From Cetobacterium somerae (GTDB taxonomy: Bacteria; Fusobacteriota; Fusobacteriia; Fusobacteriales; Fusobacteriaceae): a stretch of DNA of 64,000 nucleotides. The stretch spans positions 994,454 to 1,058,453 of the forward strand of contig NZ_CP092519.1 of the NCBI RefSeq assembly GCF_022430525.1. The letters are read 5' to 3'. Below are positions 1 through 64,000 of the stretch, one piece after another; position 1 is the stretch's first letter, and each line of letters begins with the position of its first letter. The notes beneath the pieces were generated by a model. That model did no database searches, was not told where the DNA came from, and saw nothing but the letters and a program-made list of their open reading frames with translations. The position numbers were made by a program, and so were the translations under genes.

Positions 1-408
1 ATCTAATATCCCAAGAAGTGTATAAATTCCTGCAATTACAAGAATCGACGAGATATTAAATATTGCAAGTAAAAAAGTTTCAAAATAGTCTTGTACTAAA
101 GTATAGTTATCATCTTCAACCTCTTTAACTTTAGGTTTTCCAAAAAACTTCTTACTCCCTACAAAAATTAAAAATACACTTATCAACACTTTTAGCGGAG
201 TTTCGAATTTAATAACATAACATTCAACTCTACTTATAAATAGAAATGATATAATACCATAAATTATATCTACAGTTACCATTCCCAGCGCTGATACATA
301 CGCTTTTTTTTCGCCTTCGATCATAGCCTTTTCCATACAGTAAATGCCCACTGGTCCAAAGGGAAGCGATAATATTAAACCTGTTATAATCCCTTTTAAA
401 AAAATCAT
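1..408 (-). CDS. LysE/RhtB-type translocator, partial (C-terminus outside window)
   Basis: The minus-strand frame begins with ATG at 408 behind an AGGAGAAA ribosome-binding site and runs off the left edge after 136 codons. The visible protein starts MIFLKGIITGLILSLPFGPV; the hydrophobic first helix followed by PFGPVG and a charged KAMIEGEKK stretch is the N-terminal pattern of the LysE/RhtB amino-acid exporter family. Further hydrophobic segments follow, including FLLAIFNISSILVIAGIYTL. The family exports amino acids or small metabolites across the inner membrane; the substrate cannot be told. Seen: membrane topology and N-terminal motif. Inferred: family and role. Confidence 0.65.
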   Translation of the reverse strand, partial: MIFLKGIITGLILSLPFGPVGIYCMEKAMIEGEKKAYVSALGMVTVDIIYGIISFLFISRVECYVIKFETPLKVLISVFLIFVGSKKFFGKPKVKEVEDDNYTLVQDYFETFLLAIFNISSILVIAGIYTLLGILD

Positions 409-508
409 AATTTTTCTCCTCAAAAGTGTATTTCTATAAATGTTTTTTCATTTATCAATTCTAGCATAATTCTACTAAAATATAAAGTACTTTCCTTTAA
501 TTGGGACT

Positions 509-1126
509 TTACAGGCTTAGCTGTTTCAATTTAGATTTAACTATCTCAAAAAATTGTTTTCTATCCTCTTCATTATCTCTAATATCCATATTATCTATAT
601 TTATCTTTAAAACAACTGAATCATTATACTCATTAAAAAAGTTAGAGTACTCTTCATTTAAAGAGTTCCAATACTCTTTTTCAACTCCAAGTTCAAAATC
701 TCTTCCTCTTTCCTTTATTTTTCTCATAGCATTATCAACACTTGTCTCTAAATAAATAATCAATAATGGATTAGTTCTTGATGATATTAGTTTTTCCCAA
801 AAAGATTGATATAACGAAAATTCATCGGCTGTCATAAATCCATTTTTTAAGTGCATTTTTGCAAATAAATAGTCACCATAGATACTTCTATCCATAATGC
901 AACCATTGAATTTAGAAGCTTCTTCTATTATTTCTATTCTTTTATTTAAAAAATACATCTGACTTAATAAAGAATATCTTTCTTTATTTGAATAGAATTT
1001 ATCTAAAAAAGGGTTATCTATATACGGTTCTTGAAAAAACTCTATTGATAACTCTTTAGCTAATAGCTCTCCTAAAGTTGTTTTTCCAGCTCCAACAACT
1101 CCTTCTATACAGATAACATTTTTCAT
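509..1126 (-). CDS. Deoxynucleoside kinase (dNK family)
   Basis: A 205-residue cytosolic nucleoside salvage kinase that transfers phosphate from a nucleoside triphosphate to the 5'-OH of a deoxynucleoside. A Walker A loop GVVGAGKT lies at residues 9-16 and the family DRS signature at 79-81 (DRSIYGD); a basic lid follows near KIKERGRDFE. The length matches bacterial deoxyadenosine/deoxyguanosine kinases. It lies 4 bases downstream of the uridine kinase gene, so the two salvage kinases form one transcription unit. Which deoxynucleoside is preferred cannot be read from the sequence. Confidence 0.88.
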   Translation of the reverse strand: MKNVICIEGVVGAGKTTLGELLAKELSIEFFQEPYIDNPFLDKFYSNKERYSLLSQMYFLNKRIEIIEEASKFNGCIMDRSIYGDYLFAKMHLKNGFMTADEFSLYQSFWEKLISSRTNPLLIIYLETSVDNAMRKIKERGRDFELGVEKEYWNSLNEEYSNFFNEYNDSVVLKINIDNMDIRDNEEDRKQFFEIVKSKLKQLSL

Positions 1127-1130
1127 AATC

Positions 1131-1763
1131 TTATCCTAACACTCCTTTTTGAAGGAATCTTTTTAAGTTACTTGTTACCATTCCAATAGCAACTTTATTC
1201 TCTCCACCTCTTGGAATTATAACATCTGCATATCTTTTACTTGGCTCACAGAACTCTAAGTACATCGGTTTTACAGTTTTTAAATATTGATTTTTAACAG
1301 ACTCAAAACTTCTTCCTCTCTCTGTCATATCTCTCTCGATTCTTCTTAAGATCATTTCATCAGCATCTGTATCTACGAATATTTTCACATCAAATAACTC
1401 TCTAATTTCTGGAACAGCAAAAATTAATATTCCTTCTACGATTATTATTTTTGATGGGTGTATCTTTACGCATCCCTCTTTTCTAGAGTGAGTTGTGAAA
1501 TCATAGATTGGTCTATCTATTGACTCTCCGTTTACAAGTTTAGTTAAGTGCTCTCTTAATAAATCAAACTCTATAGAATTTGGATGGTCAAAGTTAACTG
1601 CAGCCTTCTCCTCTATCGTTAAATTAGTTAGCTCTTTATAATAAGCATCTTGCTCAACTAGTACTGCGTCTTCTGATTTGAAAGCCTTTACTAAATTATG
1701 TGCTACTGTAGTTTTTCCGCTTCCACTTCCTCCAGCTACTCCGATCAATATGCAATTTTTCAT
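1131..1763 (-). CDS. udk: Uridine kinase
   Basis: Phosphorylates uridine or cytidine to UMP or CMP in pyrimidine salvage. The 210-residue protein has the P-loop GGSGSGKTT at 11-19, the DHP motif in NFDHPNSIEFDLL, the substrate-binding RPIYDFTTHSR stretch and the basic lid RRIERDMTERGRS, all typical of Udk. Length is normal for the family. The start at 1763 follows AAGGAGG at a normal distance. It is the first gene of a two-gene operon with the deoxynucleoside kinase; an extended TGC-TATAAT -10 element lies upstream at about 1816-1824 (minus strand). Confidence 0.93.
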   Translation of the reverse strand: MKNCILIGVAGGSGSGKTTVAHNLVKAFKSEDAVLVEQDAYYKELTNLTIEEKAAVNFDHPNSIEFDLLREHLTKLVNGESIDRPIYDFTTHSRKEGCVKIHPSKIIIVEGILIFAVPEIRELFDVKIFVDTDADEMILRRIERDMTERGRSFESVKNQYLKTVKPMYLEFCEPSKRYADVIIPRGGENKVAIGMVTSNLKRFLQKGVLG

Positions 1764-1924
1764 TTTTTGTTTTCCTCCTTAAGTGTTACTGCTTATATTT
1801 TTTTAAATCTTATACATTATAGCACATTTTTCAAAAAAAAATAAAATATAATATAAATATAGACTATATATTTTTTTTGATGTATACTTTACGATATAGT
1901 TGTTTTTAAAGGAGAAGATTTTTT

Positions 1925-2062
1925 ATGAGTATGACTGAAAAAGAGATTGACCTTCAGATGAAAAAGGCATTGGAAAAGGTTCCCTTTGAAATAAAAAAAA
2001 TTAAATTTGTACTATCTTTATTAAAGATAGTTAAAAGAATTAAGAAAATTTTTAAATTTTAG
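1925..2062 (+). CDS. Small basic protein, 45 aa, unknown function
   Basis: A 45-codon ORF begins with ATG after AAAGGAGAAG and ends with TAG at 2062. The stop is followed directly by GGAGGAAG, which serves as ribosome-binding site for the next gene, so the two are probably cotranslated. The peptide begins MSMTEKEIDLQMKKALEKV and ends in a lysine-rich amphipathic helix (KIKFVLSLLKIVKRIKKIFKF). I do not recognise a family. The good ribosome-binding site and tight coupling support it as a real gene. Confidence 0.55.
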   Translation: MSMTEKEIDLQMKKALEKVPFEIKKIKFVLSLLKIVKRIKKIFKF

Positions 2063-2071
2063 GAGGAAGAT

Positions 2072-2353
2072 ATGACAGAAGAGTTAATGAAAAAAATAGA
2101 TAGAATTAATGAGGAATTCGAAAAAAGAGAGTTCTTTATAAAAGAGGATATATTAGAGCTTTTTGAGCAAAGAGAGGATCTAGTAGAAAAGTTAGATGCT
2201 ATAAAATTTAAAAAAATAGAGTTCTTTACAGTTGAAGATGAAAACTGTGTTGGATTTACTTTAGAGGATGTTCAAGTTAACTTCTTTATTGAGTTTGGAG
2301 AAGATGAAGAGGGTGAGTGGTACGAAGCTACTGCTGAAATAATCACTTTCTAA
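2072..2353 (+). CDS. Acidic small protein of unknown function, 93 aa
   Basis: A 93-residue, strongly acidic cytosolic protein without signal peptide or membrane segment. The first half is a charged helix (MTEELMKKIDRINEEFEKRE, then EDILELFEQREDLVEKLDAI); the second half looks like beta strands (IEFFTVEDENCVGFTLEDVQ, FFIEFGEDEEGEWYEATAEI). It is preceded by GGAGGAAG overlapping the end of the 45-codon ORF, and followed by a bidirectional terminator. No family recognised; the strong ribosome-binding site and clean composition argue that it is expressed. Confidence 0.75.
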   Translation: MTEELMKKIDRINEEFEKREFFIKEDILELFEQREDLVEKLDAIKFKKIEFFTVEDENCVGFTLEDVQVNFFIEFGEDEEGEWYEATAEIITF

Positions 2354-2380
2354 TAGTAAAACCTAATGAAAGAAAAATAA

Positions 2381-2410
2381 AAACCAAGGATTAATTTTCC
2401 TTGGTTTTTT
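2381..2410. terminator. Bidirectional intrinsic terminator
   Basis: AAACCAAGG (2381-2389) pairs with CCTTGGTTT (2399-2407) and is followed by T residues; A residues precede it, so it can serve the plus gene ending at 2353 and the converging RNase M5 gene whose stop lies inside the loop. Confidence 0.85.
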
Positions 2411-2954
2411 TTATGTTATCTATTGCTACTAAAAACTGATCCATAGTTATTCCATATCTATTTAATTTAGATAGAAACTGCTTTGCATTAGAGTATCCTA
2501 TTCTTAACTCTGTTCCAAGCTTTTCTCTTAACTCCTTAGACTCAGCAAATCCTGAAAGTTTATAATCCATTAGAATCTCCATATTAAATATAGATTCTGT
2601 ATTTTGAACTACTTCACACTTTGCATTTTCTAAGGCTTTTATTATAGCTTCTGGAGTTGCATTTTCAACACCGATATCTCCATCTTTAGATCCTTCTTTT
2701 CTACTTATATAAGCTTGTTTTGCTTCTGGGAAAAACTTTAAGATATATTTTCTTAACTCTTCTCCTACGAAATCTGGATCTGTTAAAACTATTATCCCTT
2801 TATTTTCATAAGCAACTCTTAATTTCTCTATGTTTCCTTTTTTTCTAATAGCAAAACCATTAGTTTGTATAATCTCAGCATCTACTGCTGCTTTTACTGC
2901 AGATATATCGTCTCTTCCTTCAACAACGATAACCTCTTTAATTGTCTTTTTCAT
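2391..2954 (-). CDS. rnmV: Ribonuclease M5 (5S rRNA maturation)
   Basis: RNase M5 cleaves the 5S rRNA precursor using a Toprim domain. The 187-residue protein opens with KEVIVVEGRDDISAVKAA (Toprim glutamate in VEGRDD) and has the acidic DPD motif in VLTDPDFVGEELRKYI; the C-terminal part (LRIGYSNAKQFLSKLNRYGI) matches the family's RNA-binding tail. I take ATG 2954, because AGAGGA lies 8 nt upstream; the frame opens earlier at a TTG (2972) that overlaps that ribosome-binding site. The usual partner ksgA is not adjacent. Confidence 0.87.
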   Translation of the reverse strand: MKKTIKEVIVVEGRDDISAVKAAVDAEIIQTNGFAIRKKGNIEKLRVAYENKGIIVLTDPDFVGEELRKYILKFFPEAKQAYISRKEGSKDGDIGVENATPEAIIKALENAKCEVVQNTESIFNMEILMDYKLSGFAESKELREKLGTELRIGYSNAKQFLSKLNRYGITMDQFLVAIDNIKKTKEN

Positions 2955-3086
2955 AAATTTATATCCTCTCAAACTTTAAACGTGAATTTTATATTTAATT
3001 GTAACATTTTTTTAAATGTAATACTATTTTTTTATTTTTATATGATTATAGGTCTTTTTACTTGTGATTAAATTATTTAATTATTG

Positions 3087-3116
3087 TTGACAACCTTTCT
3101 ATTTATGTGCTAGAAT
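3087..3116 (+). promoter_or_regulatory. Sigma-70-type promoter for guaA
   Basis: TTGACA at 3087-3092, 18-bp spacer, TAGAAT at 3111-3116 with an extended TGC just upstream. It directly precedes the purine riboswitch. Confidence 0.85.
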
Positions 3117-3134
3117 GTTGCAAAAGTAAATATA

Positions 3135-3206
3135 TTCATTCGTATAAGTTGCAAATATGGTGCAGCGTCTCTACAACTAACCGTAAATTAGTTTCTATGA
3201 AAAAGA
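3135..3206 (+). ncRNA. Purine riboswitch, guanine type
   Basis: The leader folds as the three-way junction of the purine class. P1 is TTCGTA (3139-3144) with TATGAA; the J1/2 TATAA follows; P2 is GTTGCA/TGCAGC around an AATATGG loop; J2/3 is GTCTCTAC; P3 is AACTAA/TTAGTT around CCGTAAA; and J3/1 is CTATG. The C before TATG is the specificity base for guanine rather than adenine. The J2/3 has C where the common form has a variable U. It lies between a strong promoter and guaA, so guanine feedback on GMP synthesis is expected. The expression platform (3207-3270) is not clear: only a weak AGAG/CTCT hairpin before a T run is visible. Confidence 0.9.
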
Positions 3207-3282
3207 TAAAAGGGATTAGTCTACCTTCTGTTTTTTTATAGAGTATGATTGTCTCTTTTTTTATTATATTTTGGAGGTTTTT

Positions 3283-4821
3283 ATGAAGAAAAATAGCATC
3301 ATTATTCTTGACTTTGGTTCTCAGTATAACCAGTTAATAGCAAGAAGAGTAAGAGAAATGGGAGTTTACGCTGAGGTTGTTCCTTATTTCGAACCGTTAG
3401 AGGATATTTTAGCTAGAGAGCCTAAAGGTATCATCCTTTCTGGTGGACCTGCTTCAGTTTATTTAGATGGATCGCCAACAATTGAAAAGGCATTATATGA
3501 GCAAGGAATTCCAGTTTTAGGAATCTGTTACGGAATGCAATTAACTTCTCAATTATTAGGTGGAACTGTTGAAAGAGCTGATAAGCAAGAGTTTGGAAAA
3601 GCTGAGCTTATTATTGACGAATTAGAAAGTCCATTATTCAAAGATGTTCCTAACTTAAACCAAGTTTGGATGAGTCATGGAGACCACGTAACAGTATTAC
3701 CAGAAGGATTTAAGCAAATCGCTCATACAGATTCTTGTATAGCTGCTTCTGCTAATGTTGAAAAAAATATCTACTGTATCCAATACCACGCTGAGGTTAC
3801 TCACTCTGAGTATGGAGCAAAGATGTTAGAGAACTTCGTATTCGGAGTTGCTAAATGTGAAAAGAACTGGTCAATGGGTAACTACATTGAGCAAACAGTT
3901 AAATCTATAAAAGAAACTGTAGGAGATAAGAAAGTTTTACTTGGACTTTCTGGAGGAGTTGACTCTTCTGTTGCTGCTGCATTAATACACAAAGCTATTG
4001 GAGATCAATTAATCTGTATTTTCGTTGATACAGGACTTCTTAGAAAAGACGAAGCTAAAAACGTAATGGAGATCTACGGAGAAAACTTCCACATGAACAT
4101 TAAATGCGTTGATGCTGAAGAGAGATTCCTAAGCAAATTAGCTGGAGTTACTGATCCAGAAGCTAAGAGAAAAATAATTGGAAAAGAGTTCGTTGAAGTA
4201 TTCAATGATGAGGCATCTAAATTAACTGATGTTAAATTCCTTGCTCAAGGAACAATCTATCCAGATGTAATAGAGTCTCAATCTGTAAAAGGACCTTCTG
4301 CTACAATTAAATCTCACCACAACGTTGGAGGACTTCCTGAGGATATGAAATTTGAATTACTTGAGCCTTTAAGAGAGTTATTCAAAGATGAGGTTAGAGC
4401 TGTTGGAAGAGAGTTAGGAATCCCTGCTCACATGGTTGACAGACACCCATTCCCAGGTCCAGGACTTGGAATCAGAATCTTAGGAGAAGTTGATAAAGAG
4501 AAAGCTGATATCTTAAGAGAAGCTGACGATATCTTTATTAAAGAGTTAAGAGCTGCTGATTTATATAAAGAGGTTAGCCAAGCTTTCGTTGTACTTTTAC
4601 CTGTTAAATCAGTTGGAGTTATGGGAGACGAAAGAACTTATGAGTACACTGCTGTTTTAAGATCAGCTAACACTATTGACTTTATGACTGCTACATGGTC
4701 TAGATTACCATATGAGTTCTTAGATAAAGTTTCTAATAGAATCATAAATGAGGTTAAGGGAATCAACAGATTAACTTACGATATCTCATCTAAGCCACCT
4801 GCTACTATCGAGTGGGAATAA
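3283..4821 (+). CDS. guaA: GMP synthase (glutamine-hydrolysing)
   Basis: Converts XMP to GMP with ATP and glutamine. The 512-residue protein has a class I amidotransferase domain with nucleophile Cys82 in GICYGMQ and partners His169/Glu171 in QYHAE, the ATP-pyrophosphatase loop SGGVDS at 223-228, and the C-terminal dimerisation domain ending in the usual [12 protein letters not shown] 3283 is the start, with GGAGG at 3273-3277; an in-frame TTG at 3271 overlaps that site. Expression is probably controlled by the upstream guanine riboswitch. Its final codons form the attachment site of the adjacent mobile element but remain intact. Confidence 0.97.
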
Positions 4822-4868
4822 TAATTAAAAATACAAAACACCTTGAATCAATCAAGGTGTTTTTTTTA
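4810..4868. repeat. attL: left attachment repeat at guaA 3' end
   Basis: The last guaA codons and the following terminator recur at 9227-9288. The first 24 bases are identical (starting GAGTGGGAATAATAATT), then the copies diverge slightly across the terminator hairpin. An integrase fragment or gene lies just inside each repeat boundary. The size and position are those of a tyrosine-recombinase attachment site that restores the target gene's 3' end. Confidence 0.8.
4836..4868 (+). terminator. guaA intrinsic terminator
   Basis: AAACACCTTGA (4836-4846) pairs with TCAAGGTGTTT (4852-4862), loop of 5, followed by a T run. It lies inside the duplicated attachment region. Confidence 0.9.
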
Positions 4869-5188
4869 TTACCTTTAGAATATCATTATTTTATTTTTTA
4901 TAATTCTATAATCTATATTTCTAATAAAATATATTAACTCCTCCTTTTATTTTAAATATTAATAGTTTATACACCTAATTTTTTTATAAAATCAAATTTA
5001 CTTTAATTTCAAATAATTTATTTTTCTGCTTTACTAAATATATAGCAACTCTTTTAACTCAAGCAGTTAAACTTCTAACTGGAAAAGAATTAGATCTAAA
5101 TATAGTTTATGATGCTCTGGATTTAGAAATTATAAAAGTTGAAGATATAAGATGTTTTATAGAGTCTAGAACTACTCAAAAAGATGAA
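4869..5188 (+). other. Open frame without start codon preceding the integrase
   Basis: No independent gene is visible here. From about 4984 the integrase frame stays open upstream of its first possible start (GTG 5189) for roughly 68 codons, encoding for example LLTQAVKLLTGKELDLNIVY, but contains no ATG, GTG or TTG with a ribosome-binding site. Either the integrase lost its start and N-terminal domain, or this is a fused remnant. The rest of the stretch is AT-rich without recognisable signals. Confidence 0.5.
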
Positions 5189-6103
5189 GTGATAGATTTA
5201 GAAAACAAATATAAATATGAACTTTATATAGATGATTTAAGTCATAGATTAAGAGAATATACTATCATAAAGAAAAAGTATATAATTGAAATGAAAATCC
5301 TACCATTTTTTAAAAATATGAAACTTAATCATATTACTCCAGTTATAGTTAGAAAATGGCAAAATGAACTTTTAAAAGCTATAAACCCAAGTAGTGGAAA
5401 TCCATATAGTCAAACCTATATTAAAACTATTCATAATCAGCTTACAGCTTTTTTTAACTATGCTATTAAGTTTCATTCATTACAAGAAAATCCTTGTCAT
5501 AAAGCTGGAAGTATTGGAAAGAAACATGCTGAGGAAATGAACATCTGGACTCCAGAAGAGTTTAAATTATTTATTGAAGCTATTAAAGATCACCCTGCTG
5601 CTTATGCAGGATTTAATATTTTATTCTGGTGTGGTCTTAGAGTTGGAGAGCTTCTAGCTCTTGAAATAAAAGATATAGATTTTGAAAATGAAACTTTAAA
5701 TATTAATAAGTCTTATCAGAGATTAAATAAAGAAGATGTCATTACTGAACCTAAGACTCCTAAGAGTAAAAGAATCATTGAAATGCCTTCTCAGTTAATT
5801 CCTGTACTAAAAGATTATCTCAAGACACTTTATAAACCAAAACCCAGTACAAGATTAATTCCTCATACTAAATATATTTTTGAACATGCTATGAAAAAAT
5901 ATTCAGAAATTGCTGGAGTAAAAAAAATAAGGATACATGATCTCAGACATTCACATGCATCCTTACTTATTCATTTAGGTGTTAATCCTCTAACTATTGC
6001 TAGAAGATTGGGACATGAAAAGGTTGAAACAACCTTAAATACTTATTCTCATTTATTTCCTAATAGTAATAAAGAGATGATGGAGTTATTAAGAGAAGTA
6101 TAA
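5189..6103 (+). CDS. Tyrosine recombinase/integrase, probably 5'-truncated
   Basis: A site-specific recombinase of the phage integrase family, 304 residues from the GTG at 5189. A SAM-like core-binding domain spans about 10-95. The catalytic domain has Arg151 (GLRVGELLALE), His250-x-x-Arg253 (HDLRH), His276 (GHE) and nucleophile Tyr286 (TYSHLF). Family members of this kind are usually 360-390 residues with an N-terminal arm-binding domain, which is absent; GTG 5189 has no ribosome-binding site and the frame continues open upstream. It sits immediately inside attL at guaA, so it presumably catalysed the insertion. The catalytic core looks intact, but activity without the N-terminus is doubtful. 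Confidence 0.85.
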   Translation: MIDLENKYKYELYIDDLSHRLREYTIIKKKYIIEMKILPFFKNMKLNHITPVIVRKWQNELLKAINPSSGNPYSQTYIKTIHNQLTAFFNYAIKFHSLQENPCHKAGSIGKKHAEEMNIWTPEEFKLFIEAIKDHPAAYAGFNILFWCGLRVGELLALEIKDIDFENETLNINKSYQRLNKEDVITEPKTPKSKRIIEMPSQLIPVLKDYLKTLYKPKPSTRLIPHTKYIFEHAMKKYSEIAGVKKIRIHDLRHSHASLLIHLGVNPLTIARRLGHEKVETTLNTYSHLFPNSNKEMMELLREV

Positions 6104-6137
6104 AGAGATTCTTTTAAATCTCAATCTCTTTATACTT
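6096..6137. terminator. Long hairpin after integrase
   Basis: A perfect 15-bp inverted repeat, AAGTATAAAGAGATT (6096-6110) and its complement (6123-6137), covers the integrase stop codon. The T run is weak; it separates the integrase from the converging 93-residue ORF and is a likely bidirectional terminator. Confidence 0.6.
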
Positions 6138-6142
6138 CTTAA

Positions 6143-6424
6143 TTATTTCTCATTAACTTCTTGTAACCAACTTTCAACAACTTCATACTCATCCGTATTG
6201 TTTGGATTATTACACTCTGCGCACAAAGGTATAATATACTCTTTTGCTGTTTTTGATACTTTATAAACATGTCCACCATGTTCTGCTAGTGAACAGCAAC
6301 TTATTGCTCCACAAATTCCAAATTTTTTCCCTGTTTTCTTTTCCCAAAAATCTTTCCAAGATGAATACCCACTAGGAGCATTATTATTTCCTGTCCCTTT
6401 TTTATTTTTTACTTTTACTGACAT
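6143..6424 (-). CDS. Small cysteine/histidine-rich protein, 93 aa
   Basis: A 93-residue cytosolic protein with a basic N-terminus (MSVKVKNKKGTGNNN) and paired metal-binding motifs: CGAISCC in the middle, a histidine pair in AEHGGHVYK, and a second knuckle IPLCAECNN. The layout resembles the zinc-ribbon part of small HNH-like proteins on mobile elements, but the catalytic HNH residues are not clear, so no nuclease function is claimed. ATG 6424 follows a GGAGG-like site (TAGGGAGGAAA). It is cargo of the guaA-linked element. Confidence 0.7.
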   Translation of the reverse strand: MSVKVKNKKGTGNNNAPSGYSSWKDFWEKKTGKKFGICGAISCCSLAEHGGHVYKVSKTAKEYIIPLCAECNNPNNTDEYEVVESWLQEVNEK

Positions 6425-6504
6425 ATTTTCCTCCCTAATTTGTGTCTATAATTCTTATATACTTTACAAAGTCCATATTGTCAATAGTTTAATACATTTG
6501 ACTA

Positions 6505-6645
6505 CTATTTCCAGGTACTGCCAAAATAATTTCCACAATTATTGTTTATATCTTTCATTTTTATTTCTAATCCTGAAATTTCGTGTCTGTTCAGCATAGT
6601 TATTATTTCATCTCTTATTAATTCTAACTCTTCTTTTATTTCCAT
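6505..6645 (-). CDS. Small ORF, 46 aa, translationally coupled
   Basis: ATG 6645 overlaps the stop codon of the upstream gene as TAATG, the usual sign of coupled translation. The peptide is helical and acidic at the start (MEIKEELELIRDEIITMLNR) and ends NCGNYFGSTWK. Not recognised. It is only credible because of the overlap and its position in the element's minus-strand cargo operon. Confidence 0.4.
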   Translation of the reverse strand: MEIKEELELIRDEIITMLNRHEISGLEIKMKDINNNCGNYFGSTWK

Positions 6646-7079
6646 TATTTTTTTTCATTTAATTTTTTAAATGGATTTCTTTCATGTATTATTCCTGATA
6701 CCTGATTATAAATTTTTATAAATTTTTTTTGAGTCATTTTTTTTGATTTTCCATAGTATTTAATATTTCCATCTTCCCAGGGTAACATTTTTAAAAATAC
6801 TTCTTCACCTTTTTCTTTTTCTAAAATTTCTAATATTCTTTTTATATTCCATTCTTTTATATCTTTTCCACTTTTTTTATATAAATCATAATTCAGTATT
6901 AAAATACCGAAAACAATTTTTTCTAAAATTTTTCGTATCAATAATGCACACCACTCTATTTCTTCTATTGAGTAATTCAATCTAGCTGGGTATTCAAATA
7001 AAATGTCATCTAACTTTGATATTCTATTTGTTATTTCTTTTAAATTTTCTTTATATTTTTTTTCTTTATTAAAATTCAA
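6645..7079 (-). CDS. Unknown element-borne protein, 144 aa
   Basis: A basic, lysine-rich, mostly helical cytosolic protein. The likely start is TTG 7079, because AAAGGAGA lies 6 nt before it; an earlier in-frame TTG (7100) precedes that site. Conserved-looking features are LNYSIEEIEWCALLIRKILE and the C-terminal YNQVSGIIHERNPF. The R/H arrangement near HERN recalls HEPN-type helical proteins, but the match is too weak to assign. It is followed by the coupled 46-codon ORF and lies on the integrated element next to a defence-like cassette, so a role in phage conflict is possible but unproven. Confidence 0.6.
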   Translation of the reverse strand: MNFNKEKKYKENLKEITNRISKLDDILFEYPARLNYSIEEIEWCALLIRKILEKIVFGILILNYDLYKKSGKDIKEWNIKRILEILEKEKGEEVFLKMLPWEDGNIKYYGKSKKMTQKKFIKIYNQVSGIIHERNPFKKLNEKK

Positions 7080-7107
7080 AATTGTTCTCCTTTTTAGCAA
7101 ATTAAAT

Positions 7108-7131
7108 AAAAGACCTCATATAAGGTCTTTT
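7108..7131. terminator. Bidirectional hairpin terminator
   Basis: AAAAGACCT (7108-7116) pairs with AGGTCTTTT (7123-7131) with a 6-nt loop; A and T runs on both sides. Confidence 0.7.
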
Positions 7132-7249
7132 GTTTAATTTACTTTTATTTTTTTAAAAGCAATGTTGTAGTAAATTGTGATATAATCTACTGCAAACATA
7201 AGTTATTGCTCGGAATAATTGTAATTTAAAATTTTCGATTATAGTATTG

Positions 7250-7297
7250 TTTTCTAATAGTAATAGAAAAATGACTGAGTTATTGAGAAAAATATAG
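7250..7297 (+). pseudogene. Integrase C-terminal remnant
   Basis: The frame reads FSNSNRKMTELLRKI then stop, matching the intact integrase end PNSNKEMMELLREV at nearly every position, but nothing upstream continues the gene. It is the leftover tail of a second integrase copy inside the element, placed between the two cargo clusters. The surrounding 7132-7327 holds no intact gene; an extended -10 (TGATATAAT near 7178) suggests a promoter of unknown use. Confidence 0.7.
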
Positions 7298-7327
7298 AGT
7301 TAACCTCAAAAAGAATTAACTTTATTT

Positions 7328-7930
7328 TTAATTACTTTTTTCTATTTTTTGTAAAAAATAGAGTTTGTTTATAATAATTTCGTCTCCAAAATTAACAGAA
7401 GATACAATAAATTTTTTACTTGTTGTCATTTCTTTTTCATTTTTATTACTATATAATATATATTCTTTACCTTCAACATCTGTTATTTTATAATTTTTAT
7501 ATAGAAATCCTAATAAAATACTATAATGATAATTTATATTTTTATAATAAATTGAAAGAATAAAAATTTCATAGCAAACTAACCAGACTATATTTAATCT
7601 ATAAAAAGATGCAATCAATGGTAGCAAATATGTTCCAATATACATTATCTGTGTTTCTGGAGATTTTTTTTCTATTTTTTCTACTTGTATTTCCAAACCT
7701 TGAGACTTTTGAAGTTTTATATTAATAAAAATTTTACCTAAAACCATTATAAATATTATTAAGGTAAATATTATTAATTCTAACCAATAAATATTCATAT
7801 ATATGGATATATTTTTTTCATTGATAATCTTTATAATTTTTGAAAAATTAAATAATTTCATATTATATGATACAAATGAAAGAAAATAAACTACAATTCT
7901 AAAGTATAAAAATACAATTATTTTTTTCAT
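7328..7930 (-). CDS. Multi-pass membrane protein; KwaA-like partner of DUF4868-like gene
   Basis: A 200-residue inner-membrane protein with about four hydrophobic helices: IIVFLYFRIVVYFLSFVSY, YWLELIIFTLIIFIMVLGKI, MYIGTYLLPLIASFY and IVWLVCYEIFILSIYY, followed by a hydrophilic C-terminal part. It starts 8 nt after the stop of the 320-residue gene. A four-helix protein of about 200 residues paired with a DUF4868-type partner is the architecture of the Kiwa anti-phage system (KwaA senses at the membrane, KwaB acts on DNA). Family membership is inferred from size, topology and neighbour only; a generic membrane protein is possible. Confidence 0.55.
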   Translation of the reverse strand: MKKIIVFLYFRIVVYFLSFVSYNMKLFNFSKIIKIINEKNISIYMNIYWLELIIFTLIIFIMVLGKIFINIKLQKSQGLEIQVEKIEKKSPETQIMYIGTYLLPLIASFYRLNIVWLVCYEIFILSIYYKNINYHYSILLGFLYKNYKITDVEGKEYILYSNKNEKEMTTSKKFIVSSVNFGDEIIINKLYFLQKIEKSN

Positions 7931-7938
7931 TTTTCCTC

Positions 7939-8901
7939 CTAATCCATAGGTACTGATAATGTTTCTTCCACTATTTTTATTGCTGATTTACCTGATATTA
8001 ACATTATTACACAAGTTTTTTCTTTTGCTCTTAAATTATTAAGATCTATTTTCCCATTTTCCATTTCTATACTTAATTCATTTCCAGTTTTTAATTTATA
8101 ACCTTTTTTTAATTTATCTAATGCTTTTTCTCTCTCTTGTGATGTTAAACTTTTAAATCTTTTAATTCCGTTATTTTTTATTCCATACATCAGATGACTT
8201 TTATCTTTTTTATTTGTTGTTACTACATTATTAAAAATTAAAATATCTTCAAGATCAGGTTTTATTTTTTCAAATTCTTCAATATAAAATTCTTCTAAAT
8301 GCAGAAGTTCCTCTGCTATTTTTAAGTTTAATATGTATAATTTATTATTATTTATCATCACAGCAGGACTCACTTCTAGGGTCACTGTATTAACATTTTT
8401 ATTTATTATTTTCATTTCATCAGCTACAAGTGTTGCTATATATGTTCTTTTTTTTAAAAACATACTATTTTTGTAATTAAAAATCAAATAATAATTACCT
8501 TTATTTGTAGAGAGCTCATAAATTAGTATAGATAATGTTTTCCCAGTGAAATTTGAAAAAGGTGGTATCGAAATATTTTCATCTTCTAATTTTTTTTTAA
8601 TTTCTTTCCATACTTTTATCTCACAAGAATCTAAAATAATAATTTGATCTTCACTAAATATTGGATTATATGGTATTTTCTCTTTTCTTTCACAGCACTC
8701 TATTTCCTTTTTTACATCCTTAATTAAATCTCCCCCTTCTACTTTTTTTAAAAAAAATAAATTGTACTTATTAGTTTTTGTTTTATTAGCTTCTCCTACA
8801 TAAATATTCATAAAACTAATATTTAAATTTTTTAAACTTTTTAAAATTTCAATTTTTTTTTCTACAGTTATATTCTCTTTCTTATGTATTAATATTTCCA
8901 T
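7939..8901 (-). CDS. DUF4868/KwaB-like protein
   Basis: A 320-residue soluble protein, first gene of a two-gene minus-strand operon with the membrane protein. The segment around residues 130-225 (YYLIFNYKNSMFLKKRTYIA, then VSPAVMINNNKLYILNLKIA and LLHLEEFYIEEFEKI) has the strand pattern 'hydrophobic - NNKLYIL - FE helix' I associate with DUF4868 proteins such as KwaB. The C-terminus ends KTCVIMLISGKSAI. The ribosome-binding site AAGGGGG is unusually far (about 17 nt) from ATG 8901 and no better in-frame start is seen. The Kiwa assignment is an inference; the alternative is an unrelated element-encoded protein. Confidence 0.55.
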   Translation of the reverse strand: MEILIHKKENITVEKKIEILKSLKNLNISFMNIYVGEANKTKTNKYNLFFLKKVEGGDLIKDVKKEIECCERKEKIPYNPIFSEDQIIILDSCEIKVWKEIKKKLEDENISIPPFSNFTGKTLSILIYELSTNKGNYYLIFNYKNSMFLKKRTYIATLVADEMKIINKNVNTVTLEVSPAVMINNNKLYILNLKIAEELLHLEEFYIEEFEKIKPDLEDILIFNNVVTTNKKDKSHLMYGIKNNGIKRFKSLTSQEREKALDKLKKGYKLKTGNELSIEMENGKIDLNNLRAKEKTCVIMLISGKSAIKIVEETLSVPMD

Positions 8902-9226
8902 TTTTGATTGTTTTTCCCCCTTTTAAGTATCTTCGATTAAATTGTATAACACTTATATATTTTTTTCATATATAAATTTTATATAGTGAGGTGATTAAAT
9001 TAAAAATGGATATTCTTTAATAAAAAAGATTGTAAATAATTTATTAGCTTATTTCCAATTTTGTGTAATATTTTAAGTTTTTTGCTAGTTAATGTATTTT
9101 ATAAATGCACCCAAAATGCACCCATTTTATAAAAAAAACAATAAAAAATACTTATTTTTAAGTTTTTGACCTATCAAAATCCTAATGAAATCAATAGGTT
9201 TAAAAGTAAATAATTTTTTTAAAGTT
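8902..9226. other. Gene-free right end of the integrated element
   Basis: No coding region is visible. It holds the likely promoter of the Kiwa-like operon (TATACAAT on the minus strand near 8940-8950) and, close to attR, a tandem 11-bp repeat. Confidence 0.5.
9102..9123. repeat. Tandem 11-bp repeat near attR
   Basis: AAATGCACCCA occurs twice back to back (9102-9112 and 9113-9123), about 100 bp inside attR. Short direct repeats at this distance from the crossover site are typical arm-type binding sites of tyrosine integrases. Confidence 0.5.
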
Positions 9227-9288
9227 GAGTGGGAATAATAATTAAAAATATAAAACACCTTGATTAATTCAAGGTGTTTTTTTATTAC
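9227..9288. repeat. attR: right attachment repeat
   Basis: Imperfect copy of 4810-4868: 24 identical bases, one substitution, 12 identical bases, then a diverged loop and matching terminator arm with T run. It contains a pseudo-guaA 3' end with no gene upstream, as expected for the element-distal attachment repeat. Confidence 0.8.
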
Positions 9289-9344
9289 TACCAGAGTAAT
9301 AGTATTTTTTACTCAAAAAGTGGTAAAACAAACTTTTTAAAACT

Positions 9345-9446
9345 CAAAGAAAATGCTTGTTATAAAGCTATGATATCAGTAGATTACTTCAAGATACCTT
9401 ACTAGCCACTACTACAAGATTAATTTCTCACACTAAAAATACATCT
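9345..9446 (+). pseudogene. Decayed integrase fragments
   Basis: Two blocks resemble the intact integrase DNA: 9349-9369 (reads ENACYKA; intact gene ENPCHKA) and about 9391-9440 (reads TRLISHTK; intact gene TRLIPHTK), with the intervening part deleted. It is a remnant of an integrase outside attR, so an older element once occupied the same guaA site. No functional protein is possible. Confidence 0.65.
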
Positions 9447-9497
9447 CTATATTCATTTACAAAAAAAATTACTCTATTACCTATTTTATGATAAATA

Positions 9498-9529
9498 AAA
9501 AATTCCCCGAAAATTTTCAAGGATTTTTT
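9498..9529. terminator. Terminator downstream of the reverse transcriptase
   Basis: AAAAATTCC pairs with GGATTTTTT (one bulge), with an AAAATTTT palindrome in the loop; A and T runs flank it, so it could stop transcription from either side. Confidence 0.55.
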
Positions 9530-9536
9530 CTATTAT

Positions 9537-11042
9537 CTAATATTGTTCAAACTCACTTTTTTCTTTTGGAGTACATTTGCAAAATTCTATTTTTTTTCTT
9601 AAGCTCTTTCTATATCCATAATACTCTAATTCCAAGCGCCTTAATTTATACAAATTTTGTTCAAAATTATTAGCTTTTAAATAATAATAATTTGATTTTT
9701 TTATTTTAAATCCAAAATTTTTATACATAAAAAATTTTAAATTATTAAATATCCATCTATCAATCTTTTTCAATTGATGGACATCAGTTATGTTTCCGAA
9801 GTATCCTATCCAATTTTTATAATCTGGTTCTTTTCCACATTTTTCACATTTTTCATAAAATGCTCTATTCCCAATAATTTTAAAATTTATTTTCCTAATT
9901 ATATTATTTAATACTTTGATTGATTTCTTTTCTTCAAACTCTTGCAACTTTTCGGCTTCATTCAAGATAAATTTTATTTTATTTTTAAATGCTATTTCAT
10001 TATTTTTTTTTACTTTTACTTTATTTTTCTTTATTTCAAATCCAACATAATTAGTTGATCTCTCATTTAAGTTTATAACTTCACTTTTTTCTCCTAATGG
10101 ATGTACTTTTAATTCTTTCTTTGATAACTGACTTTCAACTTCTTTAAAAATTTCTTCTATTTTTTCATCATTTTTTAATAATATTAAGAAATCGTCAGCA
10201 TATCTTATATATTTCAAATCATACTTTCTTCTCAAAATGTTCGAAATCCATAAATCAAAGTCATATAAATAAATATTTGCTAGTAACCCTGAAAGAACTC
10301 CTCCTTGAGGAATTCCCTTTTCTCTTCTCTCTCTTTTAACTTTAACATTATGAAAAATTTTTAAAGTTGGTCTTAATTTTCTCCCTTTATATTTCGTCTC
10401 TTTTAAATTTTTAGATGTTATTCTGTATGAATACAAAAAATTCTTTAAAATAGTAAGTAATATTTTATTATCTTTTCCAAAAAATTTATATAAATCATTT
10501 ATCATCAACTTATGATTTATAGTATCAAAAAATTTACTTAAATCCATATTTAAAACATATTTATAATCTAACTCTATATATTTTTGTATTCTTCTAACTG
10601 CCGAAGGAGCTGATTTCCCCTCTCTATATGCGTAGCTTACTAAATCAATTTCTTTAAATTTTTTTTCTGTATATTCTTTTATACTTTCATAAATAACTTG
10701 CTGAACAACCGTATCTTTAACATTTGCTATTGATAAAACTCTTATTTTATTTTTTAATTTTGCTTCTTTTAATGAAAGTCTTTTATCTTTTGAAATTTCT
10801 ATTTCTCTGAAAGGTTTAAATAAATATTTTCTATTTTTTACTCTATTTATTATTGCTAAAAAATTATTACTATCTGTAAAAATTTTATCATAAGTTCTTA
10901 AACTTATTCCATCTTCACCCATTTGTCTTTTATCTTTTTCTGGAATAGATAAATAATCATGTTTTTTTTCCTTAAATTTCTCGTATACTTCTTTTAAATT
11001 TTCACAAGTTAAATTTTTTAATATTCTCTCATCTAAATTCAT
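9537..11042 (-). CDS. Group II-like reverse transcriptase, free-standing
   Basis: A 501-residue RNA-directed DNA polymerase. Visible blocks: the RT core start VLSIANVKDTVVQQVI, YAYREGKSAPSAVRR, catalytic Asp167 in LNMDLSKFFDTINH, GIPQGGVLSGLLANIYL from 243, the catalytic YADD at 281-284, and YVGFEI. The C-terminal NWIGYFGN-LKKIDRWIFNNLK is the maturase-like thumb of group II-type enzymes; CEKCGKEPDYKNW adds a possible zinc knuckle. No group II ribozyme domain V is seen on either side and no HNH domain is attached. ATG 11042 has no ribosome-binding site and follows a terminator's T run directly. Retron hallmarks (VTG, NAxxH) are absent. Such free-standing RTs often act in defence; that role here is inference. 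Confidence 0.9.
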   Translation of the reverse strand: MNLDERILKNLTCENLKEVYEKFKEKKHDYLSIPEKDKRQMGEDGISLRTYDKIFTDSNNFLAIINRVKNRKYLFKPFREIEISKDKRLSLKEAKLKNKIRVLSIANVKDTVVQQVIYESIKEYTEKKFKEIDLVSYAYREGKSAPSAVRRIQKYIELDYKYVLNMDLSKFFDTINHKLMINDLYKFFGKDNKILLTILKNFLYSYRITSKNLKETKYKGRKLRPTLKIFHNVKVKRERREKGIPQGGVLSGLLANIYLYDFDLWISNILRRKYDLKYIRYADDFLILLKNDEKIEEIFKEVESQLSKKELKVHPLGEKSEVINLNERSTNYVGFEIKKNKVKVKKNNEIAFKNKIKFILNEAEKLQEFEEKKSIKVLNNIIRKINFKIIGNRAFYEKCEKCGKEPDYKNWIGYFGNITDVHQLKKIDRWIFNNLKFFMYKNFGFKIKKSNYYYLKANNFEQNLYKLRRLELEYYGYRKSLRKKIEFCKCTPKEKSEFEQY

Positions 11043-11048
11043 AAAAAA

Positions 11049-11075
11049 AATCTATCTAAATTACTTCAGATAGAC
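11049..11075 (-). terminator. Intrinsic terminator abutting the RT start codon
   Basis: On the minus strand TCTATCT, a 10-nt loop, AGATAGA and eight T residues end directly at the RT ATG (11042). Any transcript entering from upstream meets it before the coding region, so RT expression is probably attenuated or this is the 3' end of an upstream RNA. Confidence 0.7.
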
Positions 11076-11123
11076 TGCCACCCCCTACTATATTTTGTAG
11101 TAAAATTCTTTAGTTATATAAAA

Positions 11124-11152
11124 TAACTACAAGCAACAAAATGTGATATAAT
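11124..11152 (+). promoter_or_regulatory. Possible plus-strand promoter with extended -10
   Basis: TGATATAAT (TATAAT at 11147-11152) faces right, away from the RT; the -35 (TAACTA, 11124-11129) is poor. It would start an RNA at about 11159. Confidence 0.45.
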
Positions 11153-11158
11153 ATATCT

Positions 11159-11330
11159 ATATAACAAATATTATTTCTGTTAACAAATCAAATGTTGACA
11201 GAAGCAGGAACTTAAATCAATTAAGGCAACATACTCTGTAAAAGACTCAAACATTATATAAAAATTGGTGGCTTATTTGAGTCCCGTTTATAACCACCAC
11301 CTACATAAAATTTTATGTAGTAAAAATCTA
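11159..11330 (+). ncRNA. Candidate antisense/structured RNA opposite the RT leader
   Basis: Starting from the extended -10 at 11147, the RNA would contain the 33-nt arm, an H-type pseudoknot possibility (GACTCAAA 11244-11251 with TTTGAGTC 11276-11283, interlocked with GGTGG 11267-11271 and CCACC 11294-11298), and end near the perfect hairpin CTACATAAAA/TTTTATGTAG (11301-11320). It is convergent with the minus-strand leader RNA. Transcription is not shown by the sequence; either strand could carry the pseudoknot. Confidence 0.35.
11174..11206 (+). repeat. Left arm of perfect 33-bp inverted repeat
   Basis: Begins TTTCTGTTAACAAATC and ends GACAGAAGCA; exact reverse complement at 11438-11470. 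Each arm is itself a near-palindrome (TTCTGTTAAC with GTTGACAGAA, one G-T pair). Confidence 0.95.
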
Positions 11331-11344
11331 GAAGACAATACTAA

Positions 11345-11422
11345 TCATATTGTCTCTATAAGAGTAAACACTTCATATAGTTTGTAAATAATCTTAATAA
11401 TTAATACAGCCTTTATTAGCAT
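11345..11422 (-). CDS. Hydrophobic 25-aa peptide ORF between the inverted repeats
   Basis: ATG 11422 follows AAGGAG with 7-nt spacing, one of the best ribosome-binding sites in the region. The peptide begins MLIKAVLIIKIIYKLYEVFT and ends LIETI: one hydrophobic helix with lysines, the profile of type I toxin peptides. Its stop is within the downstream terminator hairpin. A promoter reading the opposite strand could give an antisense RNA. No known toxin family is recognised; function is inference. Confidence 0.45.
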   Translation of the reverse strand: MLIKAVLIIKIIYKLYEVFTLIETI

Positions 11423-11437
11423 GTTATCACTCCTTGT

Positions 11438-11470
11438 TGCTTCTGTCAACATTTGATTTGTTAACAGAAA
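11438..11470 (-). repeat. Right arm of perfect 33-bp inverted repeat
   Basis: Exact reverse complement of 11174-11206, separated by 231 nt. No target-site duplication is apparent outside the arms. Confidence 0.95.
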
Positions 11471-11550
11471 CCAGAAGCTAAAACTCTTCCATGGTTAGAG
11501 TATTATTTAGTTGCGTTGCATTCCATTATCGATGCAATCCTCCCATATGG

Positions 11551-11579
11551 AGTATACACTCAAAAAAATCATTTGTCAA
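11551..11579 (-). promoter_or_regulatory. Strong sigma-70 promoter of the RT leader
   Basis: On the minus strand TTGACA (11579-11574), 17-bp spacer, TATACT (11556-11551). It points at the inverted repeat, the small ORF and the RT. Confidence 0.8.
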
Positions 11580-12059
11580 AATTATTTCTTATCTTTATTA
11601 ATAGAGTAAATTTATAAAGCTCTATAAAATCATTTGTTCTCAACTAATAAAAATATTTAAATATATATTAATTTAATAAATGAGAGTAAGACTATACAAA
11701 ATATATTGATTACTAATATTTTCAAGTTTTTTTCATAAAATTTCTAAAATATGCCTATTTTAAGTGGATTATTCCGACAATAAATGTTAAAACTCTCTTT
11801 CTATTTTTGATAATTACAGCTTTGATTTATTAAAAATAAAAAAAATTGGATTAATTTCTACCTCTTCCTATAATAAGACATAACCTTTTCTAATGATATT
11901 CTACCGTATAATCTTCCTCACTTTAAATTGTGTACATTTTTAAGATACGTTTTAAAAATTGTATCAAAAAACAACTATTTTTCTTCCTAAATTATAGAAA
12001 AACCCTTTTTTTTATGTTAAAATATTTATAACACTTACCGGGGGAGGGAATAATAAATT
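11580..12059. other. AT-rich gene-free stretch
   Basis: I see no coding region, RNA gene or repeat here beyond a possible promoter (TGTTAAAAT near 12014) for the next ORF. Confidence 0.5.
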
Positions 12060-12398
12060 ATGTTAAAAAAAATTAAAACTATTTCTGAAAATCTTTCTAA
12101 TAGCGAAATTCCTAAAGTTTTTGATCATTTTGGAAAAAAGATACTTCCTTTTTATAGAAGAGAAGTAAGTACTCGAACAACTCATGGGGGAACTTGGGAT
12201 ATAGAGGAAGAGTTTATCATTGGAATCACAAATCACGGTTGGGCAAAATATGACTATATTTTCAATTGTTCATCAGAAGCAGGAGTTAAGAATCATCTTT
12301 CTGAAGAGATTATGACACCTTTAACTTATGAAAATATACTATTTTATTGTAATACAATACCTGAGCTTAAAGAGAAGATCCAAGAGTGTGGTATTTAA
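12060..12398 (+). CDS. Unknown protein, 112 aa
   Basis: A soluble 112-residue protein with a conserved-looking centre (FDHFGKKILPFYRREVSTRT, then THGGTWDIEEEFIIGITNHG). ATG 12060 follows GGGGAGGG at a rather long distance of about 12 nt. It stands alone with its own terminator and is the last ORF of the accessory region; no neighbours suggest a role. Not recognised. Confidence 0.6.
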   Translation: MLKKIKTISENLSNSEIPKVFDHFGKKILPFYRREVSTRTTHGGTWDIEEEFIIGITNHGWAKYDYIFNCSSEAGVKNHLSEEIMTPLTYENILFYCNTIPELKEKIQECGI

Positions 12399-12400
12399 AC

Positions 12401-12430
12401 AAAAAAGAGAAGAAAAATCTTCTCTTTTTT
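12401..12430 (+). terminator. Intrinsic terminator
   Basis: AAAAAAGAGAAGA pairs with TCTTCTCTTTTTT around an AAAA loop directly after the 112-residue ORF. Confidence 0.85.
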
Positions 12431-12724
12431 TAGTTTTTATCACTATATTCCTTACCTTGAAACCCCTTTGTAATACAATGTTTTCAAGGCTTTATATGAA
12501 TATCTACAACTTGTTATATGACATTTTTTCACCCTACTACTACTAATTAGGGTAATTTCAAACGAACGCCTTAAAACTCATATTAGAGTGTCATTTTTAT
12601 GTACTTTTGTCTATAAAACAGTAATCAGTCTTTACTATACTTAAATTACAATACTTCAATACAAATACTCTATATTTTAAGTACTATTCATCTTTTTTAG
12701 CAACTATTACATTATAATAAATCC

Positions 12725-13495
12725 TTATTTTTTCAACTCATTAACCCCAATATAAGGATTTTTATACCTATTGTCATACTTACTTTTACCACCACAAGAT
12801 ATAGCAACAGTTGGACATAGATTTGCACATGCTAAGCAATCTTCACAATTTTTATCCCAAACAGGTTTTCCATCAACTAGTTCTATATTTTCAACAGGAC
12901 AAACAACTTTACATATTCCGCAACTTATACATCTTTCATCATTCAGTTTAAACTTTTTAGAAACTGTTTTTAATCCAAGTCTCCAAAACTTATAAATCAA
13001 TAGAAATATTGGATATAAAAAGATATTACTATTAGCTGAAGATTTTTTTCCTTTTAATATATCATCACAAATTGTCTTCATCTTACCTTTAGATGATTCA
13101 ATATCAATTTTAGCTTTATCTTCTGGCATCGCCTTAAATAGTTTTAAATAGTTATCTGGCATATGGCAGTATTCAGAGTAGTCTAATACTCTTCCTTTCT
13201 CTGATAAAATATCATTAACTTGATTAAATGGTATTCCATAACCACTTCCACCACAAGTTGCAACTGCAAACAAATAATCTACTTTTTCAATTTCAACTTT
13301 TTTTAGAAACTCCTCTACTATTTTTGGAATTCCCATTGCATACACTGGAAATAAAAAGCCTACTTCTCCAGTTAATATTACTTTTTCATCTTTTACTGCT
13401 GATATATTCACCAAATTGTACGAGCAATTTTCTTTTAAATATTTTCCTACATATAACGTATTCCCTGTTCCTGAAAAATAATATATTGTCTTCAT
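12725..13495 (-). CDS. EFR1-type ferredoxin-flavodoxin protein
   Basis: A 256-residue cytosolic electron-transfer protein. The N-terminal 150 residues are a flavodoxin-like domain with the phosphate-binding loop FSGTGNT near residue 10 and FPVYAMGIPKIV; the C-terminus carries two [4Fe-4S] motifs, CISCGICKVVCP and CEDCLACANLCP. This order is that of EFR1 family proteins. ATG 13495 is chosen (AGGAG 5 nt upstream) over the GTG at 13501 that overlaps the site. It stands alone; its redox partners are unknown. Confidence 0.88.
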   Translation of the reverse strand: MKTIYYFSGTGNTLYVGKYLKENCSYNLVNISAVKDEKVILTGEVGFLFPVYAMGIPKIVEEFLKKVEIEKVDYLFAVATCGGSGYGIPFNQVNDILSEKGRVLDYSEYCHMPDNYLKLFKAMPEDKAKIDIESSKGKMKTICDDILKGKKSSANSNIFLYPIFLLIYKFWRLGLKTVSKKFKLNDERCISCGICKVVCPVENIELVDGKPVWDKNCEDCLACANLCPTVAISCGGKSKYDNRYKNPYIGVNELKK

Positions 13496-13588
13496 CTTCA
13501 CTCCTATTTTCTTCTCTTTTCATTTAGTATACCCTATGTAGTTATAGATAACAAGATTAGAAAATTTAATTGGATGAATCATACTTTT

Positions 13589-14623
13589 TTATTTTTTATA
13601 ATAACTTATTGGATTGCTTAAATAAACTGGATTTTCTAATTTATCTACAGTTAAATATCCTGCTGGAGCATTTATTATGCTTGGAATTCTATTTACAATA
13701 GTTGCACAAGTATGTTCAACTGTTGCTGGTTTTTTCACATAAAACTCTGTATCTGGCTCACCTATAATTTTCCAATCACACATATCTCCATCTTCAGGTC
13801 CATAAACCTTTCCTATACATTGTGTTTCTATTATTGGTCCTTGGAATGTTTCAGTTGTCACAACAGCACTCATTCCTATACACATTCCAACCTCTATTGT
13901 TTTATCTAAAGTTTTTGAATAGATCTCTTTTTCGTGGAAGTATGGAACACATTTTTGAGTTTGGCTCTTAATAGTCCATCCCATTAAATTACAAAGAGCT
14001 TCATTGGAATTCCAAACATAACTTGGCTCTAAAGATTCTGGATGAGCTAAACTTTTTTCAAACTCCTCTTTTGTAAATCCAGCTCCATGAGCTTTAGCTA
14101 AAGCTAAACCATAATCCTCAACATTATAACTAACAGCTCCTGTTATTTTCTTTATATCATGAACTCCACTTGCAACTAACGCTACCATATTTATCCAATA
14201 AAGGTCTTGCATTCCTGAACCAGTTATTGTACATCCATTCTCTTTAGCTAACACATCTAATTTATTAGTTAAAGCTGATGCTGTTGTCCAAGGGTATATA
14301 GCTTCCTCACATGTTGTTACCACATTTATTCCTCTTAACAAACATTTTTCAAACTGATCATAACAATCCTTTATAAAACTAAAAGTTGTTACTATTGCTA
14401 TATTTGGATCTGTTTCATCTAAAACCTTATCAGCATCATTACTTATTTTTACACCTAATTTAAATCCTAATCCAGCATATTCACCAACATCTACTCCTTC
14501 TAAAGCTGGATTTGAGTCTATTGCACCTACAATTTCAGCACCTTTCTCATATAAATATCTCAAAATATACTTAGACATCTTACCACAACCATACTGAACC
14601 ACTCTAATTTTTTCATTTTTCAT
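13589..14623 (-). CDS. 2,4-diaminopentanoate dehydrogenase-like protein
   Basis: A 344-residue NAD(P)-dependent dehydrogenase with a Rossmann fold start ([19 protein letters not shown]) and dihydrodipicolinate-reductase-like topology. Features such as [12 protein letters not shown] and [14 protein letters not shown] agree with the Ord family that deaminates 2,4-diaminopentanoate in anaerobic ornithine fermentation. The other ornithine-degradation genes are not nearby, so a related amine dehydrogenase remains possible. ATG 14623 follows an AAGAGGTGATTT site. Confidence 0.75.
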
Positions 14624-14786
14624 AACAAATCACCTCTTAAATTTTTGTATAAGTATATATATTCACATGTTACTATAAACATTTCACAAATCCTTTAAAA
14701 TTCAATAAAAGAAAATAGACAAGGACACTCTTTTATGATACTATTCTTTAAACTTTTAAAAATAATATTTATCAAGGGGGAGTTAA

Positions 14787-15569
14787 ATGAATAATTTATT
14801 AAAAAATCTTGATGTATTGATGAATCGAAAATCTGTTAGAGCTTATAGTGATGAGAAACTCTCTGAAGAGATTAAAAATGCAATTATTGAGTCAACTTTA
14901 AGAGCTCCGACTGCTGGAAATATGATGATGTACTCTATTATTGAAGTTACAGATGAAAATTTAAAAAATAAATTAGTTGAAACTTGTGATAATCAGCCTA
15001 TGATTGGTAAAGCACCATATCTTTTACTATTTTTAGCAGATTTTCAAAGATGGATGGACTATTTAAAAACTTCTGGAGTAGATGAGTACAATAAAGAAAA
15101 CAATATTGAGATGTACCATCCTGGTGAAGGGGATTTATTACTTGCTATTAATGATGCACTAATTGCTGCACAAACAGCTGTTACCTCTGCTGAAATGTTA
15201 GGTCTTGGTAGTTGTTATATTGGAGATATTATGGAAAATTTTGAAATTCATAAGGAGATGTTTAATCTTCCAAAATACACTTTTCCAGTTACTCTTATCT
15301 GTTTTGGATATCCAACTGAACAACAAAAAAATCGACCTCAACCTCCAAGATACCCTAAGGAGATGATTGTTTTTGAAAATAGTTATAGACATATTGAAAG
15401 TGAAGAATTTAAAGCTATGGAAATTGAAAGAAACAAAATTTCAAAACCTAATTTCCTTCCTGGATGTCACAACGAAGCTATCCATATGTATAAAAGAAAA
15501 ATAACTTCTAGCTTTATGAAAGAGATGAATAGATCTGTTAAAGCTGCTATAGATTCTTGGACTAAATAG
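14787..15569 (+). CDS. Nitroreductase family protein
   Basis: A 260-residue FMN-dependent oxidoreductase, NAD(P)H-using. The N-terminal RKSVRAYSDEKLSEEIKNAI and STLRAPTAGN are the family's FMN-binding signatures; AEMLGLGSCYIGDIMEN and CFGYPTEQQKNRPQPPRYP complete the domain. The C-terminal extension of about 60 residues is like NfsA-type members. ATG 14787 follows AAGGGGGAG. It is monocistronic and ends at its own terminator. The natural substrate is unknown. Confidence 0.85.
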   Translation: MNNLLKNLDVLMNRKSVRAYSDEKLSEEIKNAIIESTLRAPTAGNMMMYSIIEVTDENLKNKLVETCDNQPMIGKAPYLLLFLADFQRWMDYLKTSGVDEYNKENNIEMYHPGEGDLLLAINDALIAAQTAVTSAEMLGLGSCYIGDIMENFEIHKEMFNLPKYTFPVTLICFGYPTEQQKNRPQPPRYPKEMIVFENSYRHIESEEFKAMEIERNKISKPNFLPGCHNEAIHMYKRKITSSFMKEMNRSVKAAIDSWTK

Positions 15570-15573
15570 AATT

Positions 15574-15608
15574 AAAAGCCCCTTAGATTTAATTCTAAGA
15601 GGCTTTAT
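15574..15608. terminator. Bidirectional terminator
   Basis: AAAGCCCCTTAGA pairs with TCTAAGAGGCTTT (one mismatch) followed by a T-rich run; lies between converging genes. Confidence 0.8.
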
Positions 15609-15610
15609 TT

Positions 15611-15916
15611 TTATTTTACAGTAAATTTTCCATTTAAAGATTCATATACAACAAACTGCTGCAATTTTCCATTGATTTCTAATATAAATTTATGATTTAT
15701 ACCAGCTACAATCTGCTTTTTATACTCTATTAACTTATAATTCTTTCCAAGTTTTTTCTCTTGAACTAATTTATTTAAAGCAACCTCTCCCATAGAATCC
15801 ATTTTACTGCTTCCATATGCTCCTACCATTTTAGGTGAACTGTTTGTTTCCACTTTTTTACTGTTAGAACATCCTACAAGACCTAATATTGCAACTATTA
15901 AAACTATTTTCTTCAT
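15611..15916 (-). CDS. Cystatin-like lipoprotein, 101 aa
   Basis: A small exported lipoprotein: signal peptide with lipobox LVGC, then an 80-residue domain. The stretch YKKQIVAGINHKFILEI fits the cystatin signature QxVxG followed by a long strand, so a cystatin-like fold is likely; eukaryotic cystatins inhibit cysteine proteases, but that activity is not implied here. ATG 15916 is preferred (AGAGG 6 nt upstream) over TTG 15922. It may share a transcript with the lipocalin gene 33 nt upstream. Confidence 0.75.
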   Translation of the reverse strand: MKKIVLIVAILGLVGCSNSKKVETNSSPKMVGAYGSSKMDSMGEVALNKLVQEKKLGKNYKLIEYKKQIVAGINHKFILEINGKLQQFVVYESLNGKFTVK

Positions 15917-15949
15917 ACTCAACCTCTTTCATATTTATTTTTAATTTTA

Positions 15950-16480
15950 CTATTGCCCATCTATTAAATTCTCTGTTTTAAAACCTAATGTTTTAGCTTT
16001 CTGAATCATCTCATTATAAATATCTAAAGGAATACTTTTCTCCCTCGATAAAAACCATAAATATTTATACGATGAACTTGTTACTATAGCATACTTATAA
16101 TCCTCACTTATCCATGCCACATTATACTGGGCTCCTATTAAAGGAAAAGCATTTGGATATACTTTTAAAAAATTTGGTACCTCTGTTTGTTTAGCTGTTG
16201 CATAAAATACACTCTCTTTATTTTTAGAATCTATACCTCTATTAATAACAGATATTTTTCCATTTTTTTCTAACGCATAATTTGCTGTAACTTCTTTTAG
16301 ACCTTTTTCAAACCCATGGTTGAATCGTTTTATCTCATACCATTTTCCCAAATACTTTTCTACAGAAAAATCAAAATTTTTCTCTACTTTAGGTGAACTA
16401 GAACAACTTAATAATAAAATAGAACTTAATAAAATTAAAGTTATTTTTAAATAATAAAATAGTTTTCTTTTTAAAATCAT
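15950..16480 (-). CDS. blc: Bacterial lipocalin (Blc-type lipoprotein)
   Basis: A 176-residue outer-membrane-type lipoprotein: signal peptide with LLSC lipobox, then the lipocalin start KYLGKWYEIKRFNHGFEKG containing the GxW motif and the later YKYLWFLSREKSIP of Blc proteins. These proteins bind lysophospholipids or other hydrophobic ligands in the envelope. Length is normal. The gene is followed closely by the cystatin-like lipoprotein. Supports an organism with an outer membrane. Confidence 0.87.
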   Translation of the reverse strand: MILKRKLFYYLKITLILLSSILLLSCSSSPKVEKNFDFSVEKYLGKWYEIKRFNHGFEKGLKEVTANYALEKNGKISVINRGIDSKNKESVFYATAKQTEVPNFLKVYPNAFPLIGAQYNVAWISEDYKYAIVTSSSYKYLWFLSREKSIPLDIYNEMIQKAKTLGFKTENLIDGQ

Positions 16481-16542
16481 CTAAAACACCTCCATATTTT
16501 AAATATACTCAATTATTTTATATTTCCTAATAAAAAATAAAA

Positions 16543-16566
16543 AAAAGATGTATCTCTACATCTTTT
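16543..16566 (-). terminator. Terminator of the tRNA operon
   Basis: AAAAGATGTA/TACATCTTTT with a TCTC loop lies just downstream of tRNA-Asp on the minus strand, with T residues following. Confidence 0.8.
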
Positions 16567-16577
16567 AAGCTCTTTAA

Positions 16578-16654
16578 TGGCGGGAGTGACGAGGGTCGAA
16601 CTCGCGACCTCATGCGTGACAGGCATGCGCTCTAACCAACTGAGCTACACCCCC
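16578..16654 (-). tRNA. tRNA-Asp (GTC)
   Basis: 77 nt including encoded CCA. Acceptor GGGGGTG pairs with CACTCCC (one G-U); anticodon stem CATGC/GCATG with loop CTGTCAC gives anticodon GTC; T loop GTTCGAC is canonical. Confidence 0.96.
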
Positions 16655-16669
16655 ATTAAAAAATATATA

Positions 16670-16757
16670 TGGTGCCTGGGGCCGGAATCGAACCGGCACG
16701 CTATCAGATAGCTCAGGATTTTAAGTCCTGTGCGTCTACCTATTCCGCCACCCAGGC
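16670..16757 (-). tRNA. tRNA-Leu (TAA)
   Basis: 88 nt with encoded CCA. Acceptor GCCTGGG/CCCAGGC; anticodon stem CAGGA/TCCTG with loop CTTAAAA, anticodon TAA; a long variable arm (GAGCTATCTGATAGC) as in class II tRNAs; T loop GTTCGATTC. First gene of a two-tRNA operon. Confidence 0.96.
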
Positions 16758-16800
16758 ATTTCAGTTAAGAAGCTTTTTCTGTCTTCTGTATTCGTTATTA

Positions 16801-16829
16801 ATTTTAGCAATTTTTGCAAAAAAAATCAA
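16801..16829 (-). promoter_or_regulatory. Promoter of the tRNA operon
   Basis: Minus strand TTGATT (16829-16824), 17-bp spacer, TAAAAT (16806-16801), about 45 nt before tRNA-Leu. Confidence 0.7.
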
Positions 16830-16960
16830 CTATTTTTTTAAAAAAATTTTCGTTATTTTTTTAGACTAACTTCCGAACAATTAGTTTAATTTCTTTTCTT
16901 TTAAAACTAATAATGGTATAATATAATTAATTTGATTATGCTACTTTAAGGATGGTTTTT

Positions 16961-17173
16961 ATGAAAAATAATGCATTTTTTAAAAATAAAAGAAAAAGAG
17001 CCCTTTTCTTTGCAAACATAATATTAATTCTATTTATATCTTTTCATTTAATTCAAATGGAATCTACTGATGAGGAATTAATAACTTTTGTTCTCTTTTT
17101 AATTGGAGATATAGCTTTATTAATTTATCAAATCGTTGAAATTATAAGAAGCAACAAAAAAGACACTGAGTAA
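16961..17173 (+). CDS. Small two-helix membrane protein, 70 aa
   Basis: Basic N-terminus (MKNNAFFKNKRKRA) then two hydrophobic segments, FFANIILILFISFHLI and ELITFVLFLIGDIALLIYQI, and a charged tail. ATG 16961 is used because AAGGAT precedes it; the ATG at 16952 overlaps that site. A TATAAT lies upstream and a good terminator downstream, so it is probably expressed alone. Not recognised. Confidence 0.65.
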   Translation: MKNNAFFKNKRKRALFFANIILILFISFHLIQMESTDEELITFVLFLIGDIALLIYQIVEIIRSNKKDTE

Positions 17174-17190
17174 TCTCTAGTGTCTTTTTT
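17158..17190. terminator. Intrinsic terminator
   Basis: AAAAGACACT/AGTGTCTTTT stem with T run, after the small membrane protein and before the converging secreted protein. Confidence 0.85.
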
Positions 17191-17198
17191 ATTACAAA

Positions 17199-17744
17199 TT
17201 ATTCTAAAGGTATTCCCACGTTTGGTACAAATTCATCTGCTAAAATTTTAACTCCTTCTATTTTAGCATCTTTTTCTAACATAGGTTGAGTAGATGGATT
17301 AGATGGGTACTTCTTTCCATTAAACTTCAATACTGCTCGTCCTGGAGTTGCCCCTCCTCCTGAAACTTCCATTATAATATCATTCCATCCATTTGTTTTA
17401 TTGTTACTTATTATTATTGGTGTACGAACTAATGATAGTTCAGATATAACTTGGTATCCTTCACTGATCTCTTTTAAAATAAGTCCTGAATCTCCTCCAG
17501 ATCCTCCTAACATAGGTCCATATGCATAAACTATAACTTCTGGTTTTTTATCTCCATTTAAATCTACTTTATTATACATATAGTGAACTATATCCTCTCC
17601 TCTTTTAAGAGAATAGGTTTTGATTAAAGTTTCCTCTACCTCCCTATCCCTTTGAGTTTCAGACTTCATCGATTTCATTTCTGCACCAAAAGACACTGCA
17701 CTAGCTAAGACTACTGACATCATAATTAAATATACCTTTTTCAT
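17199..17744 (-). CDS. Secreted/periplasmic protein of unknown function, 181 aa
   Basis: Signal peptide MKKVYLIMMSVVLASAVSFG with a cleavable A-type end, then a soluble domain. YNKVDLNGDKKPEVIVYAYG has the DxNxDxxxE pattern of calcium-binding repeats such as FG-GAP or dockerin-like loops. A glycine-rich stretch GPMLGGSGGDSG follows. ATG 17744 follows AGGAGGAAAG. No family recognised; it may share a transcript with the upstream exonuclease gene 23 nt away. Confidence 0.65.
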   Translation of the reverse strand: MKKVYLIMMSVVLASAVSFGAEMKSMKSETQRDREVEETLIKTYSLKRGEDIVHYMYNKVDLNGDKKPEVIVYAYGPMLGGSGGDSGLILKEISEGYQVISELSLVRTPIIISNNKTNGWNDIIMEVSGGGATPGRAVLKFNGKKYPSNPSTQPMLEKDAKIEGVKILADEFVPNVGIPLE

Positions 17745-17767
17745 CTTTCCTCCTACTACATTTTTTA

Positions 17768-18349
17768 TTATTTGGCTTTTTCAAGAACTTTAGCTATATT
17801 TTTATAAACTTCCCTTGTTGCTCTAATATCTTCTAAAGCATCATGTGCATTTTCTAAAGATACATTAAAATGTTTACACCAAGTTTCCAATCTATTATTT
17901 TCTAAAATTGGTAAAACTCCCATTACTTGAAGAGATTTTACTAGATTTAAAGTACATACATTTAATTTGAAATCAATAAAACTTCCCATAAATCTATTGT
18001 TTAATCTATTGTAAAAGTTATATAACATTCTAAAATCAAATGGAAAATTATGACAAATCATTATTAATTTATCATTTTTATTATATCTATCTACATATTT
18101 CGAAAAAATTTCCTCCAACTCTTTTAATGCCTCTTCTGGTTCTTGTTCTTGATTAAGTTCTTCTATTGTAAACCCTATAGTTTTCAAAGCACTTTCAGAA
18201 ATATCTGCTCCTTTATGAGGTTTACATCTAATATTAAACCACTCTACAACTTCGTTATCTATCTCTATTGCTCCAGCTATTTGAACTATTGCAGAGTTAT
18301 CTGTTAAACCTGTTGTTTCTGTATCTAAATATAATAATTTCATATCCAT
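17768..18349 (-). CDS. DnaQ-like 3'-5' exonuclease (DEDDh)
   Basis: A 193-residue exonuclease domain protein. ExoI LYLDTETTGL (D and E metal ligands), ExoII ICHNFPFDFRML, and ExoIII HDALEDIRAT give the complete DEDDh catalytic set. It is a stand-alone exonuclease, similar to the proofreading subunit epsilon or RNase T type; the exact substrate is not determinable. ATG 18349 follows AAAAAGGAGG. Not linked to a polymerase gene. Confidence 0.85.
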   Translation of the reverse strand: MDMKLLYLDTETTGLTDNSAIVQIAGAIEIDNEVVEWFNIRCKPHKGADISESALKTIGFTIEELNQEQEPEEALKELEEIFSKYVDRYNKNDKLIMICHNFPFDFRMLYNFYNRLNNRFMGSFIDFKLNVCTLNLVKSLQVMGVLPILENNRLETWCKHFNVSLENAHDALEDIRATREVYKNIAKVLEKAK

Positions 18350-18462
18350 CCTCCTTTTTATCTATATTTTTATAATACTCTATCATTTTTAAAATTACAA
18401 TGCAAAATATTTATAAGTCCATATTGAAATAACTTGCATCATTTTTTGCAGTAAATTTCAAA

Positions 18463-18491
18463 TTGATTAAAACATTGTTATGATATATTAT
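18463..18491 (+). promoter_or_regulatory. Promoter upstream of c-di-GMP riboswitch 1
   Basis: TTGATT (18463-18468), 17-bp spacer, TATTAT (18486-18491), about 20 nt before the aptamer. Confidence 0.65.
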
Positions 18492-18510
18492 ATGAATAAC
18501 AGTTCAAATA

Positions 18511-18606
18511 AATAGGCAAAATAAAGGAAACTTTATGACGCAAAACTATAGGGCCTTTTAGATGGCAGCCAGTTGCAACAATTTTCAATAAAATTGTTGC
18601 TTTTTT
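18511..18606 (+). ncRNA. c-di-GMP-I (GEMM) riboswitch 1 with terminator
   Basis: The aptamer has the class hallmarks: AGGCAAA, a stem ATAAAG-GAAA-CTTTAT with GNRA tetraloop, GACGCAAAACTATAGGGCC, then GATGGCAGCCAG-TTGC closing against GGCAA. It is followed by a terminator GCAACAATTTT/AAAATTGTTGC (18575-18600) and T run that overlaps the closing strand. It controls the downstream GGDEF protein gene at 18712. Whether ligand turns expression on or off cannot be decided from the small overlap. Confidence 0.93.
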
Positions 18607-18711
18607 ATTTTAGTATTAGTTTACTTAAAAATACACAATTTTAGTCACTACTAAATAAGAATAACTTAACAAACTAAATATTGTATTGGTCTAAAATAAC
18701 GGAGGACAACA

Positions 18712-20655
18712 TTGAAATTTTTTAAAAACAAATCTATAAAATTACTACTCTTTTTATTAATAGCAACAACTATTTTTTCAAATGATAATACTTTTTATTT
18801 AGGAATTCAAAGTTATCCAGAAACTGAAATGGAAATAGATGGTGTTTCTATAAATAACATTATTCGTGATATATTTAAAAATGAACTAAAACTAAATGTA
18901 AAAGAAGTTCATGGTACATGGAGAGATAGTTATAATCAACTAGAAGATGGTACAATTGGAGCTTTAGGTTTAGTTACTAAAAATAATATTAGAAAGGATA
19001 ACATATTACTTTCTAAACCAATTTTTAGCGAGAACCTGTACATTGCTTCAGATAAAAAATTATTAAAGTCACCTTATGATTTAATGAATCAAACCATATA
19101 TGCATATAAAGATGATGAAATGCCTATAAAATACTTAAAAGAGTATTTAGAACAAAATAATATAACTGCAAATATAGTTGAAGTAGAAAATATTGATGAT
19201 TATAAAAATGATTTTTATTTAGATTCTGAGTTCATAGCTGTTAAATCTCAAAATAGATTGCTAGTTTCATTTCTAGCTCCAGTTTGTATCGGTGTAAATA
19301 AAAAATATGATTATCTATTACCTTATATAAATAACGCTTTAAATAAAAAATACAGTAAAAAAATATCAACTTACTTTAAAAATCTTCCATTGTATCATCA
19401 AAGAGAAAGATTTCAAAATAGTTTAACAAAAGAGGAAAAAGAGTTTTTAGCACAAAAGAAATTTATAACTACTTCTCTTGAGGATGATATTTCTTTAAGT
19501 ATTTATATAAAAAATCAAGATAAATTTATTGGGATACTTCCTCAATATATAAATAAATTAGCCAGCATTATTAATATTCCAATAAAATATATTTATAATG
19601 GAAAAGAGTGGCTATATATACAAGAAAAATTCAAACAAGAAAATATCGATTTTTTAACACTTTCAACAACAGCTAGAAGAAAATCAAGTTATATTTTTTC
19701 TGAAGCAATTGATTTTATCCCCATGCATCTACTTAATCACGTGGATAGTGGTGATTATAATGTTGGAGTTTTAAAAGATGGAAAATCACAAGATATAGGT
19801 AAAGAGTTTTTTCCAAAAGAGGATATAAGAATTTATAATTCAACAACAGAGTTATTTAATGCTTTTAAAAAAGATGAGATTGGTTATATAATAAGTCCAT
19901 ATAATATCTATGATAGAGATTGTCATAAGCAACATAAAGATATAAAGATAAAAGATATTCCTGTAAATTTTGCTTTCTCAAAAAATCAGGAAATGTTAAG
20001 AAATATTTTTAATAAGGCAATTGCCGTTGTTGGAGATTTTGATAGAAACGAAATTAGAAACTTTGTAGAAACAGATCAAAAAGAATATGTTATGGGTCTT
20101 ATTGAAGAAGCAGAACATAAGAAAAAAATATGGTATATATTTACACTAGTCTTCGGATTATTAATTTGTAAAATTGTTTTTCAAAGAAAATTAACAAAAG
20201 CTTTAACACATGATCAATTAACAAAATTACCTAATAGATATCTTTTTAATGAGTTTTGTAAGAAGAATGATAATACTAAAGGCGCTGTTATTGTTATTGA
20301 CTTAGATAATTTTAAAAAAACTAACGACAATTATGGCCATAGTAAAGGAGATCTCGTTCTTTCTGAAGTAGGAAAACTTTTACTAGAAGTTTTTTCTAAA
20401 GAACATACTTTTAGAATATCTGGAGATGAATTTTATCTATTTTATGAAAACAGAGATCTTTTAGAAAGATTAGAAAAATTAGTAACTCTGGGGAAAAATT
20501 CAACTATTATTAATCAATATAATATCTCTTTTAGCATTGGATATTATATTAAAAATATTGATGAAACTTTGGAATTGGCATTTGAAAAAGCTGATATAGC
20601 TATGTATGATGCTAAAAAACTAAATGGTTTTTCAATTATGGAATATAAAAAGTAA
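18712..20655 (+). CDS. Sensor diguanylate cyclase (SBP-type domains + TM + GGDEF)
   Basis: Makes c-di-GMP from two GTP. The 647-residue protein has a signal peptide (KLLLFLLIATTIFS), two solute-binding type 3 periplasmic modules (about 25-225 and 235-455), one membrane helix near 475-490 (WYIFTLVFGLLICKIVF) and a C-terminal GGDEF domain with DLDNFKKTND and the active-site variant SGDEF at 570-574. It starts at TTG 18712, 7 nt after GGAGG. The architecture suggests a small ligand sensed in the periplasm. Riboswitches lie both before it and between it and the EAL gene. Confidence 0.9.
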   Translation: MKFFKNKSIKLLLFLLIATTIFSNDNTFYLGIQSYPETEMEIDGVSINNIIRDIFKNELKLNVKEVHGTWRDSYNQLEDGTIGALGLVTKNNIRKDNILLSKPIFSENLYIASDKKLLKSPYDLMNQTIYAYKDDEMPIKYLKEYLEQNNITANIVEVENIDDYKNDFYLDSEFIAVKSQNRLLVSFLAPVCIGVNKKYDYLLPYINNALNKKYSKKISTYFKNLPLYHQRERFQNSLTKEEKEFLAQKKFITTSLEDDISLSIYIKNQDKFIGILPQYINKLASIINIPIKYIYNGKEWLYIQEKFKQENIDFLTLSTTARRKSSYIFSEAIDFIPMHLLNHVDSGDYNVGVLKDGKSQDIGKEFFPKEDIRIYNSTTELFNAFKKDEIGYIISPYNIYDRDCHKQHKDIKIKDIPVNFAFSKNQEMLRNIFNKAIAVVGDFDRNEIRNFVETDQKEYVMGLIEEAEHKKKIWYIFTLVFGLLICKIVFQRKLTKALTHDQLTKLPNRYLFNEFCKKNDNTKGAVIVIDLDNFKKTNDNYGHSKGDLVLSEVGKLLLEVFSKEHTFRISGDEFYLFYENRDLLERLEKLVTLGKNSTIINQYNISFSIGYYIKNIDETLELAFEKADIAMYDAKKLNGFSIMEYKK

Positions 20656-20751
20656 GGGCAAAATAAAGGAAACTTTATGACGCAAAACTATAGGGCCTAA
20701 TCATATGGCAGCCAGGTGCAACAATTTTTTAATTAAAATTGTTGCTTTTTT
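20655..20751 (+). ncRNA. c-di-GMP-I (GEMM) riboswitch 2 with terminator
   Basis: Nearly identical in its core to riboswitch 1 (AGGGCAAA, the ATAAAG-GAAA-CTTTAT stem, GACGCAAAACTATAGGGCC, ATGGCAGCCAGG). It starts at the last base of the GGDEF gene stop codon and ends in GCAACAATTTT/AAAATTGTTGC (20718-20745) plus T run. No separate promoter is visible, so it seems to regulate read-through into the EAL gene at 20795. Confidence 0.93.
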
Positions 20752-20794
20752 ATTTCAATAATATATTAAAATAAAAAATATCAAGGAGAGTTAT

Positions 20795-22141
20795 ATGCAC
20801 ACATTACTATACTTACTAATATCCATACTTGCAATTAGCTTAGCAGTTACAAGTATAAATCTATATGTAAAAAATAAGGCCGCTAAAAAACTATTAATAG
20901 ATAAATTGACTAATTTACCTAATCACTATCAATATGTAGAAGATATTTCAAAATATACTCATACTAACTGTACATTTATTAAAATAAAGTTAAATATCTT
21001 ATCAGAAATTAATAAAAGGCTCGGATGGGATATCGGAAATAAAATAATTCTTAATATTGCTAATATTTTAAAAAATACATTAAAATATAAAAGTAAAATT
21101 TATAAAATGTCTGGAAGTAAATTCTATATAATAACAAATGAAAGCAACATTATTCCTAAAATTAATGAGATTAAGAAAAATCTTAGTAGATTAAAACTTA
21201 AAGAAAATTATAATTTTAATGAGGAGATTAAAATATCTTTTTATAAAAATCGTACTTCTATATCTACTGAAGAAGTTTTTGAATACTTAGAAATACTCGA
21301 TGAAATAAAAGAAGAAAAAAATATATCTATTTCAGAATTAGATAATCAATTAATAGAAAAAATTAACAGACGAACTCAAATAAAACATAAAATAATAAAC
21401 AAAGATATTAAAGGAATACATGCTCTATTTCAACCAAAATTTGATTTAACTACTAAAAAAGTATTAGGAGCTGAAGCTCTTGCCCGATGGCAAAATGAGT
21501 CATTAGGAGCTATATATCCTGATGAATTTATATTTATAGCAGAAAAATTAAAAAAAGTATATTTAATTGATTATAAAATTGCTGAAGAATCACTAAAATT
21601 TTTAAACAAGATGTCTCAAACTTATTTATTAGAAAACAACTTCAGAATTTCATTTAATATCTCCTTACAAACTTTTGAAAGAGATGATTTCTTAAAAACA
21701 ATAGTTACTCTCATTGAAAAATATAAAATAGATCCAAATTTACTAGAGATTGAGCTTACAGAAACTATTTTGGGATTAAACTTAACAACTATTATAGAAA
21801 AAATAAATCACTTAAAGACAATTGGATTTCAAGTTTCAATAGATGATTTCACTGCTGGAAACTCCTCAGTTTCTTTACTAAGTGTACTTCCCGTAGATAT
21901 CATAAAATTTGACAAGTCAATTTTAGATAGAGTAAATCCAAATAATAAAGTTGCTACTGATGTCTATAAAGGATTAATAAATATAATAAAGGGATCTAAT
22001 TTTAAAATTGTTGCTGAAGGAATTGAAACAAATGAGCAGCTAAATTTTTTAAAGTCAAATAAAGTCGATATTGGACAAGGATATATTTTTAGCAAACCTC
22101 TTTCTAAAGAAGATTTTTTTAAATTAGTTAATAAATGGTAG
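20795..22141 (+). CDS. c-di-GMP phosphodiesterase, degenerate GGDEF + EAL
   Basis: Hydrolyses c-di-GMP. The 448-residue protein has an N-terminal membrane anchor (TLLYLLISILAISLAVTSI), a GGDEF-like domain with a broken active site (SGSKF at 106-110) that may only bind nucleotide, and an EAL domain with EAL at 227-229 (GAEALARW), IELTET, the metal-binding DDF in SIDDFTAGNSS, VAEGIET and GQGYIFSKPL. The catalytic set looks complete. It lies behind the second riboswitch in the same transcript as the cyclase. ATG 20795 follows AAGGAGAG. Confidence 0.9.
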   Translation: MHTLLYLLISILAISLAVTSINLYVKNKAAKKLLIDKLTNLPNHYQYVEDISKYTHTNCTFIKIKLNILSEINKRLGWDIGNKIILNIANILKNTLKYKSKIYKMSGSKFYIITNESNIIPKINEIKKNLSRLKLKENYNFNEEIKISFYKNRTSISTEEVFEYLEILDEIKEEKNISISELDNQLIEKINRRTQIKHKIINKDIKGIHALFQPKFDLTTKKVLGAEALARWQNESLGAIYPDEFIFIAEKLKKVYLIDYKIAEESLKFLNKMSQTYLLENNFRISFNISLQTFERDDFLKTIVTLIEKYKIDPNLLEIELTETILGLNLTTIIEKINHLKTIGFQVSIDDFTAGNSSVSLLSVLPVDIIKFDKSILDRVNPNNKVATDVYKGLINIIKGSNFKIVAEGIETNEQLNFLKSNKVDIGQGYIFSKPLSKEDFFKLVNKW

Positions 22142-22170
22142 AGAAAATATTTAATTTCTCTACCATTTTT
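22137..22170. terminator. Bidirectional terminator
   Basis: GGTAGAGAAA pairs with TTTCTCTACC, followed by an ATTTTTATTTTT run; between converging genes. Confidence 0.85.
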
Positions 22171-22174
22171 ATTT

Positions 22175-22735
22175 TTAAACTATTTTTACACCGATTTTCT
22201 TAACAATATTTAAAGCTAAATCTATAGAAACCTTTGCCCCTTTTATTTTGTTGCTTACAATGTCTATCATCAATCCACTACAATCACTTAAATCTGCATT
22301 TTCTAATATACACTCATAAAAATCGGTATCTTTAAATTTACTGTTATTAAATTTAGATTTTTTTAAGCTACACTTTTGAAAGGTACATTCTTCAAATTCA
22401 TTTTTATAAAACTCCAATCCATCTAACTGTAGGTCATCAAAAATACAGAATTTCATAAACGAATTTATAATTTGAAAATCTATTATAAACCTAGATATTT
22501 TACTAAAATTTATATTTTTAAATTCACAATTTTTAAATATAGCTCCATTTAACTTTACATTGTCTAAGTTTACTGAATCAAATTTACATTTTTCAAAAAT
22601 TACCTCTTCAAAATCACAATCTGAAAAAGTTACATTGTTAAAATTACATTTTTCAAAATTTGTTTTTATTATTTCTTTTCCAAAAATTAATTTTTCTTCT
22701 AAATCTATTCCTATTATATCCTCTTCAAAATACAT
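22175..22735 (-). CDS. Pentapeptide-repeat protein, 186 aa
   Basis: A 186-residue soluble protein made largely of A(D/N)LXX-type five-residue repeats with aromatic or aliphatic centres: NFEKCNFNNVTFSDCDFEEV, then IFEKCKFDSVNLDNVKLNGA, and again KSKFNNSKFKDTDFYEC near 130. Such repeats form a right-handed square beta-helix. Some relatives mimic DNA and protect gyrase, but no function can be assigned here. ATG 22735 follows AGAGGAGAAAA. Stand-alone gene. Confidence 0.85.
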   Translation of the reverse strand: MYFEEDIIGIDLEEKLIFGKEIIKTNFEKCNFNNVTFSDCDFEEVIFEKCKFDSVNLDNVKLNGAIFKNCEFKNINFSKISRFIIDFQIINSFMKFCIFDDLQLDGLEFYKNEFEECTFQKCSLKKSKFNNSKFKDTDFYECILENADLSDCSGLMIDIVSNKIKGAKVSIDLALNIVKKIGVKIV

Positions 22736-22835
22736 TTTTCTCCTCTTTTTTTTATTTTTTATAATAATTTAATTGTAATTTTTTTAAATAAATTTGCTTT
22801 TTACTATTTTATATAGTAAATAGATATTATTAGAC

Positions 22836-22900
22836 TCTGTTTTAGTCAAGGGGGCTAGCGGGGGAAGCTTCTTAGTTTAAATTACTAAGAAGCTTTTTTT
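22836..22900 (+). ncRNA. Candidate G-rich small RNA with terminator
   Basis: Downstream of a TATTAT (22825-22830) lies a short hairpin (GACT/AGTC), a G-rich single-stranded segment GGGGGCTAGCGGGGG and a strong terminator AAGCTTCTTAGT/ACTAAGAAGCTT with T run. No coding frame exists, and the next plus-strand gene is about 1 kb away, so it is better explained as a small RNA of about 60 nt than as a leader. The -35 is weak. Confidence 0.5.
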
Positions 22901-23027
22901 ATTTTATAAAAAACACTTTTTTGTTTTTTTAATTTAAAAAAAACATTATCTTAAATGTTATTTATAAATAAATTAATTGCAATTTTATCGTATATAATAT
23001 ACAATACACCGTATTACTTAGAATGTG

Positions 23028-23084
23028 AAAAATAAGAACAAGTTGGATTTAGTTTTTCTATATCGCATGTGTGTTTTTATTTTT
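23028..23084. ncRNA. Conserved hairpin motif, copy 1
   Basis: A 31-nt core (23041-23071) beginning AGTTGGATTTAG and ending CTATATCGCATGTG is enclosed by a 13-bp stem, AAAAATAAGAACA with TGTTTTTATTTTT (one G-U pair). The stem sequence differs completely from copy 2 while the core is nearly identical. Strand uncertain; T runs follow on the plus strand. Confidence 0.6.
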
Positions 23085-23123
23085 TTAAAACAAATTAGTT
23101 TTAAAATTTCATTTTAAGTATAC

Positions 23124-23172
23124 AAGAGAGTGAGTTGGATTTAGCTAGTCTATATCGCATGTGCACTCTCTT
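23124..23172. ncRNA. Conserved hairpin motif, copy 2
   Basis: The same 31-nt core (23133-23163; 28 of 31 identical to copy 1, all differences in the central five-base loop) is enclosed by a perfect 9-bp stem AAGAGAGTG/CACTCTCTT. Compensating stems with a constant core are what a selected RNA structure looks like. No coding potential. Confidence 0.6.
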
Positions 23173-23328
23173 CTATTCCTAAAAATTATCCTTTACTATA
23201 TTTCTCTTTTCTATTTTTTCTACTGGATTAGATTGTTCTTTTAATTCTTTACACTTTTTCCTACTACAGATAAAGAAACTAATAATTCTTATTCAAATAA
23301 AATTTATATATTATAATGATTTTAATCT

Positions 23329-23523
23329 TTAATAACAAATTTTACAAGGTCCACGACCCCCAACTTCTGATATTTTCACAGCTTTTATATTTTTACTTTT
23401 ACTCAAACTTTTACAAGATTTAGTTGCATGATATTTCTTACCTTTTGGAGTAACATAAACTGTGTCAGAAGCACTAGCAAATAAAGTAACTCCTAAAAAT
23501 AAACTAATTATAATTTTTTTCAT
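23329..23523 (-). CDS. Small secreted Ada-type zinc-binding-like protein, 64 aa
   Basis: Signal peptide MKKIIISLFLGVTLFASAS, then the pattern VYVTPKGKKYHATKSCKSLS and GGRGPCKICY. This is the small metal-binding module (H, C ... C, C) seen in Ada-like and other short envelope proteins. A complete, 64-residue exported protein; ATG 23523 follows TTGGAGGAGTT. No neighbour suggests its role. Confidence 0.7.
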   Translation of the reverse strand: MKKIIISLFLGVTLFASASDTVYVTPKGKKYHATKSCKSLSKSKNIKAVKISEVGGRGPCKICY

Positions 23524-23703
23524 AACTCCTCCAATTTTTCATTTATTTAATTATAACTCTTTGACAAAAAAAGAGCAAATCACTTGTTCTTTAAAATTTC
23601 GCTTATTAATTTCTTTATATTTTTATAATTTATCTACTCATAAATTTTTAATAAATTTAAAACTTTTTTATACAATCTTTGGTCTAAATATTATAATAAG
23701 TGT

Positions 23704-23775
23704 TAAAAGTAGTAAATAATTTAATCCCCCCCAGATAAGAACCTCTTCCCCCCCAGAGGTTCTTATTATTTTTTG
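23704..23775 (+). ncRNA. Candidate C-rich small RNA with terminator
   Basis: A TATAAT at 23692-23697 with TATACA 17 nt upstream would start an RNA near 23704. It has a CCCCCCC segment, then the hairpin AAGAACCTCT/AGAGGTTCTT whose loop is TCCCCCCCC, then a T run. Two exposed C-tracts of this kind are typical of small RNAs that pair with GGAGG ribosome-binding sites. No ORF is present. Confidence 0.55.
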
Positions 23776-23846
23776 CAAATATATTTTAATCGTAATATAA
23801 TTAAAAAAATGGAACTTTTAATTCTTTACATATGGAGGTATTTAAA

Positions 23847-24557
23847 ATGAATGAAAAATGGGATGAATTAGCTAAAATTTTAAAAACTAGCAACAACATT
23901 GTTTTCTTTGGCGGGGCAGGTACTTCAACAGAAAGTGGTATTCCAGACTTTAGAGGAAAAGATGGTCTTTATAGTCGAAAATATAAAGGTTACGATCCAG
24001 AAGAGATTTTACATATAGACTTTTTTTTACAAAATAGAAAAATTTTCAATGAATTTCTAGAAGAAAAAATGAACTTTAAAAATATTAAACCTAATAAAGG
24101 TCACCTTGCTTTAGTTAAACTAGAACAGATGGGAAAACTTAAAGCTGTTATCACACAAAATATTGATAACTTACACCAAGATGCAGGTTCTATTAATGTG
24201 TTAGAACTTCACGGAAATATCTCTCATTTTTACTGTTTAGCTTGTAGAAAAAAAGAGCCTAAAAATTTTAGATGTGACTGTGGTGGTATAACTCGTCCAC
24301 CTGTAACTCTTTATGGAGAAAATTTAGATGAAGAGGTTACTGAGCTTGCCATCAGTGCTATTAAAAAAGCTGATACTTTAATTGTCGCTGGAACAAGCTT
24401 AACTGTATACCCAGCAGCTTATTATATTCAATATTTTAAAGGAAAAAATTTAGTTATTATAAATGCAGATGAAACTAAATATGATCAGTACGCATCTTTA
24501 GTTATTAGAGACAGTTTTGCTCAAGTTATGGATTATGCAGTAAATAAACTAAAGTAA
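23847..24557 (+). CDS. cobB: NAD-dependent protein deacylase (sirtuin)
   Basis: Removes acyl groups from lysines using NAD. The 236-residue protein has the NAD-binding GAGTSTESGIPDFRG near 23-37, TQNIDNLHQDAGS, the catalytic histidine in LELHGNISHFYC, a zinc module (CLACRKKEPKNFRCDCGG), and VAGTSLTVYPAA. Small bacterial class. ATG 23847 is used; GGAGG lies 8 nt upstream within codons of an earlier in-frame ATG (23832). Monocistronic. Confidence 0.92.
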   Translation: MNEKWDELAKILKTSNNIVFFGGAGTSTESGIPDFRGKDGLYSRKYKGYDPEEILHIDFFLQNRKIFNEFLEEKMNFKNIKPNKGHLALVKLEQMGKLKAVITQNIDNLHQDAGSINVLELHGNISHFYCLACRKKEPKNFRCDCGGITRPPVTLYGENLDEEVTELAISAIKKADTLIVAGTSLTVYPAAYYIQYFKGKNLVIINADETKYDQYASLVIRDSFAQVMDYAVNKLK

Positions 24558-24651
24558 TTAAACTTTTTTAGTGGTTACTTTTTTGTAACCAATTTACCTT
24601 AAACTTAAATTATGATAGTATAACTCTTATTATAATTTAACGGAGGTAAGT

Positions 24652-26175
24652 ATGAAACCTATTGAAAAATCAAAAAAAATAAAATTTCTCATATTCTTAA
24701 TTTTTACAGTGATTTTTTTCAGTTGTACTAAAGAGAATACGAAAGATACAGAGAATACATTAAAAATAGCTCAAAGTGGAAACCCTCGCTCTCTCGACGT
24801 TCACAATGCCAACGATGGATTTTCTTTAAGAATAAATAAACAAATCTATTCTAGACTAGTTGAAATTGATGGAGATAGAAATATAATTCCAGGATTAGCT
24901 GAAAGTTGGAAAAAAGTTGATGATAAAACTTATGATTTTAAAATCAGAGATAATATTAAATTCCATAACGGAGATAAATTAACACTAGAAGATATTAAAT
25001 TTTCCTTTGAAAGAATGATGAACTCTCCTAGAATAAGTTTTATTGTTCCTCCTATTGAAAAAATTGAAATAGTAGAGCCTAATACAATTAGAATTGTTAC
25101 TAAAACTCCTTTTGCTCCACTACTATATCATCTTTCTCATCCTGCACTTGGGATAGTTAGTAAAAAAGTAATTGAGTCTTCTGGAGAAAATCCTCAAATT
25201 ATTGGAACCGGTCCTTATAAATATAATTCATGGATTATTGGAGATCAAGTAGTTTTAGATAAAAATAACGATTACTTCTTAAATCCACCATCATTTGATA
25301 AACTTATATTTAAAACAATAACAGAACCTACAAATAGAGAGATTGCTTTAGAAACAAAAGAGATTGATGTTGCTTTAGATATAAGTACTGTTGACGCACC
25401 AAAGATAAAAGAAAATAGTGAGCTTATTTTATATACAAAACCTTCATACTCATATAGATATTTAGGATTTAATAATAAAAAAGAGGTATTTCTAAATGAA
25501 AATTTAAGAAAAGCTATTGATTATGCTATTGATAAAGAAGCTATTGTTAATATTATTTTAAATGGCTATGGATATGTTGCTAACTCAGTTATTGCCCCAA
25601 ATGTATTTGGATTTACAGATACAGTTAAAAACGTTGGTTATAATCCTGAAAAAGCAAAAGAACTAATGAAAACTTTTAATAATAATGGTGAAGTTACTTT
25701 AGAGCTTCTTACTATGGGATCGAGTGACGAAAAAGCTATTGCTGAAGTTATTCAAGCTAACTTAAAAGAGATTGGAATAGATTTAAAAATAAATATTGTT
25801 GAAAGTGGAACTTTTTATGATTTAACAGAAAAAGGATTCTTTGATATGTTCTTAGGTTCATGGGGAACTGTCACTGGAGATGCTGACTATGGACTATATC
25901 CTATGTTTCACTCTAAATCTATAGGTAGCCCTGGTAATCGTTCTTTTTATTCTAATGAAGATGTTGATAATCTTTTAGATGCAGGAAAAGTAGAAGTTAA
26001 TAAAGAGAAAAGATTAGAAATATATCAAGAAGCTCAAGAGCAAATTATTAAAGATACTCCACACGTAATGCTTTATAATAGCGTTATTATTGTTGGAGCT
26101 CAAAAAGATATCAAAGGATTAAATATCCATCCTGTAACACTTCATGATTTTTATCCACTTTATAGAGAAAACTAA
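24652..26175 (+). CDS. Solitary peptide/nickel-type ABC substrate-binding lipoprotein
   Basis: A 507-residue SBP_bac_5 family lipoprotein: signal peptide ending FFSC, then LKIAQSGNPRSLDVHNANDG and the domain signature GLAESWKKVDDKTYDFKIRD. It should deliver an oligopeptide or similar ligand to an ABC permease in trans, because no permease or ATPase genes adjoin. ATG 24652 follows CGGAGGTAAGT; a TATAAT-like element lies 20 nt before. The opp operon at the right end of the window is one possible partner. Confidence 0.87.
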   Translation: MKPIEKSKKIKFLIFLIFTVIFFSCTKENTKDTENTLKIAQSGNPRSLDVHNANDGFSLRINKQIYSRLVEIDGDRNIIPGLAESWKKVDDKTYDFKIRDNIKFHNGDKLTLEDIKFSFERMMNSPRISFIVPPIEKIEIVEPNTIRIVTKTPFAPLLYHLSHPALGIVSKKVIESSGENPQIIGTGPYKYNSWIIGDQVVLDKNNDYFLNPPSFDKLIFKTITEPTNREIALETKEIDVALDISTVDAPKIKENSELILYTKPSYSYRYLGFNNKKEVFLNENLRKAIDYAIDKEAIVNIILNGYGYVANSVIAPNVFGFTDTVKNVGYNPEKAKELMKTFNNNGEVTLELLTMGSSDEKAIAEVIQANLKEIGIDLKINIVESGTFYDLTEKGFFDMFLGSWGTVTGDADYGLYPMFHSKSIGSPGNRSFYSNEDVDNLLDAGKVEVNKEKRLEIYQEAQEQIIKDTPHVMLYNSVIIVGAQKDIKGLNIHPVTLHDFYPLYREN

Positions 26176-26197
26176 TTAAAAACTTAATACCTATCAT

Positions 26198-26228
26198 AAA
26201 AAAGGAGGAAACAATTCCTCCTTTTTTC
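26198..26228. terminator. Intrinsic terminator
   Basis: AAAAAAGGAGGAA pairs with TTCCTCCTTTTTT, loop ACAA. Confidence 0.9.
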
Positions 26229-26238
26229 ATAAAATAAT

Positions 26239-26568
26239 TTATTTTTTTATATTTTCTTCAAACTTACATCCAAAAGATTTCATATTAACTAAAATGGGTA
26301 AAAGTTCACTTCCACAATCAGTTAACTTATAATAAGATTCAATAGTATTTCCTTTATAAACCTTTCTATTCTCTACAATTTTATGTAAAATTAATATATT
26401 TAATTGTTCAATTAGAATTTTTTTACTACATCCTAACAAACGTTGTAGTTCTCCTAGTCTTAACTCTGAATCTTTTAATGTAAAAATAATTGTGGGAACC
26501 CATTTTTTCCCTAAAATTAAAGCTGTTAATTCTACTGGGCAATGATCTGTATTTTTGTTCTCTACCAT
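26239..26568 (-). CDS. HxlR-family winged-helix regulator
   Basis: A 109-residue MarR-like DNA-binding protein. CPVELTALILGKKWVPTIIF is the HxlR start with its redox-type cysteine, followed by ELRLGELQRLLGCSKKILIEQLN (helix-turn-helix) and a wing YKGNTIESYYKLTDCG. ATG 26568 is chosen since GGAGGAAATT precedes it; the frame is open further upstream. The target is unknown; HxlR proteins often respond to oxidants or electrophiles. Confidence 0.85.
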   Translation of the reverse strand: MVENKNTDHCPVELTALILGKKWVPTIIFTLKDSELRLGELQRLLGCSKKILIEQLNILILHKIVENRKVYKGNTIESYYKLTDCGSELLPILVNMKSFGCKFEENIKK

Positions 26569-26639
26569 AATTTCCTCCACACTTTTTATAAAGTATATCA
26601 GAGAAATTTTTCCTAGGCAAATCAATATTAAATTTACTC

Positions 26640-28013
26640 CTACTCACTAATTCCCTGTAACTTTTTATATAAATCAACTGCAAACTGATCTGTCATTCCA
26701 CTTATAAAATCTACACATAGTTTAAGAGTTGTATAGATTTCATCACCTTTATTTTTACACTCTTTTAGCTCAGATTCATAGTTAATAATATAATTTTCAG
26801 AAATTAATACTCTTATATTTCTAGATGTCAAAGATGCTTCTTCTCCATTGTTTAACCAATCTATCATCCCTTCAATAAAAACATTTAATAGTTTTCTTAA
26901 AACTTTAGCAGCTAAAATATCCGTAAAAACTCTTTCTTTTGATTGAAATATCTTATTTTTGGCTAAATTTTTTAGACCATCTTTTATTTCTTTATATGAG
27001 CCATCATCTAATAACTCTTTATTAAAATCTCCACTCAAAATTAATTTTTCATTTTTTATAAAAGATTTTATAACTTCTTGAATCATTTTTCCTTGGATAT
27101 GTATTTTAATCTTTTGAACAACAATTTTTTCAAATAAACTATTATTTTCTATCTCTTTATTTTTTTCTTCATATTCCTTTATTTTCTCCATTAAATCCTG
27201 TACCTCTAGAGATTTCTTTCCTATTTTCTTTAACATATTTTTTAAATCCTGCAGTGTTATAAATTTCTTTTGAACACCATCTTCAATATCGGCGACACAG
27301 TATGCTATATCATCAGCAGCTTCTAATAAAAATGTTATAGGATGTCTCATGCCCACTATTCCCATCTCTTGAGCTATTTTTTCATAATCATTTTTTTCAC
27401 TATCAAAATATCCAAATTTTCTTTCAATAAGTTTTCCTTTATCTTTTTTATTTCCCTCTATAGAATCTGTTGGATATTTCATTATTGTGGCCAAAGTTGC
27501 ATAAGTTAAATTATAACTATCTTTATCGCCTAAATACTGTAGTTTTCTTAGTATTCTAAACGTTTGAACATTTCCATCAAAACATAATAAATCTTCTTTT
27601 TGTATGCTTGTAAGTATATTATCATACCCGCTTTTTTTTAAATACTCTTTAAAAAAATCTTGAATTATATATTCTCCTGAATGACCAAAAGGTGGATTTC
27701 CTAAATCATGAATTAATCCTGTAACTGATAGCAGTGAAGAGATCTTTTGATCATCTCTTTTCAAATATTTTTCTATCGATTTTCCAATAGATGAAGCTAT
27801 ATGTGAAACTTCTAGAGAGTGTGTCAATCTTGTTCGTACAAAATCTCCTCTTTTTAAAGGATATACTTGAGTTTTATCTTGCAATCTTCTAAAGGATGAA
27901 CTAGAAATTATTCTAGAATAATCTTTATCAAACTCATTTCTTTCATCAAATTCATAAGCTTCATTTGAACTTTGCTTAAATCTCTTTTCACATAGTAGTT
28001 TATTCCATCTCAT
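26640..28013 (-). CDS. dgt: dGTP triphosphohydrolase-like HD protein
   Basis: Cleaves dNTPs to deoxynucleosides and triphosphate. The 457-residue protein has SRIISSSSFRRLQDKTQVYP, the HD metal site RLTHSLEVSHIA and LIHDLGNPPFGHSGE, and later EAADDIAYCVADIEDG. Order and length agree with the dGTPase family. ATG 28013 follows GAAGGAGAAAG. The converging/adjacent HxlR gene is 70 nt downstream on the same strand. Confidence 0.9.
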   Translation of the reverse strand: MRWNKLLCEKRFKQSSNEAYEFDERNEFDKDYSRIISSSSFRRLQDKTQVYPLKRGDFVRTRLTHSLEVSHIASSIGKSIEKYLKRDDQKISSLLSVTGLIHDLGNPPFGHSGEYIIQDFFKEYLKKSGYDNILTSIQKEDLLCFDGNVQTFRILRKLQYLGDKDSYNLTYATLATIMKYPTDSIEGNKKDKGKLIERKFGYFDSEKNDYEKIAQEMGIVGMRHPITFLLEAADDIAYCVADIEDGVQKKFITLQDLKNMLKKIGKKSLEVQDLMEKIKEYEEKNKEIENNSLFEKIVVQKIKIHIQGKMIQEVIKSFIKNEKLILSGDFNKELLDDGSYKEIKDGLKNLAKNKIFQSKERVFTDILAAKVLRKLLNVFIEGMIDWLNNGEEASLTSRNIRVLISENYIINYESELKECKNKGDEIYTTLKLCVDFISGMTDQFAVDLYKKLQGISE

Positions 28014-28050
28014 TCTCTTTCTCCTTCCAATTAATTTTTGTAAATATTTA

Positions 28051-28092
28051 AAAAGCTGCCAAATGATATTTTCAATTTAGCAGCTTTTTTTC
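28051..28092. terminator. Bidirectional terminator
   Basis: AAAAGCTGC pairs with GCAGCTTTT plus a T run; an inner AAAT/ATTT stem extends it. On the minus strand it ends the 132-residue gene. Confidence 0.8.
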
Positions 28093-28116
28093 TATAGCAA
28101 CTTAATTTTTTTAATT

Positions 28117-28515
28117 CTAGCTCAATTTCCCAACAGTTACACCAATTATCTCATCATAAAATAGAGCTAAAAAGTTTAACTTAGTTATATGCTCAGAGTT
28201 GGCAATAGATACATCTCTCAATGGTAGAAAACTATCATAAATAGAATTTTGTAAATCATTGTCATGAAGAACCAAGCTTAAAGGATTCACTTCAGATAAA
28301 GATTCATGTTCTTTTTTATTAGAACCAAATGCTAAAAACTCTTCCTTTAATTCTTCTAGAGTCATAATATCACCAGTTATTATTCCTCCACCAGTAACAA
28401 AAGATAGTCTTATTTTAGGAATTGTTACTCCTGTTGCTGTATTTTCCAACAACGACTTTTCCAAATTAAATTTACTTAATATATTAAGTTTTTTTATAAG
28501 TTCTTTTTTGTCCAT
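28117..28515 (-). CDS. Unknown cytosolic protein, 132 aa
   Basis: A soluble protein without signal peptide: KLNILSKFNLEKSLLENTAT, then a beta-rich stretch IRLSFVTGGGIITGDI, and LNFLALFYDEIIGVTVGKLS at the end. ATG 28515 follows GGAGG at 8 nt; an earlier TTG (28524) overlaps that site. A strong promoter precedes it. No family recognised. Confidence 0.6.
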   Translation of the reverse strand: MDKKELIKKLNILSKFNLEKSLLENTATGVTIPKIRLSFVTGGGIITGDIMTLEELKEEFLAFGSNKKEHESLSEVNPLSLVLHDNDLQNSIYDSFLPLRDVSIANSEHITKLNFLALFYDEIIGVTVGKLS

Positions 28516-28552
28516 AGATTTCAACCTCCAATGTAGTTGCTATAATACATGT

Positions 28553-28580
28553 ATTATAATCTTTTAAATGAGATTGTCAA
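28553..28580 (-). promoter_or_regulatory. Strong sigma-70 promoter
   Basis: Minus strand TTGACA (28580-28575), 16-bp spacer, TATAAT (28558-28553), upstream of the 132-residue gene. Confidence 0.8.
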
Positions 28581-28711
28581 CCTCTATTCTTAATCTTTAA
28601 ATAATGATTTTTTATTTTTTAATATTTTATTTTTTTAAAAGAAATCGTATTTTTTTTAGTATTTATAAGGTAAAAGTTCATTTAATTTTTAAGAAGGAGG
28701 AGTTTATCATT

Positions 28712-29077
28712 ATGTCCAATCAACTTCAAAATTTTATTAATTATTTAGTTATTACAAAAAATATTAATTCTTCTGAGAAAGCAATTATTTTGCAAAAAGA
28801 GATTTATTCTATCCAAACTATCATTCTAAAATCCAATTATTTATCTCCTAGAGATATACAAAATTTTATTATTGAAAAAACTAATACATATTACGATGAG
28901 CTAGATAAAAATCATCTGATTCAAATATATAAAGAAATGGAAGCAATACCTTTATATTCACACCTTCATAGTCTACACAACTATTTGGTTATGAAAAGAA
29001 ATAGGCTTCTATATGATGAGTGTGGAAAAAATTTAGCTAATCATATTATAAAAAATATTCTTTTTGAAATATATTAA
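28712..29077 (+). CDS. Unknown helical protein, 121 aa
   Basis: ATG 28712 follows AAGAAGGAGGAG; the frame is open upstream but that part has no ribosome-binding site. The protein is helical and soluble (MSNQLQNFINYLVITKNINS ... DECGKNLANHIIKNILFEIY). It is followed 14 nt later by a lipoprotein gene, so the two may be cotranscribed. No family recognised. Confidence 0.6.
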   Translation: MSNQLQNFINYLVITKNINSSEKAIILQKEIYSIQTIILKSNYLSPRDIQNFIIEKTNTYYDELDKNHLIQIYKEMEAIPLYSHLHSLHNYLVMKRNRLLYDECGKNLANHIIKNILFEIY

Positions 29078-29091
29078 ACAGGAGGGGCATT

Positions 29092-29517
29092 ATGAAAAAG
29101 TTATTAGCTTCATTAGTTTTCATGTCTTTATTAGTAGGGTGTAATAATGACAATACAGCATCAAAAACACCTGTTGATTCTTCAAGTCCGTATAAGGAGT
29201 ATTCTGTAAACGATACTAAGGTAGCTGATATTGTTGAAACAAATATTTTAAAAGCTGAAGCTGAAAAATATGGTTTTGATTTAAAAACTTCTTCGGCTCA
29301 TATGATTAGCTTTAAAAAAGTTGGAAGTTACGGTTCTGGTGAACTTAAAGTAATAGCTTTCTTAAATCCTAAGGGTATTGAAGCTGCTGAAGATAAAGGT
29401 TATATTAACATCAATAGAGTCGTTTCATATACTTGTAAATTTGAATATAGCTATAAAACAGAAAAATATGTGTGGACATCTGACTACCCATATGCATCTA
29501 CTAGCACTCTATTTTAA
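29092..29517 (+). CDS. Lipoprotein, 141 aa
   Basis: Signal peptide with lipobox LLVGC followed by an acidic linker and a 100-residue domain (KAEAEKYGFDLKTSSAHMIS, then GSGELKVIAFLNPKGIEAAE). ATG 29092 follows CAGGAGGGG. No family recognised. Ends at a strong terminator shared with the converging tag gene. Confidence 0.7.
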   Translation: MKKLLASLVFMSLLVGCNNDNTASKTPVDSSSPYKEYSVNDTKVADIVETNILKAEAEKYGFDLKTSSAHMISFKKVGSYGSGELKVIAFLNPKGIEAAEDKGYININRVVSYTCKFEYSYKTEKYVWTSDYPYASTSTLF

Positions 29518-29521
29518 GTAT

Positions 29522-29560
29522 AAAAAAGTGGATGAGCGAGATGCCCATCCACTACTTTTT
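29522..29560. terminator. Bidirectional terminator
   Basis: AAAAAAGTGGATG pairs with CATCCACTACTTTTT (one bulge); lies between converging genes. Confidence 0.85.
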
Positions 29561-30110
29561 AATCTCTAAATTCACACTCTACCAAGTGGTCATTTACTAT
29601 TCCTACAGCTTGAAGATATGAATAAACCGTTGTACTTCCTAAGAACTTAAATCCTCTTTTTTTCAAATCTTTGGCTATTATATCTGATAACTCTGTTTTT
29701 GCTGGAACTTCATTTAAAGTTATCCAACTATTTTTTATAATTTTCTTTTCTGTAAAAGACCATATATATTCATTAAAAGAACCAAATTCTTTTTGAATTT
29801 TCAAAAATTCTTTTGCATTGTTTATAGATGATTCTATCTTTTTTCTATATCTAACTATTCCAGGATTTTCTAACATTTTCAATATTTTATCTTCATTATA
29901 TAAAGCTACTATATCTGGATTAAAGTTATCATATTCTACTCTATAATTTTCTCTTTTTTTTAATATTGTTATCCAACTTAATCCTGATTGAGCTGATTCT
30001 AAAACTAAAAATTCAAAATGAGTTCTATCATCATAAACTGGCTTTCCCCACTCTTCATCATGATACTTTCTATATAGATCACTACTTTCACACCAAGGAC
30101 ATCTTACCAT
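29559..30110 (-). CDS. tag: DNA-3-methyladenine glycosylase I
   Basis: Base-excision enzyme that removes 3-methyladenine. The 183-residue protein has RCPWCESSDLYRKYHDEEWG (zinc Cys and substrate Glu), FEFLVLESAQSGLSWITIL, and the C-terminal zinc ligands in VNDHLVECEF; only this HHH-fold family shows the set. ATG 30110 is used, with GGAGGG upstream; the frame opens five codons earlier. Monocistronic. Confidence 0.92.
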   Translation of the reverse strand: MVRCPWCESSDLYRKYHDEEWGKPVYDDRTHFEFLVLESAQSGLSWITILKKRENYRVEYDNFNPDIVALYNEDKILKMLENPGIVRYRKKIESSINNAKEFLKIQKEFGSFNEYIWSFTEKKIIKNSWITLNEVPAKTELSDIIAKDLKKRGFKFLGSTTVYSYLQAVGIVNDHLVECEFRD

Positions 30111-30246
30111 AAAATCACCCTCCAAAATTTTTATCTCATAATATCATTTATAACATCTTATTTCAATTTAATATTTTCTTAATTCATTGCTTCTTAAGTA
30201 GTTTTATGTTAGTATTTTCATAGCTAGATAATTAAGGAGGTTTTTT

Positions 30247-30615
30247 ATGAAGAAGATATCTTTACTTCTATTCTTAAGTTTTTTCTATTTAGGTTGTACT
30301 AATAACTCTGTTTATAATAAAAATCTCTCTACATATACTATTGAAAGTAATGTAGTTGAAAATCAAACAACTCAAAAAGATATTCAAAATATTTTTGGAG
30401 AACCATACTCAATTGATATAAATAATCAAGGAAATACAGTTTGGACATATCGTGACATAACTATAAATAGTCCTGGATATAACTCATTTTCAGCTTCATT
30501 TAGAGCAGGTAAGGGAAGTCGTTCTAGAGACAATCATAATCCTCAATACAAATGGGTTATTATTTTTAACTCTGATGGAATAGTTATTAACTCTGATGTT
30601 AGAACACTATATTAA
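30247..30615 (+). CDS. BamE/SmpA-like lipoprotein, 122 aa
   Basis: Lipobox LGC after a short signal peptide, then TTQKDIQNIFGEPYSIDINN and NTVWTYRDITINSPG, the 'T..DI...FG.P....G...W.Y' pattern of the BamE/SmpA fold. BamE proteins help assemble outer-membrane proteins, though many relatives have other roles. ATG 30247 follows AAGGAGG. First of three short plus-strand genes before the SPFH pair. Confidence 0.72.
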   Translation: MKKISLLLFLSFFYLGCTNNSVYNKNLSTYTIESNVVENQTTQKDIQNIFGEPYSIDINNQGNTVWTYRDITINSPGYNSFSASFRAGKGSRSRDNHNPQYKWVIIFNSDGIVINSDVRTLY

Positions 30616-30638
30616 TCTTTTAAGAAAGGAGTTGTTTT

Positions 30639-31046
30639 ATGTTACTTTGGTTTATTCTAGGAATCGTATTTTTAGTTATTGAGATTTTAACATTTGGACT
30701 TATATCTATTTGGTTTGCATTAGGAGCTTTTTTAACAATGATTTTCTACGAAGCTTCCTTAGAAAATCAGTTTTATATTTTTGTTGGCGCTTCTTTGCTT
30801 TTTTTAGTTCTAATTCGAAAACTTGCCTTAAAACATTTTAAAGGAAATAGTAAAGAACTGAATCGTATTAAAGGAAAAATTGTAAAAATTGAAAAGATTG
30901 AAGTGCGTGGAAGTAATAATTTCTATACTGTATACTTAGATGGAAAAATCTGGGAAGGTATATCTAAATCTAACTTCAATGTTGGAGATGAAGCTATCGT
31001 AGAGAAAATTATGGGAAATAAATTGGTTTTATCTAAAAAATCTTAG
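30639..31046 (+). CDS. NfeD-family membrane protein
   Basis: A 135-residue protein: two hydrophobic helices (LLWFILGIVFLVIEILTFGL, IWFALGAFLTMIFY) then an OB-fold domain with GKIVKIEKIEVRGSNNFYTV and FNVGDEAIVEKIMG. This is the short NfeD type always paired with SPFH proteins, as here 10 nt upstream. Role in membrane microdomains or quality control is family knowledge. Confidence 0.87.
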   Translation: MLLWFILGIVFLVIEILTFGLISIWFALGAFLTMIFYEASLENQFYIFVGASLLFLVLIRKLALKHFKGNSKELNRIKGKIVKIEKIEVRGSNNFYTVYLDGKIWEGISKSNFNVGDEAIVEKIMGNKLVLSKKS

Positions 31047-31056
31047 GAGGGGTTAC

Positions 31057-31935
31057 ATGTTATTTTTATTTATTTTAATACTTATTGCTATATTTTTAAT
31101 TGGAACACATATTAGAATTGTTGCTCAATCACAAGCTTTTGTTGTAGAAAGATTAGGTGCGTATTTAGCGACTTGGGATGTTGGTTTAAATGTTTTAATC
31201 CCATTTGTTGATAGAATTGCTAAAAGAGTCTCTTTAAAAGAGCAAGTTATAGACTTTCCACCACAACCAGTTATTACAAAGGATAACGTTACTATGCAAA
31301 TAGACTCTGTTGTTTATTTCCAAATTACTGATCCAAAACTATATACTTATGGTGTTGAGAATCCTTTAAATGCTATTGAGAATTTAACAGCAACAACTTT
31401 AAGAAACTTAATTGGTGAGTTAGAGCTTGATGCTACTTTAACATCAAGAGATACAATAAATACTAAAATGAGAGTTATTCTAGACGAAGCTACTGATCCA
31501 TGGGGAATAAAAATAAATAGAGTAGAACTTAAAAATATTATTCCGCCAGCTGAAATTCAAGATGCTATGGAAAAACAGATGAAAGCTGAAAGAGAAAGAA
31601 GAGAATCAATACTACGAGCTGAAGGACAAAAAACATCTGCTATTTTAGTTGCTGAAGGAGAAAAAGAAGCTGCTATATTAAGAGCTGAGGCAAAAAAAGA
31701 AACTGCTATTAGAGAGGCTGAAGGAGAAGCTGAAGCTATTCTTAGTATTCAAAAGGCAAATGCTGAAGCCATTAGACTTATTAAAGAAGCTGCTCCTGAT
31801 AAAAGCGTTCTTATGATTAAGGGAATGGAAGCTTTTGAAAAAGTTGCAAATGGCCAGGCTACAAAAATTATTATTCCTAGTGAATTACAAAATATAGTTA
31901 CTTTAAGTGAGCTTTTCCACGAATCTAAAAAATAA
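31057..31935 (+). CDS. SPFH-domain (stomatin/QmcA-type) protein
   Basis: A 292-residue membrane-anchored band 7 protein: N-terminal hydrophobic helix, QAFVVERLGAYLATWDVGLN, PPQPVITKDNVTMQIDSVVY, the conserved VELKNIIPPAEIQDAMEKQM, and an alanine/glutamate-rich coiled coil (EGEKEAAILRAEAKKETA). It forms the usual operon with NfeD and ends at a terminator. Confidence 0.9.
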   Translation: MLFLFILILIAIFLIGTHIRIVAQSQAFVVERLGAYLATWDVGLNVLIPFVDRIAKRVSLKEQVIDFPPQPVITKDNVTMQIDSVVYFQITDPKLYTYGVENPLNAIENLTATTLRNLIGELELDATLTSRDTINTKMRVILDEATDPWGIKINRVELKNIIPPAEIQDAMEKQMKAERERRESILRAEGQKTSAILVAEGEKEAAILRAEAKKETAIREAEGEAEAILSIQKANAEAIRLIKEAAPDKSVLMIKGMEAFEKVANGQATKIIIPSELQNIVTLSELFHESKK

Positions 31936-31951
31936 TAAATATTCTTATAAA

Positions 31952-31982
31952 AAAACCGTAAGCTAATTAAAGCTTACGGTTT
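31952..31982. terminator. Bidirectional terminator
   Basis: AAAACCGTAAGCT/AGCTTACGGTTT with short loop, between converging genes. Confidence 0.85.
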
Positions 31983-32420
31983 AAATATATGTATACCATT
32001 TTTTCCCGTTTCCATATTATCAACATGTATATACCCTTTAGGTAAAGTGACATTAGGGTCCTCTATTCTTGTTATCATAGAGTATCTTCTAGGATTATTT
32101 ATTATTCTTTCATAAACTTTTTTCATGTCCATACTAGGAACTTCAAAATCTATACCTCTCCCTAATACATGAGCACTTAGATAAAGTTTACTACTTTTTA
32201 CCTTTTCTTTTACAAGAGAATCGATTGTTGTTCTTAGTCCTCTTTGAGTTATTCCTACACTTGGTCTATTCACTAAAATTGGAACTCCTAAATCCTCTCT
32301 CAATAAATCTAAAAATATTAATATATCTTTGGATATGAATTTCAACACATTTTCTCCATGGATCTTGTATACCTCAGGTGAAACTAGCTCTTTTCCTTTA
32401 AAGTATTTGCATTTGTACAT
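31974..32420 (-). CDS. M15-type peptidase-like protein
   Basis: A 148-residue protein without signal peptide. SAHVLGRGIDFEVP matches the SxHxxGxAxD zinc motif and GYIHVDNM the HxD end of the M15 D-Ala-D-Ala carboxypeptidase / endolysin family. LVNRPSVGITQRGLRTT fits the same fold. Similar proteins occur in phage and as chromosomal genes; no phage genes are nearby. Whether it acts on peptidoglycan is not shown. Confidence 0.72.
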   Translation of the reverse strand: MYKCKYFKGKELVSPEVYKIHGENVLKFISKDILIFLDLLREDLGVPILVNRPSVGITQRGLRTTIDSLVKEKVKSSKLYLSAHVLGRGIDFEVPSMDMKKVYERIINNPRRYSMITRIEDPNVTLPKGYIHVDNMETGKNGIHIFKP

Positions 32421-32450
32421 TTTTTCTCCTCAATATTTTTTTATAATTTT

Positions 32451-33146
32451 TTACTTCTTTTTTATTTCAAAAATAAGCATATGACTATCTTCTAATGAAG
32501 TCATTTCAATATTTTCATCTCCCATTATAGCTTCATATTTTTCTATAATCAACTCATCTACTTGTGTTTTCCCTTGAAAAAAAGCCATATAATATCCATA
32601 CCCTTTTTCTGGAGAAAATTTTATTTTTTTCCCTTTCTCTAAATATAGAGCATACATATTTACATTTTGATTTATTTTTATCGGTGCTTCTTTTACTCCA
32701 GAAGCAATTAATAAAAATTTATTAATTCTATCTTCCCATTTGAAATTAACTTGTCCATACTTTGGTTCATAATCACTTTTATCAGGAATTATCCAAACTT
32801 GAGCTAATCTTGTTTCTATGTCCTCTTCATTTATTTCTGAATGAGCAACACCTGTTCCTGCACTCATATATTGGACTGAACCTTTTTCTACTTTCATCTT
32901 CTCATTATGAATACTATCTTTATGAGTTATAGCTCCCTCTAATATATATGTTAGAATTTCCATATTTTTATGTGGATGCATTTCAAATCCTGTATGAGGT
33001 GCTATGATATCGTCATTTATAACTCTTAACGGTCCAACACCTAAATTATTAGAATCGTAGTAATCTCCAAAAGAAAAGTGATGAACAGAATACAACCAAT
33101 CATATTTTGTTTCACCCATATGACTTTTTAATTTTTTTATTATCAT
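32451..33146 (-). CDS. Pirin-family protein (YhhW-like quercetinase fold)
   Basis: A 231-residue double-cupin protein. HHFSFGDYYDSNNLGVGPLR and APHTGFEMHPHKNMEILTYI hold the four metal ligands (three His, one Glu) of the N-terminal pirin domain; a second, degenerate cupin follows (YALYLEKGKKIKFSPEKGYG). The family includes quercetin dioxygenases and redox-sensing regulators. ATG 33146 follows AAGGAGG. Monocistronic. Confidence 0.87.
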   Translation of the reverse strand: MIIKKLKSHMGETKYDWLYSVHHFSFGDYYDSNNLGVGPLRVINDDIIAPHTGFEMHPHKNMEILTYILEGAITHKDSIHNEKMKVEKGSVQYMSAGTGVAHSEINEEDIETRLAQVWIIPDKSDYEPKYGQVNFKWEDRINKFLLIASGVKEAPIKINQNVNMYALYLEKGKKIKFSPEKGYGYYMAFFQGKTQVDELIIEKYEAIMGDENIEMTSLEDSHMLIFEIKKK

Positions 33147-33215
33147 TTTTGCCTCCTTACAACTTACCCATTTATTTGTAAGGATTATTCAAAAAAATAA
33201 ACTTCTATCCTTTTT

Positions 33216-33944
33216 CTAAATTATAGAGCTCTTTTGAACATAACTCTTCTCATTAGTATGTATATAAAGTAGTCTTCCATCTTTTATCTTATTTATAACT
33301 TTGTCTGATATCTCTTTTGGAATAGCAGGACATCCTAAACTTCTATCTAATTTTTTTGCACCTGGTTTTGGTTTAGCATATTGAGATCCATGAACAACTA
33401 TAGCTCTTTCTCTAGCTTTATCATTAATTCCTTTTTCTAATCCATTTAATCTTAAAGAATATCCATATTCACCATTGTATGTATTCTCCGTTTTATAAAA
33501 TCCTGGAGAACTTTTAAAAGAATTTACTGCATTAGAAAACTCTTTTGGAATACTTTCACCACTATTTTTACCATGCATAACATATGTTGAAAATAATGTC
33601 TTTTTATTTTTTAAATCAATTACAAAAAATCTCTCTTTAATTGAAGATTTTGTAAAATCGATTATCGTTATAATATCCTCTTTTACATCTTTTAATTTTT
33701 TCATTCCTGAAATAGCATTTGAAAAAGTTGTAAAATCCATTTTATTTGTTAAATTTAATTCTTTATATAAATTTTCCACTGAACTATTTGGTAAAAACGC
33801 AAATTTGTTACTGCTTCTTACTTTTATATTTTCTATTGAAAGAGATGAATCTAAATTTAATTTTTCATTAATTGAATAATTTCCCATTGAAGCCATAGTA
33901 GAACTAGCTAAAGTAAATAGTATAACTAATATATTTTTTATCAT
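33216..33944 (-). CDS. Murein L,D-transpeptidase-type catalytic domain protein, exported
   Basis: A 242-residue protein with a signal peptide (ILVILFTLASSTMASMG). The C-terminal half has IVVHGSQYAKPKPGAKKLDR and the SLGCPAIP motif: HG...SxGC is the catalytic His/Cys signature of YkuD-like transpeptidases in their 'murein L,D-transpeptidase catalytic domain' family form. It should act on peptidoglycan in the periplasm. Monocistronic. Confidence 0.82.
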   Translation of the reverse strand: MIKNILVILFTLASSTMASMGNYSINEKLNLDSSLSIENIKVRSSNKFAFLPNSSVENLYKELNLTNKMDFTTFSNAISGMKKLKDVKEDIITIIDFTKSSIKERFFVIDLKNKKTLFSTYVMHGKNSGESIPKEFSNAVNSFKSSPGFYKTENTYNGEYGYSLRLNGLEKGINDKARERAIVVHGSQYAKPKPGAKKLDRSLGCPAIPKEISDKVINKIKDGRLLYIHTNEKSYVQKSSII

Positions 33945-34090
33945 AAATACTCCTTACTATTTTTCTATTATCTTAAATTATATATGAGCATCTATAATTA
34001 GTAAAGATTTTTTTCTTTTTTATAGGAAAGTTTCATCTCCTATTGTATTAAAAACTAAATAGATAATTCATATAAAGGAGTTTAGAGATC

Positions 34091-34549
34091 ATGGACCAAT
34101 TAATTCAAAAAACTATTATTACTATCACTTCTATTGTCATTACCACCGTAGTTGGTCAATTTTTCAATGTTGAACCAATTGGACTTTTTTATACAGCAAT
34201 TACTTGCGTTATCATAACTCATGTTGATTTTGAAAAACTAATTGAAAATGCCAAAAACAGAGGTTTTGGTACTCTAATTGGAGGAGTTATCGGTATTATC
34301 TTTTCGTATATTCCATTTCCATTAATACTAAAAGTTATTATTGGAGAATTTATTATTATTTTCTTTTGTGAAAAAAAATTGAAAATACCCTCTGCTATTG
34401 CTTCTGTAGTTTTTTTAATTATAGTTTATAGAATTACTTCTGAAGCTCCATATTTATATGGATTCAAAAGAGTTCTAGATACATTTATTGGTATTATTAT
34501 AACTGTAGTTATTACATATATTTTTAAAAAAATTAATATCTTCAAATAA
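34091..34549 (+). CDS. FUSC-like membrane protein (aromatic acid exporter type)
   Basis: A 152-residue protein with about five helices: IITITSIVITTVVGQFF, LFYTAITCVIITHVD, FGTLIGGVIGIIFSYIP, IIGEFIIIFFCEKK, VVFLIIVYRITS and the last DTFIGIIITVVITYIF. FGTLIGGVIG and the RVLDTFIGI box match the FUSC/DUF939 exporter membrane half; the cytosolic C-terminal domain of full-length members is missing, as in other short members. Substrate unknown. Confidence 0.7.
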   Translation: MDQLIQKTIITITSIVITTVVGQFFNVEPIGLFYTAITCVIITHVDFEKLIENAKNRGFGTLIGGVIGIIFSYIPFPLILKVIIGEFIIIFFCEKKLKIPSAIASVVFLIIVYRITSEAPYLYGFKRVLDTFIGIIITVVITYIFKKINIFK

Positions 34550-34596
34550 AAAACCACTCGGAGTATAAAACTTTTTACTCCAAAGTGGTTTTTTTA
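34549..34596. terminator. Bidirectional terminator
   Basis: AAAACCACT...GGAGTA pairs with TACTCC...AGTGGTTTTTTT, between converging genes. Confidence 0.88.
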
Positions 34597-36246
34597 CTAT
34601 TTTATATCTTTTATAGCTGCATTTGGAATAAATACTTCATTACCATTAAATACAACTATTCCATTAAATTTAACTTTTTTTCCATCTGTTTCATAGTAAT
34701 TTTTATTTTCATGGAATGTGTACTGCTTTCCATTTTTACTTAGTTTGAATACAGGTTGGAATTTGTTTGTTGAATCTATATTTAACTCTATTCCCATATT
34801 TTTGATTTTTTTACCAGATACAAATAACTCATCTGTTGCTTTATCTAAATCTAAATTCATAGCTTTTGCAATATATAAAGCTATATCAGAATTATTAACA
34901 GTTCCTGTTAATTGATTTGCATAGTTAGATGTATAAACATAAAGAGGTACATCCTCTCCTGTATGCCCATTTGTTGTCCAACCTAAGTGAGCTCTATCAC
35001 TCATAACTTTTCCTAAAATTGTCTCTATCTCAGAGGTTTTTTGAGCTTTTTCAATTGTATTTAACTCTTCATTTGTTAAATCTAATCCTAACATCTCTTT
35101 AGCTAAACTCTTTGCATTAGCTTTATCCTTTGATATTTTTTCAGCTGTTAGAACCTCTGTAAATTTAGCTTTTTTCATATCCTTTGTAAATACATCCACA
35201 GGTAGTTCAGGATAATTATATGACGTTTTTAAATTTCCTATAGATAATCCTCCAGTTCCATGATCTGTTACTGCTACTACTAAAGTATCACTGTTTTTCT
35301 TTGCATAATCTAATGCCACTCCTACAGCTTTATCAAAAGCTGCATACTCAGATGTAATAGCAATTGGATTATTGGCATGTCCAGCCCAATCAACTTTAGA
35401 ACCTTCTACCATTAAGAAGAACCCATCTTTATCTTTTGATAAAAGTTCAATAGCTTTCTCTGTCATCTCTGCTAAAGATGGAGTTGTTGCTTTATCACGA
35501 TCTAAATCATAAGGTATATCTTTTTCAGCAAATAGTCCCCATACAAAATCTTTATTCAGACTTTTCATCTCATCTAAAGTTTGAACAATATTATAACCAT
35601 TAGCTTGTAATGCTTCTAACATATCCTCACCATCAGTACGCTTTTTAGAGTTTGCCTCTGTTGCATTATCCTTTTTAAGATAACTTTTTCCCCCTCCAAA
35701 AACTACATTTAAATTTTGATGAACTTGTTGCTCTCCTATTACAGAATAGTTATTTCTATGTATTGAGTGTGTTGTAAAATCTGCTGGAGTAGCATGTAAA
35801 ACTTCAGAAGTTGCAACAATTCCAACAGCTTTTCCCTCTAACTTAGCTGCTTCTAAAACTGAAGCTGCTGGAGCTAGCTCATCCCCTACCTCTGGAACTC
35901 TTGCTCCATTTAAAGTTGCTGCTTTAGGTTTTACCCCTATTAGTTTATCTTGTGTTTTCCACCCTGTTGCAAGAGCTGTTCCTGCTGGTGCTGAATCTGC
36001 TATAAAAGTATCTGAGTTATAAGTTTTTACCATTCCTGATGCCATCTCATCAATATTTAAACTTTCACCATTATTATATACTGCTCTAGTTAAAGTTGAC
36101 ACTGTTGAACTTGATCCATCTGGAATTAAAAAGATTACATTTTTAGCAAATCCTGGCTTTACATCTTTTAATTGTACCCCTTGTGTTACAGCTGTCATTG
36201 CTAAAAATGCTGTTAGTGTTACTAACTTAATCTTCATTTTACTCAT
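34597..36246 (-). CDS. phoA: Alkaline phosphatase
   Basis: Releases phosphate from phosphomonoesters in the periplasm. The 549-residue protein has a signal peptide (LVTLTAFLAMTAVTQG), FLIPDGSS metal ligand Asp, nucleophile Ser85 in TFIADSAPAGTALATG, FFLMVEGSKVDWAGHAND, AVTDHGTGG and GHTGEDVPLY. It has an extra C-terminal domain. ATG 36246 follows GGGGGAG. A Pho box at 36296-36334 indicates induction by phosphate starvation. Stand-alone gene next to the C-P lyase operon. Confidence 0.93.
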   Translation of the reverse strand: MSKMKIKLVTLTAFLAMTAVTQGVQLKDVKPGFAKNVIFLIPDGSSSTVSTLTRAVYNNGESLNIDEMASGMVKTYNSDTFIADSAPAGTALATGWKTQDKLIGVKPKAATLNGARVPEVGDELAPAASVLEAAKLEGKAVGIVATSEVLHATPADFTTHSIHRNNYSVIGEQQVHQNLNVVFGGGKSYLKKDNATEANSKKRTDGEDMLEALQANGYNIVQTLDEMKSLNKDFVWGLFAEKDIPYDLDRDKATTPSLAEMTEKAIELLSKDKDGFFLMVEGSKVDWAGHANNPIAITSEYAAFDKAVGVALDYAKKNSDTLVVAVTDHGTGGLSIGNLKTSYNYPELPVDVFTKDMKKAKFTEVLTAEKISKDKANAKSLAKEMLGLDLTNEELNTIEKAQKTSEIETILGKVMSDRAHLGWTTNGHTGEDVPLYVYTSNYANQLTGTVNNSDIALYIAKAMNLDLDKATDELFVSGKKIKNMGIELNIDSTNKFQPVFKLSKNGKQYTFHENKNYYETDGKKVKFNGIVVFNGNEVFIPNAAIKDIK

Positions 36247-36295
36247 TTTTACTCCCCCTTAGTTTTTATTTTCTAAAGTAAGTTTAGCATACAGA

Positions 36296-36334
36296 TGTTA
36301 AGCTTTTATTAACTATAAGTAAATTTTTCGTAAA
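36296..36334 (-). promoter_or_regulatory. Pho box of phoA
   Basis: On the minus strand TTTACG, TTTACT, TTAATA, TTAACA at exact 11-bp steps. TTAACA sits where a -35 would be, followed 18 nt later by TTTAGA (36277-36272). Same arrangement as four other boxes in the window. Confidence 0.8.
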
Positions 36335-36339
36335 AATAT

Positions 36340-37143
36340 TTAAACTATTTTTTTCAAACTTTCCTCCTTGCAATAAAAACTTCCAATTTCAATATATTTA
36401 CTATCTATATCTCCATGAAAATCTGTTCCTCCTGTTATCAAAAGATTATTTTTTTTTGCGATTTCTTCCAACAATTCAATATCTCTTTTAGAATGTTTCG
36501 GATGATAAACTTCTATCCCATCTAAACCTTCACAAATTAACTCTGTAATTAATTTTTCATTTTTATATAATGAAGGATGAGCCATTATAGCAATTCCACC
36601 ATCTTGTTTAATAGCTTTGATTACTTTATATACATCTATATATTCCATATCTTTTATCGATGTTTCTTCTTTAAATAATTTTTGATATAATTCTCCATAA
36701 ATTTTTTCAGTATAACCTTGTTTTATTAAATCTATTACTATATGTTGCTTAAATACTCCTGTTTTTCCAGAATATTTTTTTATTCTTTCCCAAGATATAT
36801 CATAACCTTTTTTCTTTATTTCATCAAAATACTTTCTAGATAGTTCTTCTCTTTTTTTAGGAATCTCTTCACAAATTTTTTTAACATTTTCGCCTAGATT
36901 TTTATACCCTAATATATGAACTTTTCGCTCTCTTTTATAATCATATGCTGATATTTCAACTCCAGGTATTACTTCAATCCCATATTTCTTCCCATGTTTT
37001 AAAGCCTCTTCAATTCCTAAAATTGTATCATGATCCGTTATTGAGATATGTGTTACTCCATTTTCTTTAGCTTTTTTCACAATATCTTCTATTGAATAAT
37101 TACAATCTGATATTGATGAATGAATATGTAAATCACCTTTCAT
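36340..37143 (-). CDS. PHP-family cyclic phosphodiesterase of the C-P lyase pathway (PhnPP-like)
   Basis: A 267-residue PHP-domain metallohydrolase: DLHIHSSISDC, SITDHDT, GVEISA, MAHPSLY and TGGTDFHGD supply the trinuclear metal ligands. In a C-P lyase operon lacking phnP, this family hydrolyses 5-phosphoribosyl 1,2-cyclic phosphate (the Eggerthella Elen1235 type, which opens both ester bonds to give ribose 5-phosphate). That would make PhnN dispensable; no phnN is present. Last gene of the operon, 9 nt after the PhnL fusion gene. Role by context; PHP enzymes are diverse. Confidence 0.8.
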   Translation of the reverse strand: MKGDLHIHSSISDCNYSIEDIVKKAKENGVTHISITDHDTILGIEEALKHGKKYGIEVIPGVEISAYDYKRERKVHILGYKNLGENVKKICEEIPKKREELSRKYFDEIKKKGYDISWERIKKYSGKTGVFKQHIVIDLIKQGYTEKIYGELYQKLFKEETSIKDMEYIDVYKVIKAIKQDGGIAIMAHPSLYKNEKLITELICEGLDGIEVYHPKHSKRDIELLEEIAKKNNLLITGGTDFHGDIDSKYIEIGSFYCKEESLKKIV

Positions 37144-37152
37144 TCTCTCTCC

Positions 37153-38460
37153 TTACGCTTCTATCTTTCCTTTTGACATATTATATTCTCTATCTATTAC
37201 GTTTTCCATAAATTCAATATCGTGAAATATTCCCAACATTGTTGTACCTTGATTTTTTAAATCTTCTATTAATTCTTTTACTAATATTTTAGAACCATTA
37301 TCTAAAGATGCTGTTGGTTCATCTAAAATTAAAAGCTTTGGTTTTTTTATCATAGCTTTAGCAATATTTAATCTTAATTTTTCTCCACCACTAAATGTAT
37401 TAGGAAAAGCTTCCCACAACTCTTTTGATATCTTAAAGTGTTCTAACATTTTTAAAGCTTCTTTTTCTGCTAACTCTTTATCTCCACTTATTTCTAACAC
37501 AGCTTCTTTTACAAACTCTTTAGCTGTTACTCTTGGCATAACTTTTAAAAATTGAGAAACATATCCAATTTCATCTTTTCTTATTTTAACCATTTGTCTT
37601 TCACTGGCCTTAGCAATATCTATTGGTCCATAATTGTCTGAAACATATAAGATTTCACCTTTTGTAGGCAAATAATTTCTATAAAGACACTTTAAAATTG
37701 TAGATTTTCCACTTCCACTAGTTCCTGTTATACCTATAAACTCTCCCTCATAAACTGAAAAGTTTATATTTTGACATCCTTTTATCTCAACATCTAAGTT
37801 ATATAAATCAAAATTTTTATATAAACCTTTGATTTCAAGTATAGGTTTTCTAGTTTCGTATTTTCTTATAAATCCTTCTATATTGCCTAAAAATTCATCA
37901 AATCTCTCTTTTATTAACTCATGTGACCAATCCCACCACTTTATACTTAAGAGAGCTTCTGAAATTTTTTCACTAAATCTTCTTTTTATAAACTTTGCTG
38001 GAACCCCTCCAACCACAGTATATGGCTCTACATCTTTTGTGACAATACTCCCACTTGCTATAACTGCTCCACTTCCTATTTTTACTCCTCCCATTATAAT
38101 AGCATTATGCCCTATCCAAACATCATCCCCTATTATAACTTTTTTATCTCTTCTCCACTGAAAAATATCTTCATCATCTTTTTCATCTATTTGAAACTTT
38201 CGCCTTCTATATGTAAAATGATGTTGACTAATTCTATCCATTGGATGATTAGCAGGATTTATCCTAACGCTTTTAGCTATCGAACAAAACTTCCCCATCT
38301 CTGTATGAGCTATGTCACATCCAGATCCAAAATAACTATAATCACCTATTTCACTTTCTAAAAATATACACTCTTTAGCTACTTCATTCCATTTTCCAAA
38401 TTTTGTATCTATTATTTCTGAATTCTCATGAAAAAAACCTTTTTCTGTCAATATATCCAT
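37153..38460 (-). CDS. Hexapeptide acyltransferase::PhnL fusion
   Basis: A 435-residue two-domain protein. Residues about 10-195 form a left-handed beta-helix acyltransferase ([54 protein letters not shown]), the type often next to phn genes; residues about 205-435 are Phn[10 protein letters not shown] Walker [29 protein letters not shown] signature, [10 protein letters not shown]. Elsewhere these are separate genes. ATG 38460 (SD GGAGG) is chosen over the TTG at 38472; it begins 1 nt after the phnM stop. PhnL belongs to the C-P lyase core complex cycle. Confidence 0.88.
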
Positions 38461-38461
38461 T

Positions 38462-39634
38462 TTAGCCTCCAATACTCATTATCATCTTTCCTGATGAAAA
38501 TACATTTTTTACAATAGGTAAACTATCTCTTTCTTCAACTACTAAAATATCTGCTATTTTCCCCTCCTCTAAAGATCCTGTCAAGTTATCTATAGATAAA
38601 GCCTTAGCTGGATTTAAAGATGTCAGTTTAGTCATTTCTTTTATGCAACTTCCACTCTTTTTCATATAAAATATTGAATGTAGTATAGAAGCTGGGTAAT
38701 AATCAGAACATAAAATATCTACTGCTTCACTTTTTATAGCCTCTTCTGCTGAAAGATTTCCGCTATGAGATCCACCTAATAAAATATTTGGTGCTCCCAT
38801 TACTGTATATAGTCCCCTTTCTTTTGCGTATTTTGCAACCTCTAGGGTTATTGGAAACTCACTTATTTTTACATCCCAAGGTTCTATTAAATCTATTTTT
38901 TCAATTAAATCATCATCATGAGATGCCACTGGTATATTATAACTTCTTGCAAACTTAACCATATTTTCAATCTCTTCTATAGACATTTTTTCATTTTCCA
39001 TTGAACCCTTTATAAATTTTAACGCTTCATCCTCTGAACAATCTCTATATGCTGCTATAACCTTTTTATATTTTTCTAAATTTCTAAATTGTCCTTGTCC
39101 TGGTGTATGATCCATTATCGAAAGTTGGTCAACTTTACCATTTTTTATTAAATCTTTAATTTGATCTATTCCATCTCTATTATCTATTTCATACCTTATA
39201 TGCAATTTATGATTTATAAGAGAATCTTTTCTATTTTCACAAATCCATTTTGATAGTTCATCCACACCTTTTGATGTTCTATAATATTTTTTTACTTTTT
39301 CTTCTCCAAATATATTTTTAGAAATAGAAAGAGAATGATACATCGTTGTAATTCCTGAAGATATTAGCTTCTTTTCTAATTCCTTAAAAGCTATATCCAT
39401 AGAAAATATACTCGTTGGTCTTGGTTGAAGCTCTAATTCAACCGCATCACTATGACAATCTACAATTCCTGGTAAAACCCAATTTCCGTTGGCATTTAAA
39501 TTTTTGTAACCACCTTTTAATTGATGTATATCTCCTGAAATTATTTTCTCTATTTTTCCATTTGCTATATAAATAGCACCTTTTACTATTTCATTTGGCG
39601 TTACTATTTTTCCGTTATATATGCATGTTTTCAT
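38462..39634 (-). CDS. phnM: Alpha-D-ribose 1-methylphosphonate 5-triphosphate diphosphatase
   Basis: Amidohydrolase that removes pyrophosphate from the PhnG-H-L product in C-P lyase pathway. The 390-residue protein has [20 protein letters not shown] (metal His and characteristic ERxxxPR-like stretch), [20 protein letters not shown] and [10 protein letters not shown], all PhnM signatures. It lies between phnK and the PhnL fusion; stop and next start are 1 nt apart. Confidence 0.92.
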
Positions 39635-39650
39635 ATTTCTTCCTCCAATT

Positions 39651-40481
39651 TTATAAAAGCGAATGAACTAATTGTTGAGTATAGTAATGTTGTGGATCAT
39701 CCAAAATTTGATCTGTTAATCCCTGTTCTATTATCTCTCCTTGTAACATAACTATTGTTCTGTCTGCCAACATTCTTATTACACCCAAATCATGAGAAAC
39801 AACAATCATAGAAACACCTAATTCTCTTTGAATAGATTTTATTAAATCTAACACTTTTGCTTGTACAGATAAATCTAATCCTGTAGTTACTTCATCTAAC
39901 AATAAAATAGGTGGATTATTTGCTAAAGCCTTTGAAATTTGAACCCTTTGCTGCATTCCACCACTAAAGTTTTTAGGAAATTCTTTCATTCTAGTAAGTG
40001 GAATTTCCACATGTGTCAACAGTTCTTTTGCTCTATCTGTCATATTCTTAACATTTCTATCTCCTGCTGATATAAGTTTCTCCGCTATATTTCCTACACT
40101 TGTGTAATCTAAACGTAGTCCCAACAATGGGTTTTGATATACCATTCCCATTAAATTATTTCTAATATATCTTCTTTTTTGAGAGCTTTCAGAAAAAATA
40201 TTTTCACTTTCATATCCAGCAATTAAACCTTTTCCTCCGTCAACATCTTGATCAAAGTATAAACACTTCATCATAGTTGACTTTCCAGAACCAGATTCAC
40301 CAACCACTCCTAAAATTTCACCGGGATATACCTCAAAAGTCACATCTTTACATCCCCATACAGTACCACATTTTGGACACCTGTTTATTTTGAAACTTTT
40401 TGGATTTTCTAAACAGTAATCACAACCCTCTCCAAATTTTTTTCTTAAATTTTTTATCTCTAAAATTGGTTTTTCTTGCAT
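39651..40481 (-). CDS. phnK: C-P lyase ABC protein PhnK
   Basis: A 276-residue ABC ATPase-like component that docks on the PhnGHIJ core. It has GESGSGKST, FSGGMQQRVQISKALA, LLLDEVTTGLD, and the unusual inserted zinc-ribbon-like CDYCLENPKSFKINRCPKCG after the first strand, as in PhnK. Starts 3 nt after phnJ. Not a transporter ATPase. Confidence 0.92.
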   Translation of the reverse strand: MQEKPILEIKNLRKKFGEGCDYCLENPKSFKINRCPKCGTVWGCKDVTFEVYPGEILGVVGESGSGKSTMMKCLYFDQDVDGGKGLIAGYESENIFSESSQKRRYIRNNLMGMVYQNPLLGLRLDYTSVGNIAEKLISAGDRNVKNMTDRAKELLTHVEIPLTRMKEFPKNFSGGMQQRVQISKALANNPPILLLDEVTTGLDLSVQAKVLDLIKSIQRELGVSMIVVSHDLGVIRMLADRTIVMLQGEIIEQGLTDQILDDPQHYYTQQLVHSLL

Positions 40482-40484
40482 TTT

Positions 40485-41321
40485 TTATACCTCTTTCCTT
40501 CTTTTTTCACAATAACCTGTGTCTGAACACTGATAAAAAATATCTCCTGTATCTTGATTAAAAACTTCATCTAAAAATACATCCGTAGCACCACAAATTT
40601 TACAACTTTTTCCTTTAAAATCTTCAACTTCAAATGGAAAGTCTTCAAATGCTAAAGACACAACTTTCGTATACGGTGGTAAAGCATATATTTTTTTCTC
40701 ACGACCTGCACCAAATAAATATGTTGTTTCACTCATATTCAATTTGTTGTTATCATATCTAGGAATAGGACTAGGACTCATCATATATCTATCATTTACT
40801 AATGTCGGATAATCTGCTCCCTGTGTAACTTCATCAAATTTTACAATATCTTCATAAAGAGATAGCCATGCTCCACTGTATTCTGTATCTGCATGAAGTT
40901 TTTTAGTTTCACTTTCACTTCCTTCTATCTCTCTAAGAGGTTCTGGAATTGGAACTTGTAAAATTAAAATTTGATCATTTCTCATTGGAATTTCTGGAAC
41001 TCTATGTCTTGTTTGAATTAAAGTTGCCTTTTCTGAATCTGTAGTTGTTTTTACATCTGTACACTTTGATATTAACTTTTTTAAATTTATAGCATTTACA
41101 CTTTCATCATAACCTTGATCTATTACTTTTAAAGTATCTTCTTTTCCTATTAAAGCTAGAGTTAGTTGTAATCCACCTGTTCCCCATCCTCTTCCAATTG
41201 GTAATTCTCTCGAAGCAAAAGGAACTTGATACCCTGGAATTGCTAATGCTTTTAATGCGGATCTTCTTATCTCTTTTTTCGAATCTTCATCTAAAAATCC
41301 ATAATTATATTTTACAGCCAT
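40485..41321 (-). CDS. phnJ: C-P lyase radical SAM subunit PhnJ
   Basis: Catalytic subunit that breaks the C-P bond of ribose 1-methylphosphonate 5-phosphate. The 278-residue protein has SRELPIGRGWGTGGLQLTLA and the C-terminal cluster Cys240, Cys243 and Cys265 with the radical-carrying Cys271 in CKICGATDVFL ... YQCSDTGYC, spaced as in E. coli PhnJ (241/244/266/272). Directly follows phnI. Confidence 0.96.
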   Translation of the reverse strand: MAVKYNYGFLDEDSKKEIRRSALKALAIPGYQVPFASRELPIGRGWGTGGLQLTLALIGKEDTLKVIDQGYDESVNAINLKKLISKCTDVKTTTDSEKATLIQTRHRVPEIPMRNDQILILQVPIPEPLREIEGSESETKKLHADTEYSGAWLSLYEDIVKFDEVTQGADYPTLVNDRYMMSPSPIPRYDNNKLNMSETTYLFGAGREKKIYALPPYTKVVSLAFEDFPFEVEDFKGKSCKICGATDVFLDEVFNQDTGDIFYQCSDTGYCEKRRKEV

Positions 41322-42389
41322 TTATCTTTCTCCTTTTTTACTGCTTCTTATTCTATCTAGTTTTGATTGGAATGTTACATAATGTGGCAACTTTAAATGA
41401 GATACAAATCCAGATGACTCTACACTATCTATATGATATAAAACAAATTCTTCATTTTGAGCAGGAGTATCTCCTGGTATATCTAAATTTCTATCTAATA
41501 CTGACATAGCTATAGCTTTTGTCTCATTTTGCCCCATTACTAAACCGTAACCTAATTTAAATTCAATCTCTTCACCTTCAGATTCTGGAAATATATTTTC
41601 TACTTCTGTTAACATCATCTCTCCAATATAATAACTTTCTTCTTCATCTAATGGATAAGGTATATCAACTTCTACATTTCCCACTCTAAGTTCTCCTACT
41701 GTTGGATGAATATTTCCACCAAACCCTCTCAAACTACTATATCCAATTGCTGCAACTGCTCCACTTTCACCTCTTGATAAAATTTGAAGTCTTGCTGATC
41801 TTGGTAAAGGTAATGAAATTTTATCTCTTGTTACATCAAAGGGTTCTTCATTTTCATGAACCTCTGTTTTTATTAACCCTTCTGCTCTCAATAAATTAGA
41901 TATTTTTGGATAATTTATATCTTCATCTATATAATTTTCTTCAACTTCTTTTTTTAAATTCTCTATCCAACTTTGACAATTTTCTTCTTGAATTAAATCA
42001 AAATCTAAAAGTCTATGAGAATAATCATATGTAGGTCCTAATAGTTGCCCTCCTGGAATATCTTTAAAAGCAGCTGATATTCTTCTAATAACTTTCATTT
42101 TTTCCGTATCCACTACATTTGAGTAGTATTTTCTCGGAAGAGTAGATCTAAAAGCTCTCATTAAAAATACACTTTCCTCTATATTTCCCTCTCCTTGTTT
42201 TATAGATAGTGCAGCTAATTCTGGTGAATATAATCCACCCTCACTCATAACTCTATCTACTAATCCTCTCATTTGATTTTTTATCATATCTACAGTTAAA
42301 TCACTTCCATTTTTTACTCTATAATATTTTATAAGATTATTTGAATGTTCTATCGCTTCTTTTCCACCTGTTACTGCAACATAAGCCAT
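41322..42389 (-). CDS. phnI: C-P lyase core subunit PhnI
   Basis: Nucleosidase-type subunit that couples ATP to phosphonate at the ribose in the PhnGHI(L) reaction. The 355-residue protein begins MAYVAVTGGKEAIEHSNNLI and includes GLVDRVMSEGGLYSPELAA and SSLRGFGGNIHPTVGELRVG, typical of PhnI. ATG 42389 overlaps the phnH stop as TAATG, so translation is coupled; the open frame upstream is inside phnH. Confidence 0.95.
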   Translation of the reverse strand: MAYVAVTGGKEAIEHSNNLIKYYRVKNGSDLTVDMIKNQMRGLVDRVMSEGGLYSPELAALSIKQGEGNIEESVFLMRAFRSTLPRKYYSNVVDTEKMKVIRRISAAFKDIPGGQLLGPTYDYSHRLLDFDLIQEENCQSWIENLKKEVEENYIDEDINYPKISNLLRAEGLIKTEVHENEEPFDVTRDKISLPLPRSARLQILSRGESGAVAAIGYSSLRGFGGNIHPTVGELRVGNVEVDIPYPLDEEESYYIGEMMLTEVENIFPESEGEEIEFKLGYGLVMGQNETKAIAMSVLDRNLDIPGDTPAQNEEFVLYHIDSVESSGFVSHLKLPHYVTFQSKLDRIRSSKKGER

Positions 42390-42985
42390 TATCTTTTCAC
42401 CTCTAATTTTGTAGTTCTTGGTAAACAACCGATATTTCCAAATTTATCGACTAATATAAAGTCTATTCCCAAAGGAAATTCTGAATTTACTAAATCTCTT
42501 TTTTCAAATATTTTTTTACTTAACCCATCTATTGAAAAACTCGTTTGATTTTTTATTCCAGGACCTTTTAGAATCAAATTTTCTTCATTTGTTATTTTAT
42601 CCACGCTTATGATTAAAGTAGCTCCTAAATGGGGATCTTCTAATGTTCCTATAGATGCATTTTCAATTACTTCTAAAATTTTCTCTTCTCCATCTTTTTT
42701 TGAATCAACAAGTATGAATTCTGCTTTTTCTAAAACTTTTTCTTGAGCAAAAGTATGTAATTTTACATATTTTTTCTCATCTTCATTCTCTATATAAAAC
42801 TTACTTTCTATATTTAGTAAAGTATATGCTAGTCCCATCATCTCTTTAGATAAACTTGAATAGACCTCTAAATTTTGAATCTCATTCTCTATATTGTTTA
42901 TTGTTCCAGGTTTTGACATACTATCTAGTAACTTTCTATATATTTTTTGAATATCATGAACAAAATCAAATTTTTCTATTTTCAT
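42389..42985 (-). CDS. phnH: C-P lyase core subunit PhnH
   Basis: A 198-residue PLP-transferase-fold structural subunit of C-P lyase. FDFVHDIQKIYRKLLDSMSK-PG at the start (RxxMSxPG) and KGPGIKNQTSFSI plus NSEFPLGIDFILVDKFGNIG are family signatures. Starts 2 nt after phnG and overlaps phnI. Confidence 0.92.
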   Translation of the reverse strand: MKIEKFDFVHDIQKIYRKLLDSMSKPGTINNIENEIQNLEVYSSLSKEMMGLAYTLLNIESKFYIENEDEKKYVKLHTFAQEKVLEKAEFILVDSKKDGEEKILEVIENASIGTLEDPHLGATLIISVDKITNEENLILKGPGIKNQTSFSIDGLSKKIFEKRDLVNSEFPLGIDFILVDKFGNIGCLPRTTKLEVKR

Positions 42986-42987
42986 TC

Positions 42988-43410
42988 TTACACTCCCATT
43001 GTATTAAATTTTACTTTTGAACCTTCAACCATAGATTTTTCTTCTATATATATATCTTTTATAGTTTTTTCCCAATTTTCAATCACTTTTAAAAGTTCTC
43101 CTTTATCAACTTTTTCACTATTAAAAGCTGCATCTATAACTCCCATTAAATATGCTCTTTCTGAGTCATCACCTTGAACTATTCCCATACCTAAAATTCC
43201 ATCTAAGTGTACAGAACACTCTGTTATTAATAGCTCTCCTATATAAAATTTTTCCTTATAAACACCATCCTTTACTTTGACCATAGTCAATCCCATCTCT
43301 GGTTCTTTTACTGTACTTACTCTATATAAGTTTTCTAATTTTTCTACCTCTTTTTTTAAGTTCTCTATATTTGTATGAGCTAAAATATAAGATAATCTTC
43401 TTTTTTTCAT
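42988..43410 (-). CDS. phnG: C-P lyase core subunit PhnG
   Basis: A 140-residue subunit of the C-P lyase core. EPEMGLTMVKVKDGVYKEKF and FYIGELLITECSVHLDGILG GxG-type stretch match PhnG. First gene of an eight-gene operon (phnGHIJKM, fusion, PHP). ATG 43410 follows TAGGAGGAAAT. Regulated by a Pho box at 43577-43615 and a leader terminator at 43435-43504 with the shared 23-nt motif. Confidence 0.9.
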   Translation of the reverse strand: MKKRRLSYILAHTNIENLKKEVEKLENLYRVSTVKEPEMGLTMVKVKDGVYKEKFYIGELLITECSVHLDGILGMGIVQGDDSERAYLMGVIDAAFNSEKVDKGELLKVIENWEKTIKDIYIEEKSMVEGSKVKFNTMGV

Positions 43411-43434
43411 ATTTCCTCCTATTTTTTAATATAA

Positions 43435-43504
43435 AAAACCCTAAGCAATTGAAAAATCCATCTATAATTTCTATAGAATTAGATTTTTCAACACTTAGGG
43501 TTTT
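43435..43504 (-). terminator. Leader terminator of the phnG operon
   Basis: On the minus strand AAAACCCTAAG pairs with CTTAGGGTTTT around a second long hairpin (GTTGAAAAATC/GATTTTTCAA), then T residues, 25 nt before phnG. It lies inside the untranslated leader, so full expression needs antitermination. Confidence 0.85.
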
Positions 43505-43520
43505 CTCAAGGTCTCAACCT
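43498..43520 (-). promoter_or_regulatory. Shared phn leader motif, copy 1
   Basis: Minus-strand AGGTTGAG, AC, CTTGAGAAAACCC; 21 of 23 positions equal copy 2 at 47713-47735. GGTT can pair with AACC of the same motif, and here its 3' part is also the 5' arm of the terminator, so the two structures exclude each other. Confidence 0.8.
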
Positions 43521-43576
43521 CATAGTATTAAAGTTATTTATTGGTTTATTTTTATAATGCTATTATAGCAACTCTT

Positions 43577-43615
43577 TGTTAAATCAATATTTATTTTTTG
43601 TAAAAGAAATGTAAA
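43577..43615 (-). promoter_or_regulatory. Pho box of the phnG operon
   Basis: Minus-strand TTTACA, TTTACA, TAAATA, TTAACA at exact 11-bp steps, immediately after the stop of the GlpP-like gene. Confidence 0.78.
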
Positions 43616-43617
43616 TT

Positions 43618-44157
43618 TTACCAAAGTTCTATTTTACTAGTTACAACTGTTTGAGCTCCACAATTTAAAGCTTCATCTATTTCCACTTCTTCTGTTATTA
43701 GTCCTGTTGACCAAATTGGAATATTTGGATTCTCTTCCTTTATTATCTTTATAACTTTTGTCATAAGTCCAGGTCTCACCTCTATTATATCTGGATTTAT
43801 TGTTTTTATATTTTTTAAAGTTGTTCCAAATGATTTTGTATCAAAAACAAAAGCTGTATATACTGTTTTCAATCCTATTTTTTTAGCTTTTGTTAAAACC
43901 TTGGTTTTATTTGAAGTTATTCCAAATACTCCAATACTTTTTAAAAACTCCATAGTGGCATCATCATCCTCTTTTAGCCCTTCTATTTCATTTATCTTTA
44001 CAAAAACTTCTTTTTTCATTTCTTTTAATTCATCAACTCTATCTTTTAAAGATATAAAATCACCCATTTCAAAAACTACAAATTGGCTTTTACTTTCTAA
44101 AGCTTTTTCATAATATATCTCATTTACTATAACTGGTGTTGTTCTATTAAATTTCAA
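43618..44157 (-). CDS. GlpP-like antiterminator in the phosphonate transport operon
   Basis: A 179-residue TIM-barrel-like protein: VFVKINEIEGLKEDDDATME, GITSNKTKVLTKAKKIGLKT, then IIEVRPGLMTKVIKII and IWSTGLITEEVEIDEALNCG-AQTVVTSKIELW. These are the ordered signatures of GlpP, the glycerol-3-phosphate-responsive RNA antiterminator. It starts at TTG 44157 (AGGAGG 5 nt upstream) and is the last gene of phnDCEE, with no glycerol genes nearby. A role on the two phn leaders is inferred. A genuine glycerol regulator placed here by chance is the alternative. Confidence 0.8.
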   Translation of the reverse strand: MKFNRTTPVIVNEIYYEKALESKSQFVVFEMGDFISLKDRVDELKEMKKEVFVKINEIEGLKEDDDATMEFLKSIGVFGITSNKTKVLTKAKKIGLKTVYTAFVFDTKSFGTTLKNIKTINPDIIEVRPGLMTKVIKIIKEENPNIPIWSTGLITEEVEIDEALNCGAQTVVTSKIELW

Positions 44158-44171
44158 TTTTTCCTCCTAAC

Positions 44172-44999
44172 TTAATCTATCTTAGCTTTTCTTTTAAGTC
44201 TATCTGCTAGATATTGTAAAACATACATTGTTATAAATATAACTCCTATTGTAAAGAAAATTTCTGTAAAATTATATGTACTAACTGCCTTTTTCAAATC
44301 TGATCCCAATGAATTTTTTACTGCTGCAAATGGTCCCATTATAACTGCTACTCCAAAATTTATTTCTAACCTAAAAGCAGACCAAGCTACTATTTTATTA
44401 ATACTCGATGGTATTACTACTGCGTGTATTAAATTTAACCAACTTCCTCCAGAGGCTTTTATTCCTTCTAAAGTTCCTTCTTCAACCTCTTCAAAAGTTT
44501 CACCTAAAACTTTAACAAAGAACACAGTACTATGAAAAGTCATTCCTATAACAGCACTTGTCCCTGTCATTCCGTAAATTGATATACACAGTAACACTAT
44601 TAAAAATGTTGGGACAGCCCTTACTGCTGCACTACTTCCCCTAATAACATCACTTAACCATTTGTTAGATAAATTTCTAGCTGAAAATAATGCTAAAACT
44701 CCTCCAATTAAGAGTCCTAATATTGTAGATAAAAAAGCAAGACCAAAAGTTGATAAAAATGATGTAATCATTGTACTAAAATATTTTTTAAAATTGATAT
44801 TAAATCTTAAAAAACTTTCAAACATTTGCCCCACTCTGTAATAATGTGAATCAAATATTGGATTATGTTTTTCTACTGTCAAACCAAGTTTTGTAAAAGA
44901 ATAAATTGTTATTATTCCTAAAAAAAGGATTACTCCTTGTAATACCCAGTATTGTAAGTCGTAATTTTTTATTTGAATTTTTCCATTTTTAATCTTCAT
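44172..44999 (-). CDS. phnE: Phosphonate ABC transporter permease PhnE (second)
   Basis: A 275-residue inner-membrane permease with about six helices and the EAA-type loop GTLEGIKASGGSWLNLIHAVV-like segment that contacts the ATPase. It overlaps the first permease gene by 11 nt and precedes the GlpP-like gene by 14 nt. Together with PhnC and PhnD it imports phosphonates or phosphate esters. Confidence 0.9.
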   Translation of the reverse strand: MKIKNGKIQIKNYDLQYWVLQGVILFLGIITIYSFTKLGLTVEKHNPIFDSHYYRVGQMFESFLRFNINFKKYFSTMITSFLSTFGLAFLSTILGLLIGGVLALFSARNLSNKWLSDVIRGSSAAVRAVPTFLIVLLCISIYGMTGTSAVIGMTFHSTVFFVKVLGETFEEVEEGTLEGIKASGGSWLNLIHAVVIPSSINKIVAWSAFRLEINFGVAVIMGPFAAVKNSLGSDLKKAVSTYNFTEIFFTIGVIFITMYVLQYLADRLKRKAKID

Positions 45000-45792
45000 T
45001 TAAAATTATCCCCCTTAATCTATTACTAAAAAAATCCCATAAAATAAGAGTTATACCTATAACTATAATAAGACCTAAAGTTGTATTAAAATCTCTCTTA
45101 AATCCTCTGTGAAAGGAGATTAAATATCCTATTCCTGCTCCTGTTAAATAACCTATTAATGATGAACTTCTTATATTTGTTTCTATACAAAACAAAGTCC
45201 AACTAACAAGTTGAGCTATTGTATCTGGAATAACCGCATTTTTTATAATTACAAATTTATCTGCTCCTGCAGATTCTAAAGCTTCTATACTACTACTAGA
45301 AGTTTCATCAATAGTTTCTGTAAAAGCTCTAATTAAAAATCCTAATGATATTAAAAATATTATTAAAAATGCTAAGAAAAATCCTCCCATATAAAATATC
45401 ATTCCCAATAAAAGTTGCCAAACATAAATAGGAACATTTCTACACACAAGCCCTAAACCTGTAAATATTTTTCCTAAAGTTTTATTCAGAGCAATTGATT
45501 TACTTGTACATAAACTCATAAAAAATGAGAAAACTGCCGCTAAAACAGTGCTTCCAATACTCACTGCTATTGTTATCCATAACTCTCTTAAAGTACTTTT
45601 AAAGTCAATAAACTTCGGTGGAAAATATTGTTTTAAAAATCCCCCTATTTTTCCTGTACCTTCTATTACTTTAATAATTTGAAAATCTGATAAAATCATA
45701 AAAACTAAAGATATTATTAAAGTAATCAAAATAATTCCTATCATTTTCTTTCTCTTTCTTTTAAATATACAGTTATCTATTACTAATTTCAT
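44989..45792 (-). CDS. phnE: Phosphonate ABC transporter permease PhnE (first)
   Basis: A 267-residue permease with helices such as MIGIILITLIISLVFMILSD and SIGSTVLAAVFSFFMSLC, and the ATPase-contact loop SSSIEALESAGADKFVIIKN. ATG 45792 follows GGGGAG; the frame is open seven codons further upstream. Two non-identical PhnE genes in one operon are common and probably form a heterodimer. Confidence 0.9.
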   Translation of the reverse strand: MKLVIDNCIFKRKRKKMIGIILITLIISLVFMILSDFQIIKVIEGTGKIGGFLKQYFPPKFIDFKSTLRELWITIAVSIGSTVLAAVFSFFMSLCTSKSIALNKTLGKIFTGLGLVCRNVPIYVWQLLLGMIFYMGGFFLAFLIIFLISLGFLIRAFTETIDETSSSSIEALESAGADKFVIIKNAVIPDTIAQLVSWTLFCIETNIRSSSLIGYLTGAGIGYLISFHRGFKRDFNTTLGLIIVIGITLILWDFFSNRLRGIILNED

Positions 45793-45802
45793 CAATCTCC
45801 CC

Positions 45803-46609
45803 TTAAGCAACAACTTTATTTGAAGTTATAGAAACTTCTTCATCTACTATTAGCTCACCATGTTTAGCTCCATAAATTTCATGAACTATTTCTGGAGTTA
45901 ATTTACTTGGAGGACCATTAAATAATATTTTCCCATTTTTTAGTCCTATTATCCTATCTGAGTATTTTAATGCTACATCCACTTGATGCAAATTTGCAAC
46001 GCATGTTATCCCCTTCTTTACAGATATATCTTTTAATATATCCATAATTACCTTAGCTGATTGTGGATCTAAAGAAGCTATTGGTTCATCACAAAGAATT
46101 AAATGGGGATTTTGAATAAGAGCTCTTGCTATTCCAACTCTTTGTTTTTGTCCTCCAGATAAATTTCCACATTTTTTATATTCATGTCCTTTTAATCCCA
46201 ACTCTTTTAAAAGTTCAAAAGCTTCCTTTTTATCACACTCACTATAAATACCTAAAAGGCCTTTTATTGAACTCATTTGACCTAATTTACCATGTAAAAC
46301 ATTTTCTATAACTGTAAGTTGTTTTACAATGTTATAGTGTTGAAATATCATTCCTATTTTTGTTCTAATTTTTTTTATCTCTTTTTTATTAGCTTTTACC
46401 AAACTTTCATTATTAAATAAAATCTCTCCAGAAGATGGAGAAATCATTTTATTTAAACATCTTAAAAATGTAGATTTTCCAGCTCCAGAAGAACCAATAA
46501 CTGATATTAATTCCCCCTCTTTAAATTCTAAACTTATGTCTTCTAATACATTTTTCTTTCCATCATAAGTTTTAAAAAGATTTTTTATTTCTAATATAGT
46601 TTTTTTCAT
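45803..46609 (-). CDS. phnC: Phosphonate ABC transporter ATPase PhnC
   Basis: A 268-residue ATPase: GSSGAGKST Walker A, FQHYNIVKQLTVIENVLHGK, LSGGQKQRVGIARAL signature, LILCDEPIASLD. The second in-frame ATG (46609) is chosen, 6 nt after AGGGAG; the first overlaps that site. Lies between phnD and phnE. Confidence 0.92.
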   Translation of the reverse strand: MKKTILEIKNLFKTYDGKKNVLEDISLEFKEGELISVIGSSGAGKSTFLRCLNKMISPSSGEILFNNESLVKANKKEIKKIRTKIGMIFQHYNIVKQLTVIENVLHGKLGQMSSIKGLLGIYSECDKKEAFELLKELGLKGHEYKKCGNLSGGQKQRVGIARALIQNPHLILCDEPIASLDPQSAKVIMDILKDISVKKGITCVANLHQVDVALKYSDRIIGLKNGKILFNGPPSKLTPEIVHEIYGAKHGELIVDEEVSITSNKVVA

Positions 46610-46639
46610 CTCCATCTCCCTTTATAAATTTTATATTTT

Positions 46640-47644
46640 TTACATTTGTCTCAATATTTCATAAAATCCATCTTGAACTAATAAGAATTTCTCATTTTTT
46701 CCTTTTAACAGAGTTCCTTTTGAAGTCCAAAGTTGTTTTCCTACCTCAGAAGCTTTGTCATAGCTCAAATTATTAAAATGAACTTTTATTTTCTCAAGAT
46801 TATCTTTTCCTAAACTATCTACATTAGCCCAAACAGGTCCATTTGGTACAATTCTTTTTGCTAAAATATAGAAATCTTCAATTCCTTTAGCATCTACTCC
46901 ATCTACAAAATATCCCTCACAAAATGCTCCTGCATCCACTCCACCATTATAGATAAGATTTATATTTCCTTGATGGTCTCCAGTTGGAGAAAATGTTATA
47001 TCCATAATATTAACTTTTTGTGGGTTCGCAAAATCATCTTTATTTTTTATCTCTTTTGTACCCTCTGGTCCAAACGTATTATTTAAAATAGCTCTTGGAA
47101 CTTTAAATCCTGACGACGATGATGATGAGACAAAAGAAAATCTTTTATCTTTTAACATTTTTATTCTTTCAATTTCATCTTTTCCACCTGGAGTTAAATC
47201 ATCTCCAATTCCTGATTTTTTTATATCTTTATATAAATCTGAGTCTTTCTTTGTTGCTATCCATCCTTGATATCCCGCCTTTTCTAAAACTCCATCTGGT
47301 CCATATGTAAAGATAACTTCTATATTTTCTTTCCCTTTAGAATCATCCTTTGCCATTATATATTGATTTCCTCCACTAAAAGCTAAATCCATTTCCCCAG
47401 CTAACATCGCATCTATTAGAGCTTCATATGAATCTGTAGTCCTAATATCAACCTTTTTACCTATTGCAGCTTCTATTTCTGCAGCTAATCCATCTCTAAA
47501 CCCTTCGAATTCTGCACTTCCTTCTGTTGGTAAAAATCCTAGAACTATTTTCTCCTCTTTTTTTCCGAAAAAAGCTGAACTTTCTAAACTCATTCCCATA
47601 AAAAATAAACTTCCTAATGCCACTGTTAATAACTTTTTTTTCAT
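46640..47644 (-). CDS. phnD: Phosphonate substrate-binding protein PhnD
   Basis: A 334-residue periplasmic binding protein with signal peptide (LLTVALGSLFFMGMSLESSA). KIVLGFLPTEGSAEFEGFRD, FVSSSSSSGFKVPRAI and GAFCEGYFVDGVDAKG carry the phosphonate-binding Ser/Tyr pattern of PhnD. First gene of phnD-C-E-E-glpP-like. Controlled by a Pho box (47779-47817) and a leader with terminator. Confidence 0.93.
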   Translation of the reverse strand: MKKKLLTVALGSLFFMGMSLESSAFFGKKEEKIVLGFLPTEGSAEFEGFRDGLAAEIEAAIGKKVDIRTTDSYEALIDAMLAGEMDLAFSGGNQYIMAKDDSKGKENIEVIFTYGPDGVLEKAGYQGWIATKKDSDLYKDIKKSGIGDDLTPGGKDEIERIKMLKDKRFSFVSSSSSSGFKVPRAILNNTFGPEGTKEIKNKDDFANPQKVNIMDITFSPTGDHQGNINLIYNGGVDAGAFCEGYFVDGVDAKGIEDFYILAKRIVPNGPVWANVDSLGKDNLEKIKVHFNNLSYDKASEVGKQLWTSKGTLLKGKNEKFLLVQDGFYEILRQM

Positions 47645-47673
47645 TTAATTCCCTCCTAAGTTTGTTTAAAAAA

Positions 47674-47712
47674 AAAGTATTAAAAAATATCCTAGATATT
47701 TTTTAATACTTT
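47674..47712 (-). terminator. Leader terminator of the phnD operon
   Basis: A perfect 18-bp stem (47674-47691 with 47695-47712) followed by nine T residues on the minus strand, 20 nt before phnD's ribosome-binding site. Directly preceded by the shared leader motif. Confidence 0.88.
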
Positions 47713-47735
47713 GGGTTTTCTCAAGAACTCAACCT
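47713..47735 (-). promoter_or_regulatory. Shared phn leader motif, copy 2
   Basis: Minus-strand AGGTTGAG, TT, CTTGAGAAAACCC, immediately 5' of the terminator stem; 21 of 23 positions equal the motif before phnG, although the flanking terminators differ in sequence. Confidence 0.8.
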
Positions 47736-47778
47736 ATTCATATTATATTTAATATTTATATATAAAATACCACAGTGA

Positions 47779-47817
47779 TGTTAAACAAATATAAAAATTT
47801 GGTAAAAGTTTTGTTAA
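47779..47817 (-). promoter_or_regulatory. Pho box of the phnD operon
   Basis: Minus-strand TTAACA, TTTACC, TTTATA, TTAACA at exact 11-bp steps; the first repeat overlaps the stop codon of the upstream ATPase gene. TATAAA follows 18 nt after the last TTAACA. Confidence 0.82.
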
Positions 47818-48827
47818 TAGTATTTAATCTCCTTTTTCAAAAACATCAAATCCAAAACTGATCCTATTTCATAAAGTTTTCCAAGTCCTCTATTTAAAAG
47901 GTCCACTCTTAAGCTAACACCTTTACATTCAATAAAATATCTGATTACATTTCCTAAAATAGAAAAATCTTTAACTATTCCTTTTTTTAATATGAAATCA
48001 TCTAGATTATAGTTTCTTTCAAGCTCTCTTACATATATGGCCTCTGGTCTTATAGCTATATTTCCAAATATTTCATTTCCAAAAACTTTTCTTGTTTCCT
48101 CATCTTTCAAAATATTATAATTTCCAATAAATTGAGCCATAAAAACTGTCTTTGGATTTGTATATATCTCTTCTGGAGTTCCCACTTGAACTATATTTCC
48201 TTTATCCATTATAAAAACTCTATCTGAAATTGTAAGAGCTTCCTCTTGATCATGAGTTACAAAAATTGTTGTAACATTAGTTTCTTTTTGAATCTCTTTT
48301 AATTGTTCTCTTAAAGATTTTCTAACTTTAGCATCTAAAGCTGATAATGGCTCATCTAAAAGCAATATTTTAGGTTCTGTGGCTAAAGATCTAGCTATAG
48401 CTACCCTTTGCTTTTGTCCTCCTGAAAGTTGGGCTGGATAAAAATCTCTTTTCTCCTCTAAATGTACTAACTTTAACATCTCATCAACTTTTTTCTCTAT
48501 ATAACCTTTTTTTAACTTTTTCATCTCTAAACCAAAAGCTATATTTTCAAATACAGTCATATTTGGAAAAAGAGCATAGTTTTGAAAAACCATTCCTATA
48601 CCACGATCTTTAGCTGATTTATCTGTTACATTTTCTCCATCAATATAAATATCTCCATTGTTTATCTCATTTAATCCAGCTATACATCTCAACAATGTTG
48701 ATTTTCCACAACCTGATGGTCCTAAAAGTGTTACAAACTCACCTTTTTTTATATTAAAGTTTATATTTTTAAAAACTGTGGTTTTATCATATCTTTTCTC
48801 TAAATTTTTTCCAACTATAAAACTCAT
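47814..48827 (-). CDS. ABC transporter ATPase, PotA/PhnT type
   Basis: A 337-residue importer ATPase: GPSGCGKST, FQNYALFPNMTVFENIAFGL, LSGGQKQRVAIARSL, LLLDEPLSALD, H-loop VTHDQEEAL, and a C-terminal TOBE-like domain. It ends the operon SBP - hydrolase - two permeases - ATPase. This transporter type serves 2-aminoethylphosphonate, iron, polyamines or glycerophosphodiesters; the Pho box and phn neighbours favour an organophosphorus ligand. Confidence 0.87.
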   Translation of the reverse strand: MSFIVGKNLEKRYDKTTVFKNINFNIKKGEFVTLLGPSGCGKSTLLRCIAGLNEINNGDIYIDGENVTDKSAKDRGIGMVFQNYALFPNMTVFENIAFGLEMKKLKKGYIEKKVDEMLKLVHLEEKRDFYPAQLSGGQKQRVAIARSLATEPKILLLDEPLSALDAKVRKSLREQLKEIQKETNVTTIFVTHDQEEALTISDRVFIMDKGNIVQVGTPEEIYTNPKTVFMAQFIGNYNILKDEETRKVFGNEIFGNIAIRPEAIYVRELERNYNLDDFILKKGIVKDFSILGNVIRYFIECKGVSLRVDLLNRGLGKLYEIGSVLDLMFLKKEIKYY

Positions 48828-48835
48828 AATATTAT

Positions 48836-49621
48836 CTATCTCCTATTATTTTTTTCTCCTATATAAAAAGCTAGTGTTGTTAGCATCAATAGTATCCCAA
48901 AATACGTTATTACTAAAGCACTTGAGTAATGACCACTATATCCAGATTTTATGCTATTTATATACATTTGAACGGTTTGAAACTTTCCTCCAACCAGCAT
49001 ATTTACTAATAAAAACTCTCCAAATAACATAGAAAAAGTTAGTAACATTGAAACACTCAATCCCTTTGAAATATTTGGAACTATCACTCTAAAAAAAGCT
49101 ACTTTTGTGCTAGCCCCAAGTATATTAGCACTTTCAACTAACTCTTTTATATTTAATCCAGATAAACTATTTTTTATCCCTCTATAAACAAAGGGATAAG
49201 CTAAGACAAAATACACTCCCACTAAAATATATGTTGTTCCTACCAATCTAAAAGGTTCATTTGAATATAATTTTATAAGTCCTACAACTGAAACTGCACC
49301 AGGAACAGCAAAACAAATTAACACCAGTAACTCCATCATTTTTTCTATTTTTCTAAAGTAGTAAGTAGCTACAAATACAGTTGGTACAAGCACTATCCCT
49401 ATAAAAAACAGAGAGATTAAACATATCCAAAAGCTTTTTCCAATAGCATTTAAAAACATCTCATTTTGAAAAATTTCTAAATACCATTTTAGTGTCAAAC
49501 TTTGAGGTAACAAAGTATTAGTCCATTTAGTGCTTAAAGAGTATAGCAATGTCCCTAATATTGGTAAAAATAGTGTCGTTAATATAGTTGTTACAATCCA
49601 TATATGAATTTTATTTTTCAT
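48836..49621 (-). CDS. ABC transporter permease 2
   Basis: A 261-residue permease with six helices (IWIVTTILTTLFLPILGTLL, FWICLISLFFIGIVLVPTVF ...) and the loop ELVESANILGASTKVAFFRV that contacts the ATPase. Overlaps permease 1 by 11 nt and precedes the ATPase gene by 8 nt. Confidence 0.86.
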   Translation of the reverse strand: MKNKIHIWIVTTILTTLFLPILGTLLYSLSTKWTNTLLPQSLTLKWYLEIFQNEMFLNAIGKSFWICLISLFFIGIVLVPTVFVATYYFRKIEKMMELLVLICFAVPGAVSVVGLIKLYSNEPFRLVGTTYILVGVYFVLAYPFVYRGIKNSLSGLNIKELVESANILGASTKVAFFRVIVPNISKGLSVSMLLTFSMLFGEFLLVNMLVGGKFQTVQMYINSIKSGYSGHYSSALVITYFGILLMLTTLAFYIGEKNNRR

Positions 49622-50504
49622 ATCTTCCTCTTTTCTTTTTTAACATCACTTCATTTATTATTACAACAAAAATCAATATTCCCCCTAACAGTATTGACAT
49701 TGCACTAGCTATACCTGGTTCATAAGCTACCTCTCCAGCTATATAGCTAGTAATTCTTATTGTCATTACATTGTATGTTCCATTTGTTAGAGCTAACGTA
49801 CATGCATAAGCTCCCATGGCATTAGCAAACATTATAAGTACTGTTCCTAAAATCTCTTTTAACATAACTGGAATTCCAACTCTTTTCCAAAATATGAATG
49901 TTCCTCCCCCTAATATATTAACCATCTCTTGCCACTGAGGATCTAATCTATCAAATACTGGATATAGTAAAAGTAATCCTAGTGGTAACTGAAAATATAT
50001 ATACATAAGCATTAAACCAGTCTTTGAATAAACATCAAACCCATCTATTAATCCAATATTTTTCAGTAAAATTGTCATCACTCCATTACTTCCAAGAAGA
50101 ATTATGAAAGCAAAAGCAAGTGGTATTCCACTAAAATTTGAAAGCATATTTATAAATAGTAAGATATTCTTTTTTGAACTATTTTTTAATCTGTTTAAAG
50201 AGTATGCTCCTTGAAGAGAGATTAATAATCCAATAAAAGTTGAAACTACCGCAAGTTCTATGGAATTAAAAATCGACTGCTTTATAAATTTACTTTTTAA
50301 TATATACTCATAATTTTCTAAAGTAATCTCACTAAACTCATTTAAAAAACTTCCTATGAAAACTGAGATAAAAGGAGTTATTAAAAACATTCCTATTAAA
50401 ATTATAAAAGGAATAAGAATTAAAAATCCTTTCTCATGCTCTTTTAAACCTCTTTTCGGTATACTTATTTTTTTGGATTTCTCAAGTTTTAAAATATTTT
50501 CCAA
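49611..50504 (-). CDS. ABC transporter permease 1
   Basis: A 297-residue permease with about six helices starting GFLILIPFIILIGMFLITPF and the ATPase-contact region WQEMVNILGGGTFIFWKRVG. The probable start is TTG 50504, since TTGGAGG lies 6 nt before it; the frame opens at TTG 50522, overlapping the previous gene's stop. Confidence 0.83.
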   Translation of the reverse strand: MENILKLEKSKKISIPKRGLKEHEKGFLILIPFIILIGMFLITPFISVFIGSFLNEFSEITLENYEYILKSKFIKQSIFNSIELAVVSTFIGLLISLQGAYSLNRLKNSSKKNILLFINMLSNFSGIPLAFAFIILLGSNGVMTILLKNIGLIDGFDVYSKTGLMLMYIYFQLPLGLLLLYPVFDRLDPQWQEMVNILGGGTFIFWKRVGIPVMLKEILGTVLIMFANAMGAYACTLALTNGTYNVMTIRITSYIAGEVAYEPGIASAMSILLGGILIFVVIINEVMLKKKRGRYEK

Positions 50505-50518
50505 GGCTTCCTCCAATC

Positions 50519-51283
50519 TCAACTTACTCCTAAAATATCACAACATATTTTCTTTATATCTTTTTGATCTATTTTTTTCTCTTTATAATCTTTAGATATA
50601 TCTCCTAAAATCCAAAGAGGAACTTCTCTTTCAAGTTTGCTATCTCCTCCATGATTTCCCTTTTCATCCATTCCATGATCAGAAGTTATTACAATCTCAT
50701 ATCCAGCCTCTTGCCACATAGGTACATAGTGTGAGAAGTAGTAATTTAATTTGTGAACTCTATTTTCATACTTTTTTGAAAGCCCCCCATATCTATGACC
50801 TGCATCATCAATATTCATAGTATGTAAAAGTAAAAAGTCTGGATTTTTATCTTTTATAAGCTTATTAGTTAAAGAAAATAAATGAGAATCTGGATAGCTA
50901 TCCTCCCAATAAAATCTTCCATAATTTATATTTTTTTCCAAATCTTCAACTTCAATATCCTCTTCTATATTGAAAGATCCGTTATATAGCTCGTGTACCC
51001 AATGGTATGCAACTGCTGCTGTTTTCAAATTGGCTTTTTTTGCTAAAGAAAATATACTCTCCTCTTTAGACATTCTATTTATCTGATTATTTATTATTCC
51101 ACTTTCTATTGGAGTCTTCCCTGTTAAAATAGTTTCATAAAGTGGTCTTGAAAGACTTGGAAGCTCACTTAATAAAGTAAATTTTTCCCCCATATTAGCT
51201 GATTCTAAAGCTTTTAAATATCCCATTTTATGACTTACATGATCTCCCATACCATCGATTAAAACTAAAATTAACTTCCTCAT
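50519..51283 (-). CDS. Alkaline-phosphatase-superfamily hydrolase in transport operon
   Basis: A 254-residue cytosolic enzyme: LVLIDGMGDH (metal Asp), the nucleophile region RPLYETILTGKTP (Thr), HTMNIDDAGHRYGG and TSDHGMDEKGNHGG give the binuclear zinc site of the nucleotide pyrophosphatase/phosphonoacetate-hydrolase branch. There is no signal peptide, so it should act on the imported ligand. It sits between the binding protein and permease genes, suggesting a phosphodiester or phosphonate ester as the substrate. Exact reaction unknown. Confidence 0.82.
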   Translation of the reverse strand: MRKLILVLIDGMGDHVSHKMGYLKALESANMGEKFTLLSELPSLSRPLYETILTGKTPIESGIINNQINRMSKEESIFSLAKKANLKTAAVAYHWVHELYNGSFNIEEDIEVEDLEKNINYGRFYWEDSYPDSHLFSLTNKLIKDKNPDFLLLHTMNIDDAGHRYGGLSKKYENRVHKLNYYFSHYVPMWQEAGYEIVITSDHGMDEKGNHGGDSKLEREVPLWILGDISKDYKEKKIDQKDIKKICCDILGVS

Positions 51284-51291
51284 AATCCCTC

Positions 51292-52335
51292 CTACTTTCT
51301 ATTTACTAAAACTTCCTCTTGCCAAACTCTTCCTAAATTTTTTGAAGTTTTGTCCCAAGCATCATGATTTTCAATAGCTCTTGCATTCTTATACTGCTCA
51401 TCTGGAATCATCCTTTTCTTTATATCCTCTGGTAGATTAATTTTCCTAATTGGTCTTGCATTTCCCTTAGCTAAATTTATCTGACCATCATCACTAAATA
51501 TATACTCTCTTGTTAATTTAGCTGCATTTGGATTCTTTGCCCATTTATTAATTATTGTTGTATATCCGCTTATAAGAGAACCATCTGAAGGAATTAAAAC
51601 TTCAAATCTCTCTTTATCAATTGAATCTCTGTAGCTTAAACCATTAAAATCCCAGATTAATCCAACTTCAACTTCACCTTTTTCTAAGTTTTGAATATTT
51701 GGTGAAGCTGCTGAAACTCTGCCCTCTTTTGCTAAATTAGCAAAATACTTTATTGCTGGTTCTATATTATTTTCATTTCCACCTAATGCATAAGCTGCCG
51801 CTAAAACGGCACTTGAAGCTTGAGCTGCTGTTCCTACATCTCCTGGGCTTACTTTAAATTTGCTATTTTTTAAAGCCTCCCAAGATCTAGGTATATCCTT
51901 TTCTGGAATTTTATCTTTATCTACTATAAAAGCTATTGTTCCTGTATAAGCTAACATCCAATGTCCATTTTTATCTTTAGCCCACTCTGGTACCTCTTCC
52001 CAATAACTTGTTTTGTATGGTTGAGTAACCCCTTGTTTCAGAGCTATATTTGCAAATCCTGCCCCTATATCACCAATATCTGCTGTGGCATTTTTTCCCT
52101 CATTTTTAAATTTTGCAATTTCCTGAGCACTACTCATATCAGTATCACTATGTTTTATATTATATTTTTCTTTTATTTGACTCCAAGTATCTTTCCAATT
52201 GGCCCAATTATCAGGCATTCCAACAGATAATACTTCTCCTTCTTTTTGTGCTTTCTCTTGAATCTCTTGTAAAGTTTCTCCATAAGTTAAAACAGTTGAT
52301 AAAAGTGTTGCCAATAAAACAAATTTTTTCATCAT
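51292..52335 (-). CDS. ABC substrate-binding protein (iron/AEP/polyamine type 1 fold)
   Basis: A 347-residue periplasmic binding protein with a Sec signal peptide (FVLLATLLSTVLTYG). EGEVLSVGMPDNWANWKDTW, DIGDIGAGFANIALKQGVTQ and VEVGLIWDFNGLSYRDSI match the family that includes 2-aminoethylphosphonate- and iron-binding proteins. First gene of a five-gene operon with a Pho box at 52381-52419. Ligand probably an organophosphate or phosphonate by context. Confidence 0.85.
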   Translation of the reverse strand: MMKKFVLLATLLSTVLTYGETLQEIQEKAQKEGEVLSVGMPDNWANWKDTWSQIKEKYNIKHSDTDMSSAQEIAKFKNEGKNATADIGDIGAGFANIALKQGVTQPYKTSYWEEVPEWAKDKNGHWMLAYTGTIAFIVDKDKIPEKDIPRSWEALKNSKFKVSPGDVGTAAQASSAVLAAAYALGGNENNIEPAIKYFANLAKEGRVSAASPNIQNLEKGEVEVGLIWDFNGLSYRDSIDKERFEVLIPSDGSLISGYTTIINKWAKNPNAAKLTREYIFSDDGQINLAKGNARPIRKINLPEDIKKRMIPDEQYKNARAIENHDAWDKTSKNLGRVWQEEVLVNRK

Positions 52336-52380
52336 TTCTCCTCCCTAAAACTTTAATTCTAACTTACTTTAACACCTTCT

Positions 52381-52419
52381 TGTTAATATAAAATAAATTA
52401 TCAGTAAATTAATTGTAAA
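52381..52419 (-). promoter_or_regulatory. Pho box of the second transporter operon
   Basis: Minus-strand TTTACA, TTTACT, TTTATT, TTAACA at exact 11-bp steps; TAGAAT follows 19 nt after the last repeat. Confidence 0.82.
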
Positions 52420-52452
52420 AACTATTTTTAAAGTTCAAATAAAATTTTAAAC

Positions 52453-52484
52453 AAAAAAGTGCCAGAAACATTTTCTGACACTTC
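52453..52484 (-). terminator. Terminator of the alcohol dehydrogenase gene
   Basis: AAGTG-CAGAA pairs with TTCTG-CACTT (one mismatch); minus-strand T run follows. Confidence 0.82.
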
Positions 52485-52507
52485 ACTTAAAATATTCATA
52501 TTATTTT

Positions 52508-53656
52508 TTACATTGCACTTCTATATATCTCAATAATCTCCTCTAAAGTAGCTTGCTTAGGATTTGTAAATCCACATGCATCTTTTAAAGCATTTGTTGC
52601 TAAAATAGTAAAGTCTTCCTCTTTAGCTCCTAACTCTTTTATTCCTTTTGGAATTCCAATATCATTTGATAATTTTACAATCTCTTTTATTGCTAAATCA
52701 GCTGAATTATTTTCATTTAAAATATGAGGATTTACTCCTAACAATATTGCAACTTTTCTTAATTTCTCTTTTGACACCTCAGCGTTATATCTAACTACAT
52801 GAGGTAATAAAATTGCATTACATACACCATGAGGTAAATCATAGAATCCTCCTAACTGGTGAGCCATTGCATGAACATATCCTAAAGAAGCATTGTTAAA
52901 AGCCATTCCTGCTAAATACTCTGCATAAGCCATATTATCTCTTGCTTTAATATCTTTTCCATTAAATACTGCATCTCTTAAGTTTTTAGAAATCAATTCA
53001 ATAGCTTTTTCAGCACATGCATCTGTTACTGGAGTTGCAATTGTTGAAACATAAGCTTCTATTGCATGTGTTAAAGCATCCATACCTGTTGCTGCTGTTA
53101 AACTCTTTGGCATATCTAACATTAACTCTGGATCATTCACTGCTATAATTGGAGTTACATTTTTATCTACTATAGCCATTTTTACATGTCTATCTTCATC
53201 TGTTATTATACAAAATCTTGTCATTTCCGAAGCTGTTCCAGCAGTTGTGTTTATTGACATTAAAGGAAGTTGAGGGTGTGCAGATCTGTCTACCCCTTCA
53301 TAATCTTTTATATCTCCACCATTAGCAGCTACTAAAGCTATCCCTTTTGCTGCATCATGAGGTGACCCTCCACCAAAAGATATTACAAAATCACATCCAT
53401 TATCTTTTAACATCTTTAATCCATCATTAACATTTGTCACTGTTGGATTTGGTTTTGTTTCATCAAAGATAACATACTCTATTTTATTCTCATCTAATAC
53501 ATTTGTTAATTTTTTAACTAAACCAATATTTACTAATATTTTATCTGTTACTATTAAAGACTTTTTTAAACCTCTCGATTTAATTTCATTTCCTAGATTT
53601 TTAATACATCCCTCTCCCATATAAGAAATTGATGGCATGAAAAAAGCATATGACAT
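52508..53656 (-). CDS. Iron-containing alcohol dehydrogenase
   Basis: A 382-residue NAD(P)-dependent group III dehydrogenase: [17 protein letters not shown] nucleotide loop, [16 protein letters not shown], and metal ligands in [35 protein letters not shown]. It resembles 1,3-propanediol and butanol dehydrogenases. No Pho box is visible before it; placement between phosphorus operons may be incidental, or it may reduce an aldehyde from phosphonate or glycerol breakdown. ATG 53656 follows TAGGAGG. Confidence 0.9.
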
Positions 53657-53771
53657 AATAGCCTCCTAATAAATGTATTTTTTAGTGTACACCAATAATA
53701 ACTCTTTTTGTACTATAAATCAATACTTTTTTTATTTTTATTATTTTGAATTAGTATTCAAGCTAATTTTT

Positions 53772-55121
53772 TCACTCTACCCATATTTTATCTTTTACTT
53801 GAAACCACTTTTCTAAAGCTGGTTTTTTCAAACTATTATATAGTGGATTTATAACTACCATGGGTTCATCTTTTTCTGATACACCCTCAATTCTTAGATA
53901 CTCTCCCTCTTTAAGTTCATTAAAAATATTAACCTCTTGTCCTACAACCATATTTATAACTTTTCCATTTTTAATAATTCTCCAAATTAAAGTTTGTGAA
54001 GAAAGTATCTTTATACTAATTTCACCTTTGACCTCATCTCCAGGATAGATAATTTGTCCATTATTCTCCATTCTAAGTTTTATCTCTCCAATTCTTGAAA
54101 CATACATTCTTCCTTTCTTCATATTTTCTAAAATATTTTTACTTTCATACTTATCTAGTCTTATATAATTTAAAGGATCTCCTAAACTTTCTCCATGATT
54201 ATCACTTCCACCTACTGCAAATATTTTATGTCCATCATTCCATAGCATATCCAATGCTTCTAATGCTTTTCTATCATAATATGGATTATTCCCTTCTCTT
54301 GTTGGAGAGTTTATTACCTCTATAAAATCCAAATCTTTTAAATCAATATTATAAAACAATCCTAAAAACATTCTTGAAGTATTATGAAAGGGATGATTTA
54401 ATGATACATACCCACCTTGCTTTTTAACCTCTTTAAATATTTTTGCCAATGATATCTCTCTAGTATCATCTTCATCTATGTGATTATAATAATCTATTAA
54501 CTTTTTTAAACCAAAAAGATTAAAGTGTCCTAAGTTATCTAATGTCAGCTCTGTTGAAGGTATAACGGGGATATCTATATCTGGATATTTTGTTAAAACA
54601 CTGTTATGCTCTGTTGGAAATATAAAATCTATCTCTTTTTTTATTATTTCTTTTTTTATGTCTATAAGAGACAGCCTGCCATCAGATATATTTGTATGAT
54701 TATGGAGTTCTCCTGCATACCACTCTTTAGTATCCAAATAAGTTTCTTTTAAAGTTATCTTCTTCATATTTTCTTTTTTTATAAGATTTCCATTTTCAAT
54801 TTTTATCTCTAGCTCAAACTCATCACCTACACCATAGTTCTTTAATAGTTTTAGTTTCCATTCACCTTCTGGTAACTCCCCTGGAATACAACAATTTGAA
54901 GTACTTTCCCAGTGTGTTGTTAAATAATATTTTTTCTTATTAGTCTTAAAAGATGTTAGTATTCTAGTTCTTCCTTCACTATCTTCCAATGATATGATTA
55001 CGTGTTCAAAAGGCCCTTTATTTAAGTTTAAAGATATTCTATTGATATCATTTGTTACCATAAATTTATACTCTAATTTTTCAATTTTTTTATTATTATT
55101 AAAACTTCCCTTAAATATCAT
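53772..55121 (-). CDS. CehA/McbA-type PHP-domain metallohydrolase
   Basis: A 449-residue protein. The N-terminal 125 residues form a beta-rich domain; the PHP domain begins WYAGELHNHTNISDG, continues FIFPTEHNSV, IPSTELTL, SLNHPFHNT and ends VGGSDNHGESLGDP, giving the metal ligands. A C-terminal beta domain follows. No signal peptide. CehA relatives hydrolyse carbamates or phosphodiesters; its own Pho box makes a phosphoester substrate likely. Monocistronic. Function is inferred from regulation. Confidence 0.8.
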   Translation of the reverse strand: MIFKGSFNNNKKIEKLEYKFMVTNDINRISLNLNKGPFEHVIISLEDSEGRTRILTSFKTNKKKYYLTTHWESTSNCCIPGELPEGEWKLKLLKNYGVGDEFELEIKIENGNLIKKENMKKITLKETYLDTKEWYAGELHNHTNISDGRLSLIDIKKEIIKKEIDFIFPTEHNSVLTKYPDIDIPVIPSTELTLDNLGHFNLFGLKKLIDYYNHIDEDDTREISLAKIFKEVKKQGGYVSLNHPFHNTSRMFLGLFYNIDLKDLDFIEVINSPTREGNNPYYDRKALEALDMLWNDGHKIFAVGGSDNHGESLGDPLNYIRLDKYESKNILENMKKGRMYVSRIGEIKLRMENNGQIIYPGDEVKGEISIKILSSQTLIWRIIKNGKVINMVVGQEVNIFNELKEGEYLRIEGVSEKDEPMVVINPLYNSLKKPALEKWFQVKDKIWVE

Positions 55122-55172
55122 CTTTAATCTCCTCCCTAATATTATGTAAATATATCCATTTTATCAAAAAGA

Positions 55173-55211
55173 TGTTAAAGCAAAATTAAGTTATAGTAAA
55201 TTTAATGTTAA
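55173..55211 (-). promoter_or_regulatory. Pho box of the CehA-like gene
   Basis: Minus-strand TTAACA, TTTACT, TTAATT, TTAACA at exact 11-bp steps; TATATT follows 18 nt after the last repeat. Confidence 0.82.
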
Positions 55212-55338
55212 TAAGATTTTTTTATCTCAAAAAAAAGATTTACAAACCTTTTTTTGTATATTTATGTAGAATATATTGATTTATTAATAAATATATAGTA
55301 TATATTTTATTAAGGGAGTTATAATTGGGGGTGTTTTT

Positions 55339-55449
55339 ATGGATTTAAAAAGTCTTTTAATTAAAGATTTAATGAAACAAAAAGAAGAAAAAACAAAAAG
55401 CTTAAAAGAAAATTTACATTTAGAAAGCTTAAGATTACAAAAAAAATAA
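55339..55449 (+). CDS. Small charged ORF, 36 aa
   Basis: A 36-codon ORF (MDLKSLLIKDLMKQKEEKTK ...) with a GGGGGTG site 6 nt upstream and a complete downstream hairpin terminator. The peptide is a single charged helix rich in Lys and Glu. Not recognised. It may be a real small protein or a leader of the following terminator-ended RNA. Confidence 0.4.
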   Translation: MDLKSLLIKDLMKQKEEKTKSLKENLHLESLRLQKK

Positions 55450-55484
55450 AAAAAATTTTAATCTACAAATAACCAAGTAGTCAT

Positions 55485-55530
55485 GGAAATCGTAGTCAAA
55501 CACTTTAGTTGACCCACGGTTTCCTTTTAT
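55485..55530 (+). terminator. Intrinsic terminator
   Basis: GGAAATCGT-GTCAA pairs with TTGAC-ACGGTTTCC (small bulges) followed by TTTTATTTT. Confidence 0.75.
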
Positions 55531-55588
55531 TTTATTGGTTTTTATGCTATAATAACTATGTGATATTTTTTACAAGAGGTGAGGTTTA

Positions 55589-56098
55589 TTGAAGTTAATA
55601 TTTAAATTTGTTGCGCTATTTTTTATTTTAACAATCTGCGTTTTCTCTCAGGAAAACAACTCTTCAGATAAAATAAAAGATTACGTAAAGAAAAATACCA
55701 CTACTGAGAAAACTGCTACTAATATATATAAAAGTATTATTGAGAATTCAGAAAAGCATGATGTTGAACCAGAATTAATTGCTGCTATAATAAAAGTTGA
55801 AAGTGACTTTAAACATAGTACTATTTCTACTGCTGGTGCAAGAGGATTAATGCAACTTATGCCTAAAACAGCAAAACTTATGAAAGTTAATCCTAATGAC
55901 ATGAATGCTAATATAAAAGGTGGAACAAAATATATTGCTTGGTGTTTAGAACAGCAAAATAATAATTTGAAATTAGCTCTAGCATCTTATAATGCTGGAA
56001 TTGGAAATGTTAAAAAGTATAATGGTATTCCACCATTTAAAGAAACTCAAAACTATGTTAAAAAAGTAATGAAAGAATATAACTATTTAAAAGCATAG
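55589..56098 (+). CDS. Lytic transglycosylase (SLT domain), exported
   Basis: Cleaves peptidoglycan glycan strands. The 169-residue protein has a signal peptide (FKFVALFFILTICVFS) and an SLT domain: catalytic Glu in IKVESDFKHS, STAGARGLMQLMPKTAK, GGTKYIAWCLEQQ and ALASYNAGIGNVKKYNGIPP. It starts at TTG 55589 after GAGGTGAGG. Short, single-domain type. Ends at a strong terminator. Confidence 0.9.
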   Translation: MKLIFKFVALFFILTICVFSQENNSSDKIKDYVKKNTTTEKTATNIYKSIIENSEKHDVEPELIAAIIKVESDFKHSTISTAGARGLMQLMPKTAKLMKVNPNDMNANIKGGTKYIAWCLEQQNNNLKLALASYNAGIGNVKKYNGIPPFKETQNYVKKVMKEYNYLKA

Positions 56099-56104
56099 AA
56101 AAAG

Positions 56105-56134
56105 AAAAGGTCGTATAGTTACGACCTTTTTTAT
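56105..56134. terminator. Bidirectional terminator
   Basis: AAAAGGTCGTA/TACGACCTTTT plus T run, between converging genes. Confidence 0.88.
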
Positions 56135-58077
56135 TACTTTATTCTTTTTAAAGTTTCATCAGGTAAACCTCTACTAAATAGAATTGGAACTTTTTCAACA
56201 TCAACTACACTGGTGTCTATTCCATACCATTTTTGAGGAGAAACAGTAAATTTCTTTATAAATAGTTGTGTTGAAATTATAAAACTGTCCCATGTTGAGA
56301 AATCATTTTCTAAAGCCAGCACTTCTTCAATTATTATAAATTTAAAGTTTCCTATTCCCTTCAAATTCTCATAGTCTATCATATAATTTCTAGGTTTAAA
56401 TACAACCTCTCCTGATTTTATTAAATCACGAATCACTTGAAACATCATTGTATTTATTCCTTGAGATACTCTAAACCCTAAATTAAAATCTATTACAAAT
56501 ATTCTATTCTCTTCTATTTTGTTAAAAATATATTCCCTCGTATATGGATCATCAGTTACATTTATATTTATAAACCAATAGTTATCAGCTTTCTTTGGAT
56601 CATTATTAAATATTGAATATATAACTTTTGGTTCCACTTGATTCCATAATTTAGATTTAGTTAGATAAACTACATTTCCTGCATAAAGTGGTAATTCACT
56701 ATCGTTTTTTAATATATTAAAATTTTCTTTATAATCAGTTAAACTTACAAATTTAAGATATCTTTTCTTAATTTCAAAACTATATTGCCAAACATACATT
56801 ACAAATGCTAAAGCAGCAGTAATTAATAAAGTTACATATCCACCACTTAATATTTTAAAACTATTTGCATATAAAAATGATAATTCAATAGTTCCGAAAA
56901 CTAGTAAAACAACAATCCAAAGTTTTTTTTGATTTTTTACAAATCTTATATACTGAGATAAAAGTAAAGTTGTCATAAGCATTGTTATTGTAATAGAAAG
57001 TCCATATGCAGCTTGCATATTCTGTGATTGCTTAAAAATTAAAATTATTCCTACACACCCAATACAAAGAGCTTTATTTACAGTTCCTATATATACTTGT
57101 CCCTTCTCTTTTGTTGGATATCTTATAGCTAACTTAGGAAAAATATTTAACTTTATAGCTTCAGATATTAAAGTAAATGACCCTGATATTAAAGCTTGAC
57201 TGGCTATAATAGCTGCTAGTGTTGCTATTATAACTCCCGGTATTATAAACCATTTGGGCATTATTAAGAAAAATGGACTATTTACAAAAGAATGCCCCTC
57301 CCTTGAAAGAAGGTATGCTCCTTGACCAAAATAACTTAAAAGTAGCGTTATTTTTACAAAAATCCAACTATAATATATATTTATTCTCCCACAGTGTCCA
57401 AGGTCTGAGTACAGTGCTTCTGCTCCTGTTGTACAAAGAAATACTGCCCCTAATATATATGGAACGTTTCCATTGGCTAATAATTTAAAAGCATAGTATG
57501 GATTTAATCCCTCTAGTATTCTCGGATTTTGTACCAATTGAACTATTCCAAAAAATCCAATCATGGAAAACCATACAAACATAATTGGTCCAAAAATTTT
57601 CCCTATTTTTTCTGTACCAAATTTCTGAGCTGAAAATAGTAATAAAATAATTATAAGCACTATCATCACAGTTATATCCTCTTTTAGAAAAACTATTAGA
57701 TTCAAACCCTCTATAGCTGAACTTACAGATATAGGTGGAGTCAATATTCCATCAGCTAAAATTGCTGCAACTCCAATTATTGCCGGAACTATAAGCCACT
57801 TAAAATATCTCTTTACAAGTGCGTAAAGTGCAAGAATTCCTCCCTCTCCATTATTATCAGCTTGTAAAGTCAACACCACATACTTTATTGTTGTTTGTAA
57901 CGTCAGTGTCCAAAATACTAGAGAAACTCCACCTAAGACCAATTCTCTAGTTGCGATACTATTATTAGTATAAAGAATAGCCTGCATAACGTAAAGAGGG
58001 GAGGTTCCTATATCGCCGTAAACTATTCCAAGAGCCACAAATAAAGACCCTATTGTTATATCCTTATTTTTAAACAT
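56134..58077 (-). CDS. kup: KUP-family potassium uptake protein
   Basis: A 647-residue inner-membrane K+ transporter. It starts ITIGSLFVALGIVYGDIGTS-PLY, the KUP signature, and has about 12 helices, with DNNGEGGILALYALV and GDGILTPPISVSSA-like segments (here ADGILTPPISVSSAIEGL), then a cytosolic C-terminal domain from about 470. Length is normal. Monocistronic, ATG 58077 after GGAGGAAATG. Confidence 0.93.
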   Translation of the reverse strand: MFKNKDITIGSLFVALGIVYGDIGTSPLYVMQAILYTNNSIATRELVLGGVSLVFWTLTLQTTIKYVVLTLQADNNGEGGILALYALVKRYFKWLIVPAIIGVAAILADGILTPPISVSSAIEGLNLIVFLKEDITVMIVLIIILLLFSAQKFGTEKIGKIFGPIMFVWFSMIGFFGIVQLVQNPRILEGLNPYYAFKLLANGNVPYILGAVFLCTTGAEALYSDLGHCGRINIYYSWIFVKITLLLSYFGQGAYLLSREGHSFVNSPFFLIMPKWFIIPGVIIATLAAIIASQALISGSFTLISEAIKLNIFPKLAIRYPTKEKGQVYIGTVNKALCIGCVGIILIFKQSQNMQAAYGLSITITMLMTTLLLSQYIRFVKNQKKLWIVVLLVFGTIELSFLYANSFKILSGGYVTLLITAALAFVMYVWQYSFEIKKRYLKFVSLTDYKENFNILKNDSELPLYAGNVVYLTKSKLWNQVEPKVIYSIFNNDPKKADNYWFININVTDDPYTREYIFNKIEENRIFVIDFNLGFRVSQGINTMMFQVIRDLIKSGEVVFKPRNYMIDYENLKGIGNFKFIIIEEVLALENDFSTWDSFIISTQLFIKKFTVSPQKWYGIDTSVVDVEKVPILFSRGLPDETLKRIK

Positions 58078-58145
58078 ACATTTCCTCCATTCCCTTTTTT
58101 TATTTTATTCGCTATCTTTATATATTTTCATTTAAATATTTCATT

Positions 58146-58182
58146 AAAAAAGACCTCACCTTAATTATAGATGAAGTCTTTT
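58146..58182 (-). terminator. Terminator of the opp operon
   Basis: AAAAGAC...CATC pairs with GGTG...GTCTTTT with wobble pairs; minus-strand T run follows oppA. Confidence 0.75.
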
Positions 58183-58194
58183 ATGAATTATTTA

Positions 58195-59844
58195 TTAATT
58201 TTCTACATAAGCCTTTTTAAAATGATATCCTCCTAAAGGTGATTTTACCCATCCTTTTACTTTTGGATTGGCAACAACAACACTTGTATAATAATAAAGT
58301 GGAATTATTGGCATATCATCCATTAGAATATTTTCAGCTTTATGAAGTAGTGCTGTTCTCTTTTCTGGGTCATTCTCCTTCTGAGCTTCCTTAATTAAAT
58401 TATCATACTCTGGATTAGAGTATCCTGAAACATTGTTTCCTCCTCCAGTTACCCAAAGGTCTAAGAAGTTCATCGGATCGTTATAATCAGCTATCCAACC
58501 ATGTCTTGCAATATCATAATTTTTATTATTTCTAGTTGTTTGGAATACTGCCCACTCTTCATTTTTTAAATCTACATCTACACCTAGATTTTTCTTCCAC
58601 ATATCTTGAACTGCTTGAGCCACCATTGCATGTCCATCTCCAGTATTAAATGTAAATGTTAATTTAGGAATCGATTCTGGTGTTGTATATCCAGCTTCTG
58701 CCATCAACTTCTTAGCTAATTCAACATCTCCCTCTCCAGGTAAATATGCACTATTCTCTGTAAAGTTTTTTCCATCTGTAGCAACTATCCCCTCTGAAAC
58801 AAAACTTCTAGCTGGAAGTTGTCCACCTTTTGTAACCTCTTCAACAATAAGTTTTTTATTTAAACCTAATGCTAGTGCTTTTCTCACTTTTGGATTTCCT
58901 AAAAACTTTACTACTTCTGGATTACTATTATTTCCAGATACATTTACAACATAAAAATATGTTCCTAAATATGGATATATTTTTCCCTCTCCGCTAGCTA
59001 AAAGAGATGGTATCTCACTAGCTGGTGGTGCATCTATAATATCAACTTCTCCCGCTTTAAAAGCATTCAAATAAGTTTTATCATCCACAATTATATCAAA
59101 TCTTAATTCGTCCAATTTAACATCATTTTTTCCCCAATAATTTTCATTTGGAACTAATAATATACTTTCTTTAGGATTCCATGATTTAATTTTAAATGGT
59201 CCATTTCCTATATAAGTTTTAGCGTCTATTGCCCATGCTGGATTATCTTTTACAACATCCTCTCTAAGTGGAAAGTATGATGGTAGAGATGTTAAAGATA
59301 AAAAATATGGCGTAGCATTCTCTAAAGTTACCTCTAAAGTTTTATCATCTATTGCTTTTACTCCAATCTCCTCTTCTGTAACCTCTCCATTATAAAATTT
59401 TTCACCATTTTTTAAATAAAATAACATGTAAGCGTATTCCATTCCTGTGTCTGGTGTTAATCCTCTTTTCCAAGAGTAAACAAAATCCTGTGCCTTTACT
59501 GGTTTTCCATCAGACCATTTTCCATTCTCTTTCAGTTTGAAAGTATATACCTTACCATCAGGAGATACTTCAACACTTTCCGCTGCTGCTGGAACTAACT
59601 TCCCATCATCCCCTTCCATGAAAAGCCCTTCGAATATGTTAGATGAAACAATTGAACCATCTACTGCTGTATTTAGTTGTGGATCTATTGTTCTTGGATC
59701 AGTTCCTAAATTATAAGATATTGAATTTTTCTTACTTTCTACTGAAGCTTGTGCTTTTTTCTCTTCATCTTTCCCACCACATGCAACTAAAAATAAAACC
59801 GCTGATGCTATTGCTAAACTCTTTCCATTTAATCTCCCGAACAT
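58195..59844 (-). CDS. oppA: Oligopeptide-binding lipoprotein OppA
   Basis: A 549-residue SBP_bac_5 lipoprotein: lipobox LVACG, ISYNLGTDPRTIDPQLNTAV and GKWSDGKPVKAQDFVYSWKR match OppA. It is the last and probably most abundant product of oppBCDFA; 12 nt separate it from oppF and GGAGGAG precedes ATG 59844. Confidence 0.92.
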   Translation of the reverse strand: MFGRLNGKSLAIASAVLFLVACGGKDEEKKAQASVESKKNSISYNLGTDPRTIDPQLNTAVDGSIVSSNIFEGLFMEGDDGKLVPAAAESVEVSPDGKVYTFKLKENGKWSDGKPVKAQDFVYSWKRGLTPDTGMEYAYMLFYLKNGEKFYNGEVTEEEIGVKAIDDKTLEVTLENATPYFLSLTSLPSYFPLREDVVKDNPAWAIDAKTYIGNGPFKIKSWNPKESILLVPNENYWGKNDVKLDELRFDIIVDDKTYLNAFKAGEVDIIDAPPASEIPSLLASGEGKIYPYLGTYFYVVNVSGNNSNPEVVKFLGNPKVRKALALGLNKKLIVEEVTKGGQLPARSFVSEGIVATDGKNFTENSAYLPGEGDVELAKKLMAEAGYTTPESIPKLTFTFNTGDGHAMVAQAVQDMWKKNLGVDVDLKNEEWAVFQTTRNNKNYDIARHGWIADYNDPMNFLDLWVTGGGNNVSGYSNPEYDNLIKEAQKENDPEKRTALLHKAENILMDDMPIIPLYYYTSVVVANPKVKGWVKSPLGGYHFKKAYVEN

Positions 59845-59856
59845 AAACTCCTCCTT

Positions 59857-60837
59857 TTAGATATTAGTATATAAATGACATGCAACTTTGTGATTCTCTC
59901 TAACCTCTACTAATTTAGGTTCTATCTCTTCACATTTTTCAAATGCTTTTGGGCATCTACTTTTAAATCTGCAACCACCCTTTGGATTTATTGGAGTTGG
60001 TATATCTCCCTCTAAAATTATTCTTTCTTTTTTTGATGATATATCTGGATCTGGTATTGGTATAGCTGATAATAGTGCTTCAGTATAAGGATGTAATGGA
60101 TTATTATAAATTTCATCACTTGTTGAAAGCTCAACTAACTTTCCTAAATACATTATTCCAACTCTATCAGAAATATGTTTTACCATAGATAGATCATGAG
60201 CTATAAAAAGATAAGTTAATCCTAATTTCTTTTGTAAGTCTTCTAAAGTATTTATTATTTGAGCTTGAATTGAAACATCTAAAGCTGATATTGGTTCATC
60301 ACAAACTATAAATTCCGGATCACAAGCTAGTGCTCTAGCTATTCCAACTCTTTGTCTTTGTCCTCCTGAAAACTCGTGAGGATATCTACTCATATGTGAA
60401 GAGTTTAGCCCCACTAATTCTAGTATCTCTAAAACTTTTTTATCTCTATTTTTCTCTTCATATAAATTATGAATCTCCATTGGTTCTTTTATTATATCTC
60501 CAATAGTTTGTCTCGGATTTAAAGAGGCATATGGATCTTGAAATATCATTTGAATCTTTCTTCTAAAACTTTTCATCTCTTGAAAATTTAAGTTAGTTAT
60601 ATTTTTATTATCATATACTATCTCACCAGAAGTAGGTTCATATAACCTTACAACTGTCCTACCTAAAGTTGTCTTTCCACATCCAGATTCCCCTACTAAT
60701 CCAAGTGTTTCTCCTTTTTTTATCTCTAGTGTCACATCATCAACTGCATGTAAAACTTTTTTATTTTTTTCAAATATACTTTTCTTTAAGTTAAAATGTT
60801 TACAAAGGCCTTTTATTTCAAGTAAATTTTCTCCCAT
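59857..60837 (-). CDS. oppF: Oligopeptide ABC transporter ATPase OppF
   Basis: A 326-residue ATPase: GESGCGKTTLGRTVVRLYEP, FQDPYASLNPRQTIGDII, FSGGQRQRVGIARALA, and the C-terminal cysteine motif CRFKSRCPKAFEKC (an Fe-S or structural Cys cluster of OppD/F proteins). Lies between oppD and oppA. Confidence 0.93.
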   Translation of the reverse strand: MGENLLEIKGLCKHFNLKKSIFEKNKKVLHAVDDVTLEIKKGETLGLVGESGCGKTTLGRTVVRLYEPTSGEIVYDNKNITNLNFQEMKSFRRKIQMIFQDPYASLNPRQTIGDIIKEPMEIHNLYEEKNRDKKVLEILELVGLNSSHMSRYPHEFSGGQRQRVGIARALACDPEFIVCDEPISALDVSIQAQIINTLEDLQKKLGLTYLFIAHDLSMVKHISDRVGIMYLGKLVELSTSDEIYNNPLHPYTEALLSAIPIPDPDISSKKERIILEGDIPTPINPKGGCRFKSRCPKAFEKCEEIEPKLVEVRENHKVACHLYTNI

Positions 60838-60846
60838 CTCTCCTCC

Positions 60847-61839
60847 TTACCTTATACTTACTTTAGGTGCATCCTTATGATTTAACCAACAAGCTGATTT
60901 GTGATTCTCATCAATTTTAAAAAGTGGTGGCATATTCTCCTTACATGCTCTCATTGCAAAATCACATCTCTGATAAAATGGACACCCTTTTGGAGGATTT
61001 AAAAGATCTGGTGGTGTTCCCATTATTGGTTTAAGTGGCTCTTTTCCCAATCTTTCAGGATTTGGTACACTTTTTAAAAGCCCTGCTGTATATGGATGTT
61101 TTGTATTATAAAATATATCCCTTGTCAAACCTTGCTCTACAATTACTCCACCATACATAACATTTACACGATCACACATCTCTGCTACCACACCTAAATC
61201 ATGAGTTATCAAAATTATCGATGTATTTATTGTTTGTTTTATCTTTCTCATTAAATCTAAAATTTGCGCTTGTATTGTTACATCTAATGCTGTTGTTGGT
61301 TCATCTGCTATAAGTAACTCTGGACTACAAGCTAGTGCCATTGCTATCATGACTCTTTGTCTCATTCCACCTGAAAACTCATGTGGATACTGATTCATTC
61401 TAGCTCTTCCCATAGGAATCCCCACCGCATCTAAAAGTTCCACAGCTTTTTCAAAAGCCTCGCTATTGCTCATCCCTTTATGAACAATAAGTGTTTCCAT
61501 TATTTGCTTTCCTATAGGAATCAAAAGGTTTAACGATGTCATAGGATCTTGAAATATCATTGACATTGTATTTCCTCTAATTTTATTCATCTGCTTCTCA
61601 TTTATATTATCAATTCTTTGCCCCTTAAAAACTATTTCGCCCTCTTTTATTTTTCCATTCTCTTCAAGAAGTTTCATTATACTCATCATAGTAATACTTT
61701 TTCCACTTCCTGACTCCCCTACTACTCCTAAAACCTCTCCCTTTAAAAGATCAAAGGTCACTCCCCTAACTGATTGTACCTCTCCATGATGTGTATCAAA
61801 AGATGTTCTTAAATTTTTTACTTCTAATAATTTTTCCAT
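60847..61839 (-). CDS. oppD: Oligopeptide ABC transporter ATPase OppD
   Basis: A 330-residue ATPase: GESGSGKSITMMSIMKLLEE, FQDPMTSLNLLIPIGKQI, FSGGMRQRVMIAMALA, DEPTTALD, and CPFYQRCDFAMRAC near the end. Pairs with OppF as heterodimer. Confidence 0.93.
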   Translation of the reverse strand: MEKLLEVKNLRTSFDTHHGEVQSVRGVTFDLLKGEVLGVVGESGSGKSITMMSIMKLLEENGKIKEGEIVFKGQRIDNINEKQMNKIRGNTMSMIFQDPMTSLNLLIPIGKQIMETLIVHKGMSNSEAFEKAVELLDAVGIPMGRARMNQYPHEFSGGMRQRVMIAMALACSPELLIADEPTTALDVTIQAQILDLMRKIKQTINTSIILITHDLGVVAEMCDRVNVMYGGVIVEQGLTRDIFYNTKHPYTAGLLKSVPNPERLGKEPLKPIMGTPPDLLNPPKGCPFYQRCDFAMRACKENMPPLFKIDENHKSACWLNHKDAPKVSIR

Positions 61840-61841
61840 AA

Positions 61842-62852
61842 CTACCCCCTTACCTTAGGATCTAATGCATCTCTTAATCCATCCCCTAATAGATTAAATG
61901 CCAATATTGTTAAACATATCGCTAAAGTTGGAAATACTAATTGATATGGATATAATCTAAATCCACCTAATGCATCATTTGCTAGCGTTCCCCAAGAAGC
62001 TGCTGGTGGAGTAATTCCTAAACCTATAAAACTTAAAAATGCTTCTGTAAAAATTGCTGATGGTATTTGTAAAGTTAATGTAACTATTATCGAACTCATA
62101 CTATTTGGTAAAAGATGCTTGAAAAGTATTCTTCTATTTGAAGCTCCAAGTGTTCTAGCAGCTAAAATATACTCTTGTTGTTTTAATTGTAAAATCTCAC
62201 CTCTCACTATTCTTGCCATTCCAATCCAGTATGATAGTGCTAGTGCTAAAACTATATTTAAAAATCCACCTTTTTCAAAAGTAACCATAATTAAGATTAC
62301 ATATATTGTCATTGGAATAGAGTAGATGATATCTACAACTCTCATCATGAAGGTATCAACTCTTCCTCCAAAATACCCTGATACTCCTCCATATAAAATC
62401 CCAATTATTAGATTTAAAAAAGAGGCTATAAATGCAATTGCTAAAGAGTAACGTGCTCCATACATAACTCTCACAAAAATATCTCTTCCTAGTTGGTCAG
62501 TTCCAAACCAATGAGCTGCACTTGGAAATCTATTTGTCATGCTTAAGTTAGTTTCAAAGATACTATATTTTGAAAAAATTGGAACTACCACAGCCAGAGT
62601 TGTTATCAGTATAATAAATATTAATCCTACTATTGAAAGTTTATTTTGTTTTAATTTTCTCCAAGCATCTTCAGCGAAAGTAAAACTTTTTCTAGTTATT
62701 TCTTCTTTCACTTTTTCATTTTCACTAGCAAATGTAAAATCTAATTCTGAACTTTCCTCTTTATTTTCCACATTGGTATATTTTACAGCTTTAGAAGAAA
62801 ATATCTCTTCTCTAAAATTAGCAAAATCTACTTCTATATTTTTGTAAGCCAT
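61842..62852 (-). CDS. oppC: Oligopeptide ABC transporter permease OppC
   Basis: A 336-residue permease with an N-terminal cytosolic stretch of about 80 residues (longer than usual), six helices, and the EAA loop YILAARTLGASNRRILFKHL. FPSAAHWFGTDQLGRDIFVR is the OppC signature. 2 nt separate it from oppD. Confidence 0.92.
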   Translation of the reverse strand: MAYKNIEVDFANFREEIFSSKAVKYTNVENKEESSELDFTFASENEKVKEEITRKSFTFAEDAWRKLKQNKLSIVGLIFIILITTLAVVVPIFSKYSIFETNLSMTNRFPSAAHWFGTDQLGRDIFVRVMYGARYSLAIAFIASFLNLIIGILYGGVSGYFGGRVDTFMMRVVDIIYSIPMTIYVILIMVTFEKGGFLNIVLALALSYWIGMARIVRGEILQLKQQEYILAARTLGASNRRILFKHLLPNSMSSIIVTLTLQIPSAIFTEAFLSFIGLGITPPAASWGTLANDALGGFRLYPYQLVFPTLAICLTILAFNLLGDGLRDALDPKVRG

Positions 62853-62861
62853 ACTTCCTCC

Positions 62862-63782
62862 CTATTTATCAAGTTTAATTCTTGGATCAATAACCACATA
62901 AAGTAGATCTACAATAAGGTTACAAATCATTAAAAATGCACTATAAAATATTGTTACTCCTAAAATAACTGTGTAATCTCTATTTGTTATCGTTGTTACA
63001 AATTCACTTCCTAAACCTGGAATTGCAAATATTTTTTCAATAACAAAACTTCCAGTTAAGATCCCTGCTACTAATGGTCCTAGATATGTTACTATTGGAA
63101 TAAGAGTGTTTCTTAAAGCGTGTCTTATAATTATTCTTCCCCTGCTTAGCCCTTTTGCTCTTGCTGTCCTTATATAATCTGATTTCATAACCTCAATTAA
63201 CTTTGACCTAGTTAGTCTTGCTATAAAAGCTATTGAATAACCTGATAAAGCGACACTTGGTAAAATATAGGACTGCCAACTTTTAAGTCCAACAATTGGA
63301 AACAGTTTTAGTTTTACTCCAAAAATATACATTAAGAAAACTCCTATTACAAAACTTGGAATAGTTACACCAAATGTGGAAAGTAACATGCAAACAGAAT
63401 CTGGCCATTTATTAAAATTCAGTGCTGCTAAGATTCCTAAGGATATTCCAATAGTTAGGGATAATACCACTGCGACTAAACCTAATTTTGCAGATGTTGG
63501 AAATGAATAACCTATTATCCAATTTACTGTTCGGCCCTCTCTTTTCATACTAGGTCCTAAATCTCCCTTTGATAAATCTTTTATATAAGCTATGTATTGC
63601 TCACCTAAAGGTTTATCTAGTCCAAATTTTTCTTCTAATTTTACTTTGATTTTTGGAGGTATATTCTTTTCCCCATCAAAAGGGCCTCCGGGCATGAGTC
63701 TCATTAAAAAAAATGTTAATGTGATAACTAAGAAAAGTGTAAAAATTGTTGTTAAAATTCTTTTTAAAATATATAGGACCAT
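62862..63782 (-). CDS. oppB: Oligopeptide ABC transporter permease OppB
   Basis: A 306-residue permease: KRILTTIFTLFLVITLTFFL-MRLMPGGPF start, then six helices and the EAA loop DYIRTARAKGLSRGRIIIRH. First gene of the opp operon; ATG 63782 follows AGGGGGTAA. A strong promoter lies 32 nt upstream. Confidence 0.93.
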   Translation of the reverse strand: MVLYILKRILTTIFTLFLVITLTFFLMRLMPGGPFDGEKNIPPKIKVKLEEKFGLDKPLGEQYIAYIKDLSKGDLGPSMKREGRTVNWIIGYSFPTSAKLGLVAVVLSLTIGISLGILAALNFNKWPDSVCMLLSTFGVTIPSFVIGVFLMYIFGVKLKLFPIVGLKSWQSYILPSVALSGYSIAFIARLTRSKLIEVMKSDYIRTARAKGLSRGRIIIRHALRNTLIPIVTYLGPLVAGILTGSFVIEKIFAIPGLGSEFVTTITNRDYTVILGVTIFYSAFLMICNLIVDLLYVVIDPRIKLDK

Positions 63783-63813
63783 TCTTTTTACCCCCTATTA
63801 AAAATTTAAAAAG

Positions 63814-63842
63814 ATTATACATCTTTATTTTATTTTTTGCAA
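63814..63842 (-). promoter_or_regulatory. Promoter of the opp operon
   Basis: Minus strand TTGCAA (63842-63837), 17-bp spacer, TATAAT (63819-63814), preceded by A-tracts that may act as UP element. Confidence 0.78.
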
Positions 63843-63894
63843 ATATTTTTTTATTTTTATTTTTTTTAAAACTTTTTTTTATTTTAAAGTATAA

Positions 63895-63932
63895 AAAAAA
63901 CTTTATCTAAATTTTTATAGATAAAGTTTTTT
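63895..63932. terminator. Intrinsic terminator
   Basis: AAAAACTTTATCT pairs with AGATAAAGTTTTT, loop AAATTTTTAT; separates the partial gene at the right edge from opp. Confidence 0.82.
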
Positions 63933-63935
63933 AAT

Positions 63936-64000
63936 TTATAATCCTATAACTTTTATAAAAAATGTTAGTATCGGAACAATTAATATTGCAGGAAGATAAT
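63936..64000 (-). CDS. C-terminal end of a membrane protein, partial
   Basis: The last 20 codons before a TAA at 63936-63938 read YLPAILIVPILTFFIKVIGL, a hydrophobic C-terminal helix; the gene enters from the right edge and ends just before a terminator. Too short to identify. Confidence 0.4.
   Translation of the reverse strand, partial: YLPAILIVPILTFFIKVIGL

What the first reader, a model, noticed from the sequence alone, without database searches (positions are those of the whole stretch)
23028..23172. Two tandem hairpins with a conserved 31-nt core and entirely different closing stems
Seen: cores 23041-23071 and 23133-23163 agree at 28 of 31 positions, differing only in the loop centre, while the enclosing stems (13 bp and 9 bp) share no sequence yet both pair. 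That is internal covariation, strong evidence for a selected RNA structure with a large conserved internal loop. No neighbouring gene is obviously controlled, so it may be a trans-acting or protein-binding RNA, or a tandem candidate riboswitch. I cannot name a known family; bacterial candidate motifs such as drum should be compared.
Basis: partly seen in the sequence, partly recalled or inferred. Interest (0 to 1): 0.7.

Follow-up and report, generated by a model that had tools for sequence, protein, structure and literature searches.

The report
Twin RNA hairpins with shared core
A small intergenic stretch in a Cetobacterium genome encodes two RNA hairpins that carry the same 31-letter core on unrelated stems; relatives keep the core and the base pairing while moving the unit to other places, so it is probably an uncatalogued small RNA or terminator element whose core is recognised by something in the cell.

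Summary
Two hairpins at 23028-23084 and 23124-23172 share a core (28 of 31 identical) on different, fully paired stems. The pattern is never met in 100 shuffles, and the region folds better than all 200 shuffles. A covariance model found strong matches only in the genus of the window, which plasmid records identify as Cetobacterium: 5 of 98 phylum genomes, plus two Cetobacterium somerae plasmids. Thirteen hairpins (12 distinct rows, 7 loci) keep 93.3% of pair cells paired; 10 of 19 pairs change on both sides and 0 of 500 shuffles reach the covariation score. In four tandem pairs hairpins 1 and 2 share 88-100% of the core but only 41-50% of the stem. The loci are not orthologous and share no informative neighbouring gene family. 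No Rfam family fits, drum included. Best reading: an uncatalogued Cetobacterium RNA module, transcribed on the + strand, the second hairpin doubling as intrinsic terminator and the core docking a protein. Structure and distribution are shown; transcription, terminator role and partner are inferred. A riboswitch is not supported.

The parts
23028..23040 (+). hairpin 1, 5' arm of closing stem (13 bp)
23041..23071 (+). hairpin 1 conserved core AGUUGGAUUUAG-loop-CUAUAUCGCAUGUG
23072..23084 (+). hairpin 1, 3' arm of closing stem, U-rich
23085..23123 (+). spacer between the hairpins; AT-rich; between model matches it is 39 nt here, 47 and 49 nt in two relatives and 7 nt in a third
23124..23132 (+). 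hairpin 2, 5' arm of closing stem (AAGAGAGUG; AGAGU type kept in relatives)
23133..23163 (+). hairpin 2 conserved core
23164..23172 (+). hairpin 2, 3' arm (CACUCUCUU); followed by a weak pyrimidine tail here, by longer U tails in most relatives
22977..23005 (+). candidate sigma-70-like promoter TTGCAA-17-TACAAT, 9 of 12; not significant as a set over the four tandem loci (fraction of shuffles 0.087)

Best explanation
It is an uncatalogued, Cetobacterium-restricted structured RNA: a short intergenic transcript on the + strand made of two hairpins (sometimes only the second). Shown: both hairpins keep one core (AGUUGGAU ... AUCGCAUGUG, with a bulged G, a U.U mismatch and a small internal loop) while the closing helices change by compensatory substitution; hairpin 2 has its own conserved stem type (AGAGU/ACUCU) and, in most relatives, a U tail. 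Inferred: hairpin 2 ends the transcript as an intrinsic terminator; the distorted core is a docking site for a protein (less likely another ligand), and the stems only clamp it. A tandem pair then offers two identical sites on one RNA, as a scaffold or sponge would. It acts in trans or as a 3'-end element, not as a switch for a neighbouring gene.
For: Covariation over 12 distinct rows: 93.3% cells paired, 26 cells with both-side change, score 0.349 against shuffles 0.147 with 0 of 500 reaching it; slid controls reach at most 0.141. An inner pair goes A-U, G.U, G-C across rows, and one apical loop is remade as GGGAAACC in C. somerae p3. Same-species hairpins: core 88-100%, stem 41-50% identical; the same hairpin across four species: stem 61% (HP1) and 80% (HP2). 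The 3' tail is at least as T-rich on + as on the mirror strand in 11 of 11, strictly in 8. One locus per genome in different contexts, no informative shared gene family. No Rfam family.
Against: No expression data. Promoter-like sequences upstream are not significant as a set (0.087 for four loci, 0.245 for six). G.U against A.C cells do not fix the strand (4 against 3). In the window itself the tail after hairpin 2 is weak (CUAUUCC) and the terminator scan did not call it (its loop limit of 8 excludes such hairpins). Two hairpin-1 copies fold no better than shuffles (z -0.31 and -0.34). No partner protein is identified. The rows come from one genus, so they are related.
Confidence: 0.45

Rival explanations
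1. Core-bearing terminators or 3'-end elements: the hairpins are intrinsic terminators or insulators between transcription units, and the conserved core is bound by a termination, processing or stability factor. No separate sRNA exists.
For: By gene positions read from the ORF lists and annotation (gene names by eye where not annotated), 4 of 7 loci lie downstream of a same-strand gene: stomatin-type gene in G006, csm-type gene in G004 just before a CRISPR array, a hypothetical gene in p3, repB on the 4.1-kb contig if it is circular. Long U tails in p3, G011, G005/p1 and G006. Both single-hairpin loci with strong scores (p3, G011) keep the hairpin-2 type.
Against: In the window, in p1/G005 and in G011 no same-strand gene lies directly upstream. 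An ordinary terminator needs no conserved 31-nt core or second copy.
Confidence: 0.25
2. DNA-level mobile element: the two imperfect palindromes are the ends of a minimal non-autonomous element moved as single-stranded DNA by an IS200/IS605-type transposase.
For: The alignable stretch between window and p1 runs from 23031 to 23172, i.e. hairpin to hairpin. Positions are not orthologous, and both ends share a core, as transposon ends do.
Against: At most two loci per genome; no autonomous element with such ends in the genomes searched. The end stems differ within an element but covary, unlike transposon ends. No shared flanking tetranucleotide at a fixed distance was seen by eye. No clean empty site was found: the compared loci differ by larger replacements.
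Confidence: 0.12
3. Plasmid- or replicon-borne maintenance element (antisense, single-strand origin or similar), captured by chromosomes.
For: Copies lie on C. somerae plasmids p1 (664 kb) and p3 (188 kb) and on a 4.1-kb contig with repB-type and mob-type genes.
Against: No match on p6. The window and G006 copies lie on 1.9-Mb contigs. Position relative to rep genes is not conserved.
Confidence: 0.08
4. Tandem riboswitch or other cis-regulator of a downstream gene.
For: Tandem aptamer-like hairpins with a conserved internal core.
Against: No downstream same-strand gene in most loci and none shared; in the window the next gene (23329-23523) is on the other strand. No Rfam riboswitch match there.
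Confidence: 0.03

Closest known systems
drum RNA motif (Rfam candidate)
   Same: Recalled: small conserved bacterial hairpin-type motif seen in several phyla, proposed as sRNA.
   Different: No drum match in the window at gathering score or in 22800-23400 up to E 10.
CsrB/RsmZ-type protein-sequestering RNAs
   Same: Works-like comparison (recalled): repeated protein-binding hairpins on one RNA titrate a regulator.
   Different: Only one or two sites; the GGA lies in the inner stem, not in the apical loop; no relation tested beyond the Rfam scan.
IS200/IS605-type terminal palindromes and their short derivatives (recalled)
   Same: Two imperfect palindromes with bulges at both ends of a short unit found at different loci.
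   Different: Single locus per genome, covarying stems, no autonomous partner found.
FoxI/FoxJ C-stretch sRNAs of Fusobacterium nucleatum
   Same: The G011 hairpin carries a CCCCCC apical arm like their cytosine-stretch seeds; the neighbouring element E does too (passages of PMC11005410).
   Different: The other 12 aligned hairpins have no C-stretch; no relation of the core to these sRNAs was seen.

Membership tests
drum RNA (Rfam) | match to the family covariance model | tested here: not met
   no match at gathering score or up to E 10 in 22800-23400
any Rfam 15 family | gathering-score match at the hairpins | tested here: not met
   p3 and G011 copies give only sub-threshold matches (best 22.0 bits against a cut-off of 90)
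riboswitch | conserved location upstream of a shared gene family | tested here: not met
   no protein family shared between loci beyond collinear synteny of window and G006 and two weak matches of the G011 neighbourhood to distant window genes
intrinsic terminator | stable hairpin followed by a U tract | tested here: inconclusive
   8 to 11 T in the 12 nt examined for 5 of 7 hairpin-2 or single copies, but 6 in the window and 5 in the 4.1-kb contig copy; terminator scans did not call the hairpins, their loop limit is 8
IS200/IS605-type element ends | autonomous copy with the same end hairpins and a Y1 transposase | tested here: not met
   model search of the own genome and of 12 genus genomes finds no further strong copies; the transposase itself was not searched
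trans-acting sRNA | independent transcript from its own promoter | not testable with these tools
   promoter scan not significant; no RNA-seq on hand
CRISPR array or anti-repeat | sequence relation to CRISPR repeats | tested here: not met
   repeats of the G004 arrays next to the pair have unrelated sequence by eye

The most novel reading that the evidence does not exclude
A new class of bacterial RNA gene in a phylum that, judged from F. nucleatum, lacks Hfq and ProQ: a movable twin-hairpin RNA whose two cores evolve in concert because a lineage-specific RNA-binding protein reads both, while stems and genomic address are free to change.
Probability: 0.2. Interest if true: 0.65.

Novelty: new variant of a known kind. 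Interest (0 to 1): 0.45.

Why it matters
F. nucleatum is reported to lack Hfq and ProQ (passage of PMC11005410), so how fusobacterial sRNAs find protein partners is open. A conserved bulged core kept in two copies, with co-changing variants per species, is a ready bait for an RNA-binding protein in Cetobacterium. If ordinary, it still adds an uncatalogued RNA family with 13 aligned examples.

Tried and rejected
Rfam at gathering score and at E up to 10 for the window hairpins, p3 and G011 copies: no family. Collection pattern scans: 18 viral and 114 genome contigs stretches, then 0 and 27 viral stretches. Scoring all 45 viral and all 114 genome stretches with the model gave nothing above 24.2 bits; 5 top ones inspected lack the paired closing stem of the family or lie in open frames. 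These scans may leave out records near the window's genome. Weak phylum matches in G009 (E 0.0057), G018 (0.023) and G048 (0.09) were dropped after reading the sequences: they lack the AUCGCAUGUG half; G018 does share a GATTTAGTTATACTATAT stretch and could be a distant relative. Other genus matches at E 0.3 to 10 were dropped without individual inspection. A half-motif search of the own genome gave two extra hits without a hairpin, judged by eye to be coding sequence. Shared neighbour proteins: none informative. An ECF-type promoter upstream of the hairpins was found only at p3. Literature: searches listed no description of this motif. For PMC11005410, PMC8632094 and PMC11109978 I saw passages only; the other papers only as search listings.

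Full report
What is there. The + strand of 23028-23172 holds two hairpins, 23028-23084 and 23124-23172, in an intergenic stretch between two minus-strand genes (22175-22735, pentapeptide-like by eye, and 23329-23523). Their 31-nt cores agree at 28 positions. One search gives the fold of each: closing stem, AGU, UGGAU paired with AUC-G-CA (bulged G), a U.U mismatch, UAG/CUA, a 5-nt loop, then UGUG. The pattern has two matches in the window against 0.00 in 100 shuffles, and 0 of 200 shuffles fold as well as the region.

Relatives. A strict pattern found 3 of 98 phylum genomes. A covariance model from six hairpins matched 8 of 98 phylum genomes at E up to 0.1: five strong (G000, G004, G005, G006, G011, E below 1e-7, all in the window's genus) and three weak ones that I set aside (see Tried and rejected). 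Within the genus 5 of 12 genomes hold it; 9 of 12 have some match at E up to 10, the further four only weak ones (best E 0.0057 to 5.7). Plasmid records name the genus: Cetobacterium somerae p1 carries the pair and p3 a single hairpin. The window's genome has a further, weaker single hairpin (36.1 bits, E 7.1e-5) on a 4.1-kb contig; a gene there matches a Cetobacterium RepB at DNA level.

Structure evidence. The 13 hairpins (12 distinct rows; p1 and G005 are the same locus in near-identical genomes, so 7 loci) give 93.3% paired cells, 10 of 19 pairs with both-side changes, 26 such cells and a covariation score of 0.349 against 0.147 in shuffles (0 of 500), with slid controls at most 0.141. That alignment was fitted to the model, so the six-sequence MAFFT alignment is the fairer check: 93.0% paired, 7 pairs with both-side change (4 of 500 shuffles reach that), score 0.337 against 0.160 (0 of 500). 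The rows are related, so the shuffle counts are not probabilities.

Two hairpins, one core. In the four tandem pairs, hairpin 1 and hairpin 2 of one species are 41-50% identical in the stem columns but 88-100% in the core. Across species, stems average 61% for hairpin 1 and 80% for hairpin 2, cores 94%. Stem type therefore tells hairpin 1 from hairpin 2 across species, while the cores stay alike. Species-specific changes appear in both members: CGCTTGTG in both G004 hairpins and 8-nt loops in both G006 hairpins. Gene conversion or a common partner would explain this; I cannot tell which. The strongly scoring single-hairpin copies (p3, G011) have the hairpin-2 stem type (AGAGY/RCUCU) and U tails.

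Strand. The tail on the + strand is at least as T-rich as the mirror tail in 11 of 11 hairpins, strictly in 8 (the G005 pair, near-identical to p1, was left out of that count). G.U against A.C cells do not decide it (4 against 3). Upstream promoter-like sites exist (TTGCAA-17-TACAAT here, TTGCAA-17-TAAAAT in G004) but are not significant as a set (0.087 for four loci).

Location. The loci are not orthologous. In G006 the window's 17758-18419 is followed at once by 23645 onward, so the block that holds the hairpins in the window is absent there; G006's pair lies between the equivalents of 31940 and 32449, where the window has none. The C. somerae pair lies upstream of glutaredoxin and ribonucleotide reductase genes; in the window's genome the matching locus aligns only from just 3' of hairpin 2 (L164 position 5155) and has other sequence before it. 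In G004 the pair sits between a cas-type gene (by eye) and a CRISPR array. No informative gene family is shared. The unit has changed address, whether by rearrangement (the repeated element E lies nearby in the window and in p1) or by transposition; no clean empty site was found.

Mechanism. My preferred reading is an RNA whose distorted core is a protein dock, held by interchangeable clamps, the second hairpin ending the transcript. Shown: structure, conservation of core, compensatory stems, genus-limited distribution, changed positions. Inferred: transcription, termination, protein binding, action in trans. The strongest rival is a 3'-end element; 4 of 7 loci follow a same-strand gene. A DNA transposon end is less likely. 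A riboswitch is unlikely.

Novelty. No Rfam family fits, and the literature searches named in Tried and rejected listed no description. It is a new family of a known kind of thing (structured bacterial RNA) with an unusual twin architecture.

Noticed in passing
window 23640-23790 (+), element E; copies L248-L267, L154: Multi-copy candidate sRNA: conserved ECF/sigma-E-like promoter (AAAACTT, about 16 nt, GTCTAA; assigned by eye), then a short RNA with two C-stretches, the second in the loop of an intrinsic terminator. It resembles FoxI/FoxJ cytosine-stretch sRNAs of F. nucleatum (passages of PMC11005410) and scores below threshold with 6C RNA. Such a large family would deserve its own study.
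   Followed up: partly
window 22845-22900 (+): G-rich stretch (GGGGGCTAGCGGGGGAAG) running into an intrinsic terminator; GGGGGAAG is complementary to CTTCCCCC of element E. FoxJ is reported to act on G-stretches in terminators, so this may be a target or partner.
   Followed up: no
L152 5180-5245 (G011): The single hairpin of G011 has a CCCCCC apical arm (GATGCCCCCCAGGTTCTTT) similar to the element E loop, as if a C-stretch seed had been placed on the core-bearing hairpin.
   Followed up: partly
window 18505-18580 and 20647-20723: Two c-di-GMP-I riboswitches, one before each of two genes that look by eye like GGDEF/EAL signalling genes, inside the block absent from G006.
   Followed up: no
L155 about 6438 (G006): A degenerate 3' half of the core (TTATATTGCATGTG) lies upstream of the G006 pair, possibly a decayed third hairpin.
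   Followed up: no
L156 6144-6190 (G018, another genus): Terminator-like hairpin with GATTTAGTTATACTATATTACA, partly like the core; weak (E 0.023), possibly a distant relative or chance.
   Followed up: no

Follow-up and report, generated by a model that had tools for sequence, protein, structure and literature searches.

GlpP-type leader hairpins and a diverged GlpP paralogue suggest antitermination control of the phosphonate operons of Cetobacterium somerae

The window analyzed here, a stretch of 64,000 nt from Cetobacterium somerae (assembly GCF_022430525.1, contig NZ_CP092519.1, positions 994,454-1,058,453), harbors the C-P lyase operon phnGHIJKM and the phosphonate transporter operon phnDCEE (Table 1). 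The phnJ product shows 65% identity to Mesobacillus PhnJ, while phnI and phnK were named by position and sequence. The gene closing the transporter operon, glpP2, codes for a GlpP-like antiterminator paralogue. It begins 14 nt past phnE2, with the start codon TTG and an AGGAGG site; its end lies 3 nt before the phnG Pho box. An earlier note on this DNA had placed a GlpP-like gene at the end of phnDCEE, just before the phnG promoter, and this was confirmed. A separate glpP-glpFKD operon, encoding the canonical GlpP (glpP1), is present elsewhere in the same genome.

Table 1. Genes and predicted regulatory features of the two phn operons (window positions).
Feature	Position	Strand	Basis or description
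phnG, heading the C-P lyase operon	42988-43410	-	PF06754 and TIGR03293 above cut-off
phnH, phnI, phnJ, phnK, phnM	38462-42985	-	PF05845 (phnH), NCBIfam NF011990 (phnM)
phnD-type substrate-binding protein gene, heading the transporter operon	46640-47644	-	PF12974
phnC, phnE1, phnE2 (transporter)	44172-46615	-	phnC TIGR02315 above cut-off; BPD_transp_1 in both permeases
glpP2, closing the phnDCEE operon	43618-44157	-	PF04309 (G3P_antiterm)
Pho-box-like 11-bp direct repeats before phnG	43577-43615	-	TTTACA, TTTACA, TAAATA, TTAACA; 9 nt ahead of TATAAT (43567-43562)
Pho-box-like 11-bp repeats before phnD	47779-47817	-	TTAACA, TTTACC, TTTATA, TTAACA; 9 nt ahead of TATTTT
23-nt motif, phnG leader	43498-43520	-	Inner stem GGTT/AACC, loop GAGACCTTGAGAA; putative GlpP2 binding hairpin
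23-nt motif, phnD leader	47713-47735	-	GGTT/AACC, loop GAGTTCTTGAGAA
Extended antiterminator (predicted), phnG leader	43487-43532	-	Outer helix UUUAAUACU/AGUGUUGAA and inner GGUU/AACC, -10.1 kcal/mol
Extended antiterminator (predicted), phnD leader	47704-47745	-	Outer helix UAAUAU/GUAUUA and inner GGUU/AACC, -4.7 kcal/mol
Intrinsic terminator, phnG leader	about 43433-43506	-	5' arm includes motif AAAACCC and the outer-helix 3' strand
Intrinsic terminator, phnD leader	about 47674-47712	-	18-bp stem, U-tract

Low phosphate is the usual rule for the control of phn operons, and for C-P lyase, Pho control is described as the sole mode of transcriptional regulation known so far (PMC10574752). Both phn promoters scored 22 of 24 for Bacillus-like Pho boxes (11-bp TTHACA repeats), the maximum in 10 shuffled windows being 20. 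Of all Pho-box-like sites in the window, the five top-scoring ones lie ahead of phoA, phnG, phnD, the operon of a PhnS-like transporter and a gene for a phosphoesterase, and 10 shuffles gave none as good. The earlier note had proposed that full expression needs low phosphate together with an inducer; since such repeats precede both phn operons, two layers of control are plausible.

GlpP2 is a member of the G3P_antiterm family (PF04309) by profile (141 bits; cut-off 27) and by fold. The AF2 model, for which the input alignment was built without three rows from plasmid records, showed a TIM barrel with a pLDDT of 94.5. Its best PDB match was 3kts (TM 0.91), with 1vkf also top-ranked, both being solved GlpP structures. 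By its sequence and gene context, however, GlpP2 is not an ordinary GlpP. It is linked to the phnDCEE operon and not to glpF, glpK or glpD, and in a phylogeny of 100 GlpP proteins, a check of the kind proposed by the earlier note, it did not group with the glpFKD-linked GlpP of its own genome. It branched outside the main Fusobacteriota groups, at a fork that the tree does not resolve, its position being uncertain. Its branch (2.24) was the longest in the tree, which could alternatively reflect loss of function. Alignment of 94 GlpP proteins showed that GlpP2 differs at 12 of the 33 columns conserved to at least 80%, including Arg and His/Asp positions that are 96-100% conserved. Invariant or near-invariant His, Asp, Thr, Arg, Pro, Gly and Ser residues correspond to K54, N56, N83, T101, T133, T151 and V172 in GlpP2, and the changed residues map at or near the C-terminal strand ends of the barrel, i.e., the barrel mouth, in the model. 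These changes of family-invariant pocket residues are consistent with a ligand other than glycerol 3-phosphate, though they do not name one.

The motif AGGTTGAGNNCTTGAGAAAACCC matched the window exactly twice, once in each phn leader (0 expected from 100 shuffles), in keeping with the earlier claim that the phnG and phnD leaders carry the same 23-nt motif directly before the terminator. When the pattern was relaxed to allow as many as 3 mismatches, no convincing copy beyond these two was found in the 2.97 Mb genome. The hairpin of the two leaders reads GGTT-GAGNNCTTGAGAA-AACC. Immediately past the motif, each leader has a strong hairpin followed by a U-tract, the z-score of the leader fold being about -6 to -7 for phnG and about -3 to -4 for phnD. 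The two terminators, whose sequences had been said to differ, do so in their loops and lower stems. Neither was listed by a simple terminator scan, which probably missed them since their stems or loops lie outside its limits.

Folding with upstream context independently predicted an inner plus an outer helix for each of the two leaders, at identical columns and with the same geometry. All three outer-helix differences between the leaders retain pairing; they are one-sided (G-U) and not compensatory pairs, and the phnD outer helix alone was no better than shuffles. In the phnG leader, the antiterminator is predicted to exclude the terminator through both helices. The inner stem of phnD is adjacent to the terminator but does not overlap it, and here the exclusion is predicted to act through the outer helix. 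Mutually exclusive folds had previously been claimed for the phnG leader only. That claim stands for phnG, but its restriction does not, as the 3' strand of the outer helix lies in the terminator 5' arm of both leaders, and the predicted exclusion thus holds in phnD too.

A motif and terminator with exclusive folds could also represent a protein-independent small-molecule riboswitch or attenuator. However, the conserved part is only about 23 nt long, with a 4-bp inner stem that is marginal (-2.1 kcal/mol in phnD), and the leader fits the GlpP architecture and adjoins a GlpP paralogue. Moreover, no Rfam 15 family matched the phn leaders at the gathering score, which excludes a known riboswitch, and this reading is therefore considered highly improbable. 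The similarity of the two leaders extends past the motif (45 of 65 columns identical, gap-free), which would also be in agreement with a recent duplication of a terminator or leader segment, the copies persisting by chance or as elements of mRNA stability, with Pho control alone driving the phn genes. The strong Pho-box repeats, and the description of Pho control as the only one known for C-P lyase, favor such a view, but the lower terminator arms have diverged, yet 21 of the 23 motif positions are kept and the outer-helix pairing is preserved. As the fit to the canonical GlpP element described below is also improbable by chance, duplication alone appears quite unlikely.

Comparison of 28 canonical glp leaders (Fusobacteriota, Bacilli, Clostridia), taken from positions after glpP and ahead of glpF, glpK and glpD, revealed a common GlpP target in front of a terminator, in which a short stem of variable sequence encloses a loop carrying two GAG triplets (GAG-N4-6-GAG). 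The stems include TAGCT/AGCTA, AATCTT/AAGATT, TTGTGGT/ACCACAA and TTTGATAC/GTATCAAA, among others, and in most of the leaders the 3' arm lies within the terminator 5' arm. Both phn leaders match this layout, with a stem around a GAG-N4-6-GAG loop and an intrinsic terminator just after it. As MAFFT misaligned the short hairpins, the search used a position score and a stem score trained on canonical leaders alone. With it, the two phn leaders were recovered at 11.1 and 7.3, each with its terminator. At the phn level and with a terminator, the 80 C-P lyase loci (1.45 Mb, searched on both strands) gave 0 sites, and the shuffle control at the phn level gave 5 sites in 40 shuffled windows. On the sequence evidence, the fit of the phn leaders to the canonical element is unlikely to have arisen by chance. 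The only other match in the window (6067-6091) was rejected as an ORF end with its terminator, and the outer helix was rejected as a general feature of GlpP leaders, being unsupported among the canonical ones. The element so defined is absent from Rfam and provides a query for the detection of GlpP regulons and of GlpP paralogues with non-glycerol roles.

In the phn loops, TTGAG occurs twice, whereas AGAG or GGAG is the usual reading in canonical loops. Both (TTGAG-NNC-TTGAG) differ alike from the glp loops of the same genome, AGAGATATTAGAG and AGAGATGAAGAG, as expected under a separate specificity. The shared hairpin architecture, the presence of a canonical GlpP in the genome and the fast evolution of GlpP2 could also mean that the canonical GlpP reads the phn leaders, with glycerol 3-phosphate inducing both glp and phn and GlpP2 being a decaying or unrelated duplicate. 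Against this, the phn loops share their deviation, and GlpP2 is intact, lies within the regulated operon, retains a large part of the family core and gives a well-folded model; reading by the canonical GlpP is considered unlikely.

The phn-linked GlpP arrangement was found in one genome only. It was absent from 97 other Fusobacteriota, among which PhnG is confined to this C. somerae genome, and from the surroundings (10 kb) of 80 PhnJ loci, some contigs ending sooner. None was seen among the best matches in 391 Clostridia, for which 20 of the 22 contexts were inspected, all being glycerol genes or unrelated loci. In 399 Bacilli, judged by sequence identity, no match above about 43% was detected, and a search of 398 further Bacillota with a strict cut-off and no positive control gave no match, nor did a single-protein scan of genome contigs. 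GlpP paralogues with the same leader hairpin and terminator adjoin other non-glycerol operons (loci L161, 7199-7229; L219, 7790-7812; L222, 8146-8170).

Taken together, both phn operons are quite likely to be under GlpP-type transcription antitermination by GlpP2 with an inducer, on top of PhoP-like activation. We infer RNA binding and antitermination by GlpP2, and transcription from the Pho-box promoters. Under low phosphate, PhoP-like activation would initiate phn transcription, and the leader RNA would by default fold into the intrinsic terminator. Inducer-bound GlpP2 would bind the two-GAG loop hairpin GGUU-GAGNNCUUGAGAA-AACC and stabilize the antiterminator (inner and outer helix) that occupies the terminator 5' arm, and RNA polymerase would then continue into phnDCEE-glpP2 and phnGHIJKM. 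The loop would be self-reinforcing, since glpP2 itself belongs to one of the controlled operons. The inducer is most likely a phosphorylated metabolite of the phosphonate pathway rather than glycerol 3-phosphate. The earlier proposal that a metabolite-sensing paralogue antiterminates both leaders agrees with the leader anatomy, the location of the gene in the phnD operon, its divergence and the Pho repeats; the mechanism is well supported by this anatomy, as a prediction. These features suggest that phosphate shortage alone is not enough for phosphonate breakdown and that a specific inducer is also required. If true, the locus gives C-P lyase a second layer of control, with inducer-dependent antitermination in series with the Pho boxes. 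Whether a GlpP paralogue re-tuned in RNA target and pocket senses a phosphonate or C-P lyase intermediate and antiterminates the whole phosphonate regulon, as the first inducer-specific control of C-P lyase atop phosphate control, with GlpP-type hairpins forming an unrecognized modular class of RNA switches in several non-glycerol operons, is in our estimate evenly balanced.

Antiterminator proteins such as ANTAR, BglG/SacY and NasR act by stabilizing a second RNA fold that is incompatible with a terminator. They differ from GlpP2 in having an unrelated protein fold and another RNA target, as GlpP2 is a TIM barrel with one hairpin carrying two GAG triplets as its putative target. The Pho-regulon/PhnF control of phn operons is similar in the Pho-box-like repeats at both promoters; however, no antiterminator has been described there, and an RNA switch that depends on a protein would bring in control by an inducer once transcription has started. 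The ygc-type GlpP paralogues (FGGY kinase, FAD oxidase, ETF) and the Paenibacillus type (ABC transporter/phosphoesterase) are alike in lying beside a non-glycerol operon with the same leader hairpin and terminator, but they have other substrates, are nearer in sequence to canonical GlpP and have no phn genes close by. In Bacillus subtilis, GlpP with glycerol 3-phosphate disrupts the leader terminator (PMC9604022). The phn system resembles B. subtilis GlpP (glpD, glpFK and glpT leaders) in protein family, fold, conditional leader terminator and pre-terminator target hairpin, with the GAG-N4-6-GAG loop found in the canonical leaders of relatives. It differs in its regulated genes (phosphonate uptake and C-P lyase, not glycerol metabolism) and in its double TTGAG loop, extra outer helix, changed pocket residues and Pho-box promoters. 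The comparison suggests that the phn system is a GlpP-type switch, already known for glycerol genes, which here would act on phosphonate operons with a strongly diverged paralogue.

The 23-nt motif AGGTTGAGNNCTTGAGAAAACCC was found as two exact matches in the window, each followed by an intrinsic terminator, so that the motif shared before the terminators of both phn operons, as proposed in the earlier note, was borne out. No further convincing copies were found in the genome, and a slightly shorter pattern with at most one mismatch was absent from 97 other Fusobacteriota.

The genome also carries an ordinary glpP-glpF-glpK-glpD operon (locus L007). The leaders of its glpF and glpD read TAGCT-AGAGATATTAGAGA-AGCTA and TTAGC-AATAGAGATGAAGAGA-GCTAA, respectively, before the terminator, and many Fusobacteriota, Bacilli and Clostridia show the same hairpin arrangement 3' of glpP or ahead of glp genes. 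This canonical element consists of a 4–9 bp stem, which changes completely in sequence between species with pairing kept, and a loop with two GAG triplets 7–9 nt apart; the 3' arm of the stem is part of the terminator 5' arm in most cases. As the stems were chosen for complementarity, their pairing is no independent evidence, and the evidence for the element is the placement of the stems and the background rate. Two-GAG stem-loops with completely variable stems were seen in the canonical GlpP leaders of L007, L011, L017, L023, L040, L148, L199, L204 and other loci. Rfam holds no family for the GlpP-type hairpin, which could act as a model for finding GlpP regulons.

Read in the same way, the phn leaders are GGTT-GAGACCTTGAGAA-AACC and GGTT-GAGTTCTTGAGAA-AACC, with a GAG spacing of 8. 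A hairpin score trained on 28 canonical hairpins only gave 11.1 for the phnG leader and 7.3 for the phnD leader, both with terminators. Across 80 C-P lyase loci (1.45 Mb, both strands), no site with a terminator reached the lower phn score, and shuffled windows (n = 40) gave five at that level. The only other match in the window was ruled out, being the 3' end of an ORF. With upstream sequence included, each leader folds independently into the inner GGUU/AACC stem and an outer helix (9 bp in phnG, 6 bp in phnD) at identical columns. The two leaders are alike at 45 of 65 columns, and pairing is kept at all three differences in the six shared outer pairs; these being one-sided changes, the support is moderate. 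The outer helix was not a general GlpP feature. Its 3' strand lies inside the terminator 5' arm in both leaders, and therefore antiterminator and terminator are mutually exclusive in the predicted folds, as previously claimed for phnG and now found for phnD too.

The GlpP-like gene noted earlier between the two leaders encodes a PF04309 protein, GlpP2, starting 14 nt after phnE2 and ending 3 nt before the phnG Pho box. A tree of 100 GlpP proteins, the comparison suggested earlier, gave GlpP2 the longest branch, its exact position being uncertain, and did not cluster it with the GlpP of the ordinary glp operon. The AF2 model was confident (pLDDT 94.5), the closest solved structures being GlpP (3kts and 1vkf). 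At columns at least 80% conserved in 94 other members (five other long-branch proteins excluded), GlpP2 differed at 12 of 33, the most of any row in that set. Among these changes, His, Asp, Thr, Pro, Gly and Ser are replaced by K54, N56, N83, T133, T151 and V172, and an Arg conserved in all by T101. These seven residues map to the C-terminal ends of the modeled barrel strands or close to them, where TIM barrels bind ligands; G60, G79, F103, D106, E126, P129-G130, G152, G167-A168 and W179 are retained. This pattern is consistent with, though no proof of, a functional regulator that binds a different ligand, probably a phosphorylated one.

Among 98 Fusobacteriota, C-P lyase (PhnG) and GlpP2 were found only in this genome, which suggests horizontal gain; the GC content is that of the host. 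Of 80 PhnJ loci from GTDB genomes, none has a GlpP gene within 10 kb. Among sampled Clostridia and Bacilli, the closest GlpP proteins show no more than about 43% identity, over part of their length, and the clostridial ones examined sit at unrelated loci or next to glycerol genes.

When the window was searched for sets of four TTHACA-like hexamers with an 11-bp period, five sites scored 21–22; none scored >20 in shuffled windows (n = 10). Only those at phnG and phnD are accompanied by the hairpin, and both have a -10-like hexamer 9 nt past the end of the last repeat. From repeats and hairpin together, series control can fairly be inferred: initiation would respond to low phosphate and readthrough to an inducer. 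The PHP-domain protein ending the phn operon is possibly a PhnP stand-in (cyclic phosphate hydrolysis).

Coordinates of features in the window and in comparison loci
Feature	Locus	Position	Strand	Context
Motif copy 1	window	43498-43520	-	phnGHIJKM leader
Motif copy 2	window	47713-47735	-	phnDCEE leader
GlpP2 gene	window	43618-44157	-	last in phnDCEE
Pho-box-like site	window	36334	-	before alkaline phosphatase
Pho-box-like site	window	43615	-	before phnG
Pho-box-like site	window	47817	-	before phnD
Pho-box-like site	window	52419	-	before PhnS-like transporter operon
Pho-box-like site	window	55211	-	before CehA/McbA phosphoesterase gene
Pho gene cluster	window	34597-36334; 51292-55211		flanks phn operons; Pho-box-like repeats
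PHP-domain protein	window	36340-37143		end of phn operon
PhnL-type ABC ATPase	window	37153-38472		fused to N-terminal hexapeptide (left-handed helix) transferase domain
ygc-type operon	L161 (also L163, L221)	6378-8830		own GlpP paralogue, hairpin leader; FGGY kinase, FAD-linked oxidase, ETF subunits
Paenibacillus hairpin	L219	7790-7812		before ABC transporter operon; second GlpP gene
Paenibacillus hairpin	L222	8146-8170		as L219
Brevibacillus hairpins	L223	7629-7650; 10154-10175		before transporter, before an upstream gene

C-P lyase is described as having no known transcriptional control other than Pho control (PMC10574752). Open-access literature yielded nothing relevant on antitermination of phosphonate genes, whether GlpP-type or otherwise, in keeping with the earlier note. 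In Brevibacillus, an oligopeptide-type ABC transporter operon comes after a GlpP gene. GlpP paralogues beside other, non-phn operons share the same leader hairpin (L161, L219, L222); the second GlpP gene of the two Paenibacillus genomes adjoins genes for an ABC substrate-binding protein, a HAD hydrolase and a calcineurin-like phosphoesterase. GlpP2, rather than canonical GlpP, is the likely reader of the phn leaders, and the best explanation, held with good confidence, is that it controls both operons by antitermination of the GlpP type, known from B. subtilis, in which GlpP with glycerol 3-phosphate disrupts the glp leader terminators (PMC9604022).
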